A stretch of 51,153 bases of DNA from a virus: positions 1-51,153 of the IMG/VR virus record IMGVR_UViG_3300021963_007891; one strand, given 5' to 3'. This document shows positions 1 through 51,153 of the stretch, piece after piece; position 1 is the first letter of the stretch; each line of letters opens with the position of its first letter. Below the pieces are notes generated by a model. That model saw only the letters and a list, made by a program, of their open reading frames with translations, was not told the origin of the DNA and ran no database searches. The translations under genes and the position numbers were made by a program.

Positions 1-727
1 AAGCTAGATATACTGGACCACTACCACCTGATTGTTTTTTAACTAACTCTGGATACAAAGATGTAGGGTTATCATAGATATGATTAGTAAAAACAATCGG
101 TACACGAGCTTTAGCAGCTTTAAAAGTAAGCGCGCGCATCATAGATTTCATCGCCTTTGCTTTGGTACCCATATCAGCAGCATCCTTACCTTCAGTAACG
201 TCTCTTAGTTCTTTAGCACTTGCTAGGTTACCTAAACTATCAATTGCGATAATCACCTTCATATTCGGGTCATTAGCAGCAATAATTTTATCTAAGAACG
301 TTGCAATTTGATTACGACAGTCTTCTACAGTTTCTACTGGGTAGTACTTAAGACGTTTTGCATCAATACCTACACCCTCTGCAGATTGACGATCAACTGC
401 AGCTTCGGTATCCCAAACAGCCGCAAAATAACCCTTCTTCTGTGCATTAGCGATAATCTTATTAACAATAAGAGTCTTACCAGCGCCGGACGGACCAACG
501 AACCCTGTAATACGTCCTACTGGAATACCTTTATGAAGAGAACCTGAAAAGATAGCATTAAGTGCATATGATCCTGTATCGATCCAATCACTTACGATAG
601 ACAGAGAGTTCTCATCAGAGAGTAATGAAGCGTCAGCATTAAGTGCGTCTACAGCAGCAAAAATGTCTTTAAGAGACGCTTCTTTAGTCTCGTTCGTATT
701 ACTAGGGCCCGAAGGTTTGCGTGCCAT
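1..727 (-). CDS. uvsX: UvsX/RecA-like recombinase (C-terminus cut by window edge)
   Basis: Strand-exchange ATPase of T4-type recombination-dependent replication. About 242 residues are visible, read from the ATG at 727 leftwards with no stop before the window edge. The Walker A motif GPSGAGKT lies near residue 78, a Walker B-like stretch VIIAIDS near 158, and a RecA-family segment ending VFTNHIYD near 220. The disordered, Ser/Asn-rich start followed by a DWIDTGSYALN segment is typical of UvsX. Its partners UvsY and UvsW are encoded at 21848-23703, so the recombination set is complete but spread out. The next gene upstream, at 731, is three bases away and probably shares the transcript. Identity is secure; the C-terminal DNA-binding part cannot be judged. 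Confidence 0.93.
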   Translation of the reverse strand, partial: MARKPSGPSNTNETKEASLKDIFAAVDALNADASLLSDENSLSIVSDWIDTGSYALNAIFSGSLHKGIPVGRITGFVGPSGAGKTLIVNKIIANAQKKGYFAAVWDTEAAVDRQSAEGVGIDAKRLKYYPVETVEDCRNQIATFLDKIIAANDPNMKVIIAIDSLGNLASAKELRDVTEGKDAADMGTKAKAMKSMMRALTFKAAKARVPIVFTNHIYDNPTSLYPELVKKQSGGSGPVYLA

Positions 728-730
728 ATA

Positions 731-1078
731 TTATTTGGTGTCGTCTGCGTCGAACAATTTAATCGAAGGAGCTGGCTCGTTCTTTACGATCTTAAACATC
801 TCGGTATATTGAGATAAGAGATTAGCCTCGAGCTCGCAGTCGTTACTAATGACAATAGAGGTCTTAGAGTACGACCAAGTAGGAAACACATCCCGGTCCT
901 TAAGAAACTCTCTAAACATAAGAGGGTAGAGCTGTACTTGAAGTTTCTTCTCATTAGTAGGAGCTACATTAAGAATAGCGGGTTTAGTGACGAGTAGTGT
1001 ATCATTACTTTGCTGTACAAGCGTAGCAACAATCGTGCGTTGAATATTATCGAGGAATACGATGATTTTTGAGTCCAT
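731..1078 (-). CDS. Conserved hypothetical protein upstream of uvsX
   Basis: A 115-aa protein of unknown function, first in a two-gene transcript with uvsX. It has no signal peptide, membrane segment or recognised catalytic motif. The predicted fold is mixed, with beta-rich N-terminal repeats (IVFLDNIQRTIVATLV) followed by a PLMFREFL segment and a helical, acidic C-terminus. The tight three-base spacing to uvsX suggests co-expression with DNA metabolism genes. The start ATG at 1078 is preceded by a long AT-rich run with promoter-like elements and no Shine-Dalgarno sequence. I do not recognise the family with confidence. Confidence 0.75.
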   Translation of the reverse strand: MDSKIIVFLDNIQRTIVATLVQQSNDTLLVTKPAILNVAPTNEKKLQVQLYPLMFREFLKDRDVFPTWSYSKTSIVISNDCELEANLLSQYTEMFKIVKNEPAPSIKLFDADDTK

Positions 1079-1081
1079 GTT

Positions 1082-1112
1082 ATTATATTATATTATTATT
1101 AAGTAAAGTCAA
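1082..1112 (-). promoter_or_regulatory. Candidate sigma70-like promoter for 731/uvsX
   Basis: On the minus strand TTGACT (1107-1112) is followed by overlapping TATAAT matches (1087-1092 and 1082-1087). Spacing is 14 or 19 bases depending on which is used, neither ideal, so the call is tentative. The transcript would start almost at the ATG at 1078. Confidence 0.4.
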
Positions 1113-1114
1113 GT

Positions 1115-2056
1115 TTATTGGCGGGGAAACTTAAAGTAAGGTGATTTCGGATCGATAAGAGCTCTATCAAGGAGCTTTTTACTCGAAGCACGAGTCGGAA
1201 CAATATCCCACCCACCACGACGAGCATAGAAGCAAGATACTACAAGCTCCTTAGGCTGAAGAATATCCCAAAGTCGTTTATAAGCAGCTTCACAGATTTC
1301 TTCGTGGAAATGACATTCGTTACGGAAAGACACAATCCATTCGAGTAATGACACCTCTGTAACAGTTTTATCTCCCTTGTAGTAAATAAAAATATCTCCA
1401 GAATCTGGCTGCTTAGTAATTTTGCAGTTAGAACGAAGAAGGGTACTCATAAGGCGCTGACCGTTAGTTTTGTTATTCCAATATTCAGTTACTGTCATAG
1501 CGTCTTCGCTATGATCGATCTTTAATAGATCAGCTGACTCGTTGAATACAGTAAAGGACATCTTTTTTGCTTCAGCGATCTCTTCAAGTACTGTATAATT
1601 ACTATACATATTATACAACGGTTCAGCGTGAGCCGGAGCCTGAAGTTGCTGGGTATAAAGCTCAACTTTAACATCAGTTTCAAGTAAAGCAGAAAGATCC
1701 TTTTCAGTAGTAGTCTTAAGCTTCTTGAGTACATCTTTAGCGGTCTTACCCATTGGCTCCATATTAAAAGAGTTCCAATAAAGTTTCATTGATTTAGACT
1801 CAACGATATATGGATTAGTAGCAGAGTAAACTACTTTAGCTACACATGATACTGGAAGGCCAGAATCTGTAACAGCACTACACTCATAACCGTTCCAGAT
1901 ATCATAACCTACAAAAGGAAGTGACTCGTTTTGTAAACCAAGATATGTACGGTTGCGTTGGCGTTCTTCACGCACAAGAATTTCAGGAGTATAAGTAGTT
2001 GGCGAGTCTACTCTCTGTCCCAGTACTTTATCGATATTGTTTGTATTATAGCTCAT
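1115..2056 (-). CDS. queF: NADPH-dependent 7-cyano-7-deazaguanine reductase, long form
   Basis: QueF reduces the nitrile of preQ0 to the aminomethyl group of preQ1. The 313-aa length fits the two-domain (E. coli-type) QueF. The signature ESKSMKLYWNSFN is at residues 86-98, the nucleophilic Cys211 sits in LLRSNCKITKQPDSG with Asp218 behind it, and the HFHEE pair His251/Glu252 and the YARRGGWDI segment match the C-terminal tunnelling-fold domain. All expected catalytic residues appear present, so the enzyme should be active. It overlaps the P-loop kinase by 11 bases and belongs to a block ending in a DpdA-like DNA transglycosylase. The role here is therefore probably supplying preQ1 for DNA modification rather than tRNA queuosine; the latter remains possible. 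Confidence 0.93.
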   Translation of the reverse strand: MSYNTNNIDKVLGQRVDSPTTYTPEILVREERQRNRTYLGLQNESLPFVGYDIWNGYECSAVTDSGLPVSCVAKVVYSATNPYIVESKSMKLYWNSFNMEPMGKTAKDVLKKLKTTTEKDLSALLETDVKVELYTQQLQAPAHAEPLYNMYSNYTVLEEIAEAKKMSFTVFNESADLLKIDHSEDAMTVTEYWNNKTNGQRLMSTLLRSNCKITKQPDSGDIFIYYKGDKTVTEVSLLEWIVSFRNECHFHEEICEAAYKRLWDILQPKELVVSCFYARRGGWDIVPTRASSKKLLDRALIDPKSPYFKFPRQ

Positions 2057-2618
2057 TGTTAAAATCAGTTTGTATTTCTTTAATTACCCGCGCAGCACGT
2101 TCTTCTACTGAACCGGTAAGCATTATAATTCTTTCACTAATACTAAAGTGACGAGTATAGAACTCAAATTGCTTAACTACACCATCAAAAAACTCTTTAT
2201 CTACACTACGCTGACCGTCTTCTATTAACGGCAACTCAGGAGCAATATAAAATATTTTATTATAATGAGGTAAGCACATTTCGTACACCTTCTCAATTGC
2301 CTCCATTATACTCTTATCTACCTGACCCTTATCGTAAAAATAATGACTATATGCAATACCATCTAATGCCCCTCTATCCATAATCCAACGACCCGGAGTT
2401 AATGCAAACTCTAAATGACGAGCCATAATAAGATACTGAGATGCAGAATCCCCAGCTTCATTAATAGGTAATAGTTTACTTAAATTTCTAGTAAGATTTA
2501 TATTAAAAGAGAATCTTAAATCATGCGTAAGCGTAGGTACCTCTTTTAGTTTATTAACTAAAGTGGTCTTCCCTTGAGAATGCGCACCGCAAATTGCTAC
2601 TTTATAGTTTTTATCCAT
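2046..2618 (-). CDS. P-loop nucleotide kinase-like ATPase (AAA_28/NadR-like)
   Basis: A 190-aa P-loop protein with Walker A GAHSQGKTT at residues 10-18 and a kinase-like WIMDRGALDG segment near residue 78, where an Asp-Arg pair recalls deoxynucleoside and NadR-type kinases. The substrate cannot be told from sequence. It overlaps queF by 11 bases and the formyltransferase by 8, so the three genes are translationally coupled. A second member of the same family lies at 28112-28801, directly after queE. Both copies therefore sit beside 7-deazaguanine genes, which hints at, but does not prove, a role in handling modified nucleotides. A general phage deoxynucleotide kinase is the plain alternative. 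Confidence 0.75.
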   Translation of the reverse strand: MDKNYKVAICGAHSQGKTTLVNKLKEVPTLTHDLRFSFNINLTRNLSKLLPINEAGDSASQYLIMARHLEFALTPGRWIMDRGALDGIAYSHYFYDKGQVDKSIMEAIEKVYEMCLPHYNKIFYIAPELPLIEDGQRSVDKEFFDGVVKQFEFYTRHFSISERIIMLTGSVEERAARVIKEIQTDFNNEL

Positions 2619-3195
2619 GGTAAATTGTTCCTATTTTAATTTTTTTCTTCATAAAGGCTACCCAATTGTTGATTGAGACCTTATGTAATTGCTCTATATA
2701 ATTCTCTAATTCTATAAATTGTTCTTTAATATTACTACACTTAAAGTATGCAGTAGACTCTATTTGACCTTCATCAACTGCGGATATAACTTTATGTATA
2801 ACATGGCCATGATAAAGATATGTATTATTATCCCATGACTTCTTTTGAGGGTCTTTACCTTTTAACTCAGGATACTTGGTAATGAGTCCTGGATGGCCGT
2901 TGTATGTATTATAACGAAAGCATACTTCGGGCGGAAGTATTCTTAAATATCCATGCAAAGTAACTAACGCGCCGCTACAGAGAGCAGTATTATATTCTAA
3001 TGGAGTTGGTATCCGCGGCAGGAAAACAAAACGTTCAAACGCTTCTTCCAGTAATTTAGGATTAATAAGCTCGAGCTTCTCTACAGGTTTATTAGTAATA
3101 ATTGCATCCGGGAAGCGGCCAATCTGCTTAGAGATTTCATAGATCTCAGAGCCAGATTGAGAGAACAAAGCATGCCATAAAGTATCTTTTTTCAT
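2611..3195 (-). CDS. PurN-like formyltransferase, candidate preQ1-DNA formyltransferase (DpdN-like)
   Basis: Belongs to the glycinamide-ribotide/methionyl-tRNA formyltransferase fold, which moves a formyl group from 10-formyltetrahydrofolate to an amine. The catalytic signature is visible: LHGYLRILP at residues 80-88, Asn99-Gly-His101-Pro102 (YNGHPGL), and Asp141 in AVDEGQIE. At 194 aa it is close to PurN length. It sits between queF, whose product carries a free aminomethyl group, and the DpdA-like gene. From memory, formylated preQ1 (fdPreQ1) is a known phage DNA base and a formyltransferase, DpdN, has been proposed for it; this gene is a good match by position. A purine-synthesis or sugar N-formyltransferase role is less likely in this setting. 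Substrate is inference; the fold is well supported. Confidence 0.8.
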   Translation of the reverse strand: MKKDTLWHALFSQSGSEIYEISKQIGRFPDAIITNKPVEKLELINPKLLEEAFERFVFLPRIPTPLEYNTALCSGALVTLHGYLRILPPEVCFRYNTYNGHPGLITKYPELKGKDPQKKSWDNNTYLYHGHVIHKVISAVDEGQIESTAYFKCSNIKEQFIELENYIEQLHKVSINNWVAFMKKKIKIGTIYHG

Positions 3196-3422
3196 ACGTT
3201 TAAACGATACCCTATTATATTATTATTAAACAAAATAACCATAGCAAAATCAGTTATTTTGTAAGCTATTAGGTGTTTTTTAACGTCTTCAAGCTCGGTT
3301 ACTGGTAATACGGTGTTTTTTGCACAATCTACAAAGTAATATCCTTCTACTGTGGTATCCCCTTCTAGTAGACGAGGGTAATTTAATAATAAATTATTAG
3401 TGATAGCCTCTATAGCGGTCAT
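3192..3422 (-). CDS. Small hypothetical protein between formyltransferase and DpdA
   Basis: A 76-aa protein overlapping both neighbours by four bases (ATGA-type junctions), so it is almost certainly translated as part of the DNA-modification block. It has the pattern of a compact alpha/beta domain, with a helix at the start (IEAITNNLLLNY) and alternating strands (GYYFVDCA, FAMVILFNNN). No motif identifies it. It could be an accessory or structural subunit of the modification enzymes, but this rests on position alone. Confidence 0.7.
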   Translation of the reverse strand: MTAIEAITNNLLLNYPRLLEGDTTVEGYYFVDCAKNTVLPVTELEDVKKHLIAYKITDFAMVILFNNNIIGYRLNV

Positions 3423-4225
3423 GAGACATAGCTCTTAAACTTCTTAAGGTTATATGCAATAACCTGCTCTTGCTCGGCATCTGGTACTGAGTCTAGCAAA
3501 TCGACTAATTTAGTAGACTCTTTAGTCCAGGTACCAATCTTATCGCTATACTTTATTTTCTTAATACCGTGCACAATAGGGGAAGACGTATCTAAAGTGT
3601 CAATCCAGTTGAACTCAGATCCTTGATAAAAACTAAATTCTCTAGGGTGTGCACACCCAAGTAAATGGTGAGGCTTATTTTTATTAATAATACCATCATT
3701 CATTAGACGAGTAAGAGTCATTACTCGGCCCATCATAAACGATACCCACTTATTAGGATGAGGAAATACTTCTTGGTAATAAGAATAGTCAAATGAAATA
3801 GCAATTTTATCTACGTCGGCAGCTTGATCCATAAACGTATAACACTTGACCAGTTCCCCATATTTTTTACCCTGCACTACCCCGACAACTTTAATAGGTG
3901 AAGGTACTTTAAAATCCTGATTACAGTACCAGCTCTTAGCAGCGTCAATCGTGCCGTTACAATCTTCAAGTACATCTGGAATAATATACTCTGTAGGTTT
4001 AAGTTTGTTAATCCAGTATGCATAACGATCCGAATCAAAAGCAGTACCTAGCTCAAAGATAGAGTTATCAAGTAATACGGACCGGCCATGATTCAAGCTT
4101 CTTTCAAAAAACTTATAATACTCTGGATGAGTCTCAAAGAGATGCACAAGAGCGTAATCATAATCATTATATGTACGAGAGATCTCGAGCATACTAAGCG
4201 GGGATTCGTGGGATACTTTAATCAT
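3419..4225 (-). CDS. dpdA: DpdA-like 7-deazaguanine DNA transglycosylase (TGT superfamily)
   Basis: Member of the tRNA-guanine transglycosylase superfamily in its phage DNA-acting form, which exchanges guanine in DNA for a 7-deazaguanine. Over 268 aa the TGT signposts appear in order: LLDNSIFELG (residues 51-60), IIPDVLED (81-88), VVGVVQGK (113-120, equivalent to GIVQGG), HLLGCAHPREF (187-197, equivalent to the YLMGVG turn) and WIDTLDTSSP (207-216), where Asp209 or Asp212 would be the nucleophile. It lacks the C-terminal zinc region of tRNA TGTs and is shorter (bacterial Tgt is about 375 aa), as expected for DpdA-type enzymes. Coupled by four-base overlaps to the small gene before it and to DNA polymerase after it. 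Confidence in the superfamily is high; DNA rather than tRNA as substrate follows from size and context. Confidence 0.85.
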   Translation of the reverse strand: MIKVSHESPLSMLEISRTYNDYDYALVHLFETHPEYYKFFERSLNHGRSVLLDNSIFELGTAFDSDRYAYWINKLKPTEYIIPDVLEDCNGTIDAAKSWYCNQDFKVPSPIKVVGVVQGKKYGELVKCYTFMDQAADVDKIAISFDYSYYQEVFPHPNKWVSFMMGRVMTLTRLMNDGIINKNKPHHLLGCAHPREFSFYQGSEFNWIDTLDTSSPIVHGIKKIKYSDKIGTWTKESTKLVDLLDSVPDAEQEQVIAYNLKKFKSYVS

Positions 4226-6786
4226 GTGAATAAATCGAATAGATCGGTTTGTGATTGGTTATTAACTTGCGGTAGTTGCCAGTTAAGAGCTTTATATACT
4301 GCGATTACAGGTGGTTTAATAATTGTATCGAACATTTCCTCATAATCTACTTCAAAATCGTTAAGTTCAGAAGGAAAGCTCACTGGAAAGCAAAGAGTGT
4401 CGATATTATAGCGGTTAGGTGCAATATATATTTTTTTAACCTTACCGCCTGAAGTAATTTTTTCGTATTTGGTCTCGAGATTACGATGCTTTAATAGTTG
4501 GTTATACCAGATAGCACCTTTCACGTGGTTCGGAGTACCTTTAGCGATCTTAAACCCTTGTGCACGTACCTGATGTTTTTCAATATCATTTAAACCGCCT
4601 CGTATCGCTATATCATCTATAGAGAGCTTTTTAAAGGTATCATACACGTCTCTATATATATTATTAGCTTTAACCGGGTCTTGCACTAATAAGCTACTTT
4701 CGATTACCTTTTTAATTAACTCTTTAGCTTTCTTTGGAGTAGTAGAACGAGCTATCTCCACCCCCACATACTTAAATTTACGGACATCTGCTCCCTCATC
4801 GTTAATCACGTGAATAATATAGCGCTTTTTTTCAAGATATACAGCAACATCACAAATAGACTCGCGTTTAAAATAGTACCGCGGATCAATTGAGTTTAAC
4901 TTGTCTTTAGCCCATTCTTTAATCTTAGTATTGAGGTATACTCCGATTTCGTCGTCAATAAGTCTGAGACCTTCTTTATTGACTTTACCATCAGTGAAGA
5001 TGTCTAGCTTTTTCTTATCAAGTAAAGGCTGAATAGTAATATGAGTACTATCAGTATCATTATAAATTGTGAGCGATTTACCTTCATATGCATACTTCTC
5101 TTTCGCATACTGGTCGATAATCTCACTTGCTTGTTTAACAACTGCTTGGCCAGTAAGAGTAATGCTACCGGCATGGTCACTATCGCAAATAGGACTAAAC
5201 TTATTAGCAAATACCCCATAGATAGAATTGAGTAGAATCTTGATGACGTGTTGGATAGAGTCGGCTCGCTCCATAATATCTTTGCACGTTTCATATTCTT
5301 CAGTTCCTACAGTTAATTTACTTAATTTTTTCTTTAACTCTACATACTTATCTTTGTTTACTACCCGTTCACTATATAAACCATCAATTAAGGCAGGCAC
5401 CACTCCCTTAGTCTTTTGAGTATAAAGCACGTTAGCTTTGGATATCGCAAGCTTTTCAGCCTGCACAAACTGTACGAACTTTTCATTAGAGAGCTTAAAA
5501 TCCTTGTTAGTAGTTAAACGTATAGTAACACTCTCATCATCTTTAGCAACTATCTTACCGACCTTTGTCTCGGGGGATATATTCAGGGTAATAATAGTAT
5601 TAGGGTATAGTGAGTTAGCGTCATAGCTTACTACAGACTTTTGAAGGCCTCTTTCGGGATCTCTAACGAATCCCCCTTCAATAGCTTCTCGGGTAGGTCC
5701 TTCCACGAACGTGGGTATGACCATACCATGTTTATACGCTTGTAAAGCTACGCACCCGGTTACAATGGATACTTTACCGAGAGCTGCTTCAAACCCAGTC
5801 AATCCTTTATAAGCTAACATTCTGATAATCTTAAAGAATTGGAGCTTCTTCTCCATACGTACTAACAGATCAACGTCTTGAATATTATAATTAACAAAGT
5901 TATTCCAGTCAGATTTAGATAGATCAGCTAAATTAGTAGCATTAATTGCTAATTTACCTTCTCCAAGCTCGTGCTGTGCAACAAAATTAAGAGCGTATGA
6001 TTCAAGCAGCCCTCGCGCAAAACCTCTATACACTTCCATATAGTCCATTGCTGATATACCGTGAATATACCAACGGTCTAGCTCTTGACCTTTAACAAAT
6101 ATACCTTTACGGCACCATAGACTATTCACTGGGGATAAACGTTTAGATGCTTCTTCTCCGAGAAGATTATTAATGCGGTTGATCAGGTAAGGAAAGTCGA
6201 AGAAGTCTGTATTCCACCCTGAAAGAATATCTGGGTAGTAATCATTCTCCCAGAACTCTAAAAACTTTTCAAGTAAGTCATGCTCGCTAGTACATTCAGT
6301 ATATACTACGTTTTTACGAGTAGGAGTATAAGGTTTCGCGCCGAACGTATAAAAAGTCTCTGATAATGTATCATATACCGTAATTAAGTTGATCGGGTGC
6401 TTAGCGTCCTTAGCTTCAGGGAACTCATCAGGAGAATATACCTCGATATCAAGGAAGCAGACTTTAAGCGGACTATTAGAGAATTCAGGCTTATCATAGA
6501 CGTCCTTATATTGCTCGATAAGAAACTGCTGCTCTACCTGAATATTGTGATAGAGTCTTTTGATCGCTCCGTCTTGAGCAGCTTTATTACGCTCAAAGTT
6601 ATTTCGAAATACTTTCTTCTTTAACTTAGTATTAAAGATAGATAGAGCATCAGGAGTATCAGAGTTAGTCTCGATGTAAAAATACGGCTGGTAAGGTATC
6701 TTTTTAATTATACGCTTACCAGTTTCATCCCAAGTAAACAGCTGGCAAGTACTATCCCTTGGGCTATAATAAATATTACGGTACAC
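4222..6786 (-). CDS. 43: Family B replicative DNA polymerase (T4 gp43-like)
   Basis: Replicative polymerase with proofreading. The 854 residues show, in order, exonuclease motif I DIEVYSPDEF (near residue 112), Exo II SGWNTDFFDFPYLI (near 189), palm motif A YDANSLYPN (near 388), fingers motif KILLNSIYGVFANKF (near 510) and motif C YNDTDSTH (near 570). Motif C carries Asn where many B polymerases have Gly (YGDTDS); the two catalytic aspartates are kept. The C-terminal tail SQTDLFDLF looks like a sliding-clamp-binding peptide. It overlaps dpdA by four bases, tying DNA modification and replication into one transcript. Confidence 0.97.
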   Translation of the reverse strand: MYRNIYYSPRDSTCQLFTWDETGKRIIKKIPYQPYFYIETNSDTPDALSIFNTKLKKKVFRNNFERNKAAQDGAIKRLYHNIQVEQQFLIEQYKDVYDKPEFSNSPLKVCFLDIEVYSPDEFPEAKDAKHPINLITVYDTLSETFYTFGAKPYTPTRKNVVYTECTSEHDLLEKFLEFWENDYYPDILSGWNTDFFDFPYLINRINNLLGEEASKRLSPVNSLWCRKGIFVKGQELDRWYIHGISAMDYMEVYRGFARGLLESYALNFVAQHELGEGKLAINATNLADLSKSDWNNFVNYNIQDVDLLVRMEKKLQFFKIIRMLAYKGLTGFEAALGKVSIVTGCVALQAYKHGMVIPTFVEGPTREAIEGGFVRDPERGLQKSVVSYDANSLYPNTIITLNISPETKVGKIVAKDDESVTIRLTTNKDFKLSNEKFVQFVQAEKLAISKANVLYTQKTKGVVPALIDGLYSERVVNKDKYVELKKKLSKLTVGTEEYETCKDIMERADSIQHVIKILLNSIYGVFANKFSPICDSDHAGSITLTGQAVVKQASEIIDQYAKEKYAYEGKSLTIYNDTDSTHITIQPLLDKKKLDIFTDGKVNKEGLRLIDDEIGVYLNTKIKEWAKDKLNSIDPRYYFKRESICDVAVYLEKKRYIIHVINDEGADVRKFKYVGVEIARSTTPKKAKELIKKVIESSLLVQDPVKANNIYRDVYDTFKKLSIDDIAIRGGLNDIEKHQVRAQGFKIAKGTPNHVKGAIWYNQLLKHRNLETKYEKITSGGKVKKIYIAPNRYNIDTLCFPVSFPSELNDFEVDYEEMFDTIIKPPVIAVYKALNWQLPQVNNQSQTDLFDLFT

Positions 6787-6818
6787 AGTGTAATATTGTG
6801 TACTCTTTCCTCAAATTA

Positions 6819-8000
6819 TCAAGAGAAATATAGGTCAGTAAACTGATTAATATTGTCTTCTAACCACCATTTATTAGCTACCGCCCGAGCATTATCCGAT
6901 TCGGTAAGGTACCGCTTTCTATCTGAAAGAGTCTTTTTAATGATCTCAACCATTGAATCTGGAGTGCTAAACCGGAGAGGTGCCATCTTATAAGGCTCTA
7001 AATCTTGGCACACGCAAGGTAATCCCAATGCGCCTGCTTCTAGGTACTTAATCGGGGCTTTAGCCAAGTTAAACTTGTTATCTTGTAAAGGTGCAATAGC
7101 GATATTAAGATTGAGGTTATTATATGTGGTTGGATAGTCCCAGATGCGCGACCATGGCACATATTCAATATCTCCGCTTCTTACTAAGTGAGCTAACTCA
7201 GAAGGACAACCACCCATAATTACCCATTTAAAGTTTTTAACTGTTTTGATAATTACGTTACAGATATCACCAAAGTCATCTTTAGCACCAGCTACATTAC
7301 CAACATTAAAATGAGTCGGACTACCAATATAACCTACCCGTGGCCGACGCTTATTAATTTCGTAGTTTTCTGATATTTTAGATTTTTTGTAAAACCGGTC
7401 AATCCAAAACTTAGGCATATAATTAGGAAGCACTATACCTTTAACGCCAGTTCTATCCTCATAGTACTTTGACATATATGCGGTTGGGGTAGTGATACCA
7501 TCACACAATCTCATGATCTCTATAGCGGTATTTGATATAACTGGATCTAGAAATGCTTCACGGGCTTTGTTATATACAGGAATATCTTCTGGGAAGATTA
7601 CATCATCAATATCATAATAGATCTTAAATTTATTGTTCTTATCGGATAGTGCTTTGAGAGCTTTAACGAATTGAAGTTGAGATGGAGTTACCTGTCTTTG
7701 AATTCTCACACTCTTAATCCCTTGATAAAAGTTTTCCTGGAGAATCATAAAATTATTATTATTAATGATACCCAGTTGTTGCCCATTAATTACTGCTTCA
7801 GGCCAATGCATTCTCCAAAAACCACATCCTTGATGATCAGCTGCAAAACTAACTGCTCTTTGCATACCATTAGGCATACTACCTTGTTGGGGTACAGTAT
7901 TAATAATAGTGCTATTAGCTGCAAGCGGACTACCCACTACTGGGGCTCCAAAAGGTAATTGAGGAGCGCCAAATACGCCGCCGTGGTTAGGATATGTCAT
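6819..8000 (-). CDS. GT-B glycosyltransferase (GT4-like)
   Basis: A 393-aa GT-B enzyme. The first ~40 residues are Gly/Pro/Ala-rich and probably disordered. The N-terminal Rossmann part contains KIYYDIDDVIFPED (near residue 125), the hinge region GIVLPNYMP and PRVGYIGSPTHFN (near 222), and the donor-binding part PIKYLEAGALGLPCVCQD (near 318), which is the EX7E-like region of GT4 enzymes. It overlaps gp46 by 14 bases. Donor and acceptor are not evident; hydroxymethylated or otherwise modified DNA, virion proteins or host glycans are all possible targets. Its place beside the glycan island favours a role with those genes. Confidence 0.85.
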   Translation of the reverse strand: MTYPNHGGVFGAPQLPFGAPVVGSPLAANSTIINTVPQQGSMPNGMQRAVSFAADHQGCGFWRMHWPEAVINGQQLGIINNNNFMILQENFYQGIKSVRIQRQVTPSQLQFVKALKALSDKNNKFKIYYDIDDVIFPEDIPVYNKAREAFLDPVISNTAIEIMRLCDGITTPTAYMSKYYEDRTGVKGIVLPNYMPKFWIDRFYKKSKISENYEINKRRPRVGYIGSPTHFNVGNVAGAKDDFGDICNVIIKTVKNFKWVIMGGCPSELAHLVRSGDIEYVPWSRIWDYPTTYNNLNLNIAIAPLQDNKFNLAKAPIKYLEAGALGLPCVCQDLEPYKMAPLRFSTPDSMVEIIKKTLSDRKRYLTESDNARAVANKWWLEDNINQFTDLYFS

Positions 8001-9810
8001 AATTTGTGGTTCTTGTGGTTATACCGTTTTTCTTTTCAAGGTAAATGATTTCGCCGTTAGTACAGTATTTTTTACTTTCTTTGCGGTGAGATATAATGTA
8101 TATTGATTCACTATAGTTATCTACTCGTTCTCTAAGAATATCAAGTACTAACTCGATACCTTTCTCGTCAAGAGACGAATCTAATAGCTCGTCAAACATA
8201 CTAAGATTCAACCAAACATCAGCTTGCGCCCGGCGCACATCCTGAAAAGTAAATAGCATAGCAAGGTCAATTGCTTTACGCTCAGCGCCCGAAAAGTTGA
8301 AGTAACTACATTCTTTACCTCTCTCATTAGTAATAGTTTCATCAAAGAACTCATTAAACGTAACAATACTATTACTCTCTAGTCTGCGAAGGTATTGTGA
8401 CAGCCGCAGGTTAAGTACTTGTAGAATTTTCTTAACAATAAATGACTTTACCCCCTCTTCGGATGTAATAAACTTAGCATTTTCAATAATATCCATTCTC
8501 TCTTGAAGATCTATAATACCAGTCTTAATATCTTTCTGACGATTTAATATACCATCAATAGAGTCTTGAAAATTACTTGAGTCTTTATTGAGAGTATCTA
8601 TATCGATAACTAATTGATTTTGCCAGTCATTAAGCTGTTTAACGCGAGTATTAATGTTCTCTATTTCTTTTTTGCGTAAAGCGAAATTGTTTAACTTACG
8701 TTCCATTTCAGGAATAGACTTCTCCAATTCATCTAATCCTTTCTGCGCTAATTCAAGACGAGGCTCTTCCCGACGAGCAACTTCAGTGTAGTCCTGTACC
8801 TCTTTTTCACAGTCTGCTTTATCTTTCTCGTATTGAGAGTTAGCTGCTTCAGCTAAGTCCTTTCCGCAATGTGGGCAATTACTATCGACTTTTTTAAGCT
8901 TTTTAATACGGTCAGTATTGAACTTAATATGTGCTTCCGCCTCTGTAATAAGCTTATTAATAGCAGCTACTTTTTTCTCATATGCTTTCTCGGCAGTTTT
9001 TAAAACGTTTAAATCAGCTTCAACTTTAGCTTGGGCAGTAATATCGACAGAATCAATCTTACCGAGTTTTTCATTAAGTACCGCTAATTCTTGTACATTA
9101 TTATCTTGACGTACTTTAAGTGTGTCGATTCTTTTGGTCTTATTAGCTTCGTAGCTTTCTTTCTGTTTTACTGCATCTAATAGGGAACGGTTGACCTCTT
9201 CATTCTTAGTACACTCTATATCTATATTTCTCTTAACATCATTAAAATCAGAGCGAGCTAAAAGTAACATATTACCAAACACTTCAAGACCTAGAATACC
9301 CTCAATAAACTTACGCTTTTCTACTTTCTTTTGAGCCATGAACGGTATCGTGTTATTAATAGTCATAATAACGCTATTCTGAAAGACTTCTGAAGAGGTC
9401 TTAATCGTATCTATAATAAGCTCGGTAGTCTGTGGAACCCCTGATCGTGTAATATCTTCCCCATTTACGAAAAAGAAACACTTAGTAGGATTAAGTGTTC
9501 TAACTATCTTGCACTTATTTACCTGCTCATCTTGCTGGTAATCAAGCTCAAGCTCAACCTCGCAAAGACTTTCAGGCGCTTGGTCATTAACAATGTTCTC
9601 TTTTTTAAGGTCCCGAATAGTAGAGCCATATAAAGCAAAGTGCACGGCATCAGCAATGGTAGACTTACCAACGCCGTTAGCTCTATCAGCTTTATCATAA
9701 TTCTTACCGGTTATAATATTTAAACCCGGCTTAAAGTTTATCTCCACCGACTTCCTGCCAATAGACAAGAAGTTAGATATCTTTATATGCTTAAAATGTA
9801 CATACCGCAT
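7987..9810 (-). CDS. 46: Recombination endonuclease subunit gp46 (SbcC/Rad50-like)
   Basis: ABC-type SMC-like ATPase that pairs with gp47 to resect double-strand ends. At 607 aa it is close to T4 gp46 (560 aa). Seen: Walker A region ending in NGVGKST (near residue 48), two long coiled-coil arms, a zinc-hook CPHCGK near residue 312, a signature motif FSGAERKAIDLAM near 500 and Walker B WLNLSMFDELLDS with D-loop. The partner gp47 is at 20361-21413, separated by the glycan island instead of lying next to it. Start ATG at 9810 is followed directly by the typical RYVHFKHIKISNF beginning. Confidence 0.95.
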   Translation of the reverse strand: MRYVHFKHIKISNFLSIGRKSVEINFKPGLNIITGKNYDKADRANGVGKSTIADAVHFALYGSTIRDLKKENIVNDQAPESLCEVELELDYQQDEQVNKCKIVRTLNPTKCFFFVNGEDITRSGVPQTTELIIDTIKTSSEVFQNSVIMTINNTIPFMAQKKVEKRKFIEGILGLEVFGNMLLLARSDFNDVKRNIDIECTKNEEVNRSLLDAVKQKESYEANKTKRIDTLKVRQDNNVQELAVLNEKLGKIDSVDITAQAKVEADLNVLKTAEKAYEKKVAAINKLITEAEAHIKFNTDRIKKLKKVDSNCPHCGKDLAEAANSQYEKDKADCEKEVQDYTEVARREEPRLELAQKGLDELEKSIPEMERKLNNFALRKKEIENINTRVKQLNDWQNQLVIDIDTLNKDSSNFQDSIDGILNRQKDIKTGIIDLQERMDIIENAKFITSEEGVKSFIVKKILQVLNLRLSQYLRRLESNSIVTFNEFFDETITNERGKECSYFNFSGAERKAIDLAMLFTFQDVRRAQADVWLNLSMFDELLDSSLDEKGIELVLDILRERVDNYSESIYIISHRKESKKYCTNGEIIYLEKKNGITTRTTNYDIS

Positions 9811-9846
9811 TCGGTTATTATAACTGCTTTATAGAGAAAGCCAAGG

Positions 9847-10533
9847 CTAAGCTTTGACGTAAATGTCATCAATTGCAATACGTTCTTTAAGGTAATATCC
9901 CCGCTCTTTCATAAACAAGCGATGGTCTTGTGAGTCATAGTTATTTTCCATAGTTATGACTTTTACGGTAAACTTATTAAAATTTAATCCAGCAAGCACT
10001 TTGAGTTCCGAGCCTTCAGTGTCTAGACTTATAAAATCAATATTAGTAAAATTGTACTCTTCAAGTACTGAATTTAAAGTTCTTGTTTTTACATTAATTA
10101 TTTCTGCATTACACTTAAACTCTTTAGCTTCTTCTTTAATTCTATCTGTATAGTTAGGATGGTATTCTTTAGTTAGTCCAGAAAGCGTTTGAGAATATCC
10201 TGTTATTTTAGTAAATTCAGCAATACCCTCGACGTCTGATAGTGCTATCGGTAAACATATTGCCGCTCTATTAAGTTTTAATACAGAAAAAATATCTGGG
10301 TTTGGCTCAAAACATATGCCTTTCCAGCCAAGCACCTTTTCAAAGAAAAAAGTGTTATTTAAAGAAATTCCGTCATGTGCTCCTATATCTAAAAACGTGC
10401 CGGTTTTCTGGCCAGCAAAAAAATTATTATAGACATACTCATCTTGCTTGTACTGTCCTTTAAAACCTTTATCAGGGTTTTTTCTACTGTGCTTTTCTTT
10501 TCTCTGTATATTAAGTATTTCTTCTAAATCCAT
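9847..10533 (-). CDS. FkbM-family SAM-dependent methyltransferase
   Basis: A 228-aa methyltransferase of the FkbM type. SAM motif I is FLDIGAHDG (residues 48-56), followed by KGICFEPNPD and the typical ISLDTEGSELKVLAGL segment near residue 168. FkbM enzymes commonly O-methylate sugars or polyketides, so here a glycan hydroxyl is the likely target. It is the gp46-proximal end of the glycan island and starts with the same LEEILNIQRKEK-type helix as the glycosyltransferase at 11301 (NLQEVLEAQRDEK). That shared N-terminal peptide suggests a common docking or assembly signal within the island. Confidence 0.88.
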   Translation of the reverse strand: MDLEEILNIQRKEKHSRKNPDKGFKGQYKQDEYVYNNFFAGQKTGTFLDIGAHDGISLNNTFFFEKVLGWKGICFEPNPDIFSVLKLNRAAICLPIALSDVEGIAEFTKITGYSQTLSGLTKEYHPNYTDRIKEEAKEFKCNAEIINVKTRTLNSVLEEYNFTNIDFISLDTEGSELKVLAGLNFNKFTVKVITMENNYDSQDHRLFMKERGYYLKERIAIDDIYVKA

Positions 10534-10545
10534 TTAATATATTTA

Positions 10546-11301
10546 TTAATATAACCAGCTCCAAGTCTTAATATACTCTTTAAGCTTCTCGGCTGACATG
10601 TTATCAATTTTTTGAAATTCCTCGACGTTTTTCTGATAATAAGGATTTGCCTCGCTGCTGTCCACACTTCTTGCGTGATCAATATGATAAAGAGGCCCCT
10701 TAACTCGGCCAATTCTATATCCAAGTTTTGCGAAACGTTTAAACCGCTCCCAGTCCTCACAGCCCCAAGATAAAAAATGCTCGTTTTCCATTCCACCCTC
10801 AATGAATACTTTTTTATTCCAAAACATCGCTCCGCCCATAGAACTTTTACCAAAATTTTGGTATTGATCAGGGTTTAAACCGTCTACGTTATAATCCCGG
10901 CCTTTTGTCGTCACTACTGCTTGTGTTATGTTAACAAAATAACCATCATACGGATATATACAGTCTACTTCTAATCCCTTCAACATTAAGTATGCTTTTT
11001 GTACCTGCTTAAGAGGAAATACTACGTCACAGTCGTAGTTCGCTATAAATGGTGTTTGAGCAAGCCGAGCCATATTATTAAGATAACGTGTGCGATGAAA
11101 AAGCCCTTTATTCTCTTCAAATATATGTTGTACTTGATTTCTGTTGTTATATTTTGGCTCAGGGCCATTTTCATATACAATAATGTTGGTATCAAAATTA
11201 CGTAAAAGATACTCAACAGTGTAGTTAATATTGTAAAGTCTGTCCGGCGTATCAATCCTGACCGGGATAGTGAATGTAATGTCTTTAAGATTGTATTTCA
11301 T
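10546..11301 (-). CDS. Glycosyltransferase, GT-A fold, galactosyltransferase-like
   Basis: A 251-aa GT-A enzyme. FTIPVRIDTPDRLYNINYTVEYLL opens the nucleotide-binding fold in a GT2-like way; the DxD-like metal site is NYDCDVVFP (near residue 88), and the C-terminal half carries HFLSWGCEDWERFKR near residue 195. The WGxEDxE pattern is characteristic of beta-1,4-galactosyltransferase-like (GT7/GT27-type) acceptor-binding regions. It shares one base with the next gene downstream of its start (ATG/TAA junction at 11301). Sugar specificity is unknown. Confidence 0.8.
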   Translation of the reverse strand: MKYNLKDITFTIPVRIDTPDRLYNINYTVEYLLRNFDTNIIVYENGPEPKYNNRNQVQHIFEENKGLFHRTRYLNNMARLAQTPFIANYDCDVVFPLKQVQKAYLMLKGLEVDCIYPYDGYFVNITQAVVTTKGRDYNVDGLNPDQYQNFGKSSMGGAMFWNKKVFIEGGMENEHFLSWGCEDWERFKRFAKLGYRIGRVKGPLYHIDHARSVDSSEANPYYQKNVEEFQKIDNMSAEKLKEYIKTWSWLY

Positions 11302-12158
11302 TAGTTATTATTAAATATGTTAAATTTTTTGCAGTCAATTATCCTTTCAGCAGGACTTATACGAGTAGATATAAATAACAAATTTTTGTTAGTTTCAACT
11401 GTTAGCATAAGCTTCTCATCATACAAGTGATCTATATGTAATAAATTAATGCTTCTAGTAGTATCAGCATTTCCAGTAGATTCTATACATCTAAGATAAA
11501 AGCTAGAGTCTTCACTACCGTGGCCTTCATAACGCGGATCAAAACCACCGACCGTTGCATATGCTTTTTTATTACATATAAAAATTCCACCGTGAAATTG
11601 CCAATCTGCTCTGTGTTTTGACCAGGTTTTATGGTACCATATTTTTTCGTTAAGATTATTAATATCTACATTTTTATATACATAGTATATATCGTTACCC
11701 GGAAAGACTACTTTATTTTTATTAATACTGTCTATTGATACGTCTAACAAATTACTAGGTATAATCATATCACAATCTAATCCACAAATAATGCTATTCG
11801 ATGCTGATAAAAAACCTAAGTTAAAACATCTAGACTTATTAAACAATCTCTTAGAGTAAACAAATATATACCGTGTCCCGGGTATAGTCTGTTTTATTAT
11901 ACGAGTTGGACCTTCTTCTATAATTAATATTTCACACTGTGGGTAGCGAAGCACAAGGTTATTAACACACTTGTTAAGCTGTAACACCCGATCACTACCA
12001 CAAAACGGTATAATGAATGTTACTGCTTCTTTAATCTTACTTTCTAAATTAAATTCTTTAAGTACTGGTTCAGGCAAAAATGCAGGGTGTTTAAGCTCGG
12101 GATGTTTTCTAAACATCTTTTCGTCTCTTTGAGCCTCTAGTACTTCCTGTAAATTCAT
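11301..12158 (-). CDS. Glycosyltransferase, GT-A fold (GT2/GT7-like)
   Basis: A 285-aa GT-A transferase. VTFIIPFCGSDRVLQLNK (near residue 46) starts the fold, GLDCDMIIP (near residue 127) gives the metal-binding DxD, and GGFDPRYEGHGSEDSSFY (near residue 205) is the acceptor-side motif with a GxEDxxF pattern. The first 15 residues, NLQEVLEAQRDEK, resemble the start of the FkbM methyltransferase two genes away. Likely a successive glycosyltransferase of the same chain as its neighbour at 10546. Confidence 0.82.
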   Translation of the reverse strand: MNLQEVLEAQRDEKMFRKHPELKHPAFLPEPVLKEFNLESKIKEAVTFIIPFCGSDRVLQLNKCVNNLVLRYPQCEILIIEEGPTRIIKQTIPGTRYIFVYSKRLFNKSRCFNLGFLSASNSIICGLDCDMIIPSNLLDVSIDSINKNKVVFPGNDIYYVYKNVDINNLNEKIWYHKTWSKHRADWQFHGGIFICNKKAYATVGGFDPRYEGHGSEDSSFYLRCIESTGNADTTRSINLLHIDHLYDEKLMLTVETNKNLLFISTRISPAERIIDCKKFNIFNNN

Positions 12159-13322
12159 TTAACCAAGCTGGTTTAAAAAGCTTACGAGCTTGTCAATATG
12201 TTTTTCTGTTACTTTATTATGTAGTCCAATATACATACCGCGATTGTGCAAATACTCACTGGACGAGTAATAGGATGGAACTGAGTATCCTTTAAGGCAA
12301 GTTTGACGTAAAAGATTGCCTGAAATTATTGGACGCGCTTCTATTTTATTTGTAATGCAGAACTCTTTAGTAAGCTCTAAAGAGTATTTATCTTTAAATA
12401 TTAGCGGTATACAAAACGGCACATCATCACAGTCACTACCCGCTTTCAGTAGATTCATCTTAGGTATTGTTACTAAATTGCTTTTAAGCCGTAAAAGTAA
12501 TAACGAATAGAGCTTTTGTCTAGTATTAATATATTCCTTAACTCTTTTTAAATCTAAAAGACCTATAAACGCGTTAATGTTAGTATTTCTAAAGTTGTTA
12601 CCGAGTTGGTAAAAATCAAAACGAGAGTCTACATCCGGGTTACTGTATTTTGCTTTATTGCTGGGTAGACTACGAACCATACCGTGGTTACGCGCCATTA
12701 AGCAGTATTCATACTCTTCTTGACTGTTGGTAAAAATAAACCCGCCCTCAACGCTTTGCAATTGATGGCCGAAGTAAGTGCTTGTGGTAGATGTAAAGAA
12801 AGACGAAATGTTCTTACCTTTATATGTTCCAAGCGTATTCTCGCAGTTGTCGAACATAACTCTTACTTTATAGATAGACTCAATACGCTTTATTCTATCA
12901 ATATCTGGCACAAACCCTAAAAGGCTCGTAATAAAAACACATGCTACCTCGTCCGAGCTAGTCTCAAGAAATTCTTCAAGTTTGTCGAGATCCATAGACA
13001 TATCATGCATATTAACATCAACAAAATAAGGCTGAAACCCCTCTCTAATAAAAGGAGATACTGAGGTTATCCAGGTAGTAGACGGAAACACTACAGTCTT
13101 GTTCTTGGTTCTATCAGTTAAATACATTGCTAGTATAGTGTTGGCGGTAGAGCCACTAGAAACAAATATAGCGTGTTTGCACCCTACGTAATCAGCCATA
13201 GCTTTTTCGTATTGCTGAACCTGTTCGGTCATTGTCCAGAAGTTCTTTTTATTAAGAAAAAACTTACAAATTTTTAGTCTGTCTAAAAAAGTAAAGTTAG
13301 ACTCGTTAAGATTCCAGTTCAT
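12159..13322 (-). CDS. DegT/DnrJ/EryC1-fold enzyme with active-site His: ColD-like sugar 3-dehydratase
   Basis: PLP-fold sugar enzyme. FVSSGSTANTILAMYL (PLP phosphate binding), FPSTTWITSVSPF, and FDNCENTLGTYKG (PLP-binding Asp) are all present. The residue that forms the aldimine in aminotransferases is normally Lys, but here the loop reads STYFGHQLQSVEGG with His in that place. That replacement is the mark of GDP-4-keto-6-deoxymannose 3-dehydratase (ColD) and of the CDP-sugar E1 dehydrases, which use PMP to remove the C3 hydroxyl. I chose the ATG at 13322 because an upstream start would run deep into the epimerase gene; the remaining overlap is 17 bases. Next to an Fcl/ColC-like epimerase-reductase, so a GDP-3,6-dideoxyhexose such as colitose is the likely product. 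Confidence 0.8.
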   Translation of the reverse strand: MNWNLNESNFTFLDRLKICKFFLNKKNFWTMTEQVQQYEKAMADYVGCKHAIFVSSGSTANTILAMYLTDRTKNKTVVFPSTTWITSVSPFIREGFQPYFVDVNMHDMSMDLDKLEEFLETSSDEVACVFITSLLGFVPDIDRIKRIESIYKVRVMFDNCENTLGTYKGKNISSFFTSTTSTYFGHQLQSVEGGFIFTNSQEEYEYCLMARNHGMVRSLPSNKAKYSNPDVDSRFDFYQLGNNFRNTNINAFIGLLDLKRVKEYINTRQKLYSLLLLRLKSNLVTIPKMNLLKAGSDCDDVPFCIPLIFKDKYSLELTKEFCITNKIEARPIISGNLLRQTCLKGYSVPSYYSSSEYLHNRGMYIGLHNKVTEKHIDKLVSFLNQLG

Positions 13323-14229
13323 TATAGTATTTATTATAGGTCGAGCGGATGCCACTCTCGAGGCTAGTGTACTCAAAAGCAGGAAAGTGTTTTCTAGACT
13401 CTGCATTACTAACGTCTTTTCTATATTGTCCATCTGGTTTAGAGTCATCCCAGGTTATGGCTAAATCTGTTGCATTACATGCTTTTAAAGCAATTTCTGC
13501 AATATCCTTTATACTATATGTATTATCTGGTGCAACATTAAAACTATTTGTTATATCTTCCATTATTGTGCGAAATATAATTTTAGCAAAGTCATTAGCA
13601 TACATAAATTGTCTTAGCGGCTTTCCGGTGCCAAACAAAGCAATAGATTCTTTGCCTTGTTTTTTAGCAAATGCAATTTTGTGAATTAAACTACTAACAT
13701 AGTGAGATTTGTCGCCAGTAAAATGATCATACTCTGAATATAGATTACAAGGTATAAGATAGTTATACCTTGTATTGTATTGTTTATTATACGTATCGAT
13801 TTGCACCCCTAAACAACGTTTTGCATAACCATAAGAAAAGTTAGTGGGGGTAGGAGCACCATCATGAAGCTTTGATTCAAGCATTGGATAATCTTTATCT
13901 GCAAGCCGGTCAGGATAAATACATGTACTTAAAACCCCTAAGAATCTGGTAGCTCCATAAGTGTGCGCAGATTTTAATACATTAGTATTAATATATATAT
14001 TGTCTTCAAAAAACTGTACCGGGTTATTAATATTATCCATAATACCCCCGACTTTTGCTGCGAGATGTATAACGGTGTCGTATCTGTTTTTCTCAAATAG
14101 TTTATTTACGGCATGTTGATCTCTAAGATCACATTCTGCACTACTTAAATAATGAGCCGAGGGCAAATAAATTTTTAAGTGCTTACCCACCATGCTTGTA
14201 CCGCCTGTGACTAAAATATTATTATACAT
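13306..14229 (-). CDS. GDP-L-fucose synthase / GDP-L-colitose synthase-like SDR
   Basis: NAD(P)-dependent epimerase-reductase of 307 aa. The nucleotide-binding motif ILVTGGTSMVGKHL is at residues 5-18 and the SDR triad is visible as STCIYP (near residue 104) and Tyr-x-x-x-Lys in FSYGYAKR (near residue 132). NGGxxDN-like KVGGIMDNINNP fits the Fcl/WcaG/ColC branch. It would convert a GDP-4-keto-6-deoxy-mannose (or its 3-deoxy form made by the neighbouring ColD-like enzyme) into GDP-L-fucose or GDP-L-colitose. GDP-mannose 4,6-dehydratase is not in this window, so the precursor must come from elsewhere in the phage or from the host. Confidence 0.85.
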   Translation of the reverse strand: MYNNILVTGGTSMVGKHLKIYLPSAHYLSSAECDLRDQHAVNKLFEKNRYDTVIHLAAKVGGIMDNINNPVQFFEDNIYINTNVLKSAHTYGATRFLGVLSTCIYPDRLADKDYPMLESKLHDGAPTPTNFSYGYAKRCLGVQIDTYNKQYNTRYNYLIPCNLYSEYDHFTGDKSHYVSSLIHKIAFAKKQGKESIALFGTGKPLRQFMYANDFAKIIFRTIMEDITNSFNVAPDNTYSIKDIAEIALKACNATDLAITWDDSKPDGQYRKDVSNAESRKHFPAFEYTSLESGIRSTYNKYYNELES

Positions 14230-14875
14230 ATTTCCAGAAAGGGGAAAGACGTGTATGTATGTTACGATCTCTTAACAGATATAACTCACAAGGTATTTTT
14301 TTAATTGGTATGTGCTTAGTCTTGAGCATATGAGTAATAAGTGCCTCGCCTGAAGTAATTAAAACCCCTTGTTTAAAGTAACTGACCATATTATCATATA
14401 TTTCAGAGTATAGTTTTATATTATTAGAAGTTGAAAAGTTAAACCAATCCGATATAACTGCAGGGTTGGCACATACATCTGGAGAGTAAACCCCTTCTTT
14501 TAAATCAAAGCTCTCTAAGTCAATTTTAGACTCTAAACTTATATCAAACCGAGTTCTTACTATTAAATCGTATTTAAAGTTATTGGCTTGTTCGTACTCT
14601 GATAAAAGTCTTAAGCTCTCTTTGATTGAGTAAAACATGCTAAAATGTACAAATGCTGAATCAGTATATTCCTTAACGCTTGCTGGTATCACCGGCTTTT
14701 GTTCTTCTATAATTATACCTTGAGGATCGTATAAAAAACAATCCTTGTTTAATGGTCCTTTCCAGGTATGAATAAAAATATCATATTCTTCAAAATTGTG
14801 TAGGTTCTTACGAAGAGATACTAGCCCCTCTAGTACAAAGCGGCTTTGACCGGAGAATGAAATAGCTTTTCTCAT
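14222..14875 (-). CDS. Putative glycosyltransferase-like protein
   Basis: A 217-aa protein starting MRKAISFSGQSRF, followed by EYDIFIHTW (near residue 32) and YDLIVRTRFDISL (near residue 102). This layout, a displaced beta-alpha nucleotide-binding start, a DIFIHTW strand and an RTRFD acidic motif, is shared with poorly characterised viral and LPS-related glycosyltransferases (WavE-like). The metal-binding residue could be Asp in the RTRFD segment. It overlaps the cupin gene by four bases and the epimerase by eight, so it is in the glycan operon. Family assignment is by motif resemblance only. Confidence 0.6.
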   Translation of the reverse strand: MRKAISFSGQSRFVLEGLVSLRKNLHNFEEYDIFIHTWKGPLNKDCFLYDPQGIIIEEQKPVIPASVKEYTDSAFVHFSMFYSIKESLRLLSEYEQANNFKYDLIVRTRFDISLESKIDLESFDLKEGVYSPDVCANPAVISDWFNFSTSNNIKLYSEIYDNMVSYFKQGVLITSGEALITHMLKTKHIPIKKIPCELYLLRDRNIHTRLSPFWKYV

Positions 14876-15192
14876 AGGTTAATTTTGTCGCTCGGTACAG
14901 ATGGCCATTTTATAACAATTAAATCGGTATCTTCAAGAAAAGTAACTTCAGCAACCTCTTTAGGGTGATATACGAACATATCGCCTGCAGATAGTTTTTT
15001 GTCAGAAGCTACTAAAGATCCCTTTACAATATATGTTACTTCTGTTGCTATAAAGTGAGTGTGCAGTGGGCCGGTATAGCCGGCTTTATGTTGATGGTGA
15101 GCCACCTCAAAAAAACAGTTTTTAAATACTGCAGGGGTGAAGTCTCCGATAAACCACCCGTTTTTAAAATCTTTAATATTATAGATGTCCAT
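14872..15192 (-). CDS. Small cupin-domain protein
   Basis: A single-domain cupin of about 106 aa from the ATG at 15192. That start reduces overlap with the preceding fusion gene to 14 bases. Metal-binding-type His residues appear in EVAHHQHKAG and GPLHTHFIATEVTYIVKG, followed by the second cupin motif LSAGDMFVYHP. Cupins in sugar operons are often epimerases, isomerases or sensors of an acidic sugar, but nothing here fixes the function. It may act on the NDP-sugar or sugar-phosphate made by the adjacent genes. Confidence 0.75.
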   Translation of the reverse strand: MDIYNIKDFKNGWFIGDFTPAVFKNCFFEVAHHQHKAGYTGPLHTHFIATEVTYIVKGSLVASDKKLSAGDMFVYHPKEVAEVTFLEDTDLIVIKWPSVPSDKINL

Positions 15193-16345
15193 AGCTGCTT
15201 TCAATCTTTTGTATACGTGCGCAATGGCGACCACCTTCAAAGCGAGTCGTAATCCAGGTATTAATATACTCTTCTAATATATCTACTGAGGTTACTCGAG
15301 CAGGTATTGCAAAGAAGTTACAGCAATTATGTTTAACTGCATACTCCGCAGCGTAATCATCATATATTAATGCTGACCTAATACCATCAGTCTTATTAGC
15401 CGCTATATTAACGGCTTGTCCGGTGCAGCAGAAACCAATACCATGAGTACAGGTACTATTTTTAATAAATTGTATAGCTTGAGAGACATAATCGAATTGA
15501 TCGCAATCTTTTTTGGTAAAGCAACCAAGATCAATCCACTTTATATTATAACGGTCTAGAATAGCTTTGCATTCTTCCTTTAAATCAAAACCGCTATGGT
15601 CACTCACTAGTGCGACTGCTCCTTTACCGAAATAATTAAGAACCCGGGTAGTAAAAAACTTGTACTCTTCAGGGGTGCCCATAATAAACATGTCGCTTAC
15701 TTCTTCAATAGTAATTTGAAGACCATCAGCAATCATTAGATTATAAAGTGGAGTAATATAGAACTCGTTACGTGTACGAATGTTTTTACTAATCATCTCT
15801 TCAGCGTATCTAACAAATACCTCTCCAGACTTGAAACCATACACCCCCACGCAGGCATTACTGCTTACGACTTCCTTCTCCGCGGTAAGAAGAGCAATAC
15901 CTTTATCATTAGTCTTTACATAACTATATGCAGGGTTATTGCTCTTAAAGGTAAGCACATTACCATCTACCTTCATTTCAGAAGGCACAAACGTGGGCTT
16001 AAAATGTACATCTACTGTATAGATATAGAGCGGTAATTTATTATTAATATGTTCTTTTGCGAGTAAGCAAGTAGACACACTACCATCAGTTATCTTATCG
16101 ATAACCACTATCTTAATATCTTTACCAAACTTTTTATAAAATATTTCATCTACCCCAAAGTTACTAATATGATCTTGTCTTAAGCAAAAGATAAGATTAC
16201 ACTCAGACGTATCGATAGAGCTTAAAGCCCAGTCAATGAGGTGTTTATCGTGAGCGGTAATCATGTATTTGGGTACAACAAAACCCTCATCAACAAAGCG
16301 TTGGCCACGCCCAGCAAGAGGCACTAGAAGATTATACTTTTTCAT
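15179..16345 (-). CDS. Fusion of sugar nucleotidyltransferase and RpiB/LacAB-type sugar-phosphate isomerase
   Basis: Two enzymes in one 388-aa chain. Residues ~1-235 form an NTP-transferase domain: LLVPLAGRGQRF with downstream PKYM gives the nucleotide-binding loop and Lys, and YIYTVDVHF is the metal-binding strand. Residues ~240-388 form an RpiB-type isomerase: VALVSDHSGFDLKEECK, IDLGCF, GIGFCCTGQAVNIAANK (the CGTG-type substrate loop with its Cys) and IRSALIYDDYAAEYAVKHN. RpiB proteins interconvert keto and aldo sugar phosphates. Together with the next two genes (PfkB kinase and HAD phosphatase) it would complete an isomerase-kinase-phosphatase-nucleotidyltransferase route to an NDP-sugar. 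ATG at 16345 chosen because the longer reading adds only residues inside the kinase gene. Confidence 0.85.
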   Translation of the reverse strand: MKKYNLLVPLAGRGQRFVDEGFVVPKYMITAHDKHLIDWALSSIDTSECNLIFCLRQDHISNFGVDEIFYKKFGKDIKIVVIDKITDGSVSTCLLAKEHINNKLPLYIYTVDVHFKPTFVPSEMKVDGNVLTFKSNNPAYSYVKTNDKGIALLTAEKEVVSSNACVGVYGFKSGEVFVRYAEEMISKNIRTRNEFYITPLYNLMIADGLQITIEEVSDMFIMGTPEEYKFFTTRVLNYFGKGAVALVSDHSGFDLKEECKAILDRYNIKWIDLGCFTKKDCDQFDYVSQAIQFIKNSTCTHGIGFCCTGQAVNIAANKTDGIRSALIYDDYAAEYAVKHNCCNFFAIPARVTSVDILEEYINTWITTRFEGGRHCARIQKIESSYGHL

Positions 16346-17015
16346 TTTTAAAATATTCGGTAAGCTTGTTATGGGCATCCTGTATTACTTTATCTATACT
16401 TTGTGGTTTATCCACCAGCAATCCAGCTATTATATACGAAGCAAACTTGTCGCCCGACCCTAGCACATTAATGTTGGATACAAGCTCTGCTTTAAATTGT
16501 TTTGGTTGAGTGGTTTTACTATAAATTGTGCTTCCAGCCGCATGATGCACTAATACATGTCCACGTACTGCAGATACTAACCCCTCAACATTAATTAATG
16601 CATCTTCATCCGATAGTAACAAAAGATCGATGTGTTTTAAGTTATCATTAGTAATATCAAGCGGCTTACCATTACAAACATCAGCAGTAATAAAACCTGA
16701 TAGTTTACTAATAAAATTAGTATCGGATAGCTCGTTTATATACATTACGTGACTAATTTCACTATCATGTATAGTCGGTATGCGAGTTTTAAGCGATAAA
16801 CGGGATATACTCGTTCTTTTACATTGTTTAGTGCTAGTTAAGATTAACGACTCGCCGATATCAGTAGGCTCTAACTTTACTCTAATGTCAGGGTTAATTG
16901 TCTTGAGCTGGGCCCATACATTACCCATACACCCCACTGAGGTTTTATAATCAAAACCACTAAAAATATTATCATAACTTAAATGACCGTAAATTGCTAC
17001 GTCAAAACTTTTCAT
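16332..17015 (-). CDS. PfkB-family sugar kinase, short form
   Basis: A 227-aa PfkB/ribokinase-fold protein, shorter than the usual ~300 aa. The C-terminal active-site signature reads NVLGSGDKFASYIIAGLL (near residue 185), where the canonical motif is DTxGAGDxF; the catalytic Asp and the anion-hole glycines are kept. The N-terminus has a reduced GCMGNVWAQL version of the GGN sugar-binding turn. In the heptose pathway a PfkB kinase (HldA/HldE) phosphorylates the C1 position, and the neighbours here supply the other steps. Overlaps both neighbours by about 14 bases. Confidence 0.75.
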   Translation of the reverse strand: MKSFDVAIYGHLSYDNIFSGFDYKTSVGCMGNVWAQLKTINPDIRVKLEPTDIGESLILTSTKQCKRTSISRLSLKTRIPTIHDSEISHVMYINELSDTNFISKLSGFITADVCNGKPLDITNDNLKHIDLLLLSDEDALINVEGLVSAVRGHVLVHHAAGSTIYSKTTQPKQFKAELVSNINVLGSGDKFASYIIAGLLVDKPQSIDKVIQDAHNKLTEYFKNEKV

Positions 17016-17529
17016 TACGATCTAAAATTTCTACCTGTTCTACAGTCACACTCTTAACTAATTTCATATAGAGAAGTCGGTCAAATAATTCAGTTAAGCA
17101 ATTCTCTCCACTCTTACTAGATAGTACATATACCCCGGGCACATTACGTACATCTCGAGGAGAGTCATGCGGACAAAACTTATACTTAACAGCACTCATA
17201 ATGCCGATATCAAAAATATCGTCTCCCACATATACCATTTCATCTCTTTTAATGCCGTATATATGTTCAAATCGTTCAACATAGGTAGACTTATTCTTCA
17301 TTATACCATCGGTACGGTTAGTATAAAACGGAATATTCCGGTTCTTAGCTATCGCTTCGTTAATGTTAGGGTCTCCTGATAGAAACACTACTATCCATCC
17401 AGCAGCTTTAAACTTTTTAATGGCAGTAAAATCTCTGTCATTAAACGACTTTAATACACACTTACCGGTTTGATCGTAGTACTTTTTCCCGTCAGTGAGA
17501 ACTCCGTCTATGTCTAAGATTAGTAACAT
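17002..17529 (-). CDS. HAD phosphatase, KdsC/GmhB-like sugar-phosphate phosphatase
   Basis: Haloacid-dehalogenase-fold phosphatase of 175 aa from the ATG at 17529. Motif I is LDIDGVLTDGKKY (residues 4-16) with the nucleophile and acid/base Asp pair; SFNDRDFTAIKKFKAAGW follows as in KdsC; motif II is VVFLSGD, motif III Lys is in IMKNKSTY, and motif IV is VYVGDDIFDIGIM. KdsC-type enzymes are cap-less and act as tetramers on KDO-8-phosphate. No KdsA or KdsB is seen, so a different sugar phosphate, for instance one made by the adjacent RpiB-type domain and kinase, is more likely. The chosen start leaves a 38-base overlap with the upstream gene. Confidence 0.85.
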   Translation of the reverse strand: MLLILDIDGVLTDGKKYYDQTGKCVLKSFNDRDFTAIKKFKAAGWIVVFLSGDPNINEAIAKNRNIPFYTNRTDGIMKNKSTYVERFEHIYGIKRDEMVYVGDDIFDIGIMSAVKYKFCPHDSPRDVRNVPGVYVLSSKSGENCLTELFDRLLYMKLVKSVTVEQVEILDRNEKF

Positions 17530-17980
17530 AATTTTTATAATGATATATGTTATCTGAGCAAATTCCATTAAAATCTACTAATTGTTCTTTAGGAAAATGC
17601 CAACGACTATCTTCAGGCATAACACATATTGCATTTTTGTAAAATTCTTGATGGGTAGGACTCAACCATATATGATCGTGAGTTGTAATTACATAATCAT
17701 CCTTATCTATTGCAAAGCAATTTAAATTATAACAAGGCTCTTTACATGCATTTAATGCTTCGATATTTTTACAGTGTATCCAGAGCCCTGGTGTGTTGCG
17801 TAGGAACATAAAATCCAAAAGATACTGTGGGTTATCATGGCCTAGATAAAACTTACTATCAATACTCCACACATCTATCTCTACCTCATATCCTTGTTCT
17901 ACACAAAGTTTAATTTGATCGGGATGATTCTCTTTATCGCACTTACCGTCTATGTTGCCTCTATGGGATATAAAGTGCAT
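17492..17980 (-). CDS. Glycerophosphodiester phosphodiesterase-like protein
   Basis: A 162-aa protein with the catalytic start of GDPD enzymes: FISHRGN at residues 3-9 (HRG is the phosphate-binding motif), YEVEIDVW near residue 31 (metal-binding Glu and Asp) and FYLGHDN with a second His near 48. The rest is a shortened TIM-barrel-like chain ending about 80-90 residues earlier than full-length GDPDs (about 240 aa or more). It may cleave a glycerophosphodiester or a sugar-phosphodiester linkage on a glycan. It overlaps the GT10-like gene by 20 bases. Presence in a phage glycan island is unusual. Confidence 0.7.
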   Translation of the reverse strand: MHFISHRGNIDGKCDKENHPDQIKLCVEQGYEVEIDVWSIDSKFYLGHDNPQYLLDFMFLRNTPGLWIHCKNIEALNACKEPCYNLNCFAIDKDDYVITTHDHIWLSPTHQEFYKNAICVMPEDSRWHFPKEQLVDFNGICSDNIYHYKNYVTNLRHRRSSH

Positions 17981-18761
17981 GCTCGTGAATCCAATTTTCA
18001 GCTAAAAGATATTTCTTAGCAAGATTAAAATTCTCTTGTATAATAGAAAACTTACTCTCGTAATAACTCGGGGTACATAATTTAAGTTTATCTTTTAGTT
18101 CTTGAAGGTCATTAAAAATAATAAACCCGTCTACATTAAAAAATTTCGAGATAGAGGGACATCCCCAATAAATCGGTATAGTGCCCGTAACTAAACAATC
18201 GATAAGCTTCTCGGTAAACCAAAAGTCTTTCTTACAGTTTTCAATAGCAAAGTGGTATCGATAATCTCTTAGTCCTTCAATCTTATCTTTAATAGGTTTA
18301 TAACCATTACCAAGCACATCAATATTTGATCCCCCCGCTTGTACTATCTGGTGTCTCAACTGATGTCCAGGTAATTGTCTTTTACCTGATGCTATAATAG
18401 AAAAAGATTTAGACTTAGAGTGTACGCCGTAGTCTTTTTCATCTATCCAACAGCCACCGAAAGGCACAAACGTACCTTTAACTTTCTCGATAAATTCTGC
18501 ATCGTGAGACCAGATTTCTTTAAATTTGTGAGTATTACCTTCTACATAGCTATAGATATGGGGTATTAATTCGCGAGGCTCTAAGAGCCAGCCAATTCCC
18601 CCGTTACATTCTGTTACATGGTAATCAGTATATACTGTATGCCTAGGATCTCCTGACTCTCTATTCCATTTAATATGCTTTGAGAATGTTTTCGGGGGCA
18701 TTGGGTTATTACTATAAACACAATGTGCAAAAGACGAGTCTTTTAAAGGTATCTCTCTCAT
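17961..18761 (-). CDS. GT10-like fucosyltransferase
   Basis: A 266-aa protein with the GT10 (alpha-1,3/4-fucosyltransferase) donor-binding block: YRYHFAIENCKKDFWFTEKL then IDCLVTGTIPIYWGCPSI (near residues 170-205). The ENxxxxxYxTEK pattern is kept with Phe for Tyr. GT10 enzymes use GDP-fucose, which matches the Fcl/ColC-like enzyme in the same operon. The N-terminal acceptor part is short and unusual. Overlaps its downstream and upstream neighbours by 20 and 4 bases. Confidence 0.85.
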   Translation of the reverse strand: MREIPLKDSSFAHCVYSNNPMPPKTFSKHIKWNRESGDPRHTVYTDYHVTECNGGIGWLLEPRELIPHIYSYVEGNTHKFKEIWSHDAEFIEKVKGTFVPFGGCWIDEKDYGVHSKSKSFSIIASGKRQLPGHQLRHQIVQAGGSNIDVLGNGYKPIKDKIEGLRDYRYHFAIENCKKDFWFTEKLIDCLVTGTIPIYWGCPSISKFFNVDGFIIFNDLQELKDKLKLCTPSYYESKFSIIQENFNLAKKYLLAENWIHEHALYIP

Positions 18762-19564
18762 AGCTTAGTCCAGGTTAAAGGTATAATATCAGATGTATTT
18801 AAATGTGCATTACCAGGGCCGAACCATATTTTAGGAGCAATAATAGTTTTATCCACGCTACTGTTTAGCCAAGCTCCCCACCAACCAAATGTACTATTAA
18901 CTATAATGTTATTTTTACACATTGATATAGCCTTTAAATCAGAAAAACACGAGGTAAGGTCAGAGTAATATATATTTTTACCTTTAATGTTTTCTTTACA
19001 CCAATCTATACCATCTGAAAAAATTAAAGTATTCTTCAAGCGAGCCGCTTTTGAAGCATCAAAAAAGTACTGACTGGGTTGAAGAGGATGATATACCTGC
19101 TTAACTAGAAAGTCGCCGCGACGTATATGCAGAGAGGTAGTCTCGAGTGGATCTATACCGAGACGGTTAAATAGAGACGCAGCTTCATCAGTAAATTGCT
19201 GTTTAAAACTAAACACTTTTTTTACTTGTGACTCTGCGTTTTTAAAATAACGTTCAGTCTGAAGATAACCGGAAAGGTCTGTAGAGTCCTTTATATTGTA
19301 TATATCAGAGCTAAAATGAAAATATGGTTCGTTATATATATGTTTTATGCTCTCATAATCGCTTGTAGTTAAAACTGGTATATCTATATCAAAGCCATCA
19401 AATATAGATACATTATTACAATTATAATGAGTGTCAAAGTATGTTTCATGTCTCGGTAGCTTTACTTCATAGTTTTTACTTGCCGCTATCCCAATAGTAG
19501 ATGCAAGCTGAAACATAGAGTTTCCTAGATTACCATGGCGGCCTAATTTTGAGAATGTTATCAT
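18758..19564 (-). CDS. GT11-like alpha-1,2-fucosyltransferase (or colitosyltransferase)
   Basis: A 268-aa GT11 protein. The N-terminal FSKLGRHGNLGNSMFQLAS is the typical GLGNQMFQ start, SLHIRRGDFL (near residue 143) is the HxRRGDY GDP-binding motif, and VNSTFGWWGAWLN (near residue 221) is motif II of the family. Uses GDP-fucose, or GDP-colitose in some O-antigen enzymes such as WbgN, which suits the ColD/ColC-like pair in the island. ATGA overlap with the GT10 gene after it. Confidence 0.9.
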   Translation of the reverse strand: MITFSKLGRHGNLGNSMFQLASTIGIAASKNYEVKLPRHETYFDTHYNCNNVSIFDGFDIDIPVLTTSDYESIKHIYNEPYFHFSSDIYNIKDSTDLSGYLQTERYFKNAESQVKKVFSFKQQFTDEAASLFNRLGIDPLETTSLHIRRGDFLVKQVYHPLQPSQYFFDASKAARLKNTLIFSDGIDWCKENIKGKNIYYSDLTSCFSDLKAISMCKNNIIVNSTFGWWGAWLNSSVDKTIIAPKIWFGPGNAHLNTSDIIPLTWTKL

Positions 19565-20364
19565 TTCTTATACGCTTTGTATATACTCTTGAGACGGCTT
19601 AATACAACTTCTAGTGGAGTATCTGAATTCTCTACTGCAGATACTCCATGCTGCTTTCTATAATAATCAGCACCTTTCTTCATGTTAGTTGTCCAGGTCT
19701 CAGTATGAGTAATAGAGCTGTTTTGTATTGACCCTGGTATTTCAGTTAGCATATCATCGCTTCCCTCCACATCAGGAAACCACCAGAAAGCAGGTAGTAG
19801 ACCGGCCTTGATGCCTCTTTGACACAACTCTACATGCTCCCAGGCATTCTTAAAATGATCGTCATGTACTCCAGCTTTCTTTATGTAATGAGGATTAAAA
19901 TAAGAAAAAGCACCAACACTATGCATATTTAATGCAACCTTTATATTGTTGGGATACTCTACTACGTAGCGTGGCTTAGGCATTTTATAATCAGGGGTTC
20001 TATTAGCAGGTCCATGGTAGCCAAAGTTTAAATGAGTTATACCTGTTGCATCGGCAGTATCAATATACTTCTGCCATACATCAGGAGACTTAATAATAAT
20101 ATCATTCTCAATTAAAAATATATGATCACACCCTCTACCATTAAGTGCATGAAGAGCTTTATTCTTAGCTTTACCTACAGTCTGGTAAGGCGGTATATTA
20201 TTCATTATCTCTATACCCTCAGGTAATATACCATCAAGTATACTAATGCCATCATTCACTAGTATAATATCAGTGAGAGGTCCTTTATTTTTAAGTAAAG
20301 ATTCCACACACTGCTTTGTGTACTCTAAACGATCACAAGCTATTATTGCTGCTCCAATTTTCAT
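19561..20364 (-). CDS. GT2-like glycosyltransferase
   Basis: A 267-aa GT-A protein. IGAAIIACDRLEYTKQCVESLL starts the fold, DIILVNDGIS follows as the nucleotide-contact strand, and HIFLIENDIIIKSPDVW carries the DxD-like metal site as END. The C-terminal half binds acceptor and contains HDDHFKNAWEHVELCQRG, similar to the acceptor helices of other island enzymes. It is the last glycosylation gene before gp47 and overlaps it by four bases, so glycan and recombination genes share a transcript. Confidence 0.85.
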   Translation of the reverse strand: MKIGAAIIACDRLEYTKQCVESLLKNKGPLTDIILVNDGISILDGILPEGIEIMNNIPPYQTVGKAKNKALHALNGRGCDHIFLIENDIIIKSPDVWQKYIDTADATGITHLNFGYHGPANRTPDYKMPKPRYVVEYPNNIKVALNMHSVGAFSYFNPHYIKKAGVHDDHFKNAWEHVELCQRGIKAGLLPAFWWFPDVEGSDDMLTEIPGSIQNSSITHTETWTTNMKKGADYYRKQHGVSAVENSDTPLEVVLSRLKSIYKAYKK

Positions 20365-21413
20365 GTTTTTAAAGATTTATGGTATAATTCTGTTACGTAT
20401 GACTTAACCTTGTCCTTGTATTTAATATCAAGAAGATCGATAAATTCAGATATAGAGTTATCTACACTTATATTGAAGTCTTTAGTGTTCGCTTCTTCAG
20501 AATTAATCATCGAGGATTGAGAGTAATCATACTCAATAGTAAACTCTACTGGTTTAATAGACACAAGCTTTCTAATAATAGTATCAACTATATTAGGCTC
20601 AAGTGGTTTATCTATAAAAAACTTAACTATGTTGCCGCAGATAAACCCTCTTAGAGATTCAGGGGTGTATGTTCCGGATGCTAATTCAGAGTATCTTACT
20701 TTATTGTAACGAGGGGATATATTGTTTTCAACAAATTCATACTTAAGAGTGTCTAGGTCTAAAGTATATAAGCCTTTAGTAGTACCATAATCCCCCCAGT
20801 CTTGTTGATAGGGACATCCTACATATAGAATCGTACCTTCTTCGTACTTGCGTTCTTCGCGGTGATGAAAGTGCCCGGTGATAGTGAGTTTAGCTCTACT
20901 AGTTAAATCTGAGGCTTTAAGTCCGTTAGTACATACTTTAAAGCTGTTCATCTTAAAGCTATTAATTTCGAAGTGACCCACTATTAAGTCACATGCCGGA
21001 ACTTCTTCGATATTCTGACCCCAAGGGCAAAGAGCTATTTTTCGTCCATGCGTTTCAAGTACCACCAACTTGTCAACAACAGTAATGTTAGACCAGCCCC
21101 GGAGAATAGAAACTGAATTAATATCAGACTTATCTTTATAAAAAGCATCATGATTACCCACTGTAATAATAATGTTAAAATCCCGTAAGCAATCAAAAAT
21201 GTCGGTAACGTTGTGAAGAGTGTTAACAGCAATGTCATTACGGTCATGAAATATATCTCCAGGTATAATTATATCTTTTATACTTCTCGCTTTAAATTGT
21301 TCAGCAGCCCATTTTGCATGGTTAAGTGCAATTTTATGCCAGGTCTCACTGTTACGGTGTACTCCATAGTGAGGATCTGAAAATATACCTATCTCTGAAT
21401 TAATTATTTTCAT
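20361..21413 (-). CDS. 47: Recombination nuclease subunit gp47 (SbcD/Mre11-like)
   Basis: Calcineurin-like metallophosphoesterase of about 350 aa, close to T4 gp47 (339 aa). The dimetal motifs appear in order: FSDPHYG (near residue 11), IIPGDIFHDRN (near 48), TVGNHDAFY (near 81), VGHFEIN (near 147) and ITGHFHHRE (near 173). Partner of gp46. The ATG at 21413 is preferred over an earlier one because it leaves only a 14-base overlap with the sigma-factor gene and begins directly with the first beta strand. Confidence 0.94.
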   Translation of the reverse strand: MKIINSEIGIFSDPHYGVHRNSETWHKIALNHAKWAAEQFKARSIKDIIIPGDIFHDRNDIAVNTLHNVTDIFDCLRDFNIIITVGNHDAFYKDKSDINSVSILRGWSNITVVDKLVVLETHGRKIALCPWGQNIEEVPACDLIVGHFEINSFKMNSFKVCTNGLKASDLTSRAKLTITGHFHHREERKYEEGTILYVGCPYQQDWGDYGTTKGLYTLDLDTLKYEFVENNISPRYNKVRYSELASGTYTPESLRGFICGNIVKFFIDKPLEPNIVDTIIRKLVSIKPVEFTIEYDYSQSSMINSEEANTKDFNISVDNSISEFIDLLDIKYKDKVKSYVTELYHKSLKT

Positions 21414-21897
21414 TGTTCTTGGTATTACGAGCAATAGCAGGATTGACTGGATCGTCTACCCCTACCCCCGGACCAATTACACTATACACTTCTTCTTGAT
21501 ATGCTGCTAAAGTATCTCTCATACGCTTTTCTTTCTTAATGCGACTACGCCAGCAATTAAAAGATATAGAATTAAAATAAGAAAACGGATTTGCACCACG
21601 GTCAAAATTATATTTCCGTTGCTTTAACGCATTAAACATATTAATGAGTGAGTCACCAATTGCATCTTCTTTAAAGGTATAATTAATAAAGTTAGAAGCA
21701 TGAGCTAGACCATATGCAATGTTCTTAATCATTAGAGCTAACTCGTCTGTGATTATATCTGTCTCATAGTACTTGCGAAGCTCTGCAGTAAATTCGGCCG
21801 GGTTTACATAATAAACCTTCTTGGCTTTAGCTACAGGGCTTAATACCTTAGGGTTCGGTGATGGTTTTATTACTGATTTGGATTTTTTCAAGGCCAT
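21400..21897 (-). CDS. 55: Late-transcription sigma factor, T4 gp55-like
   Basis: A 165-aa protein with one sigma70 region-2-like core: EFTAELRKYYETD, IAYGLAHASNF, then KEDAIGDSLINMFNALKQRKYNFDRGANPFSYFNSISFNCW and a basic IKKEKRMRD tail. T4 gp55 (185 aa) has the same minimal layout and directs host RNA polymerase to TATAAATA boxes with the help of the sliding clamp. Boxes of the form N(A/G)TAA(A/G)TA lie before the virion genes in this window, as expected if this sigma is active. The start at 21897 still overlaps uvsW by 50 bases. Confidence 0.88.
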   Translation of the reverse strand: MALKKSKSVIKPSPNPKVLSPVAKAKKVYYVNPAEFTAELRKYYETDIITDELALMIKNIAYGLAHASNFINYTFKEDAIGDSLINMFNALKQRKYNFDRGANPFSYFNSISFNCWRSRIKKEKRMRDTLAAYQEEVYSVIGPGVGVDDPVNPAIARNTKNNENN

Positions 21898-23302
21898 AAA
21901 ATTCTTGTCGTTTAAGGAAGTGCTTACTACCATAGATTAACTCATCTACAAAATCAATAATCGTAAGAATATCTTTATTCTCATGGACCCGTAAACCGCG
22001 ACCGATTGATTGTAATGTTTTAATTTTAGATTTGCCGCCCGCAGCGAATATAATATAATGTATGTTTTTTATAGAAATGCCAGTAGAGAATATCTTGCTA
22101 ATTGCAATACACACTACATTGTTGTCAGTCTCCATTAGTTGTTGTATTTTTTTTCTCTCTTCGAGCTCTACACTGCCTTGTATAAAGTATACTTGCTTAT
22201 CAGTGAGCTGGGATAATACTTTAAACATATTATCTCCATGTGCTATATGGTCTACAAGTATTAAACAGTTATTGTGTAATTTACCTACTATATTTTTAAT
22301 TATATTATAACGAAACTGATTGTTATGTATAAAGTCTAGCTCAGTAAGGTACCGCTGAGAAGCTGCAACCGCTGTATAATCAGGTTTAATTGCATATTCA
22401 AGATGTACTGCAAGAGCTTGAGCATTCGCAATGTACTCACCACCCGCTGCATCTCGTAAGTCGGTAGTGGTCTTTTTATAAAAAACAGGACCTATAAAGT
22501 TACATATGTTCCATATATCAATATTACTCTCAGGTAATGTACCGGTAAACCCAAACCGTCTTAGGGTGGGTACTTTATCAATAAGCTTATTAACTTTATT
22601 ACCACGACGGAGTTTATGGCACTCATCTACTATTAAAAGACCTACCTCGTTAAACCAAGTTAAATCAGCTAGTTTACTTTGCATTATACCTAGGTTTGCG
22701 ATAACTACTCTCTTATTAGGGTCAATCTCATTACCGCCTGACCATTTACATACTAGTTTTTCTGGAAAATTGTAAGATATAAAATCTCTATACGTTTGCT
22801 CAACTAAACCAATATCAGGCACCACAATTAGTACTTTCTCGGTATACTCTATATATTGTAAAGCTGCATATACCAAGTTTGCTATAATTAAAGTCTTACC
22901 ACCACCAGTAGCTAACTCTATTACTCCGTTCCCGCTGTTAAGAGCTTCTTGTATCGCTTGCTCTTGATAATCTCTTAGCTTGTATTCACTTTCAAGAGTT
23001 TTTGTTGGACTAGTCGGTAGACATATATGTTTCTTATTAACTATATCAGTATACTCTTTATTAAAGCTTATCTCAAACGGTATAGTAAGAGAGTTAAGAT
23101 GCTTTACTATTTCTCCCACCAAACCTATACCGCAATAACCAGCAGGGGTTATTGCATACATACGTTGAGGTATAAACCGTGCATATCGATTAAACCGTGC
23201 GCCTGGGTTCTTAACAGAAAAGCTTTCTCTAATGTTTCCTAAATAATCAGAAACAATCTTTACTTCTTTACGTCTAGAGTCGTATTGAAAATCAACCTTC
23301 AT
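21848..23302 (-). CDS. uvsW: UvsW-like recombination helicase
   Basis: SF2 helicase of 484 aa. Motifs: Q-like RDYQEQAIQEAL, Walker A ELATGGGKTLI (near residue 128), DEAH-type IVDECHKL (near 225), motif III GFTGTLPES, motif V-like TGISIKNIHYIIFA and motif VI SIGRGLRVHENK. The first ~110 residues form the double-strand-sensing N-domain seen in T4 UvsW (503 aa). Involved in fork regression, branch migration and shutting off origin-dependent initiation. Shares one base with UvsY at 23302. Confidence 0.94.
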   Translation of the reverse strand: MKVDFQYDSRRKEVKIVSDYLGNIRESFSVKNPGARFNRYARFIPQRMYAITPAGYCGIGLVGEIVKHLNSLTIPFEISFNKEYTDIVNKKHICLPTSPTKTLESEYKLRDYQEQAIQEALNSGNGVIELATGGGKTLIIANLVYAALQYIEYTEKVLIVVPDIGLVEQTYRDFISYNFPEKLVCKWSGGNEIDPNKRVVIANLGIMQSKLADLTWFNEVGLLIVDECHKLRRGNKVNKLIDKVPTLRRFGFTGTLPESNIDIWNICNFIGPVFYKKTTTDLRDAAGGEYIANAQALAVHLEYAIKPDYTAVAASQRYLTELDFIHNNQFRYNIIKNIVGKLHNNCLILVDHIAHGDNMFKVLSQLTDKQVYFIQGSVELEERKKIQQLMETDNNVVCIAISKIFSTGISIKNIHYIIFAAGGKSKIKTLQSIGRGLRVHENKDILTIIDFVDELIYGSKHFLKRQEFYGLEKIQISNKTITEP

Positions 23303-23703
23303 TAAGTAGTTTCGAGTTTCTGTAAGTCTATTATATTTTTGCAGTCAAACGTAAGGGAGCTTACTAGTTTCTCTACTTTCTCGAGATACTCAATAATGAT
23401 CTTAAGCTTTTCGATACTCTCTTCGAGCTTTGCAATGTTAGGGTTGTTTAATGCTGCTTGCTCTAAAGCATGCCGACTCAATGCTACTGGAGTGTCAGCC
23501 GTATGTGCTTTTACTGCTGCTTTCTTTGCATTAGCAAGCCGACGCATCTGGTCCTTATGAGTCATTAAACGTGCAACCCATTTATGCTTAATGACAGGTA
23601 CAAGCATCGCTTTATCTTTAAGAGAGAGCTCATCAACTCTGATATCCCCGAGTATTTCGGTTTGGTAGTTAACAAATAATGTATCGTAATCTGGTAGTTC
23701 CAT
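23302..23703 (-). CDS. uvsY: UvsY-like recombination mediator
   Basis: Loads UvsX onto gp32-covered single strands. From the ATG at 23703 the protein is 133 aa, matching T4 UvsY (137 aa). The basic helical core KHKWVARLMTHKDQMRRLANAKKAAVKAHT and the helical C-terminus (IIEYLEKVEKLVSSLTFDCKNIIDLQKL) follow the family pattern. The longer reading to 23850 was not used because it covers the promoter region and the opposite-strand gene. It is the first gene of the long minus-strand transcript. Confidence 0.85.
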   Translation of the reverse strand: MELPDYDTLFVNYQTEILGDIRVDELSLKDKAMLVPVIKHKWVARLMTHKDQMRRLANAKKAAVKAHTADTPVALSRHALEQAALNNPNIAKLEESIEKLKIIIEYLEKVEKLVSSLTFDCKNIIDLQKLETT

Positions 23704-23712
23704 AATTAACTC

Positions 23713-23720
23713 TGTAAGTA
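23713..23720 (+). promoter_or_regulatory. Late-type box TGTAAGTA before 23746
   Basis: Matches N(A/G)TAA(A/G)TA, 25 bases before the ATG; longer leader than most. Confidence 0.4.
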
Positions 23721-23744
23721 TAGTATACTTTATACAATATTCAA
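23717..23744 (-). promoter_or_regulatory. Sigma70-like promoter for the uvsY-uvsW-55-47-glycan transcript
   Basis: Minus strand: TTGAAT (23739-23744), 16-base spacer, TATACT (23717-23722). The start would be about 7 bases before the uvsY ATG. It overlaps a late-type box reading the other way, so this is a two-way control region. Confidence 0.55.
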
Positions 23745-23745
23745 C

Positions 23746-23991
23746 ATGAAAAATTTTGATAAAAAAATACTTACACTCCTTGAAGATATGGGTAATACAT
23801 CTGCTGCTGCTTTTGGTGCAGGTCAAGCTCATGCCTTTCAAATAGGTCAAAGTGGTGACTTTTATGCGCCAGGAGATGCTCGTAACTTATTTGGTTCAAA
23901 GAAAAAAAATAAGTTTACCCCACCTTCTAAGTTTAAACCACCAGGATTTAAGAAGGGTAAGGTTATCCGTAGAACACCAGCTGGCATGTAG
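23746..23991 (+). CDS. Small capsid-associated-like protein resembling the major capsid protein N-arm
   Basis: An 81-aa basic protein. Residues 1-13 (MKNFDKKILTLLE) look like a T4 capsid-targeting peptide ending in a gp21-type L-x-E cleavage site. What follows is colinear with the region after the predicted cleavage site of the major capsid protein at 47982: both have NT three to four residues on, then AFG, then DFYA-x-GDAR about 24 residues on (residues 38-46 here, 84-92 in the capsid protein). After that the two diverge and this protein becomes Lys/Pro-rich. It may be a truncated duplicate of the capsid gene, an internal head protein or an assembly decoy. Preceded by a late-type box. Confidence 0.75.
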   Translation: MKNFDKKILTLLEDMGNTSAAAFGAGQAHAFQIGQSGDFYAPGDARNLFGSKKKNKFTPPSKFKPPGFKKGKVIRRTPAGM

Positions 23992-23997
23992 TAAGTA
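23990..23997 (+). promoter_or_regulatory. Late-type box AGTAAGTA before 24004
   Basis: Six bases before the ATG at 24004; partly inside the stop of the previous gene. Confidence 0.5.
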
Positions 23998-24003
23998 GCG
24001 TTA

Positions 24004-24504
24004 ATGGATCTCGGTCATTGGATTACTAAGCTTACTATAAGCGAGAATGAATTACCGTATGGTTTCATTTACGTTATTACTAATACTGTAAACGGAAAGC
24101 GTTATATTGGTAAAAAACAGATGAAGTCAGTTAAAAAGCTTAAACCATTAAAAGGTAAAAAAAATAAAAGACACTTTGATATTGAGACAGATTGGAAGGA
24201 GTATATGTCGTCCTCAAATGATCTAAATTTAGATATTACAAAATTTGGTAAAGATAAATTTACGTTTGAAATAGTCTGGCTCTGCGAGAGCAAATTTGAG
24301 TTAGCATATTATGAAGCTAAAATGCAGTTTGATAACGATGTACTTCTTAAAGAAGGCTTTTACAATGGTATTATTAACTGCAGAATAGGTAGAGCGCCTG
24401 ATGCATTACTGAAGAAATTACTTGAACAAAACAGTTTAGAGTCTACAATAAAGGGTGATGCGTATACAAAAAATAGCACTCGGTCTGACGGTAGTGGATG
24501 TTGA
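24004..24504 (+). CDS. GIY-YIG domain nuclease-like protein
   Basis: A 166-aa protein with a GIY-YIG core: YGFIYVITN (residues 19-27) and KRYIGKKQ (near residue 32), with the expected Tyr pair; a downstream Glu in FELAYYEAKMQF (near residue 99) may be the metal ligand. No DNA-binding zinc or helix-turn-helix domain is obvious after it. T4-like phages carry GIY-YIG homing endonucleases (Seg), but this one has no flanking intron and lies among late genes with its own late-type box. It could be a free-standing homing enzyme or a packaging or repair nuclease. The last 47 bases overlap the next gene. Confidence 0.75.
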   Translation: MDLGHWITKLTISENELPYGFIYVITNTVNGKRYIGKKQMKSVKKLKPLKGKKNKRHFDIETDWKEYMSSSNDLNLDITKFGKDKFTFEIVWLCESKFELAYYEAKMQFDNDVLLKEGFYNGIINCRIGRAPDALLKKLLEQNSLESTIKGDAYTKNSTRSDGSGC

Positions 24505-24919
24505 GTCATTTGCAAGCGATATAGAGAAGAGTTACTATCATGATTTAACGCAAATTTATGGTTTCGATACTGCAGATAGAGATGCTAATAAACTCTTGTT
24601 GTATCATACTTTAAATTATCTCATTAATTATTTTAAAGGATGTGATAACCGTAAAAATGTTGTGCTTTATATTAACTCTAAAGCTAGTATAAGTGCCAGG
24701 TTCTTAAAAGCGCTTGAAAAGATATGTAGAGTGTTCCCGGTTATAAGTTATACCAATACACTAAGTTTTAATTGTTTAGAACAAGATAATGGTAATAGCG
24801 AGGAGCTGTCCCTATTAATTAGAGAGTGTCGTTATAACTTTGACTTTAATAAATTTTCCCCTCGCAAAGGGAAAGCTTTTCTCGAAAAGCGCGGGATTAA
24901 GCTTACCTTTCCTTTTTAA
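24458..24919 (+). CDS. Hypothetical protein
   Basis: A protein of about 153 aa that I do not recognise. From the ATG at 24458 it reads as alpha/beta: IALGLTVVDVESFASDI, then helices, then NVVLYINSKASISARFLKAL, suggestive of a Rossmann-like or NYN/PIN-like domain with an Asp in the first strand end. The C-terminal FSPRKGKAFLEKRGI is basic. A GTG three bases upstream is an alternative start. It overlaps the GIY-YIG gene by 47 bases and is followed by an AT-rich hairpin. Confidence 0.65.
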   Translation: MRIQKIALGLTVVDVESFASDIEKSYYHDLTQIYGFDTADRDANKLLLYHTLNYLINYFKGCDNRKNVVLYINSKASISARFLKALEKICRVFPVISYTNTLSFNCLEQDNGNSEELSLLIRECRYNFDFNKFSPRKGKAFLEKRGIKLTFPF

Positions 24920-25126
24920 TATATCCCTTCGAGATATATATAATACGTAAAGGGGCAAGGCGAACGCAGTGAGCCTATTAAAAAGCTTAACAAGAAAACA
25001 ACCTAATCACAATACTTTAATATAGACACTCGATGTTTATATAGGCCTCTCCTTTCTCCCCCCTGTATATTATAAGCGTCGGATTTAAATAAATCAACTA
25101 TTGTTTATATAAATTTGTTGTAACGT
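24920..25126 (+). other. Non-coding stretch with two possible hairpins
   Basis: About 200 bases without a gene. ATATATC/GATATAT (about 24922-24942) can pair just after the stop of 24458. Near 24958 GGC-GA-AC and GT-GA-GCC can pair with tandem G-A mismatches. A C-rich tract lies at about 25055-25065. No tRNA is visible, and no riboswitch could be matched. Confidence 0.4.
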
Positions 25127-25134
25127 AGTAAATA
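25127..25134 (+). promoter_or_regulatory. Late-type box AGTAAATA before 25142
   Basis: Seven bases before the ATG. Confidence 0.5.
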
Positions 25135-25141
25135 ATAGCAA

Positions 25142-25435
25142 ATGGATCATATTTACGAAAAAGTTAAAGCCAATAGCAAGTTTTTTAATATTATTAAAGA
25201 GTATGCTAATGTGACTGGTATGGCTACTGCAGCTGGCGCGAACGCCGGTACTAATCCGACTCAACCGCAAGACCCTAAAGTCATTACTGCTAACAAGCTT
25301 AAAGCGGATGCCGAGAAAAAAGCCGCGCAAGCCGAGCTTTCAGCTATACAGACTAAAACAAACGTTGATAAAAAAAGAGCTGAAGAGCTTCAATCTATTA
25401 TTGCTGGTAAACCAGCGCAAGTACCTGCAAAATGA
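25142..25435 (+). CDS. Small Ala-rich coiled-coil protein with capsid-targeting-like N-terminus
   Basis: A 97-aa protein of unknown function. The N-terminus (NSKFFNIIKEYANVTG) has an I-x-K/E site like those cut by the T4 gp21 protease. Residues 50-90 are Lys/Ala/Glu-rich and helical, probably a coiled coil (ADAEKKAAQAELSAIQTK). Overlaps the next gene by four bases. Composition and N-terminus fit a prohead core or internal head protein, comparable in position-independent terms to T4 gp67/gp68 or the IP proteins. Inference only. Confidence 0.65.
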   Translation: MDHIYEKVKANSKFFNIIKEYANVTGMATAAGANAGTNPTQPQDPKVITANKLKADAEKKAAQAELSAIQTKTNVDKKRAEELQSIIAGKPAQVPAK

Positions 25436-25809
25436 AAAAATTTGATTCATTAGTTAACGAAGTATACTCTAATATATTATTAGAAGCACCTCCAGCCCCC
25501 GGACTCGATCAGACTGGTGGTAACCCACCTGCTGCAGCTGCTCCTGCTGAGCCGGCTCCTGCTCCTGCTCCTGCTGCCCCAGCACCTGAGCCAGCGGCCC
25601 CAGAACCAGAGCCTGTTTCTTCTGAAGGATTAAGAAATCTTGTTGACCTCATACAGAGAGCATTAGTTATCTCTCCTGACTCTTTAGACCCAGTCGATAA
25701 GGCAGTTTTTAACGATAAGGTTACTGTTTTGAATGCATTAGAAAAACAACAGAAGCTATCTGATATTGTTGACCGACTCAATCCTGCATCTGAAACTACA
25801 GTAGATTAA
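25432..25809 (+). CDS. Pro/Ala-hinge protein with capsid-targeting-like N-terminus
   Basis: A 125-aa protein in three parts: residues 1-18 (MKKFDSLVNE...NILLE) form a capsid-targeting-like helix ending in L-L-E/A; residues 19-65 are an almost pure Ala/Pro/Glu linker; residues 66-120 form a helical domain (LRNLVDLIQRALVIS, VLNALEKQQKLSDIVDRL). The linker is encoded by a repetitive GCTCCTGCT-type tract around 25540-25610. It is a candidate prohead core or packaged protein. Ends four bases into the convergent hydrolase gene. Confidence 0.7.
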   Translation: MKKFDSLVNEVYSNILLEAPPAPGLDQTGGNPPAAAAPAEPAPAPAPAAPAPEPAAPEPEPVSSEGLRNLVDLIQRALVISPDSLDPVDKAVFNDKVTVLNALEKQQKLSDIVDRLNPASETTVD

Positions 25810-26324
25810 AGATAGTAAAACTTGTGATGGCCTATCGTTACTGTATTAGCTCCACGCGCTAATAACGTCTTGCCCCACGAAGGACGTACAGCAAGAGTGT
25901 GGTAATGATCTGCTCCCCTCGTATGATTAGTTAACGGGTCTTTTAGTATACGCGTTGCTTCAGTCCATTTTGGATGTTTTTTTGCACGCTGTATTGCTTT
26001 ATCAATACCGGCATTAAAACACGAAAACTGTTTAGGGGCCGTAACTATTTGATAAAGAGATTTATTTTGTTTTTCCGCTCTGTTATGTATTACCTCGTTT
26101 ACTGCTTCCATTCCAACGGTACCCTCCCCCCCAGCTTCTAATATTAAACACGCAACTACCGTTTCTAATTTACGCATCTCATCACTCCGATAATGACCAG
26201 CGTACGTATCTACGGATTGGACGTAGGCGGGCGGTACTTTAAAGTTTATAGGGGGCGGCACATCCATTGCTTCTAATAGGTATTTATACCTGAGTGCAAA
26301 TTTGTTGGATATTGTTAATTGCAT
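25806..26324 (-). CDS. SleB-like cell-wall hydrolase (Hydrolase_2 family)
   Basis: A 172-aa protein whose residues ~55-172 match the SleB cell-wall hydrolase domain: VACLILEAGGEGTVGMEAV with the catalytic-type Glu, VIHNRAEK, PKQFSCFNAG, TNHTRGADHYHT and TIGHHKFYYL. SleB enzymes are peptidoglycan lytic transglycosylases. The first 19 residues have no signal peptide; instead they read as a helix ending YKYLLEA, which looks like a gp21-cleavable capsid-targeting peptide. This would place the enzyme in the head or virion instead of making it a classical endolysin. It has its own late-type box on the minus strand (26331-26338). Confidence 0.88.
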   Translation of the reverse strand: MQLTISNKFALRYKYLLEAMDVPPPINFKVPPAYVQSVDTYAGHYRSDEMRKLETVVACLILEAGGEGTVGMEAVNEVIHNRAEKQNKSLYQIVTAPKQFSCFNAGIDKAIQRAKKHPKWTEATRILKDPLTNHTRGADHYHTLAVRPSWGKTLLARGANTVTIGHHKFYYL

Positions 26325-26330
26325 TAATAT

Positions 26331-26338
26331 TACTTATA
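26331..26338 (-). promoter_or_regulatory. Late-type box TATAAGTA before the hydrolase
   Basis: Minus strand, six bases before the ATG at 26324; back-to-back with the box for 26359. Confidence 0.55.
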
Positions 26339-26342
26339 GTTA

Positions 26343-26350
26343 AATAAGTA
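26343..26350 (+). promoter_or_regulatory. Late-type box AATAAGTA before 26359
   Basis: Eight bases before the GTG start; an overlapping AGTAAATA lies at 26347-26354. Confidence 0.45.
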
Positions 26351-26358
26351 AATACAAA

Positions 26359-26709
26359 GTGAATATAAAATATCGCAACAAAATATATAGCAGTAACGAC
26401 TTGCCGATATTTGTATACTTTAAGACTGAAATTAACCGCCAGGATTTTATAAACACTCTTAATAATTATCAAGTTGGTACGTTTAAACCTATTAGATGTA
26501 TACACTCGATTTTAGCTGGTAACACTTTAATAAAAGATAAAAGATCTTGCATACAATTTAATATTGAGGATGTAGAAGAAAAAAGAATATTACAAAAAAG
26601 CTTATATAATAACGACGAAGAAAATAATGCAATGTTGTGTGGTCCTGGAGATATTGATGAGGACATACTTTTAGATTGGATTGAAAAATATATTAATAAA
26701 ATTACTTGA
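26359..26709 (+). CDS. Hypothetical protein
   Basis: A 116-aa acidic protein starting with GTG. IFVYFKTEINRQDFINTL suggests an alpha/beta domain and the C-terminus (DIDEDILLDWIEKYINKI) is an acidic helix. No recognised motif, signal or membrane segment. It lies between a late-type gene and queD; its late-type box suggests late expression. Confidence 0.65.
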   Translation: MNIKYRNKIYSSNDLPIFVYFKTEINRQDFINTLNNYQVGTFKPIRCIHSILAGNTLIKDKRSCIQFNIEDVEEKRILQKSLYNNDEENNAMLCGPGDIDEDILLDWIEKYINKIT

Positions 26710-26733
26710 ATTAACCTGTATTAACTATATTAT
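26706..26733 (+). promoter_or_regulatory. Sigma70-like promoter before queD
   Basis: TTGAAT (26706-26711), 16-base spacer, TATTAT (26728-26733). The ATG at 26740 is only six bases after the -10, so the mRNA would be leaderless or nearly so. Confidence 0.45.
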
Positions 26734-26739
26734 ACAGGT

Positions 26740-27234
26740 ATGAGCAATAGATATGTATCTACTAAAATTATACCGCTGGGGTCATGTGCTTTTAGACAAC
26801 CCTTCGCTGAGAGTCATTGTCGTTTTATACATGGCTACCGTCTTCAAGCTAAGTTCTGGTTTACTTGCGATCATTTAGATAAGAATAACTGGGTAGTAGA
26901 CTTTGGTGCTCTTAAAGAGCTTAAGGTTATTCTTGAAGAAGCATTTGATCATAAAACAGCTGTTTGGGCTCAAGACCCCGATTTTGATATGTTTAAAATG
27001 CTTGAAGAGCGTAAAATGGTGGAGTTAACAATTTTTAATGACGGAGTTGGTATTGAGCGATTTGCTAAGTTCTGTTATGATCAAGCTAATGACTGGGTAG
27101 AGGATCGTACGAATGGACGCTGCTGGTGCTCTAAAGTAGAGGTGTGGGAACATGAAGGTAATTCAGCTATATATGAAGATAACTTCCGAGCGACCGTTGG
27201 CCCTGGTTATAGTGGAGATGGGTGGAAAAGTTAA
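26740..27234 (+). CDS. queD: 6-carboxytetrahydropterin synthase, divergent phage form
   Basis: Second step of preQ0 synthesis (dihydroneopterin triphosphate to carboxytetrahydropterin). The 164-aa chain keeps the QueD/PTPS order: CRFIHGYRLQAKF (residues 27-39), VVDFGALKELKVILEEAFDHKTAV and the C-terminal VEVWEHEGNSAIY with the pterin-binding Glu. Two of the usual three zinc His are not where expected: the first-strand HRL is replaced by AFRQP, and HGH is shortened to HGY. A nearby His (SHC) may substitute. There is also an insertion near residues 80-110. The assignment is good from overall pattern and because queE follows 23 bases later. Confidence 0.8.
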   Translation: MSNRYVSTKIIPLGSCAFRQPFAESHCRFIHGYRLQAKFWFTCDHLDKNNWVVDFGALKELKVILEEAFDHKTAVWAQDPDFDMFKMLEERKMVELTIFNDGVGIERFAKFCYDQANDWVEDRTNGRCWCSKVEVWEHEGNSAIYEDNFRATVGPGYSGDGWKS

Positions 27235-27256
27235 TTAATTAATTTATAATATAAAT

Positions 27257-28060
27257 ATGAACATTGACCCTAATAAGACTCTTTTTTTAAGCGATGACTT
27301 TGTATTTTACACTTTAGAAGGAGAGGGCAGATACGTCGGCTATCCCTCAGTCTTTATGAGGCTGTCAATGTGTAACTTAACTTGTATTGGCTTTAAGAGT
27401 GAGGCTGCTCCCTTCGGCTGTGATAGTTACGTAAGTTGGTCAAAGAAAAATAAGATGACTTTCGAAGAGATTGCAGTATTGTTTGAAAAACATGGCTATC
27501 ACGATAGATTGCGAGAGGGAGCTTTACTTAAGATTACTGGTGGAGAGCCTTTTATTCAACAGAAAAACCTTATTGAGTTCGTAAAATTTATTCACGAGCG
27601 CTGGGGCTTTGCAAAGTGGAATGCACCTATGACTGCTGAGGAGCTTTCCAAGCCGGAGCTCTTTATTGACTTTGAAACGAACGGCACCATTATGCCTGAT
27701 GAAGAGTGGTATGATCTGCAATGCTCTGTTACATATACTACTTCTCCGAAACTATCTAGTAATGGTGATCCTGCTGATAAGAGATATAAGCCTGAGGTAC
27801 TCAAATACCTTGTAGATAATGATGCATGCTTTAAATTTGTTGCAAAGCAAGAGTCTGACCTGGAAGAGGTATTTGAGAAGTATGTAAATGCACCTGATAT
27901 TAAAGTTAACCCACGTAATATATGGATTATGCCGATGTGTGGCTCTAGAGAAGAGTTAGTTAAAGTAGGGCCTGTAGTTGCAGATCTTTGCAAGAAGTAT
28001 AACTTTAAATTCTCTAATAGACTGCACTTACAGCTATGGAATTTAGCTCTTAAGGTATAA
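27257..28060 (+). CDS. queE: 7-carboxy-7-deazaguanine synthase (radical SAM)
   Basis: Radical SAM enzyme that rearranges carboxytetrahydropterin to CDG. At 267 aa it is somewhat longer than E. coli QueE (223). FYTLEGEGRYVGYPSVFMRLS is the typical N-terminus. The cluster-binding cysteines are spaced CxxxC-x11-C (MCNLTC...FGCDS), an expanded version of CxxxCxxC, as in other enlarged QueE forms. LKITGGEPFIQ and FIDFETNGT are the GGE and ribose-binding motifs, and TYTTSPKLS is a family hallmark. A TATAAATA at 27250-27257 overlaps the ATG itself and is probably chance. Confidence 0.93.
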   Translation: MNIDPNKTLFLSDDFVFYTLEGEGRYVGYPSVFMRLSMCNLTCIGFKSEAAPFGCDSYVSWSKKNKMTFEEIAVLFEKHGYHDRLREGALLKITGGEPFIQQKNLIEFVKFIHERWGFAKWNAPMTAEELSKPELFIDFETNGTIMPDEEWYDLQCSVTYTTSPKLSSNGDPADKRYKPEVLKYLVDNDACFKFVAKQESDLEEVFEKYVNAPDIKVNPRNIWIMPMCGSREELVKVGPVVADLCKKYNFKFSNRLHLQLWNLALKV

Positions 28061-28111
28061 TGAGATAGATTGGGTTGATATTAATATATAATTATCTAAA
28101 TCTTTAAACTA

Positions 28112-28801
28112 ATGGAAACGCTCAATAAAATCGGCATAATTGGAACTCAGTGCATCGGAAAAACCACTCTTATACAAGATATGAAAGAGAAATGGCCAGT
28201 GTTTTGTACCCCCGATAAAACCTATCGGGATCTAATTAAAGAGAAAAAACTACCGACCAATAAGAAAGGCACTAAAGAGTCTCAAGAAGCTATTCTTAAC
28301 TTCTTAGTAGACGAAGCAATGGCTAATTATGGTAAGAAGAAAATGGTATTTGATCGTACCCCTATTGACAATTTAGTATATTCACTTTGGCTCTATGAGA
28401 AGGGATTATCTGATATTGATGAAGCGTTTATCGATAAAAGTGTAACATTACTTCGTAACTCAATTAAGTTTTACTCTATTATCTTTTACTTACCGTTTTG
28501 TGAAGAGAACGACGTGATGCTAACAAGCGGCCCTAATAGAGATGTAGACCCAATGTACAGATCAGAGATCGGTCATTTATTTGAGGGGATTTATAAAGCA
28601 TGGCAAAAAACTGGTTCCCGGTTCTTTGATACTGATGATTGCCCTGCTTTTATTCCATTATTTGGTAGCCGGCAAGAGCGAATTGCAATGATGAGTATGT
28701 ATATTAATGATAAGGGAGAGTTTTTCGGGGAACAAGACTCTTTAGTGACAGACTTCTTACAGCAAGAATTTTTAAGAAAAAACTTGACTGAAGGTAAGTA
28801 A
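28112..28801 (+). CDS. P-loop nucleotide kinase-like ATPase (second AAA_28/NadR-like copy)
   Basis: A 229-aa P-loop protein with Walker A GTQCIGKTTL (residues 10-19), VFDRTPIDNLVYSLWLYEKG near residue 88 and a long C-terminal helix. Same family as the gene at 2046: both share a DR-x-x-x-D-x-x-Y kinase-like segment and a following YxxG turn. It lies 51 bases after queE, as the other copy lies beside queF. A nucleotide or nucleoside kinase is the best general call; whether it handles deazaguanine compounds is unknown. Confidence 0.75.
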   Translation: METLNKIGIIGTQCIGKTTLIQDMKEKWPVFCTPDKTYRDLIKEKKLPTNKKGTKESQEAILNFLVDEAMANYGKKKMVFDRTPIDNLVYSLWLYEKGLSDIDEAFIDKSVTLLRNSIKFYSIIFYLPFCEENDVMLTSGPNRDVDPMYRSEIGHLFEGIYKAWQKTGSRFFDTDDCPAFIPLFGSRQERIAMMSMYINDKGEFFGEQDSLVTDFLQQEFLRKNLTEGK

Positions 28802-28804
28802 GTA
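28797..28804 (+). promoter_or_regulatory. Late-type box AGTAAGTA before 28819
   Basis: Fourteen bases before the ATG and overlapping the stop of the kinase gene. A TTGACT at 28784-28789 with TATACT at 28810-28815 (20-base spacer) is a weaker alternative. Confidence 0.4.
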
Positions 28805-28818
28805 TACATTATACTCGT

Positions 28819-29514
28819 ATGAACTTTAACAAACTTGCTAATATTATCGCTGAAGACATTGATCCTTCTATTCCTAATGATATAGAGACAGAAGGTGCTC
28901 GTGGCCGCGCCGGTAACCCTGAGATCGCTAAATTAATTGCGCAAGGTATGCCTTACTGGAAAGCCCGTGCTATGGTTAAAAAAGGAATGTCTAGCGGCGC
29001 TAGTGATGCTCCTGTATCTACTGATAAAAAAGACGATATGGATGTTGCTAAATCAGCAAGTGAGCTCAAGACTCAAGCTGCTATCGAATCGTTCCTTTCA
29101 ACTAACCCTGATGCATCCGTATCGGATGTAGTAGACCATCTTAAGTCACTTAATGATCAAGGTATCGATATTAAGACTTCATACATTACTAATGCTTCAA
29201 AGATTGATAAGATGGTCAGTAGTGTTAAGAGTATGGATGTAGATTCAGGCTCTATAGACGAGCCAAGCCTTTCTGATTTAGATTCTGAAAAGAAAACCAA
29301 GTTCGATAAGCTTCGTAAATTTATGTCAATGAGTCGTTCAGAGCGAGATGCTTTTCTTGCTCGTAAAGGAAAGCCTTTACCCGAGATTGAAAAAGACGAA
29401 GAGGAAGATGAAGATGACGACGCAGTAGACCCATACGTTAAGCACTATCTCTCAGGCATGAAGTCTAAAGAAAAAGAAGAAGAGCCAGAGTTTAGCGATA
29501 CAGATAAAGGCTAA
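28819..29514 (+). CDS. Acidic protein with capsid-targeting-like N-terminus
   Basis: A 231-aa protein. The start MNFNKLANIIAED closely recalls the T4 capsid-targeting sequence, which ends FIAE/A, so cleavage after Glu12 is predicted. Next comes an EGARGRAGNPEIAKLIAQGMPYWKARAMVKKG segment that looks like a small helical DNA- or protein-binding unit. The rest is low-complexity, Ser/Asp/Glu-rich, with an acidic run near residues 195-205, as in T4 prohead core proteins. Probably a packaged or core protein; no enzyme motif. Confidence 0.7.
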   Translation: MNFNKLANIIAEDIDPSIPNDIETEGARGRAGNPEIAKLIAQGMPYWKARAMVKKGMSSGASDAPVSTDKKDDMDVAKSASELKTQAAIESFLSTNPDASVSDVVDHLKSLNDQGIDIKTSYITNASKIDKMVSSVKSMDVDSGSIDEPSLSDLDSEKKTKFDKLRKFMSMSRSERDAFLARKGKPLPEIEKDEEEDEDDDAVDPYVKHYLSGMKSKEKEEEPEFSDTDKG

Positions 29515-29963
29515 CCGAAAAACTTTTCGGTCAATACGATAAACTTCATTCCCTTTTTAGTAGCATATTCAGATGCTGCTTTCCATTTGCACTGGTTCTG
29601 ATGATACATTAAATTTTCATATAGAACTGTGCTTTGTTTCTTTTTATTAGACTGTACTGGGGGTTGAGTCTGTGAGTATGGTTTTAGCTCGATTAAATAC
29701 TTCTGAGTTACTCCGGTATTATCCTTAATGGCTGCAATTAAATCTATATGGTACTTATGCACCTTTTTATCTACGTCATTATAGTAAGGTACTACAATAG
29801 ACTCGCTTGACCAGGCAGTTACATTTGCATTATTATCAAAATGGTAAAAAAACTTTCTCTCTAACAATGACCGATACAACGGATTAGTGTTGCCCATATA
29901 TTTATTCCGGTTTAATGGGGTGTATATACCCTGAATATACTTGTTATTTTTCGAGGCACACAT
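29511..29963 (-). CDS. 4: Head completion protein gp4-like
   Basis: A 150-aa protein matching T4 gp4 (150 aa) in layout: YRSLLERKFFYHFDNN (near residue 30), AWSSESIVVPYYNDVDKKVHKYHIDL (near 50), YLIELKPYSQTQPP (near 90), and QCKWKAASEYATKKGMKFIVLTEK at the end. The E...D...ExK arrangement is nuclease-like, and gp4 is thought to finish packaged DNA ends before tail joining. Single gene on the minus strand among plus genes, with a GGTAAGTA late-type box upstream. Confidence 0.88.
   Translation of the reverse strand: MCASKNNKYIQGIYTPLNRNKYMGNTNPLYRSLLERKFFYHFDNNANVTAWSSESIVVPYYNDVDKKVHKYHIDLIAAIKDNTGVTQKYLIELKPYSQTQPPVQSNKKKQSTVLYENLMYHQNQCKWKAASEYATKKGMKFIVLTEKFFG
29514..29531 (+). terminator. 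Hairpin between convergent genes
   Basis: ACCGAA(AAACTT)TTCGGT spans the stops of 28819 and of gp4. It has no clear T-tract, so it is a weak two-way terminator at best. Confidence 0.3.
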
Positions 29964-29974
29964 ATACTATTAAT

Positions 29975-29982
29975 TACTTACC
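29975..29982 (-). promoter_or_regulatory. Late-type box GGTAAGTA before gp4
   Basis: Minus strand, eleven bases before the ATG at 29963. Confidence 0.4.
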
Positions 29983-29983
29983 T

Positions 29984-31006
29984 GTGCAAATATCTCAAAC
30001 TCTTGTAATACGTACACTGTTTCAGTACTGTAAGCGACCAATATTTAAAAAGAATACGGGAACGTACAACTGCGAGTGTCCGTATTGTCATGAAGGAAAG
30101 AGTGCTGGTAAGAAGCGTAGATATTTCTATATACCTGAAGAGGATTTAGGTTACTGTCATAATTGTAATAAGAGTAAAAGCGGTTTAGATTTTATAAAAG
30201 ATATGACTGGTATGCAGCTACACGAAATATTAGCTGAATCTGAACACCACACCGAAACAATAGAAGACGTTATTAAGAAGTCAGTAGTTTATAAAAAATA
30301 TAACCCTAAGAGCTTACCAGACGATAGTATCAACCTATTTGATATTAATCAGGTATCTTTTTATAAAGAGAATAAAGTAGTTAAAGACGCTTTAGAGTTT
30401 ATTAAGAAACGTCGTCTAGATACCGCCATCAATAAACCGAGAGCATTATGGCTAAGTTTAACGGACTATACTCATAAGAATAGAGTTGTGTTTCCTTTTT
30501 ACTCTAGAGACAGTAATGCCAAGGTAGACTTCTATCAATCAAGAGCACTTTATACACAAGATGAAAGTATTGCAAAGTACCTATCTAAGTCTAATTCTGA
30601 TAAAGGTATTTTTAACATAGATAGAGTGACGTCTGATATTGAGTATATCTTTTTACAGGAAGGACCAATTGATGCTATGTTTTTACGCAATAGTGTAGCG
30701 TTAGCTGGTATTAAGCCTACTGACGATCAATTAGAGAGTATTTCAAGTACCTTTCCTATGCATAAGATCGTATATGTTCTAGATAATCAATATGCAGATA
30801 AAACATCATACAAGGTAACTAAGGAGTTACTCGATAGAGGTGAAACAGTATTTATTTGGCCTAAAGGTCTTGAGCGTTTTAAAGACCTTAATGATCTTTG
30901 TGTTCATCTAGAGAAAGATGAAATTAAATCGGACTTTATTGTAAAGCACCTATATGCAGGTATGAAAGGCTTGTTGCAGTTTTCCCAAGTTAAATGTGGA
31001 GCCTGA
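29984..31006 (+). CDS. 61: DNA primase, T4 gp61-like
   Basis: Makes RNA primers for lagging-strand synthesis. Zinc ribbon CECPYCHEGK and YCHNCNKSK near residues 26-60; TOPRIM motif YIFLQEGPIDAMFLRNSVALAG near residue 224 with catalytic Glu; IVYVLDNQ near 260 as the second acidic site, as in T4 gp61 (342 aa). I place the start at the GTG at 29984 because upstream in-frame sequence runs through the divergent gp4 gene; an ATG at 29915 would add 23 residues of no family resemblance. No helicase gp41 is in the window. Confidence 0.88.
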   Translation: MQISQTLVIRTLFQYCKRPIFKKNTGTYNCECPYCHEGKSAGKKRRYFYIPEEDLGYCHNCNKSKSGLDFIKDMTGMQLHEILAESEHHTETIEDVIKKSVVYKKYNPKSLPDDSINLFDINQVSFYKENKVVKDALEFIKKRRLDTAINKPRALWLSLTDYTHKNRVVFPFYSRDSNAKVDFYQSRALYTQDESIAKYLSKSNSDKGIFNIDRVTSDIEYIFLQEGPIDAMFLRNSVALAGIKPTDDQLESISSTFPMHKIVYVLDNQYADKTSYKVTKELLDRGETVFIWPKGLERFKDLNDLCVHLEKDEIKSDFIVKHLYAGMKGLLQFSQVKCGA

Positions 31007-31012
31007 TACTTC

Positions 31013-31020
31013 TGTAAATA
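31013..31020 (+). promoter_or_regulatory. Late-type box TGTAAATA before 31028
   Basis: Seven bases before the ATG. Confidence 0.5.
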
Positions 31021-31027
31021 TAAAGTA

Positions 31028-31372
31028 ATGTATTTAATAGAACCTGTAGACAAGAAAAGCGTAATACTCACTCGTGTACTTGAACGTGACGGGTTAAGTG
31101 TTACGGTAGAAGAACATTACCGTTGGGCAAGCGGATATGTAAAAACAAAACCGAGAAAAGCAGTAAAAACGGTAGTGTGTAGAGAATATGAAGATTGTGA
31201 TGATTTGGTAATGAGTACGTATGTATTTCAAGGTAAATGGACAGAAGAAATGAAAAACGTGTTTGAAGATCATCATATAGATTATAAACTCGAACAGGAA
31301 GGATGGTATGACGCAGAAGTATACCTAACAATAATCGGTCCCTTTACCGCACAAAAAATTATTAAAAAATAA
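31028..31372 (+). CDS. Hypothetical protein upstream of thyX
   Basis: A 114-aa protein I do not recognise. Beta-rich first half (LIEPVDKKSVILTRVLERDG, VTVEEHYRW), a basic loop with KTKPRKAVKTV, and a C-terminal strand-helix. No signal peptide or membrane segment. Two bases separate it from thyX, so the two share a message. Confidence 0.65.
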   Translation: MYLIEPVDKKSVILTRVLERDGLSVTVEEHYRWASGYVKTKPRKAVKTVVCREYEDCDDLVMSTYVFQGKWTEEMKNVFEDHHIDYKLEQEGWYDAEVYLTIIGPFTAQKIIKK

Positions 31373-31374
31373 AT

Positions 31375-32034
31375 ATGGAAACAAAGCTAGTAGCAGTCAC
31401 TCAACCAGAAATTTTTTATACTGATAAGCCTCTCACACCAGAGGGGTTTATCGTATATATTGCACGAGTTAGCAATCCTGCTAATCAAATGAACGTAGAA
31501 ACGGGCCATAAACTTTTACGGTATCTTATTAAGCATAAGCATTATAGTCCGTTTGAGCATGTATCTTGCACATTCGAAATTAAAACATCAAGAGCGATTG
31601 CGGCTCAAATTTTACGTCATCGGTCTTTTACCTTTCAAGAGTTCAGTCAACGCTATGCTGAGGTAACTGAATTAGAGGGCATCGAGTGGCGTAAACAAGG
31701 CACTACTAACCGTCAAGTAGGAGATGAGCCCGTTGAACTTGAAGAGCATCTTAAGAGTACAGTGTATAATTTGCAGACACTCATTAAGAGTACATATGAT
31801 ATGTTAATACAGAGCGGCATTGCTAAAGAGTGTGCTCGTATGATTCTACCTCTTAATACTCAAACCACTATTTATATGACCGGCTCATTACGTAGCTGGA
31901 TACATTATCTTGATCTTCGTTGTGCAGTTGAGACTCAGAAAGAGCATAGAGATATAGCGCTAGACATAAAAAAACGTCTCGAGAAGCTATTCCCAGAGAC
32001 GTTTAAAGCGTTAAAAGAGATTAGCGAGGGCTAG
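31375..32034 (+). CDS. thyX: Flavin-dependent thymidylate synthase
   Basis: Makes dTMP from dUMP with FAD and methylene-tetrahydrofolate. The family motif RHRxxSxNExSxRY reads RHRSFTFQEFSQRY at residues 81-94, keeping the dUMP- and FAD-binding Arg/His. Other marks are HYSPFEHVSCTFEI (near 57) and the C-terminal SLRSWIHYLDLRC with EHRDIA, near residues 165-190. At 219 aa it has the usual length. Ends 14 bases into a convergent minus-strand gene. Confidence 0.95.
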   Translation: METKLVAVTQPEIFYTDKPLTPEGFIVYIARVSNPANQMNVETGHKLLRYLIKHKHYSPFEHVSCTFEIKTSRAIAAQILRHRSFTFQEFSQRYAEVTELEGIEWRKQGTTNRQVGDEPVELEEHLKSTVYNLQTLIKSTYDMLIQSGIAKECARMILPLNTQTTIYMTGSLRSWIHYLDLRCAVETQKEHRDIALDIKKRLEKLFPETFKALKEISEG

Positions 32035-32632
32035 TAGCGTCTTTTACTTTCTTTTCAGAAGTAATAACAACTGACTTGAGCACTTCAGCTAATCCGCGAA
32101 GGTTTTCTGCGAGTTTAGTAATGCGCTTCTCTTCACGACGTACAACACCACGAAATGGTACTGAGTTCTTTAATTCTAATTGATTGATTTGAGAGTTAAG
32201 ACTCTCTGGGCCTGTACCATTAACAAATTCAGCTGTTTCAACTAACTTCTTAATCCATTCATGAGCTGCAGCAATTCCACTCACATCAACTTCATGCTGA
32301 GGATTATCTGCTGTATCAAAATCTGCTGGGTTAGTTCCTTTGTCTAATGACTTCTTCCAAGCTTCTGAATCTTCACCTTCTGGAGCGGCTGGCACATCGC
32401 CTGCAGCTTCTTTCATTGTCTTTTTCTTTTCAGCAAGCTTGCTTTTGCCAAGAAGAAGCTTATCTTTAGCTTCTTTCGTTAATGGAGCATCATAGTCACT
32501 ATTGTCTCTAACTTGTTTACCTCCAACTTTAAAAGTGCCGCCCTTCTTAGTCTTTGCAAGGCCGGCTGTGAAGGCATTACCTTCCGTATCTTCGTTGAGG
32601 GACTTTAAAAATGAATTTGCAAACTTAGACAT
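32021..32632 (-). CDS. Probable head-internal protein with capsid-targeting-like N-terminus
   Basis: A 203-aa protein. MSKFANSFLKSLNED matches the capsid-targeting pattern, with predicted cleavage after Glu14. Residues 15-110 are Lys/Gly/Glu-rich and probably disordered; residues 115-195 are helical with a basic segment (RGVVRREEKRITKLAENLRGLAEVLKS). No enzyme motif. An AATAAATA box lies nine bases upstream. Grouped with 23746, 25432, 28819 and the hydrolase by N-terminal pattern. Confidence 0.7.
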   Translation of the reverse strand: MSKFANSFLKSLNEDTEGNAFTAGLAKTKKGGTFKVGGKQVRDNSDYDAPLTKEAKDKLLLGKSKLAEKKKTMKEAAGDVPAAPEGEDSEAWKKSLDKGTNPADFDTADNPQHEVDVSGIAAAHEWIKKLVETAEFVNGTGPESLNSQINQLELKNSVPFRGVVRREEKRITKLAENLRGLAEVLKSVVITSEKKVKDATSPR

Positions 32633-32641
32633 ATATACTAT

Positions 32642-32649
32642 TATTTATT
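32642..32649 (-). promoter_or_regulatory. Late-type box AATAAATA before 32632
   Basis: Minus strand, nine bases before the ATG. Confidence 0.4.
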
Positions 32650-32657
32650 AAATCAAC

Positions 32658-32685
32658 TTGAGTTTTCTCGGTTATAGCTTAAAAT
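32658..32685 (+). promoter_or_regulatory. Sigma70-like promoter before queC
   Basis: TTGAGT (32658-32663), 16-base spacer, TAAAAT (32680-32685); ATG follows six bases later, so the transcript would be close to leaderless. Confidence 0.45.
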
Positions 32686-32691
32686 ACCTTT

Positions 32692-33396
32692 ATGTCAAAA
32701 GCACTCGTTATACTATCAGGCGGAATGGACAGCTCTATACTACTACACTATGTTGCTAAAGAACTTAAGTATGATGAGGTTTTCGCAATAACCTTTAACT
32801 ACGGGCAGCGGATTATAAGAGAGGTAGAGTGTGCTCGTTTTCAAGCTCAAGCAGCTAATGTAAGAGAGCATAAAATAATAAATATGGATTTCTTTAGAGA
32901 CATATCTACAATGTCTGCACTAACCAATGCTTCCTTATCTATACCTAAAGCCCGAGATGATATCGGCAATGCACAACCTTTAAGCTATGTACCTTTTAGA
33001 AACCTATTACTACTTACGACAGCTGCTGGCTGGGCTGAAAGCCTGGGCGCTCAAGATCTATATTACGGCGCTGTACAAACTGACGACTTCTCTGGCTATT
33101 GGGATTGTACGTCTCTTTTTCTGAACAAAGTAAACGAGACGTTTAACCTTAATCGTAAGAACTCTATTAAGGTAAACGCACCGTTTATGTCTTATTCTAA
33201 AGATCTAGTAGTTAAGAAGGGAATTGATCTGAAGATTGACTTCAAGCAGACCCATACATGTTATGAAGGTACTGACCCAGCTTGCGGAGAGTGTGTATCA
33301 TGCTCGGCTCGTATTAAAGCCTTTATCGATAATAAAACTATTGATCCTATCGGATACTCTCGAGTTATACCTTGGGGTCAGTATAATTGTGTGTAA
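32692..33396 (+). CDS. queC: 7-cyano-7-deazaguanine synthase
   Basis: Converts CDG to preQ0 with ATP and ammonia. The PP-loop SGGMDSS is at residues 9-15, AITFNYGQR near 32, YVPFRNLLLL near 100, and the zinc site reads CYEGTDPACGECVSCSARI near residues 190-208 with four Cys. 234 aa is normal. It carries its own promoter-like element and is followed 20 bases later by a class II glutamine amidotransferase. Some archaea and phages have these two activities fused as Gat-QueC, so the pair may be a split version. Confidence 0.95.
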   Translation: MSKALVILSGGMDSSILLHYVAKELKYDEVFAITFNYGQRIIREVECARFQAQAANVREHKIINMDFFRDISTMSALTNASLSIPKARDDIGNAQPLSYVPFRNLLLLTTAAGWAESLGAQDLYYGAVQTDDFSGYWDCTSLFLNKVNETFNLNRKNSIKVNAPFMSYSKDLVVKKGIDLKIDFKQTHTCYEGTDPACGECVSCSARIKAFIDNKTIDPIGYSRVIPWGQYNCV

Positions 33397-33416
33397 CTTA
33401 TAATAAATGTAATATA

Positions 33417-34055
33417 ATGTGTGGTATTAGCGGAAGTAACAAAAGAGAACAAGCGTTTAAGCTCTATCAAGACAATCTCAATAGAGGTTTTTATAGTTCC
33501 GGACTATTAACTCTATCTAACAAGGATAAAGTATGGAGTGTATTTAAGACAGAGGGAAGTTGGCCTAAAATCTGCACCAACCTTAATGTTAGTTATTATC
33601 TTTACCATTCTCGTGGCCCTACTACTGAAACTAAAAGTTTTGACCCTACTAATAACCACCCGTTTTTTTACGGCGACTGGGTAGTAGCTCATAACGGCAT
33701 TATCAGTAATTATAAAGAACTTGGAGCAAAGTATTTTCCAGAGGATGATTTTACAGAAAGGACCGATAGTTGTATTATACCTAGAATGCTTTCAATTAAG
33801 CCCACTATTAATGAATCCCTAGAGGAACTTAAAGGCACATTTGCTTTATGGATCCATAACATTCGAAGTAAGAAGACTTTTATAACGAGAAGCGCTAGTA
33901 CACTTTTCGGGGACTTTACTACCGGGGATTTCTCTTCTACTCATTTCGAGGGTAGCTCTACACTTAAAGAAGGTGTTGTATATGATATAGAAGGATATGA
34001 AACTATTAAGCCTATTTCTAACTATAAGACAGTTTCTCCGTATTTTATATTGTAA
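33417..34055 (+). CDS. Class II glutamine amidotransferase, possible partner of QueC
   Basis: N-terminal-nucleophile glutaminase of 212 aa. I start it at the ATG at 33417, so that Cys2 (MCGISGS) becomes the N-terminal catalytic Cys; an upstream in-frame ATG would bury it. HSRGPTTET is the glutamine-binding HxRxxT-like motif, then NNHPFFYGDWVVAHNGIISNYKEL with the NG oxyanion hole, and LKGTFALWI. No synthase domain is fused to it. Position directly after queC suggests it feeds ammonia to QueC or amidates a deazaguanine, as fused Gat-QueC does in archaeosine or phage base synthesis. An asparagine- or glucosamine-related role is a less likely alternative. Confidence 0.82.
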   Translation: MCGISGSNKREQAFKLYQDNLNRGFYSSGLLTLSNKDKVWSVFKTEGSWPKICTNLNVSYYLYHSRGPTTETKSFDPTNNHPFFYGDWVVAHNGIISNYKELGAKYFPEDDFTERTDSCIIPRMLSIKPTINESLEELKGTFALWIHNIRSKKTFITRSASTLFGDFTTGDFSSTHFEGSSTLKEGVVYDIEGYETIKPISNYKTVSPYFIL

Positions 34056-34058
34056 ATA
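34051..34058 (+). promoter_or_regulatory. Late-type box TGTAAATA before 34064
   Basis: Five bases before the ATG; overlaps the stop of the amidotransferase gene. Confidence 0.45.
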
Positions 34059-34063
34059 AACCT

Positions 34064-34393
34064 ATGGCTAGAACACCGACCGAGAGAAACACTGCAATAG
34101 ATTACATAAACCGAGATATAGTTAACATTAAGAACGAGTTACAAGGTCTAAGTAAACTTATTCGCGACGGTAACGGACAACCTAGCTTAATGCAACAAGT
34201 TGCAACGCTAAGCAACGAAATTATACATCTTGAAGCAGAGATTAAAAAAGATATAAATGAATTAAAAGCTCACGTCACCTGCAATCATAATGAACAGACC
34301 AGTAAAAACCAACTGTCGTGGCAATTTAGAACTGCAATTATCGTGGCTTTTATAACAAGCATTACATCTATTATAGTTAACTTTTACAAATAA
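34064..34393 (+). CDS. Small membrane protein with coiled coil and C-terminal anchor
   Basis: A 109-aa protein: residues 10-75 form a long helix with coiled-coil heptads (DIVNIKNELQGLSKLI, LSNEIIHLEAEIKKDINEL); residues 87-107 (FRTAIIVAFITSITSIIVNF) are one hydrophobic membrane segment ending at YK. This layout recalls XhlA-type or holin-accessory proteins of phages and could serve lysis, but no definite family match is made. Its late-type box supports late expression. Confidence 0.7.
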   Translation: MARTPTERNTAIDYINRDIVNIKNELQGLSKLIRDGNGQPSLMQQVATLSNEIIHLEAEIKKDINELKAHVTCNHNEQTSKNQLSWQFRTAIIVAFITSITSIIVNFYK

Positions 34394-34396
34394 GTA
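34389..34396 (+). promoter_or_regulatory. Possible late-type box AATAAGTA before 34432
   Basis: Thirty-five bases before the ATG; a TATTAT also lies nearer, at 34417-34422. Confidence 0.25.
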
Positions 34397-34431
34397 GATT
34401 TATTAAGATATTAAGCTATTATAACTCTTAT

Positions 34432-34695
34432 ATGAAGAGTATACAGCTTACCACAGAAGAAAAACAGTTAATCGTAGAGGCTTTACTCTTTTCAAGTATC
34501 ACAGATATTTGTGCAGAATGGACCCCGAAACAAGACAAGCTAATGATTGAACTTGCTAAGAAAATTAATGATGTTGATATTAAGCTTGATAATGTTTATT
34601 TGTTTGAGGGTGGGGTGCTTGATAATCCTAAATTAGCTGAACAGACTAAAGAAGCGTTTCCTAATCTTCCGCGTAATAGTATTATTGTTGACTAA
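34432..34695 (+). CDS. Small hypothetical protein
   Basis: An 87-aa acidic protein: SIQLTTEEKQLIVEALLFSS begins with a helix typical of small phage regulators, followed by a KQDKLMIELAKKI helix and a strand-rich C-terminus. No motif. It shares its last base with the next gene (TAATG junction), so the two are coupled. Confidence 0.6.
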   Translation: MKSIQLTTEEKQLIVEALLFSSITDICAEWTPKQDKLMIELAKKINDVDIKLDNVYLFEGGVLDNPKLAEQTKEAFPNLPRNSIIVD

Positions 34696-35390
34696 TGAAG
34701 CCTTATTTGTTTTTTTGCTCACAAGAAGACGGGCCTATCAGTCTAGCAAAAGCACGAGGAAAGTATCACCCGTTAAATAGTGCTAATATACATCTTGCTG
34801 GGTGGACAGGTGGTTGGAGCAATAAAACCCCACTACCTTTAAGATATAATGAGTTCGTAAAGTATCTAGCTAACAATCCCCAGCTCGGGGATACATTAAT
34901 ATTGTGTCACGATGATATTGTTATTACGGATGCTAACTGGTCAACAAAACTAGAAGCAGCATTAAAAAAATACGATGTGGTTGGGTTAGCAGGAGGTAGT
35001 AATGCAGCTATTCAATCCCCTTGCTTGTGGCATATTATGTGCCCTCGAGACAGCCAGAGTGGTTCAGTCACTCATGCGGATTTTAATAACAATAGTACTT
35101 TTAAGACGCATTTCGGTAAAGCCGGACGAGTTCTTATTTTAGATGGTTTATTCTTAGCGTTTAAAGTTAAAACTATAATTGATGCAGGAATTAAATTTGA
35201 TGAGTCTAATCCATGTATTGCACATTTTTATGATATAGATTTTAGTTTAACCTGTAATAAGAAAAAGCTTAAACTCGGCACTACAAATATTGACGTAGTG
35301 CATAGTTCGCCTGGACTCAGGAGCTATAATAAAGAATGGCTCGCAGGAGAAGCCTGGTTTTTAAATAAATTTAAAAGTGGAGAATATTAA
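34695..35390 (+). CDS. Glycosyltransferase-like protein (GT-A, Glyco_tranf_2_5-like)
   Basis: A 231-aa protein with GT-A features: TLILCHDDIVITDANW (near residue 74) gives an HDD metal-site motif, VVGLAGG follows, and the C-terminal part IAHFYDIDFSLTCNKKKLKLGTTNIDVVH (near residue 176) carries the acidic acceptor-side YDIDF motif. Similar proteins in phages and bacteria are annotated as GT2-like transferases that handle the chain ends of glycans. It is isolated from the main glycan island, so it may modify virion proteins. Donor unknown. Confidence 0.72.
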   Translation: MKPYLFFCSQEDGPISLAKARGKYHPLNSANIHLAGWTGGWSNKTPLPLRYNEFVKYLANNPQLGDTLILCHDDIVITDANWSTKLEAALKKYDVVGLAGGSNAAIQSPCLWHIMCPRDSQSGSVTHADFNNNSTFKTHFGKAGRVLILDGLFLAFKVKTIIDAGIKFDESNPCIAHFYDIDFSLTCNKKKLKLGTTNIDVVHSSPGLRSYNKEWLAGEAWFLNKFKSGEY

Positions 35391-35411
35391 AAGCTATATT
35401 AATATACCCAA

Positions 35412-35993
35412 ATGATTATTACAGATCAAAAAATATATGACGGCTCATTTATCCATACACGCTTTGCATACAAGTATTATCGCGATAGGGTGTTACCTAT
35501 TGGTAACATTGTTTCTTTCATCGCCCCCGTTGAGGTTACTCTTAATCTTATCGATCTTGAGGACTCGCTTGAAAAAGATTATATCTTTAGTGAGTCTATG
35601 GTTAATTTCTGTTGGGAGATTCCTAACCTGGATCCCTTCGGAGCAGTTTGCTTTCAGCGCTTATTCAATACTGCAATCGCTAATACTCTCTATAAGATAA
35701 TTAATAAGCCTATTGAAATGAAGGGAGACGATATTATGGTTCATGCTGAACATAATCAGGGTGGTATCGTGCAGCAAAAAGGTAAAGCGTCTGTGAGTAT
35801 TACCTACTCTAAGGATAATGTAGCTATAGGACATACTGGAGTCAATATTACTGCAGGTAAAAGCGCGCCAGCTTTTGCATTTAGCACTAAACTTAACCCA
35901 GAGCAAGCTGAGAAGTTTCAAAAGTCCGTTAATGAGCAATTTTACCAAATGGTAGATAATATCTTTATAGCGACGACGAAAGTTATTGTTTAA
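35412..35993 (+). CDS. DUF366-like protein
   Basis: A 193-aa protein resembling the DUF366 family of archaea and thermophilic bacteria: KIYDGSFIHTRFAYKYY at the start, NIVSFIAPVEVTLNLIDLEDSL, ESMVNFCWEI, GAVCFQRLF, KGDDIMV, GKASVSITY...GHTGVNI and IFIATTKVIV at the end follow the order I associate with that family. Function of DUF366 is not settled. Its position in the run between queC/amidotransferase and gp62 makes a link to deazaguanine metabolism worth testing, but nothing in the sequence proves it. Confidence 0.6.
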   Translation: MIITDQKIYDGSFIHTRFAYKYYRDRVLPIGNIVSFIAPVEVTLNLIDLEDSLEKDYIFSESMVNFCWEIPNLDPFGAVCFQRLFNTAIANTLYKIINKPIEMKGDDIMVHAEHNQGGIVQQKGKASVSITYSKDNVAIGHTGVNITAGKSAPAFAFSTKLNPEQAEKFQKSVNEQFYQMVDNIFIATTKVIV

Positions 35994-36379
35994 TGTTCGA
36001 TTATATCAATAAGGTTCTTTATAAGACTAAAGGCCCTGATACGAGCAATATTAAGGAGAGTGAAGAGTTTGTACCGTATATGGTACAGCGTTGGTGCTCG
36101 ATGTACTCTCCTCAAATTGCATCGTTAATAAACTGCACCAGTAATAGACTCTGGTCAGCACTAGACGATAAAGAGCTTTGGTTTAATTATATGCACGGAG
36201 TGCTCCCTCCCTGTAAGTTTAAGCGTATATCTTATATAAAGAAAAAGAAAGATACTGAGTTAGTAACAAAGAACAAAGAAACCGTGCTTAAGGTTGCTAA
36301 CAGCCTTGAAATTTCCTCTCGCGAGGTAAGTCAATATATAGAACAATTTAACCTACAATTACCAAATGAAAAAAAGTGA
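35993..36379 (+). CDS. 62: Small clamp-loader subunit, gp62-like
   Basis: A 128-aa protein resembling the shortened gp62 clamp-loader subunits of marine T4-like phages: FDYINKVLYKTK, then EEFVPYMVQRWCSMYSPQIASLIN, then a CKFKRISYIKKKK basic patch. T4 gp62 (187 aa) joins gp44 to load the gp45 clamp. Its partner gp44 and the clamp are outside this window. One-base overlap with the gene before and 14 bases with the GroES-like gene after it. Family call is by pattern and could be wrong. Confidence 0.7.
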   Translation: MFDYINKVLYKTKGPDTSNIKESEEFVPYMVQRWCSMYSPQIASLINCTSNRLWSALDDKELWFNYMHGVLPPCKFKRISYIKKKKDTELVTKNKETVLKVANSLEISSREVSQYIEQFNLQLPNEKK

Positions 36380-36812
36380 ACGCGAACTCGAAAAAGCAAC
36401 AAAAGATATGGGCAAGGCTGACCGTGAAAAAGCCTTCCAAGCATTCGAAGATGTTGGTACTGATACCAATAAAGGTATAGTAAGACTTGAAGATTATACT
36501 AATAGCGATCTTAATCTTACTGGCTGGAAGCTCACTAAAGTACTAGATGATATTTTAATGTGTCAATTCGTTGATATTAGTGCAGACGGTACTGAGATTA
36601 ATAGAGGTGGTATTTGGGTTCCTATCCATACCGCATTGCAAGCTTGGAGAGTTGCAAAGGTACTTCTCGCTGGACCAAGAGCTAAGACGAAAGCTGGTCA
36701 GTATGTTATATTTCCAAGTACGTTCGGATTAAAGGCTAACAACATAAATAATCTTAAGCACATCGTCTTTTTAAACGAAGATCGTATCTTCGGAGTTTGT
36801 GAGCCAGAATGA
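36366..36812 (+). CDS. GroES/gp31-like co-chaperonin candidate
   Basis: A 148-aa protein. After a charged helical start (residues 1-40) comes a beta-barrel-like stretch: ILMCQFVDISADGTEINRGGIWVP (an analogue of the GroES start plus mobile loop), WRVAKVLLAGPRAKTKAGQYVIFPST, and HIVFLNEDRIFGVCEPE, which matches the GroES ending (EDDILAIVE). T4 replaces GroES with gp31 (111 aa) to fold gp23, and a capsid this large would need such a partner. The mobile loop is shorter than in GroES, and there is an N-terminal extension. Worth testing rather than settled. Confidence 0.55.
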   Translation: MKKSERELEKATKDMGKADREKAFQAFEDVGTDTNKGIVRLEDYTNSDLNLTGWKLTKVLDDILMCQFVDISADGTEINRGGIWVPIHTALQAWRVAKVLLAGPRAKTKAGQYVIFPSTFGLKANNINNLKHIVFLNEDRIFGVCEPE

Positions 36813-37192
36813 GAGTATCCCAATCAGCCCTTACTAAGCTTTTAGAAAAAAACGCCGTGGAACTTAGGTTTTCGCGGCGTCGCCCTATTGCAGGCTCGCC
36901 TCCTACTAGAAGAATGCTTGCTACTAACGATGGAATGCTTTTAAATAGCGCGGCGGGTAAGACTGCCCTAAACTTTAGACCAGCATCAGGACGCTTAAAA
37001 TTTAACCCTACCCAAAAGGGATTGGTATTAACATGGGATATCTTTATGCAGGACTACCGCTTAGTTCCCGCTGAATCCGTTGATGTAGTAAGCGTTATAC
37101 CAACTACCCCACCAGAAGAGTTCTGGAAGTATTTCAGTGAGGTACTAAGTAGAATGTCCGGTACTGACAAAGAGCAGTTCATGGATAAATAA
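36809..37192 (+). CDS. Conserved phage protein of unknown function
   Basis: A 127-aa basic protein. The core GLVLTWDIFMQDYRLVPAESVDVVSVIPT, preceded by AAGKTALNFRPASGRLKFNPTQKG, has the look of a small SH3-like domain found in many T4-like phages. Residues 20-35 are Arg-rich (RFSRRRPIAG), suggesting nucleic-acid contact. Overlaps the GroES-like gene by four bases. Function not known. Confidence 0.65.
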   Translation: MRVSQSALTKLLEKNAVELRFSRRRPIAGSPPTRRMLATNDGMLLNSAAGKTALNFRPASGRLKFNPTQKGLVLTWDIFMQDYRLVPAESVDVVSVIPTTPPEEFWKYFSEVLSRMSGTDKEQFMDK

Positions 37193-37193
37193 A

Positions 37194-37529
37194 ATGCTAC
37201 TCAAACTCGATACTAACTTTAAAGAGCTGTTTCAGAAAACTATACAGCTTACACTTAAAAATAAACCCTATAAAAAAGGTAAATTAGTTAACTTTAAGCT
37301 CTCTGGATGTTATCTGTCTTTAGTTATGATAACTGAAAAGAAACAAGAGACGTTTGAAATTCCGTTTCCTTACGCAATTAAAAATATTAACGGCAAGCTA
37401 ATTTTTGATTATACTTTAAGTACTTTAGCTGAGCATGATTATGATTTGCTTATTAATTTAAAATCTACATCGCGAGTTAAAAATTGTAAGTTTTATAACA
37501 CTATACTCTCTATTACAGCCTTGAACTAA
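37194..37529 (+). CDS. Hypothetical protein
   Basis: A 111-aa Lys-rich, beta-rich protein with no recognised family. LVNFKLSGCYLSLVMIT, QETFEIPFPY and YDLLINLKSTSRV read as strands of a small barrel. It begins one base after the previous stop and ends the transcript unit before the helicase, which has its own promoter-like element. Confidence 0.6.
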   Translation: MLLKLDTNFKELFQKTIQLTLKNKPYKKGKLVNFKLSGCYLSLVMITEKKQETFEIPFPYAIKNINGKLIFDYTLSTLAEHDYDLLINLKSTSRVKNCKFYNTILSITALN

Positions 37530-37548
37530 TCAAGTTATAGCGTACAAT
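37521..37548 (+). promoter_or_regulatory. Sigma70-like promoter before the helicase
   Basis: TTGAAC (37521-37526), 16-base spacer, TACAAT (37543-37548); the ATG at 37557 is eight bases further, so the leader would be about two bases. Confidence 0.45.
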
Positions 37549-37556
37549 ATACGCTA

Positions 37557-39164
37557 ATGATACTCTCTAAGCCGCTAATCGAATACTTTCCTCAAGGCTT
37601 TACTCCGCGACCGCACCAAGTAAAAGGACTGCTCGATATTGAAGCAGCTATTAATAAAGGTACAAAATTTATTATTGTACAAGCACCTACTGGTTCTGGT
37701 AAGTCTTTTATTAGTAAGACGCTCTCTAATATTACTAATGAGTGTGAAACTGAATACAGAAACCTAGTCTTTAACTATCACGCATTCGATGAAGACTATG
37801 AGGGAGCGATGCAAAAGTTTAAACCTCACGGTCTGTTTGCTTTGACTACTACCAAGGCACTTCAGAATCAGTATAAAGCACTCTTTAACGAATCATCGGT
37901 TTTTAAAGGCAAGAGTAACTACCAATGCGATGTAGATGAAAGTTTTACTGTTGATATGGCACCTTGTGTTATCTCTCAAAGTCTTCGTAAGTCTTGCTGG
38001 GAAGAGCACCGGTGCCCTTATTATGAGTCTCGTAATGATGCGCTAATTGAACGCTTTACGGTGCTCAATTATGCCTCTTTTTTTAATCTGCCTGATCATT
38101 TAAAGCGGCGTGAAATTATTGTTGCAGATGAATGCTCTGAGCTTGAAGATGAAATTGTAAAGAACTTTTCTACGATTATTGATTATCGTAAGTTAACTCA
38201 GAGTGATGTTCCGTTTACTAAGCTTACGTCTGAAACTCCTGCTAAAGCAATGGGCTGGCTTACCGATCTTGCTAACTCTATTAAAGAGGTTATAGATTCC
38301 CGTTCGAACCGTACCCGCTACGAGAATAATAAGATGGAGCTTATTATGCAGCAAGGGAGAAAAGATCTTTATGAGTCTATCATTCATACTATAAATTATT
38401 GGGATAAAACTCAATATATCATAGAGAAAGACGCTGAGCGTGCTACATTTACTCCTTTAAAAATTGACGCGCTCAGTCATTGCTTGTTTGACTTTGCTGA
38501 TGTGGTGGTATTAATGAGTGCTACTATTGTAGATAAGAATATCTTCGCCAAAACTCTTGGTATTAAAGATTTCGAATATGTTGAGATCGAATCTACATTT
38601 GACCCTAAAAAGAGCCCTATTTATTGTCATACTAAGTTCCCACTAAACTATAAGACGTTGGATAAGAACTTACCACAAATAGTCGAAATCGCTAACACAT
38701 TAGCAGATAGTCATAAAGGAGAGAAAGGTATTATTCATACCCACTCATTTGCTATTACCCAAGCGGTCCAGAAAAGACTTAAAGGTAAGCGTTATCTATG
38801 TAGAGAAGAGGGTACTACGAACGAGACTATTATTAAGGAGCACAATTTGCGTAAAGACGACACTGTACTGATAAGTCCATCCTTAACTATGGGGCTAGAC
38901 CTTAAAGGAGACTCTGGCAAGTGGCAGATTGTAATTAAGCTACCCTACCCCTCTTTAGCGAGTAAACGGATAAAGAAACTCTTTGAGGAAGACTCTAGCT
39001 GGTATAAAATGAAGATGTTAATATCCCTTGTACAGGCTTGTGGTAGATGTACTAGAAGCGCAGAAGACGAAAGTGTTACATATATCCTCGATGGGTTATC
39101 AGCTAATACTATTATTGATAATAAGAAGATACTACCTAAACACTTCTTAGATCGTATTGTATAA
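37557..39164 (+). CDS. DinG/XPD-like Fe-S helicase
   Basis: SF2 5'-3' helicase of 535 aa. Q-like PRPHQVKGLLDIE, Walker A APTGSGKSFIS (near residue 43), four Cys spread over NYQCDV...MAPCVI...KSCWEEHRCPYY (near 122-157) that should bind a 4Fe-4S cluster, DEAH-type VADECSELED (near 190), VVLMSATIVD, SPSLTMGLDLKGD and QACGRCTRSAEDE (motif VI). Similar helicases are common in marine T4-like phages; T4 itself uses Dda for a related early function. It has its own early-type promoter element. Confidence 0.9.
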   Translation: MILSKPLIEYFPQGFTPRPHQVKGLLDIEAAINKGTKFIIVQAPTGSGKSFISKTLSNITNECETEYRNLVFNYHAFDEDYEGAMQKFKPHGLFALTTTKALQNQYKALFNESSVFKGKSNYQCDVDESFTVDMAPCVISQSLRKSCWEEHRCPYYESRNDALIERFTVLNYASFFNLPDHLKRREIIVADECSELEDEIVKNFSTIIDYRKLTQSDVPFTKLTSETPAKAMGWLTDLANSIKEVIDSRSNRTRYENNKMELIMQQGRKDLYESIIHTINYWDKTQYIIEKDAERATFTPLKIDALSHCLFDFADVVVLMSATIVDKNIFAKTLGIKDFEYVEIESTFDPKKSPIYCHTKFPLNYKTLDKNLPQIVEIANTLADSHKGEKGIIHTHSFAITQAVQKRLKGKRYLCREEGTTNETIIKEHNLRKDDTVLISPSLTMGLDLKGDSGKWQIVIKLPYPSLASKRIKKLFEEDSSWYKMKMLISLVQACGRCTRSAEDESVTYILDGLSANTIIDNKKILPKHFLDRIV

Positions 39165-39167
39165 GTA
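39160..39167 (+). promoter_or_regulatory. Late-type box TATAAGTA before gp15
   Basis: Five bases before the GTG at 39173, over the stop of the helicase gene. Confidence 0.5.
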
Positions 39168-39172
39168 TAGGT

Positions 39173-40297
39173 GTGCAAAAATATACGTACAACTGGGAGG
39201 TAAAGGATTTATTAACCCAATTCCTCCAAGCTTTTGATGGAGCGATAGTAAAGCGTTATGATATTAATAGAGTGCCTGGAAATAATGTTGGAGTACGGTA
39301 TGTGTATGCGCCCAAACAAAGAGTGCTTTTTGATTTAGTAGATAAAGCACAACACTTAACTTTGCCAGTGATAGCATTCTTTATTAGTAGTATCAGTAGA
39401 GATCAAAGTCGAGTGTTTAATAAAATAGTGGGTCAATACTGGACTGATAATACTACCTCGGTTTATAATCAATCAACCGCTAATCAGAATTTACAGCCAG
39501 TTCCAATTAATATTGAAGTGTCAGTTTCTATATTAACTAAGTTCCAGTCTGATATGGATCAGATCTTAACAAACTTTGTTCCATATAGTGATCCTTATTT
39601 TATTATTTCCTGGACTCGAGAGGGTATGCCTGGTTTAGAAATTCGATCAGAAGTGCTTTGGAACGGGACATTAGCAATGACCTACCCGACAGATCAAACA
39701 CCAACACAACCTACACGAGTGGCGTGTGATACCTCTTTTACGATTAAAGGGTGGTTATTTAAAGCTGATGCTAATCCGGTTGGAAGAATATTTAAAATTG
39801 ATAGTAATTTTTATTCTGTTTCCGGCACTCCCACTTTACAAAATATAGATTACCTTACAGATCCATCCACAACTGAATCGTTTGTACTTTCTGCTATACC
39901 ACAAATACCTTATTCCAGCCGCTGGTTAACACCAAGATCTCTTTCAGGCACAGTAGAATTATATGGTAATATGTACGATTATACAAATAGCGTATATCTT
40001 AGCGGTAATAATAATATGTTTGGGGTAGTGAGCGCTGCTACTTATACTATTAACCCGTTTTTATCATCTACCTCACTTTCTGCAAGCTATCCCGCTCTTT
40101 CAGGAGTCATACCAGCGCTCGAATACTATGTACAAAGCGATAATAAAATGATCGTCACATACCCGGCCCCATCTGCAACTGGCTTCTTTGATATAATTGT
40201 AATAAACGATGCTGGGTACACAAAGCTCACAACTGGCTCGTACAACACTCAATTAACTACCCAATATCCTTATATATCGGGCATACAAGTAACATAA
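39173..40297 (+). CDS. 15: Tail terminator/sheath stabiliser, gp15-like, with extra C-terminal domain
   Basis: A 374-aa protein; T4 gp15 is 272 aa. Residues 1-210 follow gp15: YNWEVKDLLTQFLQAFDGAIVKRYD, VRYVYAPKQRVLFDLVDKAQ, then PINIEVSVSILTKFQSDMDQILTNFVPYSDPYF, MPGLEIRSEVLWNG and CDTSFTIKGWLFK. gp15 caps the tail tube and sheath and meets the head neck. Residues ~240-374 are a beta-rich Ig/TIG-like extra part absent from T4 (SLSGTVELYGN, MIVTYPAPSATGFFDIIVINDAG). GTG start, five bases after a late-type box. The assignment is by pattern; a related neck protein is the alternative. Confidence 0.72.
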   Translation: MQKYTYNWEVKDLLTQFLQAFDGAIVKRYDINRVPGNNVGVRYVYAPKQRVLFDLVDKAQHLTLPVIAFFISSISRDQSRVFNKIVGQYWTDNTTSVYNQSTANQNLQPVPINIEVSVSILTKFQSDMDQILTNFVPYSDPYFIISWTREGMPGLEIRSEVLWNGTLAMTYPTDQTPTQPTRVACDTSFTIKGWLFKADANPVGRIFKIDSNFYSVSGTPTLQNIDYLTDPSTTESFVLSAIPQIPYSSRWLTPRSLSGTVELYGNMYDYTNSVYLSGNNNMFGVVSAATYTINPFLSSTSLSASYPALSGVIPALEYYVQSDNKMIVTYPAPSATGFFDIIVINDAGYTKLTTGSYNTQLTTQYPYISGIQVT

Positions 40298-40298
40298 T

Positions 40299-41009
40299 AT
40301 GGCGCTTGTTACAAATGGTTTAGTTAATCAGCTCGATGCAAGTGTACTATTACTTTCTGGGTTTAGTAACAATCAAACCTTACTAGATGCTTTTATACCT
40401 GATCAAGTAAACTCTAAACCATGGTACGGCTCAGCTGGTTATAGTATGTATGTAGCTGCTAGCGCAAGCCCTGCTAGTAATAAGCCAGTTATACGTTTAT
40501 TTACTGGTAATCTGTCTCCTGGTAACTTTAATGATTACTTAAACTATGACTCAATGACAGTGTTAATAGCTGCTAAGCGTACTGGCCCTAGCTATAATAA
40601 TTTGTGGCAAGGGTTGTTTAGTTTACCGTTTAATAATACCGGCAAAGGAGTACGAGGTGTAACCCTATTGTCCATAACCAACAATAATAATGTGGGAGGG
40701 TTTAACAACTGGGGTACGTATGGAAATACTGTAACAACAGCAACAACTAGCGCTATGAATATAAATACGCCTTACGTTATAGGAATGTCTGTTAACCCAG
40801 ACACCTCGGGCACATTTTATACTAACACTTCAGCAACCGGTACTTTTACATCAACTAAAGCCCAAGGATATTATGGTATTGGTGGCTTAGAAAGTGGGGA
40901 TGGTTTTTTTGCAGGAGATATATACGAGGTTTTAATTTACAGTAGAGTATTAACCTATTCTGAAGTATCCGCTAGTTCAAACTATTTAATAGGTAAATGG
41001 TTTGCATAA
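40299..41009 (+). CDS. LamG/concanavalin-like lectin-fold virion protein
   Basis: A 236-aa Asn/Thr/Ser-rich protein. GLVNQLDASVLLLSG opens and GDGFFAGDIYEVLIYSRVLTYSEVSASSNYLIGKW closes a laminin-G-like beta sandwich, the closing motif (EVLIYSRVLT-x-x-E) being common in phage LamG domains. Such domains bind glycans on tail fibres, decoration proteins and capsids. It begins one base after gp15 and stands directly before the portal gene, so a place at the neck or head vertex is more likely than in the tail fibre. Binding partner unknown. Confidence 0.75.
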   Translation: MALVTNGLVNQLDASVLLLSGFSNNQTLLDAFIPDQVNSKPWYGSAGYSMYVAASASPASNKPVIRLFTGNLSPGNFNDYLNYDSMTVLIAAKRTGPSYNNLWQGLFSLPFNNTGKGVRGVTLLSITNNNNVGGFNNWGTYGNTVTTATTSAMNINTPYVIGMSVNPDTSGTFYTNTSATGTFTSTKAQGYYGIGGLESGDGFFAGDIYEVLIYSRVLTYSEVSASSNYLIGKWFA

Positions 41010-41041
41010 CTCTAAAAACAGTTTATAATAAACGTTTCTAT

Positions 41042-41049
41042 TGTAAATA
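41042..41049 (+). promoter_or_regulatory. Late-type box TGTAAATA before the portal gene
   Basis: Seven bases before the ATG at 41057. A sigma70-like TTGCAT-16-TATAAT also lies at 41002-41029, so both classes could act here. Confidence 0.5.
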
Positions 41050-41056
41050 TATCTAA

Positions 41057-42841
41057 ATGGCCGACGACATACAACCTAATTTCTTTACTAAGGCTTTTAA
41101 CAACTTTGTAAACAAGCTACCTTATTCGGCAGGTACTCAAACAGCAAAAGAGTTAAATCCAAAGTTTGATACGTTCCATCAAGTCAGTAGCTCTCAAAAA
41201 GATAAAGTATATAAACAAGCTGTATCTACTTCAGATCAACCAGGTTTACCTTCTCTAGAGGGTGTTGTAGTTAATAAAGCTTATCATGATTATTTATATG
41301 CTTTAATTGATACCGATAAGCCTAAACGCTTATCCGATTATCGTATTATGGCATCTTATGCAGAAATTAGTCATGCATTAGATGAAATTTGCGACGAAAT
41401 GCTGGTTAAAGATGATAAAGGCAAATACGTAACATTAACGCTAGCAGAAGGGAAAGATGAAGTTATTGTTAAAGAAATTCAAAAGAATTTTAATCAATTA
41501 GTTGAGCACTTTAATATAGACAATAAAGGGTTCGAATATTTTAGATCAATCTTGATTGATGCTGAGCTTTATTTCGAAAACGTTATTAATGAAACTAAAA
41601 AAGAAGCAGGTATTATAGGAGTCATACAAGTACCTACCGAGCATATTAATCCTGTATATGATAACGTACAGAACATGCTCATTAAGGGCTTTATCTTGCG
41701 CAAGCCTGTTATTGACGCATCTTCTAATAATCGTTTTAATGCAAAGCAAGAGTTAATTCCTTTAGAGCGTCATCAAGTAACTTACTTTCACTCTCATGTA
41801 TGGAATGAACACAAGACAATTCGTTTACCCTATCTTGAAGTCGCGCGTAGAGCATATAAACAACTCTCGTTAATTGAAGATAGTATTGTAGTTTATCGCT
41901 TAGTAAGAGCCCCAGAACGTTTAGTATTTAAAGTTGACGTCGGTAACCTGCCTGCGCCTAAAGCAGAGGCATATATTAAACGGTTAATGCAGACATACTG
42001 GTCTAAGCGTACATACGACTCTGACCAAGGTAAGAATGTAAACGTATATGATCCACAGAGTATGCTAGATAGTTACTGGTTTGCTAAGAGGCCCGATGGT
42101 AGTGGTACTGATGTATCGTCATTACCCGCTGGGGCTAATTTAGGTACTCTTGACGATCTTAATTACTTTGTAAAGAAATTATATAAGGCTTTAAGAGTAC
42201 CTTCTAATAGACTAGACCCGGAATCAAAATATGCAGATGGAGCTGAAATCTTAAGAGAGGAACTTAAGTTTGCACGTCTTATTATTAGATTTCAACGTCA
42301 GTTTGCTTCCACACTTAAAGATACTTTTATCACTCACTTAAAGCTTAAGGGATTGTGGGATCAATACGAACTTAAAGACGGCGATGTACACCTTTCGTTT
42401 AACCCTCCTTCATATTTCCACGTTGCAAGAGAGGCTCAGATTCAAGAGCTTAAGTTTAAAACCTTTAATGACCTAGTCAGTACTGAAGCAGTAGCTAAGT
42501 CCTATGCTCTTAAGAAGTATATGGGCTGGTCTGATGATGAGATTAAAATTAATAGAGAGTGGCAAAAGAAAGATGCTGCTTTTAACTTCGAAGTTGCTCA
42601 GATTGTAAATGCTGGTCCTAACTGGCGTCAAGGTATAGCAGCGGGTGGAGAAGCCGGAGCTGCAGCTGCAGGTGGTGGAGCACCAGCTGGAGGCGGTGGT
42701 GGTGCACCACCATCGTTTGGAGCAGCTCCAGGAGCGGGCGAAGAAGCCCCAGCAGGCGGCGAGGCTCCCGCGGGTGGGGAAGCAGGAGCAGCAGCTCCAG
42801 AACCGGCAGGCGCTACACCAAGCGCTTTACCAGGAGCTTAA
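41057..42841 (+). CDS. 20: Portal vertex protein gp20
   Basis: Dodecameric portal through which DNA is packaged. The 594 residues follow T4 gp20 (524 aa): VPTEHINPVYDN, QLSLIEDSIVVYRLVRAPERLVFKVDVGNLPAPKAEAYI (near residue 275), NVYDPQSMLDSYWFAKR, then SSLPAGANLGTLDDLNYFVKKLYKALRVP (near 355), SKYADGAEILREELKFARLI, and LSFNPPSYFHVAREAQIQELKFK. From residue ~525 it ends in a Gly/Ala/Pro/Glu low-complexity tail not present in T4, probably disordered and exposed. The gene ends two bases from the convergent gp13 gene. Confidence 0.95.
   Translation: MADDIQPNFFTKAFNNFVNKLPYSAGTQTAKELNPKFDTFHQVSSSQKDKVYKQAVSTSDQPGLPSLEGVVVNKAYHDYLYALIDTDKPKRLSDYRIMASYAEISHALDEICDEMLVKDDKGKYVTLTLAEGKDEVIVKEIQKNFNQLVEHFNIDNKGFEYFRSILIDAELYFENVINETKKEAGIIGVIQVPTEHINPVYDNVQNMLIKGFILRKPVIDASSNNRFNAKQELIPLERHQVTYFHSHVWNEHKTIRLPYLEVARRAYKQLSLIEDSIVVYRLVRAPERLVFKVDVGNLPAPKAEAYIKRLMQTYWSKRTYDSDQGKNVNVYDPQSMLDSYWFAKRPDGSGTDVSSLPAGANLGTLDDLNYFVKKLYKALRVPSNRLDPESKYADGAEILREELKFARLIIRFQRQFASTLKDTFITHLKLKGLWDQYELKDGDVHLSFNPPSYFHVAREAQIQELKFKTFNDLVSTEAVAKSYALKKYMGWSDDEIKINREWQKKDAAFNFEVAQIVNAGPNWRQGIAAGGEAGAAAAGGGAPAGGGGGAPPSFGAAPGAGEEAPAGGEAPAGGEAGAAAPEPAGATPSALPGA
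42640..42838 (+). repeat. Low-complexity Gly/Ala/Pro/Glu-coding tract in the portal gene
   Basis: GC-rich imperfect repeats of GGxGAAGCxCCAGC-type units encode repeated APAGGEA motifs. Its GC content stands out from the AT-rich surroundings. Likely prone to length change. Confidence 0.6.
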
Positions 42842-42842
42842 C

Positions 42843-43730
42843 TTACCCCATAAAGAACCCAGCGGGTTCTTGATCTTCTTGCTTCCCTCCAAGCAATTGA
42901 TCGTCTAACTCTTTCTTTTCTGTAGTACCCTGCTGCATTAACTCTTGGTATTGTAACGTACCGCTACCAAACAATTGAGTGCCTTGAAATTTACCACGAG
43001 TGTTAGCAATATTAATTTTAAATAGCGCTTTAGCGTATTCCATTACCCAACGCTCTTTAACTAAATCTTTAATTGGGCGCTCGAGTCTTAAGTTAACGGC
43101 GGCCCAATATCTAGAAGTACCTTGCGTGTTAATCAAGCCTGGATCAGGCGTGATACGTAATACTTGAGTACGCGGATCAAATCTAAAATAAGGTTGTTGT
43201 GCAAATACTTTTTCGCGGGTCTTTAGCCAATCTTTAAGTATATGCCAAGATATAACGTCAAATGCTTTACTCCCTAAAGAATAGGCAAAGTGCATTTGTT
43301 GAGCCATTGATTGTTCAATAGTAAAGAGTGTATTAACGCCGTTATTAGTACCCACATTGAACGAGGTAACTTCGATAACTTTTCTCCAAGATTCAAAATC
43401 ACTATCATACCCCGACTGAAACGTAGAGCCTACAGCTGATAGTTCCGGGTTTAACACATTATTAATAAGAGTGTCCATCTTTATACCCTTACCTGCGGTA
43501 TATAAACTACTATCGAATACTACTATTTCTTCCGTACCTGGAGTAAACTTAGTATATAGTTCAATTGCATAAGCAATCGCATCATACGCAGCATTACAAG
43601 CTATTTCAAGATTAATTACAGGTGCACCAAGCTGAAAGAATATACGCTCAGCAAGAGTGTCATAGCTTACAATTCTATTGTTAAGATTAGTAGATAGAAA
43701 GGCCGAAGGTGCAGTAGTATTAGTAGACAT
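42843..43730 (-). CDS. 13: Neck protein gp13-like
   Basis: A 295-aa protein; T4 gp13 is 309 aa. The start RIFFQLGAPVINLEIACNAAYDAIAYAIELYTKF closely follows the T4 gp13 helix that contains LGAPIINVEL; the end WVMEYAKALFKINIANTRGKFQGTQLFGSG and ...PAGFFMG matches [24 protein letters not shown] and the final PFGILVG. gp13 joins the portal to the tail. It is in the opposite direction to gp20 and gp21 and is followed by three glycosyltransferase genes, so this block looks inserted or inverted between 20 and 21. AGTAAGTA box nine bases upstream. Confidence 0.85.
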   Translation of the reverse strand: MSTNTTAPSAFLSTNLNNRIVSYDTLAERIFFQLGAPVINLEIACNAAYDAIAYAIELYTKFTPGTEEIVVFDSSLYTAGKGIKMDTLINNVLNPELSAVGSTFQSGYDSDFESWRKVIEVTSFNVGTNNGVNTLFTIEQSMAQQMHFAYSLGSKAFDVISWHILKDWLKTREKVFAQQPYFRFDPRTQVLRITPDPGLINTQGTSRYWAAVNLRLERPIKDLVKERWVMEYAKALFKINIANTRGKFQGTQLFGSGTLQYQELMQQGTTEKKELDDQLLGGKQEDQEPAGFFMG

Positions 43731-43739
43731 GCCGTCTAT

Positions 43740-43747
43740 TACTTACT
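43740..43747 (-). promoter_or_regulatory. Late-type box AGTAAGTA before gp13
   Basis: Minus strand, nine bases before the ATG at 43730; between gp13 and the GT genes, so gp13 can be transcribed apart from them. Confidence 0.45.
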
Positions 43748-44216
43748 TTAGCTCTAATACTTTTAATAATGTATTAAATACTTCTTCAGCTGTAACAAAT
43801 GCATTTTTATCATACTCCGTCTGTTCCCAGAGCCAAAACTGCTTATCTCTCAAGTAAGACCGGTGCTTTAACATATTAGCATTCTCATTATATCCAAATA
43901 TACGAGGATCTGATTGTGCAAATATAACAATACCTTGTTTACGAGAGTAATAATGATTTAAGTGCTGCAGAAAACTATCTACAGAAATCCATGTATCAGC
44001 TGTATTAATAAGCTCTTTAATCTGTTCAAACGAGAGGTTCTGTTTAAACTCAGTTACTCCTTCAATTGGTTTATCTTTATTAGAGCCGATTTGTATTACA
44101 TTAAATTCAGCCGCTTTCATTAACTTAACTAGCTCTATCCAATAGGGAAAGTTCTTAGAGTTTTCCTTACCATTACGTAAGTTTTGTGCAAACGGACTTA
44201 TAATAATTGTTTTCAT
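43743..44216 (-). CDS. C-terminal half of a GT9-like (heptosyltransferase-type) glycosyltransferase
   Basis: A 157-aa single Rossmann domain: KTIIISPFAQNLRN opens like the GT9 donor-binding half, followed by YWIELVKLMKAAEFNVIQIG, then TWISVDSFLQHLNHYY, where GT9 enzymes have xxDSGxMHLAA, and IVIFAQSDPRIFG. By itself it is only half of a GT-B enzyme. The missing N-terminal half is at the end of the preceding gene (44213), and the two meet in an ATGA stop/start overlap. So this looks like a GT9 enzyme split into two coupled chains. ATG at 44216 chosen for that junction. Confidence 0.75.
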   Translation of the reverse strand: MKTIIISPFAQNLRNGKENSKNFPYWIELVKLMKAAEFNVIQIGSNKDKPIEGVTEFKQNLSFEQIKELINTADTWISVDSFLQHLNHYYSRKQGIVIFAQSDPRIFGYNENANMLKHRSYLRDKQFWLWEQTEYDKNAFVTAEEVFNTLLKVLELK

Positions 44217-45262
44217 GATGTGTACATTTTTTTGTAAGCTTCTGCTAAAGAGTTCTTCCAATTATTACGGTCCATCCAAGCATATAGATTATAATCTTCT
44301 ATTTTTACGAATGATGCGCATTCAGCTAGACTAATAATCTTTACCCCTTCTTCCTTGTCAAATACTGCAGGGTAACATGCGCCTATAACAATAGTATGAT
44401 CCTTATACTTGGTTTTTATAGAGGGTAATATAGACCTAAATGCATAATGATCTCCTATACCCGAATCAAGAGGAATAATTTTTACTTTTGTAATATTAAC
44501 TTTCCACGTTCTAAGATACTCGTGAAATATTTTTTCATCTCCTTCAAACAACTTCGCATTGTTCTGACTACGGATACCACCAGCACCATATCGCATGTGC
44601 CAAGTCTTGACTCCAGTTAAAACAATTAGCTTCCAACCAGCACGCTTCATTTCATAGGTAAAGATAGTCTCTTCTCTATGGCCCACTTTAGACAATCTTA
44701 AGTCATAACCATGAGCAGCAGCTTCTCTTCGAAACAAAAACGTACTACCTTGCAAATGATCTACCTCTATAAACTGATGCAAATCTACATTACACCACTG
44801 TATATTGAGCCCTAAAAATATATCTTCCATTTTATTAGAAGCCATAGAATGCTTTATATCGCTTTTAGGGTCTAAGATTAATGGACCTACAGCGCCAATC
44901 TTGTTATCACTAATAGCATAATTATATAACTCTTGTAGAGTATTAGTTTCCATTACGTTGTCATCATCAAGCCTCCAGATCCATTCTGAGGTTACATCCT
45001 TTAAAGCTTGTTGATGGTTATGTATCTGTCCCTTACGGCCACCTAGCTTAACTTCCCAATTAATACCCACTCTGTTTAACAATGTAAATAGGTTTTTATA
45101 TATTTCGTTTTCTCTTAAATCCTCAAGCTCATCATTGTCATCATATATAATAAGCCTAGATGGCTTAAGAGTTTGATTAGCTAAAGAAGTTAATACTAAA
45201 GGGAACGTACTATGATACCTACCCTTTGTAGAGACAGTCGCGGTTACTTTATCTGTGTTCAT
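44213..45262 (-). CDS. GT2 glycosyltransferase fused to the N-terminal half of a GT9-like enzyme
   Basis: A 349-aa protein with two parts. Residues ~5-250 are a GT2 GT-A domain: VTATVSTKGRYHSTFPLVLTSL, LIIYDDNDE, EWIWRLDDDNVMETNTL (DDD metal site) and HREETIFTYEMKRAGW with the acceptor-side ED-like pair. Residues ~255-349 read KVKIIPLDSGIGDHYAFRSILPSIKTKYKDHTIVIGA, which matches the first Rossmann half of GT9 enzymes (GxGD...LP-x-hK-x-xY). The second half is the next gene downstream. Joined, they would give GT2 plus full GT9, two transfer reactions in one complex. Confidence 0.78.
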   Translation of the reverse strand: MNTDKVTATVSTKGRYHSTFPLVLTSLANQTLKPSRLIIYDDNDELEDLRENEIYKNLFTLLNRVGINWEVKLGGRKGQIHNHQQALKDVTSEWIWRLDDDNVMETNTLQELYNYAISDNKIGAVGPLILDPKSDIKHSMASNKMEDIFLGLNIQWCNVDLHQFIEVDHLQGSTFLFRREAAAHGYDLRLSKVGHREETIFTYEMKRAGWKLIVLTGVKTWHMRYGAGGIRSQNNAKLFEGDEKIFHEYLRTWKVNITKVKIIPLDSGIGDHYAFRSILPSIKTKYKDHTIVIGACYPAVFDKEEGVKIISLAECASFVKIEDYNLYAWMDRNNWKNSLAEAYKKMYTS

Positions 45263-45974
45263 GTGTTACAAATTGAGGATACATACTGTGTAGTTTTAAG
45301 ATATTTGCTTTAAAGCTTTGTTTATAAGAGGGTATATGGTCAAAAGTACCTTCTGCTTTATGATATATAGGAAAAGAACCAGTAAAAGCTTTACCGCCCT
45401 CTAGTAATCTCATATTTTCGCCCGCTACTGCAATTCTATATCCCTTTAAGTGTGCTCTTAATGCATAGTCCATATCTTCGCACCCACCTGGGGAGAATGC
45501 TTCTTCAAGTAAGCCTACCTCATTAAAGACCTTACGGGTAGTCATTGCAACAAAAAATACTATAAATTCAAAGTTAGTACCATCCGCTGTTAATTTGAGC
45601 GGACCGGTTACCCCTACCATAGGATCTTCGAACGGCATTTCAAGATATTTAATCCAAGTATCTTTCTCTTGCGGTAGCAATATAGTATCGTTATTAAGAA
45701 ACACTATTTTTTCTCCTCTTGAAAGAGATAGTCCTAGATTGGTGGAATGAGTATAACCAGCAGCCTCTGGAACGTTTATAAGTTTAATAGTAGGATACTG
45801 GGATTGTAAGGATAAAACGTATGGTACTGTTCCATCTACACACCCATTTGCTATTATAATAACTTCCTTATCATTAAGGTTAGTATACTTTATAATACTC
45901 TCTAAGCAAGGGATTAAACAATCCTCCAAGTGATTATAGGTAGGGATTAAAATCGAGTATTTTGGTTTGATCAC
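45249..45974 (-). CDS. GT2 glycosyltransferase
   Basis: A 241-aa GT-A protein: YSILIPTYNHLEDCLIPCLES start, EVIIIANGCVDGT, and GEKIVFLNNDTILLP with an NND metal-site version of DxD; EEAFSPGGCEDMDYALRA is the acceptor-side ED motif. The start codon is a GTG at 45974. It overlaps the next gene by 14 bases, forming a three-gene glycosylation unit. The unit may decorate the capsid or neck, given its place among head genes. Confidence 0.85.
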   Translation of the reverse strand: MIKPKYSILIPTYNHLEDCLIPCLESIIKYTNLNDKEVIIIANGCVDGTVPYVLSLQSQYPTIKLINVPEAAGYTHSTNLGLSLSRGEKIVFLNNDTILLPQEKDTWIKYLEMPFEDPMVGVTGPLKLTADGTNFEFIVFFVAMTTRKVFNEVGLLEEAFSPGGCEDMDYALRAHLKGYRIAVAGENMRLLEGGKAFTGSFPIYHKAEGTFDHIPSYKQSFKANILKLHSMYPQFVTHEHR

Positions 45975-46014
45975 TCTTTATTTTATAAGATATCATAGAA
46001 AAAGCCAGAGTTAG

Positions 46015-46022
46015 CATAAATA
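46015..46022 (+). promoter_or_regulatory. Late-type box CATAAATA before gp21
   Basis: Ten bases before the ATG at 46033. Confidence 0.5.
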
Positions 46023-46032
46023 TTATAAACAA

Positions 46033-46692
46033 ATGCTTCTTAAGCTCATAACTCAAACCCCTATTGATGAAAGTCTCGACTTTCTTATTGAGGAAGGTAA
46101 TAAAGACAAGCCAGCAAATCTCTATGTAACTGGCGTGTATATGGTAGCCGATGAAAAAAATCGCAATAACCGTATCTATAGTAAAGAAGAAATGGAAAAG
46201 GAAGTTAAGCGCTATAATGAAGAGTTCGTTTCAAAGAACCGCGCTTTAGGAGAACTCGAGCATCCTCAAAGTGCAACAGTTAACAGCGAACGTGCTTGCC
46301 ATCTTATTACTGAATTAAAAATGGAAGGTAATGTAGTTAGAGGCAAGAGTAAAGTACTCAGCACCCCACTTGGCGAGGTAATGAAGTCTTTAATTAGAGA
46401 TGGTGTTAAGATGGGTATGTCCTCAAGAGCGCTCGGTCAATTAGAAGAGAAGAGCGGGGTCAATCACGTCAGTAATATGAAGCTTATCACAATTGACGCT
46501 GTAGCAGATCCTTCAGCTCCTGGGGCATTTGTTAATGGTATATTAGAATCTAAAAATTTTGTTATCAAGCAAGACGGCCGCTTTGAGGAAGTTTATGATA
46601 TTTTTGAAAATAAACTATCTTCATTACCACGCAAAGACGTTGATCTCTATTTAAGAGAGCAAATTATCCTCTTTATTAACTCAATAAAATAA
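46033..46692 (+). CDS. 21: Prohead core protease gp21
   Basis: Serine protease (U9/S80-type) that cuts prohead proteins after hydrophobic-x-Glu. The 219-aa chain has the His in ALGELEHPQSA (near residue 72), the Ser in VKMGMSSRALGQ (near residue 132) and a conserved ITIDAVADPSAPGAFV stretch. T4 gp21 is 212 aa. Its own start, DFLIEEGNK, contains a possible self-cleavage site. Several small proteins in this window carry matching sites. Confidence 0.93.
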   Translation: MLLKLITQTPIDESLDFLIEEGNKDKPANLYVTGVYMVADEKNRNNRIYSKEEMEKEVKRYNEEFVSKNRALGELEHPQSATVNSERACHLITELKMEGNVVRGKSKVLSTPLGEVMKSLIRDGVKMGMSSRALGQLEEKSGVNHVSNMKLITIDAVADPSAPGAFVNGILESKNFVIKQDGRFEEVYDIFENKLSSLPRKDVDLYLREQIILFINSIK

Positions 46693-46693
46693 T

Positions 46694-46852
46694 ATGAACG
46701 TACAAAAAAACATCGCTAGTTTTGTATCCCACGTAACTAACAACAAGTTTAAGCAAGCAAATGATGCTTTAGCTGCTGTGGTTAACGAAAAAATTAAACA
46801 ACGGATTGCAGTCGCCAATCAAAACCTTTCAACCTCGAAAGGTAATAATTAA
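46694..46852 (+). CDS. Small 52-aa protein between gp21 and gp22
   Basis: ATG at 46694, one base after the gp21 stop, to TAA at 46852: 52 codons beginning MNVQKNIASFVSHVTNN. It is basic and helical (KQANDALAAVVNEKIKQRIAVA). Its location in the core-gene run (T4 has gp67 and gp68 beside 21 and 22) suggests a minor prohead core protein. Tight spacing and continuous helix-forming composition support it as real. Confidence 0.6.
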   Translation: MNVQKNIASFVSHVTNNKFKQANDALAAVVNEKIKQRIAVANQNLSTSKGNN

Positions 46853-46853
46853 T

Positions 46854-46879
46854 AAAAACAGGATTTATACCTGATTTTT
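46854..46879 (+). terminator. Weak terminator-like hairpin after 46694
   Basis: CAGG(ATTTATA)CCTG followed by ATTTTT; four-base stem, so weak. Confidence 0.35.
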
Positions 46880-46891
46880 ACTACTAACCTT

Positions 46892-46899
46892 TATAAGTA
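46892..46899 (+). promoter_or_regulatory. Late-type box TATAAGTA before gp22
   Basis: Twelve bases before the ATG at 46912. Confidence 0.5.
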
Positions 46900-46911
46900 T
46901 AAACAACATAT

Positions 46912-47859
46912 ATGAGCCAAGACATTACCACTCTTTTAAAAGAAGCTACTAAAGATCTCCTTTCTGAGGAAACGCTTAAGGCTATCTCCACCGCTGTCGA
47001 ACAGAAAGCTGATAGCAAAACGCAGCTAGCTGTTGAAGCAGCTTTGATTAAACAAGATGAAGAATATGCTGATAAACTCCAAAAGGTTTTAGAAGCTATT
47101 GACGCTGACCACACTGAAAAGCTTGACAAGATTGTAGGGCGTATCGATGAGTCTCACTCAGCTAAATTTCAGCATGCTTTAGAGTCATTAGACGAAGCGC
47201 ATAGCACTAAGTTACAACAATTAGTAAAGCTCTATGAAAACGCTCTCAGTAATGAAGCAACTCAATTTAAGAGTACATTAGTCGAGCAGCTTTCTAATTA
47301 TATTGATCTTTACATTGACAAAGCAATTCCTGCCCAGCAGATTAAAGAAGCTACTGAAAATGCTCGTTCCCGTAAGATCGTCAATGAAGTAAAACGTTTA
47401 GTTGGTCTTAGCGATCAATTTGTAAACGAGAGTATTAAAGAAGCTCTTGTCGATGGTAAGAACCAAATCGACGAAGCAGTTGAACAAACTAAGAAAACTG
47501 CTGAGCAACTTAAGTTAGTAACAGAAAGAGCCGAAAAAGCTGAAAAACAAATCTTTTTAGAAAAGAAACTTGCTAACTTCCCTTCTAGTAAAAAAGAATA
47601 CATGGTCCGCGTTCTTTCTGAAAAGAAAATGACAGAAATTACAGAGAACTTTAACTATGTTTCCGATTTATATGATAAGAAAGAAGAAAATGAAATCGAG
47701 ACTCTTAGAGAATCCGCACAACCTAAAACAAAGGGTGCAGATGTTACAAGACAAGACGAGGTAGTAAATGAATCTAAGTCATATTCATCTGCAGAGCATG
47801 ATGGGTCAGACTTTGTTTCTAAAGCCTATGTTACAGAGTTTACTAAGAAAGCGTATTAA
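46912..47859 (+). CDS. 22: Prohead scaffold/core protein gp22
   Basis: A 315-aa acidic, highly helical protein with almost continuous coiled coil, as in T4 gp22 (269 aa). Near the start, TTLLKEATKDLLSEETL contains an L-x-E site. Helical repeats include KLDKIVGRIDESHSAKF/ALESLDEAHSTKLQQLV near residues 65-105, an internal near-repeat of about 20 residues. The C-terminal half (ERAEKAEKQIFLEKKLANFPSSKKEYMVRVL) is the part most like other gp22 proteins. Built as the core around which gp23 assembles and later degraded by gp21. Confidence 0.88.
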   Translation: MSQDITTLLKEATKDLLSEETLKAISTAVEQKADSKTQLAVEAALIKQDEEYADKLQKVLEAIDADHTEKLDKIVGRIDESHSAKFQHALESLDEAHSTKLQQLVKLYENALSNEATQFKSTLVEQLSNYIDLYIDKAIPAQQIKEATENARSRKIVNEVKRLVGLSDQFVNESIKEALVDGKNQIDEAVEQTKKTAEQLKLVTERAEKAEKQIFLEKKLANFPSSKKEYMVRVLSEKKMTEITENFNYVSDLYDKKEENEIETLRESAQPKTKGADVTRQDEVVNESKSYSSAEHDGSDFVSKAYVTEFTKKAY

Positions 47860-47881
47860 TTAGTAAATCAGATTTTTTAAC

Positions 47882-47910
47882 AAAAGCCTCCATTTCTGGG
47901 GGCTTTTTTT
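47882..47910 (+). terminator. Rho-independent terminator after gp22
   Basis: AAAAGCCTCC(ATTTCT)GGGGGCTTTT stem, with one T-G pair, then a T-run. The last T also begins the late-type box of gp23, so termination and restart are joined. Confidence 0.8.
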
Positions 47911-47917
47911 ATAAGTA
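47910..47917 (+). promoter_or_regulatory. Late-type box TATAAGTA before the major capsid gene
   Basis: About 64 bases before the ATG at 47982, giving a leader of roughly 58 bases, the longest clear one here. A TTGAGT-17-TATAAT match (47950-47978) ends three bases before the ATG and may be a second promoter or chance. Confidence 0.55.
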
Positions 47918-47932
47918 TAATTTCAATCGTTG

Positions 47933-47951
47933 AAGTACTGTTTAAGTACTT
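47933..47951 (+). promoter_or_regulatory. Hairpin in the capsid gene leader
   Basis: AAGTACT(GTTTA)AGTACTT, a perfect 7-bp stem, in the leader of gp23. It could protect the transcript or affect translation. Confidence 0.5.
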
Positions 47952-47981
47952 GAGTTAGTTAGTTTATTAAAATATAATAAT

Positions 47982-49424
47982 ATGAAATCAGTCAAACCCT
48001 CACAATCTTACATCAATCAAGATCGTGCTTCGAGCCTTCTCAAAAAGTGGGCCCCATTGCTCGATCATGCTGATGAGACAACAGCAGCTATTAAGGACGA
48101 CCATACACGTTTAAATACCGCTATTCTTCTTGAAAATCAAGAACAATGGTGCTTAAACGAAGCTAGTAACACTGCATCGACAGGTGGCGCTTTCGGCACC
48201 ACTTCTTCATTCGGTGGCAAGCCATCAAGCGACTTCTATGCTTCTGGCGATGCTCGTCTTCCAAAGATCCTCATTCCGATGATCCGCCGTACCTTCCCAG
48301 AATTGATCACCAACGAAATCGTTGGCGTTCAACCTATGAGTGGTCCAGTTGGTCTCGCGTTTGCACTTCGTTATAAATACGAATCAGATCCATTAGGTTC
48401 AACAAGCCCAGACGGCGCTTACGGTGCTTCTTCCAATACCCCACAGGGTTGGACAGTTGCTACCGATGGCACTGAAGCAGGTTGGAACTATCTCAATACC
48501 GCATTCACTGGTACATCAGCAAGTTGGTTATCAGCTGGTGCAACCGGCGCAACAGGATCTGATATCTTCCCAATGGTCCAAAGCGATAAAGGTGTAGCTA
48601 ATCTCTTAGCTAATTTCGAATTATCAAGTAACATCCCACAAATGGTTGTTGCATTCGAAAAGACAGCTGTTGAAGCTGGTACCCGTCGTTTAGCAGCTCG
48701 TTGGTCAGTAGAACTTGAGCAAGATCTCAAGAACATGAACGGTATCGATATCGATAACGAACTCACCAATGCTATGAGTTATGAAATTCAAGCTGAAATC
48801 GACCGCGAAATGATTATCCGTATGTGCCAAGTAGCTATCAATGCTGGCTTCGGTCAAGGATATTCAGTCTGGTCACCAGTTTCAGCTGATGGCCGTTGGT
48901 TAGGTGAACGTAACCGTGACTTCTATGCCAAGGTTATCGTTGAAGCTAATCGCGTTGCTATCCGCAATCGCCGTGGTGCAGCTAACTTCATCGTTGCTAC
49001 TCCTCGCGTCTGCGCAATGTTAGAAATGCTACCTGAGTTCCAATGGTTCTCAGTACAAGGTAACGTAAACACACAACCAGTTGGTATCGCGAAAGTTGGT
49101 ACCGTTGGCGGTCGTTTCAATGTTTACCGTGATACCCGCACAGAAGCACAATATCAAGTCGGCACCCGCGCTGCAGCTCTTGAATATGCTCTTCTAGGTT
49201 ATAAGGGTACAGAGTATTATGATACCGGTATCGTGTATTGCCCTTACATCCCTGTAATGGTACAACGCACAATCGGACCTAATGACTTCGCCCCAAGAGT
49301 TGGTTTAATGACCCGTTATGGTGTCATTGATCATATCTTTGGCGCAGCTCTGTATTACCACTTGATTATCGTAACTGGTCTCGGCACAAGCTTCGTTCCA
49401 GGTACCCAATCAGTGTTCTTGTAA
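47982..49424 (+). CDS. 23: Major capsid protein gp23
   Basis: A 480-aa HK97-fold capsid protein. LLENQEQWCLNEASNT contains an L-x-E site, so gp21 should cut after Glu60 (T4 gp23 is cut after Glu65). Then DFYASGDARLPKILIPMIRRTFPELITNEIVGVQPMSGPVGLAFALRY is the most conserved gp23 region. Later marks are EQDLKNMNGIDIDNELTNAMSYEIQAEIDREMIIRM and GTEYYDTGIVYCPYIPVMVQRT near the end. Codons are unlike the neighbours: more C-ending (ATC, TTC, CGT, GGT), as expected of the most expressed phage gene. Strong terminators flank it on both sides. Confidence 0.97.
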   Translation: MKSVKPSQSYINQDRASSLLKKWAPLLDHADETTAAIKDDHTRLNTAILLENQEQWCLNEASNTASTGGAFGTTSSFGGKPSSDFYASGDARLPKILIPMIRRTFPELITNEIVGVQPMSGPVGLAFALRYKYESDPLGSTSPDGAYGASSNTPQGWTVATDGTEAGWNYLNTAFTGTSASWLSAGATGATGSDIFPMVQSDKGVANLLANFELSSNIPQMVVAFEKTAVEAGTRRLAARWSVELEQDLKNMNGIDIDNELTNAMSYEIQAEIDREMIIRMCQVAINAGFGQGYSVWSPVSADGRWLGERNRDFYAKVIVEANRVAIRNRRGAANFIVATPRVCAMLEMLPEFQWFSVQGNVNTQPVGIAKVGTVGGRFNVYRDTRTEAQYQVGTRAAALEYALLGYKGTEYYDTGIVYCPYIPVMVQRTIGPNDFAPRVGLMTRYGVIDHIFGAALYYHLIIVTGLGTSFVPGTQSVFL

Positions 49425-49459
49425 AATCCGGATAAAAGTATCCATAGTTAGTTTACAAA

Positions 49460-49487
49460 CCCTAGTAGCAATACTAGGGTTTTTTTT
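49460..49487 (+). terminator. Rho-independent terminator after gp23
   Basis: CCCTAGTA(GCAA)TACTAGGG, perfect 8-bp stem with a tetraloop, then eight T. Also near the end of the convergent gene at 49504, where it could help weakly. Confidence 0.9.
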
Positions 49488-49503
49488 GTTTATTTTTAAC
49501 GCG

Positions 49504-49818
49504 TTACCAGTTCTTACAGCTAAAATACTTTGCCGTACCTGGTTTAGCGGTAGAACACTTATGGCGAGCCCTGAAGGATTTGCGCCGCGCAGGGTTTGAT
49601 TTCTTAATACGTAAGTTCGGATCGCCATAGTGCACTCTTTTTAGAGTTCCGCCCACTCTCGCGCACCGCATATATTTTTTATCTGCTCGGGTAGAAGATG
49701 TCTGCCCTGTCACTTTAGTACAACGAGCGCCTTTCTTTTCCTGTACTTCTACCGGAAATGTCTCAGTGAACTCTTTTAATAGAGATTGCACCTTTGTATC
49801 AAAGTTATTAAATAGCAT
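49504..49818 (-). CDS. Small basic Cys-containing protein next to the capsid gene
   Basis: A 104-aa strongly basic protein. The end, NPARRKSFRARHKCSTAKPGTAKYFSCKNW, is a pattern I associate with a small family common in cyanophages and other T4-like phages but without known function. Four Cys, in pairs (RCTKV, RCARV, HKCST, FSCKN), may bind a metal. The start FDTKVQSLLKEF contains an L-x-E site of gp21 type, so it may be packaged with DNA. CATAAATA box six bases upstream. Confidence 0.75.
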   Translation of the reverse strand: MLFNNFDTKVQSLLKEFTETFPVEVQEKKGARCTKVTGQTSSTRADKKYMRCARVGGTLKRVHYGDPNLRIKKSNPARRKSFRARHKCSTAKPGTAKYFSCKNW

Positions 49819-49824
49819 ATATTA

Positions 49825-49832
49825 TATTTATG
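49825..49832 (-). promoter_or_regulatory. Late-type box CATAAATA before 49818
   Basis: Minus strand, six bases before the ATG; back-to-back with the box for phoH. Confidence 0.5.
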
Positions 49833-49837
49833 GCTCT

Positions 49838-49845
49838 TGTAAGTA
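49838..49845 (+). promoter_or_regulatory. Late-type box TGTAAGTA before phoH
   Basis: Seven bases before the ATG at 49853. Confidence 0.45.
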
Positions 49846-49852
49846 TTATTAG

Positions 49853-50611
49853 ATGAGCAAAAAAAAGCGTCCGTCTAAACCTAACTCTCAACATCCTACT
49901 AAAGACACTAGTCTTATAGTACACCAAAACGAAAAACTAAATAGGCCAATCCTAATAAAGCAGCGACCGGATTTAACAATCCGACAAAAAGAATTTCTCG
50001 GAATAGCCTTAGATAATAACACTAAGATAGTATTTCTCTCAGGACCTTCCGGTAGTAGTAAGAGCTTTCTCGCAACTCTTGCTGTACTAGAGTTAATGAA
50101 TTTAAAAAAGGTAAGTGATTTAATTTATATCCGTAGTATAGTAGAAAGTAGTGATAATAAAATGGGATTTCTTCCAGGGGACGCGACAGAAAAGCTTTCA
50201 CCCTATCTAGAGCCATTAATGGAGAAACTCGAAGAGATGTTGGATACATCCGATATAAATAATCTTCAAAAAGAGAAGCGTATTCAAGGTAAGCCCACTG
50301 GCTATCTCAGAGGATTAAGTTGGAATGCTAAGGGTATTATTATGGATGAGGCTCAGAACTCTTCCCAGAAAGAACTTACCACTCTCTTGACACGGGTAGG
50401 CCATTTTAGTAAGCTTTTTATCTGCGGGGATCCTATGCAATCAGATATAAATGGTAAATCCGGCTTTGATAAAATGTGCAATATTTTTAATGACGACCTT
50501 AGCCGCCAACATGGGGTACATGTCTTTTATCTTACCGAAGAAGATATCGTAAGAAGCGAAATTGTAAAATTTATAGTAAAAAAACTCAACTTGTATAACA
50601 CCAACAAGTAG
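49853..50611 (+). CDS. phoH: PhoH-like P-loop ATPase
   Basis: A 252-aa PhoH-family protein: TIRQKEFLGIALDNNTKIVFLSGPSGSSKSFLA (Walker A GPSGSSKS near residue 63), VSDLIYIRSIVES, MGFLPGDATEKLSPYLEPL, a Walker B-type GIIMDEAQNSS (near 160) and LFICGDPMQSD. Phage PhoH genes are widespread in marine viruses; their role (RNA handling or phosphate stress) is not settled. The first 40 residues are basic and disordered. Confidence 0.92.
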   Translation: MSKKKRPSKPNSQHPTKDTSLIVHQNEKLNRPILIKQRPDLTIRQKEFLGIALDNNTKIVFLSGPSGSSKSFLATLAVLELMNLKKVSDLIYIRSIVESSDNKMGFLPGDATEKLSPYLEPLMEKLEEMLDTSDINNLQKEKRIQGKPTGYLRGLSWNAKGIIMDEAQNSSQKELTTLLTRVGHFSKLFICGDPMQSDINGKSGFDKMCNIFNDDLSRQHGVHVFYLTEEDIVRSEIVKFIVKKLNLYNTNK

Positions 50612-50668
50612 ACGGGCCCTTATAACTTTTTTTTATTGCGGGAAAAATTATATTTTGCCCGTATAATA

Positions 50669-50676
50669 TATAAATA
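50669..50676 (+). promoter_or_regulatory. Late-type box TATAAATA before the RNR gene
   Basis: Eight bases before the ATG at 50685; identical to the T4 late consensus. A sigma70-like TATAAT overlaps it at 50662-50667. Confidence 0.5.
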
Positions 50677-50684
50677 ATATTCCT

Positions 50685-51153
50685 ATGAGTTTAAAAGCAC
50701 TATCTGACTACACCACATACGCAAAGTATGCAAAGTATTTGCCCGAAAAGCAACGGCGCGAAACCTGGGACGAAATGGTAGAAAGAGTATTTGATATGCA
50801 TGCTACTCAATACGCAGAAGCTTTAAAGAATGACGAGTTTAAGAAAGAATTTGAATTCGCCAAGCTCCAAGTACGGAAAAAAAGAGTTTTAGGTGCTCAA
50901 CGACTCCTTCAGTTTGGTGGAGACCCAATCTTCAAGCATAACGCAAAGGTATATAACTGTTCCTTTGGATATATTGATCGCCCCGCTGCATTCCAAGAGG
51001 CAATGTATTTATTACTCTGCGGGTGCGGTGTTGGATTTAGTGTACAACATAAACATGTTAAGAAATTACCTAAAGTTGCTGCGACCACAAAAGGTAAAAA
51101 GGTATATAAGCCTGAAGATAGTATTGAGGGCTGGGCTGACTGTGTTGCGTGTT
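50685..51153 (+). CDS. Class II (B12-dependent) ribonucleoside-triphosphate reductase (C-terminus beyond window)
   Basis: First ~156 residues of a class II ribonucleotide reductase, running off the window with no stop. RETWDEMVERVFDMHATQYAE, then RVLGAQRLLQFGG, then YNCSFGYIDRPAAFQEAMYLLLCGCGVGFSVQHKHVKKLP fits the monomeric, adenosylcobalamin-dependent RTPR form (Lactobacillus type). The first active-site Cys is in NCSFG. This enzyme makes dNTPs without oxygen or an iron subunit but needs host cobalamin. Confidence 0.88.
   Translation, partial: MSLKALSDYTTYAKYAKYLPEKQRRETWDEMVERVFDMHATQYAEALKNDEFKKEFEFAKLQVRKKRVLGAQRLLQFGGDPIFKHNAKVYNCSFGYIDRPAAFQEAMYLLLCGCGVGFSVQHKHVKKLPKVAATTKGKKVYKPEDSIEGWADCVAC

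Follow-up and report, generated by a model that had tools for sequence, protein, structure and literature searches.

A phage gene block that probably serves to make formylated 7-deazaguanine DNA

The window, by which we mean the whole 51,153-nucleotide stretch of DNA analysed here, comes from a virus of bacteria. Near its left end, on the minus strand, lies a compact block that reads, 5' to 3', family B DNA polymerase (PolB), short DpdA, ORF76, formyltransferase (FT), AAA_28 kinase (KIN1) and QueF (Table 1). Overlaps of 4 bp each join PolB to DpdA, DpdA to ORF76 and ORF76 to FT, followed by overlaps of 8 bp between FT and the kinase and 11 bp between the kinase and QueF. An earlier note had placed QueF, FT and DpdA in one transcript with the polymerase. 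The three enzymes lie at the stated positions, on the minus strand and without a break from PolB, but the note overlooked the kinase, ORF76 and the more distant QueD, QueE and QueC. Since the genes overlap on the minus strand and continue from PolB, a shared transcript is likely; scans for sigma-70 promoters and terminators gave chance-level hits only. ORF76 is conserved only among close (PolB) relatives and has no similarity to the ORF at the same place in Flavobacterium phage vB_FspM_immuto_2-6A (immuto). The window found no match in a nucleotide search of phages, and PADLOC found nothing in it.

Table 1. Genes of the modification block and of the preQ0 pathway in the window
Feature	Position	Strand	Evidence
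QueF, long bimodular NADPH-dependent preQ0 reductase	1115..2056	-	Pfam QueF_N 7.1e-27, QueF 7.8e-18
KIN1, AAA_28 P-loop nucleoside/nucleotide-kinase-like protein	2046..2618	-	Pfam AAA_28 6.9e-12; AF2 pLDDT 88
FT, PurN-fold N-formyltransferase, whose predicted target is the aminomethyl group of preQ1	2611..3195	-	Pfam Formyl_trans_N 2.4e-6
ORF76, small protein between DpdA and FT	3192..3422	-	no family match
Short DpdA-like guanine transglycosylase, 268 aa	3419..4225	-	51.5% to immuto protein annotated DpdA
PolB, family B DNA polymerase	4222..6786	-	Pfam DNA_pol_B 5e-22; phrog_262 3e-185; 4-bp overlap with DpdA
QueD	26740..27234	+	PTPS 5e-17; phrog_2389 2e-36
QueE	27257..28060	+	phrog_2076 QueE-like 1.2e-44
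KIN2, second AAA_28 kinase beside QueE	28112..28801	+	AAA_28 3.4e-10; 27% identity to KIN1
QueC	32692..33396	+	Pfam QueC 6.5e-60
GAT, class II glutamine amidotransferase adjoining QueC	33417..34055	+	GATase_7 1e-8

With QueD, QueE, QueC and a DpdA, the window carries the set of genes by which a 7-deazaguanine DNA modification system is recognized. FolE was not found in the 51-kb window and would come from the host or from a missing part of the genome. The GAT gene possibly encodes an ammonia donor; a GAT follows QueC in loci L150-L160, pf16 and KVP40 as well. Between 6.8 and 23 kb the window holds a glycan cluster with an epimerase, a DegT aminotransferase and glycosyltransferases.

QueF has the bimodular fold, the Cys/Asp/His/Glu active site and the E-S-K-x-x-K motif (here ESKSMKLY) of its class. 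Its profile matches Vibrio cholerae QueF (3bp1) in the PDB at 9e-73, and C211, which the earlier note took to be catalytic, is invariant across 27 relatives together with E86, D218, H251 and E252. Its NCBIfam equivalog score of 216 is under the cut-off of 293, and it is thus a divergent member. Because the protein is bimodular and has the nitrile-reductase residues, the expected product is preQ1, with the free amine that the note had called for. QueF and the amidotransferase QueF-L are hard to tell apart by sequence (Hutinet et al. 2019, PMC6884629), and GAT adjoins QueC, so that the protein might be a QueF-L, or GAT and QueC a split Gat-QueC, with archaeosine (dG+) rather than preQ1 as the base. 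We consider this very unlikely in view of the bimodular architecture, the strength of the V. cholerae match, the motif and the full set of catalytic residues. Moreover, Dp-1 and HVTV-1, which encode QueF-L-like proteins, had dPreQ1 (PMC6884629). FT, and the acetyltransferase that takes its place in some relatives (see below), also need an amine to be explained.

The sequence profile of the short DpdA did not match TGT in the PDB, so a fold search was needed. The top 50 PDB matches of its AF2 model (pLDDT 93.4) are all TGTs (probability 1.00, TM 0.50-0.66). D53, D84, Q118 and D212 lie at or just past the barrel strands of the model, which thus has the TIM-barrel transglycosylase fold and the acidic strand-end residues of the TGT/DpdA superfamily. 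Q118-G119 and D212-T213-S214, in the motifs previously picked out as catalytic, are invariant across 43 relatives. A structure without a transglycosylase pocket had been named as the outcome that would speak against the assignment; the protein instead folds as a transglycosylase. An hhalign comparison with Escherichia coli TGT is weak (E 0.005), yet colinear over QG, LxG and D212. Comparison with a long DpdA2-type protein gave a probability of 0.9% (E 0.06, 29 columns), which does not place the protein in DpdA2; the comparison was with the long QueF-adjacent protein of KVP40/pf16, which we take to be DpdA2. Judged by sequence, the protein belongs to a short family separate from the DpdA2-type proteins with which it was compared. 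A search of viral_contigs with the Bacillus-type DpdA returned no relatives.

Residue D146 of DpdA tracks QueF (57/57 against 2/17), with only two independent contrasts on supported tree branches, and suggests that this DpdA may accept preQ1. The pair E87 and D146 had been considered as proof of the substrate, but with so few independent contrasts it is a hint and not proof. A pocket feature of DpdA is common to phages with FT, without FT and with an acetyltransferase instead, a hint at insertion of preQ1 by DpdA, with acylation of the amine as a later step.

The single-sequence Pfam score of FT (27.8 bits) is barely over the cut-off of 26.1, and its family profile matches PurN/GART at 7e-14 in a PDB profile search. 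The N-x-H...D triad, formed by N99, H101 and D141, is invariant in 39 relatives. Together with the Formyl_trans_N fold, this makes FT a true PurN-fold N-formyltransferase, as the earlier note had proposed along with its catalytic residues. That FT is an ordinary PurN of purine synthesis, a reading to which fold and triad would lend themselves, is hardly credible: it scores 28 bits against TIGR00639 (GAR transformylase), where the cut-off is 150, its phosphate loop reads GSE rather than the GSN of PurN, with E17 invariant, and its linkage with DpdA and QueF is strict. A survey of 84,980 genomes of bacteria and archaea yielded just three relatives, and the family is nearly confined to phages that have both DpdA and QueF. 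A limited literature search found the name DpdN in none of the relevant papers.

Of the 85 distinct loci with room for it, 82, that of immuto among them, show the order DpdA-FT-kinase-QueF; the three others are bacterial-bin contigs. In a first set, FT was followed by the kinase in 68/68 cases and by QueF in 62/63, and DpdA preceded FT in 65/67. Among 111 distinct FT ORFs, the corresponding counts were 82/85, 82/85 and 83/84. Some relatives have a single run of QueE-FolE-DpdA-FT-kinase-QueF-QueC-GAT. In two related phages, a GNAT acetyltransferase replaces FT between DpdA and the kinase, as would be expected if this slot decorates the preQ1 amine, and N-acetyl-dPreQ1 is predicted for these phages.

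This arrangement also bears on whether FT formylates an amino sugar from the glycan cluster and is only an accidental neighbour of DpdA and QueF. Both the window and immuto do have sugar clusters that include DegT aminotransferases, L213 (a non-phage relative of FT) adjoins a DegT aminotransferase in an amino-sugar-like setting, and the sugar formyltransferases PseJ and VioF appear among the PDB matches of FT. Nevertheless, PurN and not the sugar enzymes matches best, DegT or epimerase matches were found in only 2 of the 80 FT loci searched (8-kb flanks on each side), and both the conserved position of FT between DpdA and kinase/QueF and its exact substitution by GNAT count against an accident, which appears quite improbable.

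KIN1 has the P-loop GxxxxGK[ST], the DR motif and the fold of the nucleoside/NMP kinase superfamily, and its PDB fold matches are NadR ribosylnicotinamide kinase, deoxynucleoside kinases and thymidylate kinases. In most related viruses, DpdA is accompanied by a nucleotide-kinase gene, which adjoins it in relatives with and without FT and QueF. Since the kinase follows DpdA even in Campylobacter phages that have neither, it probably belongs to the insertion step and not to formylation. KIN1-like kinases of Streptomyces phages are weak matches with no DpdA annotated nearby. A limited literature search found no papers on DpdA with a kinase, or on fdPreQ1.

A variant of the pathway, which has a real if minor chance of being correct, is insertion at the monomer level: the short DpdA would exchange the base on a deoxynucleotide, which would be decorated (with formyl, or acetyl in the GNAT phages), phosphorylated by the P-loop kinase and used by the polymerase as a modified dNTP; in addition, the GNAT relatives would have undescribed N-acetyl-dPreQ1. 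A kinase is present in 23 of 27 DpdA records regardless of FT and QueF, and it adjoins DpdA in Campylobacter CP220 and CC_R7, from a group with complete G replacement (PMC10273834). Different P-loop ORFs adjoin DpdA in Bacillus BSTP12/Youna2 and in Cellulophaga phiST (AAA_18), DpdA is merely about 260 aa, and the polymerase is adjacent. Against this, TGT and long DpdA work on nucleic acid, and MazG, considered as a dGTP-to-dGMP partner, is present in phiST and is not a general one. The abstract of a 2019 study by Crippen reportedly states that dADG phosphate was not detected in infected cells. Monomer-level insertion is compatible with our preferred reading and differs from it in the insertion step.

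The preferred reading is that the block is, in all likelihood, an operon with which the phage equips its DNA with formylated 7-deazaguanine. QueD, QueE and QueC would make preQ0, QueF would reduce it to preQ1, and the short DpdA, with KIN1 acting in the insertion itself, would swap guanine for preQ1. FT would formylate the aminomethyl nitrogen with 10-formyl-tetrahydrofolate as donor, so that the phage DNA would contain 7-(formylamino)methyl-7-deazaguanine (fdPreQ1). That the DNA base is fdPreQ1 (or dPreQ1), as the earlier note had it, is strongly supported by the protein families, catalytic residues, DpdA fold, conserved gene order, and gene loss and replacement. The modified base is most likely armour against host enzymes and would protect the DNA from restriction. 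On this reading, formylated 7-deazaguanine reaches beyond a single isolated phage group into hundreds of phage contigs from the environment. The pattern of genes lost or replaced in nature links FT with DpdA and QueF. From the GNAT variant, a new DNA base is predicted that is open to direct search. The kinase partner is a concrete lead on full guanine replacement in some phages, which the monomer-level route, if true, would explain.

Formylated preQ1 is said to have been described as a phage DNA base by Cui et al. in 2023 (fdPreQ1/mdPreQ1 phages). The isolated phage immuto (NC_055915, gp201-gp216) has the same order of DpdA, small ORF, formyltransferase, kinase and QueF, with 32-53% identity between the module proteins. 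Its module adjoins a family A polymerase, whereas that of the window adjoins PolB, and its QueD, QueE and FolE are contiguous upstream, whereas QueD, QueE and QueC of the window lie on the opposite strand at a distance of 20-30 kb. The systems described by Hutinet et al. (2019, PMC6884629) consist of the preQ0 pathway and a transglycosylase, DpdA or DpdA2, and the phages with QueF contained dPreQ1. The window shares pathway and transglycosylase with them, but its DpdA family is 260-270 aa, without profile alignment to the long DpdA2 type, and it adds FT and a kinase, the latter not mentioned in the main text of that paper. Campylobacter phages of the Firehammervirus CP220 type carry a homologue of the short DpdA (45%) and, after it, one of the kinase (29%). 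They are without QueF or FT, and their DpdA pocket motif differs from that of the window. Their base is reported to be a 7-deazaguanine that replaces all dG (PMC10273834).

The most likely reading of the block is that preQ0 would be made by QueD, QueE and QueC and reduced to preQ1 by QueF, that DpdA would exchange guanine for preQ1 and the PurN-fold formyltransferase (FT) would add the formyl group, and that the modified DNA would be shielded from host nucleases, by analogy with Hutinet 2019 (PMC6884629). Along PolB, DpdA, ORF76, FT, the kinase KIN1 and QueF, neighboring genes overlap by 4, 4, 4, 8 and 11 bases, and they are thus likely to be translationally coupled on a single transcript; simple promoter and terminator scans of the window gave chance-level hits only. 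The window is a complete record, a 51-kb virus fragment with T4-like genes (UvsX, an SbcC-like subunit, tail sheath stabilizer, portal and major head protein). It also carries a long glycan cluster (6819-21434) with DegT aminotransferase, epimerase, RpiB-like isomerase, FkbM methyltransferase and GT10 and GT11 fucosyltransferase-like genes.

Features of the putative modification pathway in the window
Feature	Position	Strand	Remark
PolB	4222-6786	minus	
DpdA-like protein	3419-4225	minus	268 aa
ORF76	3192-3422	minus	76 aa
FT, PurN-like formyltransferase	2611-3195	minus	
KIN1, AAA_28 P-loop kinase	2046-2618	minus	
QueF	1115-2056	minus	
QueD	26740-27234		absent from earlier note
QueE	27257-28060		absent from earlier note
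QueC	32692-33396		absent from earlier note
Class II glutamine amidotransferase, stand-alone	33417-34055		directly after QueC; absent from earlier note

QueF enzymes reduce preQ0 to preQ1, and by analogy the window protein should do the same. It matches Pfam QueF_N and QueF, and with a profile built on 27 relatives V. cholerae QueF is matched at 9e-73. Cys211, previously singled out as catalytic, is invariant in these relatives, as are D218, H251, E252 and E86. The protein misses the NCBIfam equivalog cut-off and is therefore a divergent family member. No FolE was found in the 51-kb window. The amidotransferase is possibly an ammonia donor for QueC; the two genes are likewise adjacent in loci L150-L160, and annotation or Pfam matches place them together in KVP40 and pf16 too. 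A second AAA_28 kinase, a paralogue of KIN1, lies immediately 3' of QueE (28112-28801).

DpdA has no match in Pfam or, by sequence, in the PDB. An AlphaFold2 model from 43 relatives is a barrel (pLDDT 93.4), and all 50 PDB matches listed are tRNA-guanine transglycosylases (TGTs), which bears out the transglycosylase assignment of the earlier note. D53-N54-S55, P83-D84, Q118-G119, L188-L189-G190 and D212-T213-S214 are conserved, at or just after strands, and the hhalign alignment with E. coli TGT is colinear though weak. CGPG_00065 of Cellulophaga phage phiST is a structural relative. No alignment was obtained between DpdA and the TGT-like proteins of 440-459 aa that adjoin QueF in KVP40 and pf16, which are tentatively taken to be DpdA2. 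Another short-DpdA phage (L203:3413-9865) encodes a DUF5591 (ArcS-like) protein, two QueC-like genes and possibly a second TGT-like protein with no Pfam match. Phosphoribosyltransferases of short-DpdA phages (L001:9843-10238, L203:4764-5186, L272:28218-28646; the first two near the module) could salvage guanine released by DpdA.

FT alone scores barely over the Pfam cut-off. Its 39-member profile matches PurN/GART structures at 7e-14, with sugar formyltransferases ranking lower, and the proposed catalytic residues N99, H101 and D141 are invariant, so that both the fold and the active site noticed earlier are upheld. The phosphate loop, GSN in PurN, is GSE in FT and its E17 does not vary, so that glycinamide ribonucleotide is an unlikely substrate.

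In IMG/VR, FT was found on at least 395 and at least 565 contigs in two scans. In the first set, the kinase is next in 68/68, QueF follows in 62/63 and DpdA precedes in 65/67; for 111 distinct FT ORFs, the counts are 82/85, 82/85 and 83/84, the exceptions being three contigs of bacterial genome bins. Ornithine cyclodeaminase/mu-crystallin or IMPDH/GMP-reductase genes sometimes lie between FT and kinase (L019:1164-2093, L027:8530-9450, L189:1573-2532). A search of 84,980 bacterial and archaeal genomes gave only three relatives. The one from a Microcoleus bin (L213:2752-6537) adjoins DegT aminotransferase and thymidylate kinase-like genes in a cluster that also holds radical SAM and PRTase genes, perhaps a bacterial N-formyl sugar or nucleoside pathway, and is a reminder that the fold can act on other amines.

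Natural variants separate the kinase from formylation. Loci L174-L178 have DpdA-kinase-QueF without FT, and their base is predicted to be dPreQ1. In L173 (6801-7382) and L209 (6001-6546), the latter a 184-kb contig without FT, a GNAT acetyltransferase (84% identical between them) occupies the slot between DpdA and kinase, predicting N-acetyl-dPreQ1. Three loci (L151, L153, L196) keep DpdA-ORF76-kinase and have lost FT and QueF, and Campylobacter phages CP220 and CC_R7 have DpdA-kinase without either. In 27 records chosen for DpdA, the kinase is present in 23, QueF in 5 and FT in 2. The kinase thus goes with DpdA. Other P-loop ORFs adjoin DpdA in Bacillus BSTP12, Bacillus Youna2 and Cellulophaga phiST. 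In DNA of Firehammervirus, the CP220 group, all dG is reported to be replaced by a 7-deazaguanine (PMC10273834).

The fold neighbors of KIN1 are NadR ribosylnicotinamide kinase, deoxynucleoside kinases and thymidylate kinases. Together, a kinase and an adjacent polymerase would suit a DpdA acting on nucleotides instead of DNA, a less likely but plausible route; against it, dADG phosphates reportedly went undetected (Crippen 2019). Insertion of preQ1 ahead of formylation is hinted at by DpdA itself. When homologues were sorted by QueF presence (57 with, 17 without) and all 268 columns compared, D146 gave the strongest difference (57/57 vs 2/17); E87 was found in 53/57 vs 2/17, and both together in 53/57 vs 0/17. 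The motif is common to phages with FT, without FT and with GNAT, and may reflect preQ1 recognition, with acylation following insertion. This reading is kept as a hint because the supported branches of the tree yield no more than two independent contrasts, both of which run as expected.

The kinase partnership, the GNAT variant and a short DpdA family set apart from the DpdA2-type proteins tested may be new, no description of them having been found in the papers searched, where Cui et al. 2023 figures by title only. Formylated preQ1 in DNA has reportedly already been described in that work. Among 50,697 phage records, FT is found only in the Flavobacterium immuto phages (including vB_FspM_immuto_2-6A, NC_055915), where the order DpdA-ORF-FT-kinase-QueF is identical, although the adjoining polymerase is of family A rather than family B. 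The window module is thus another case of a known system.
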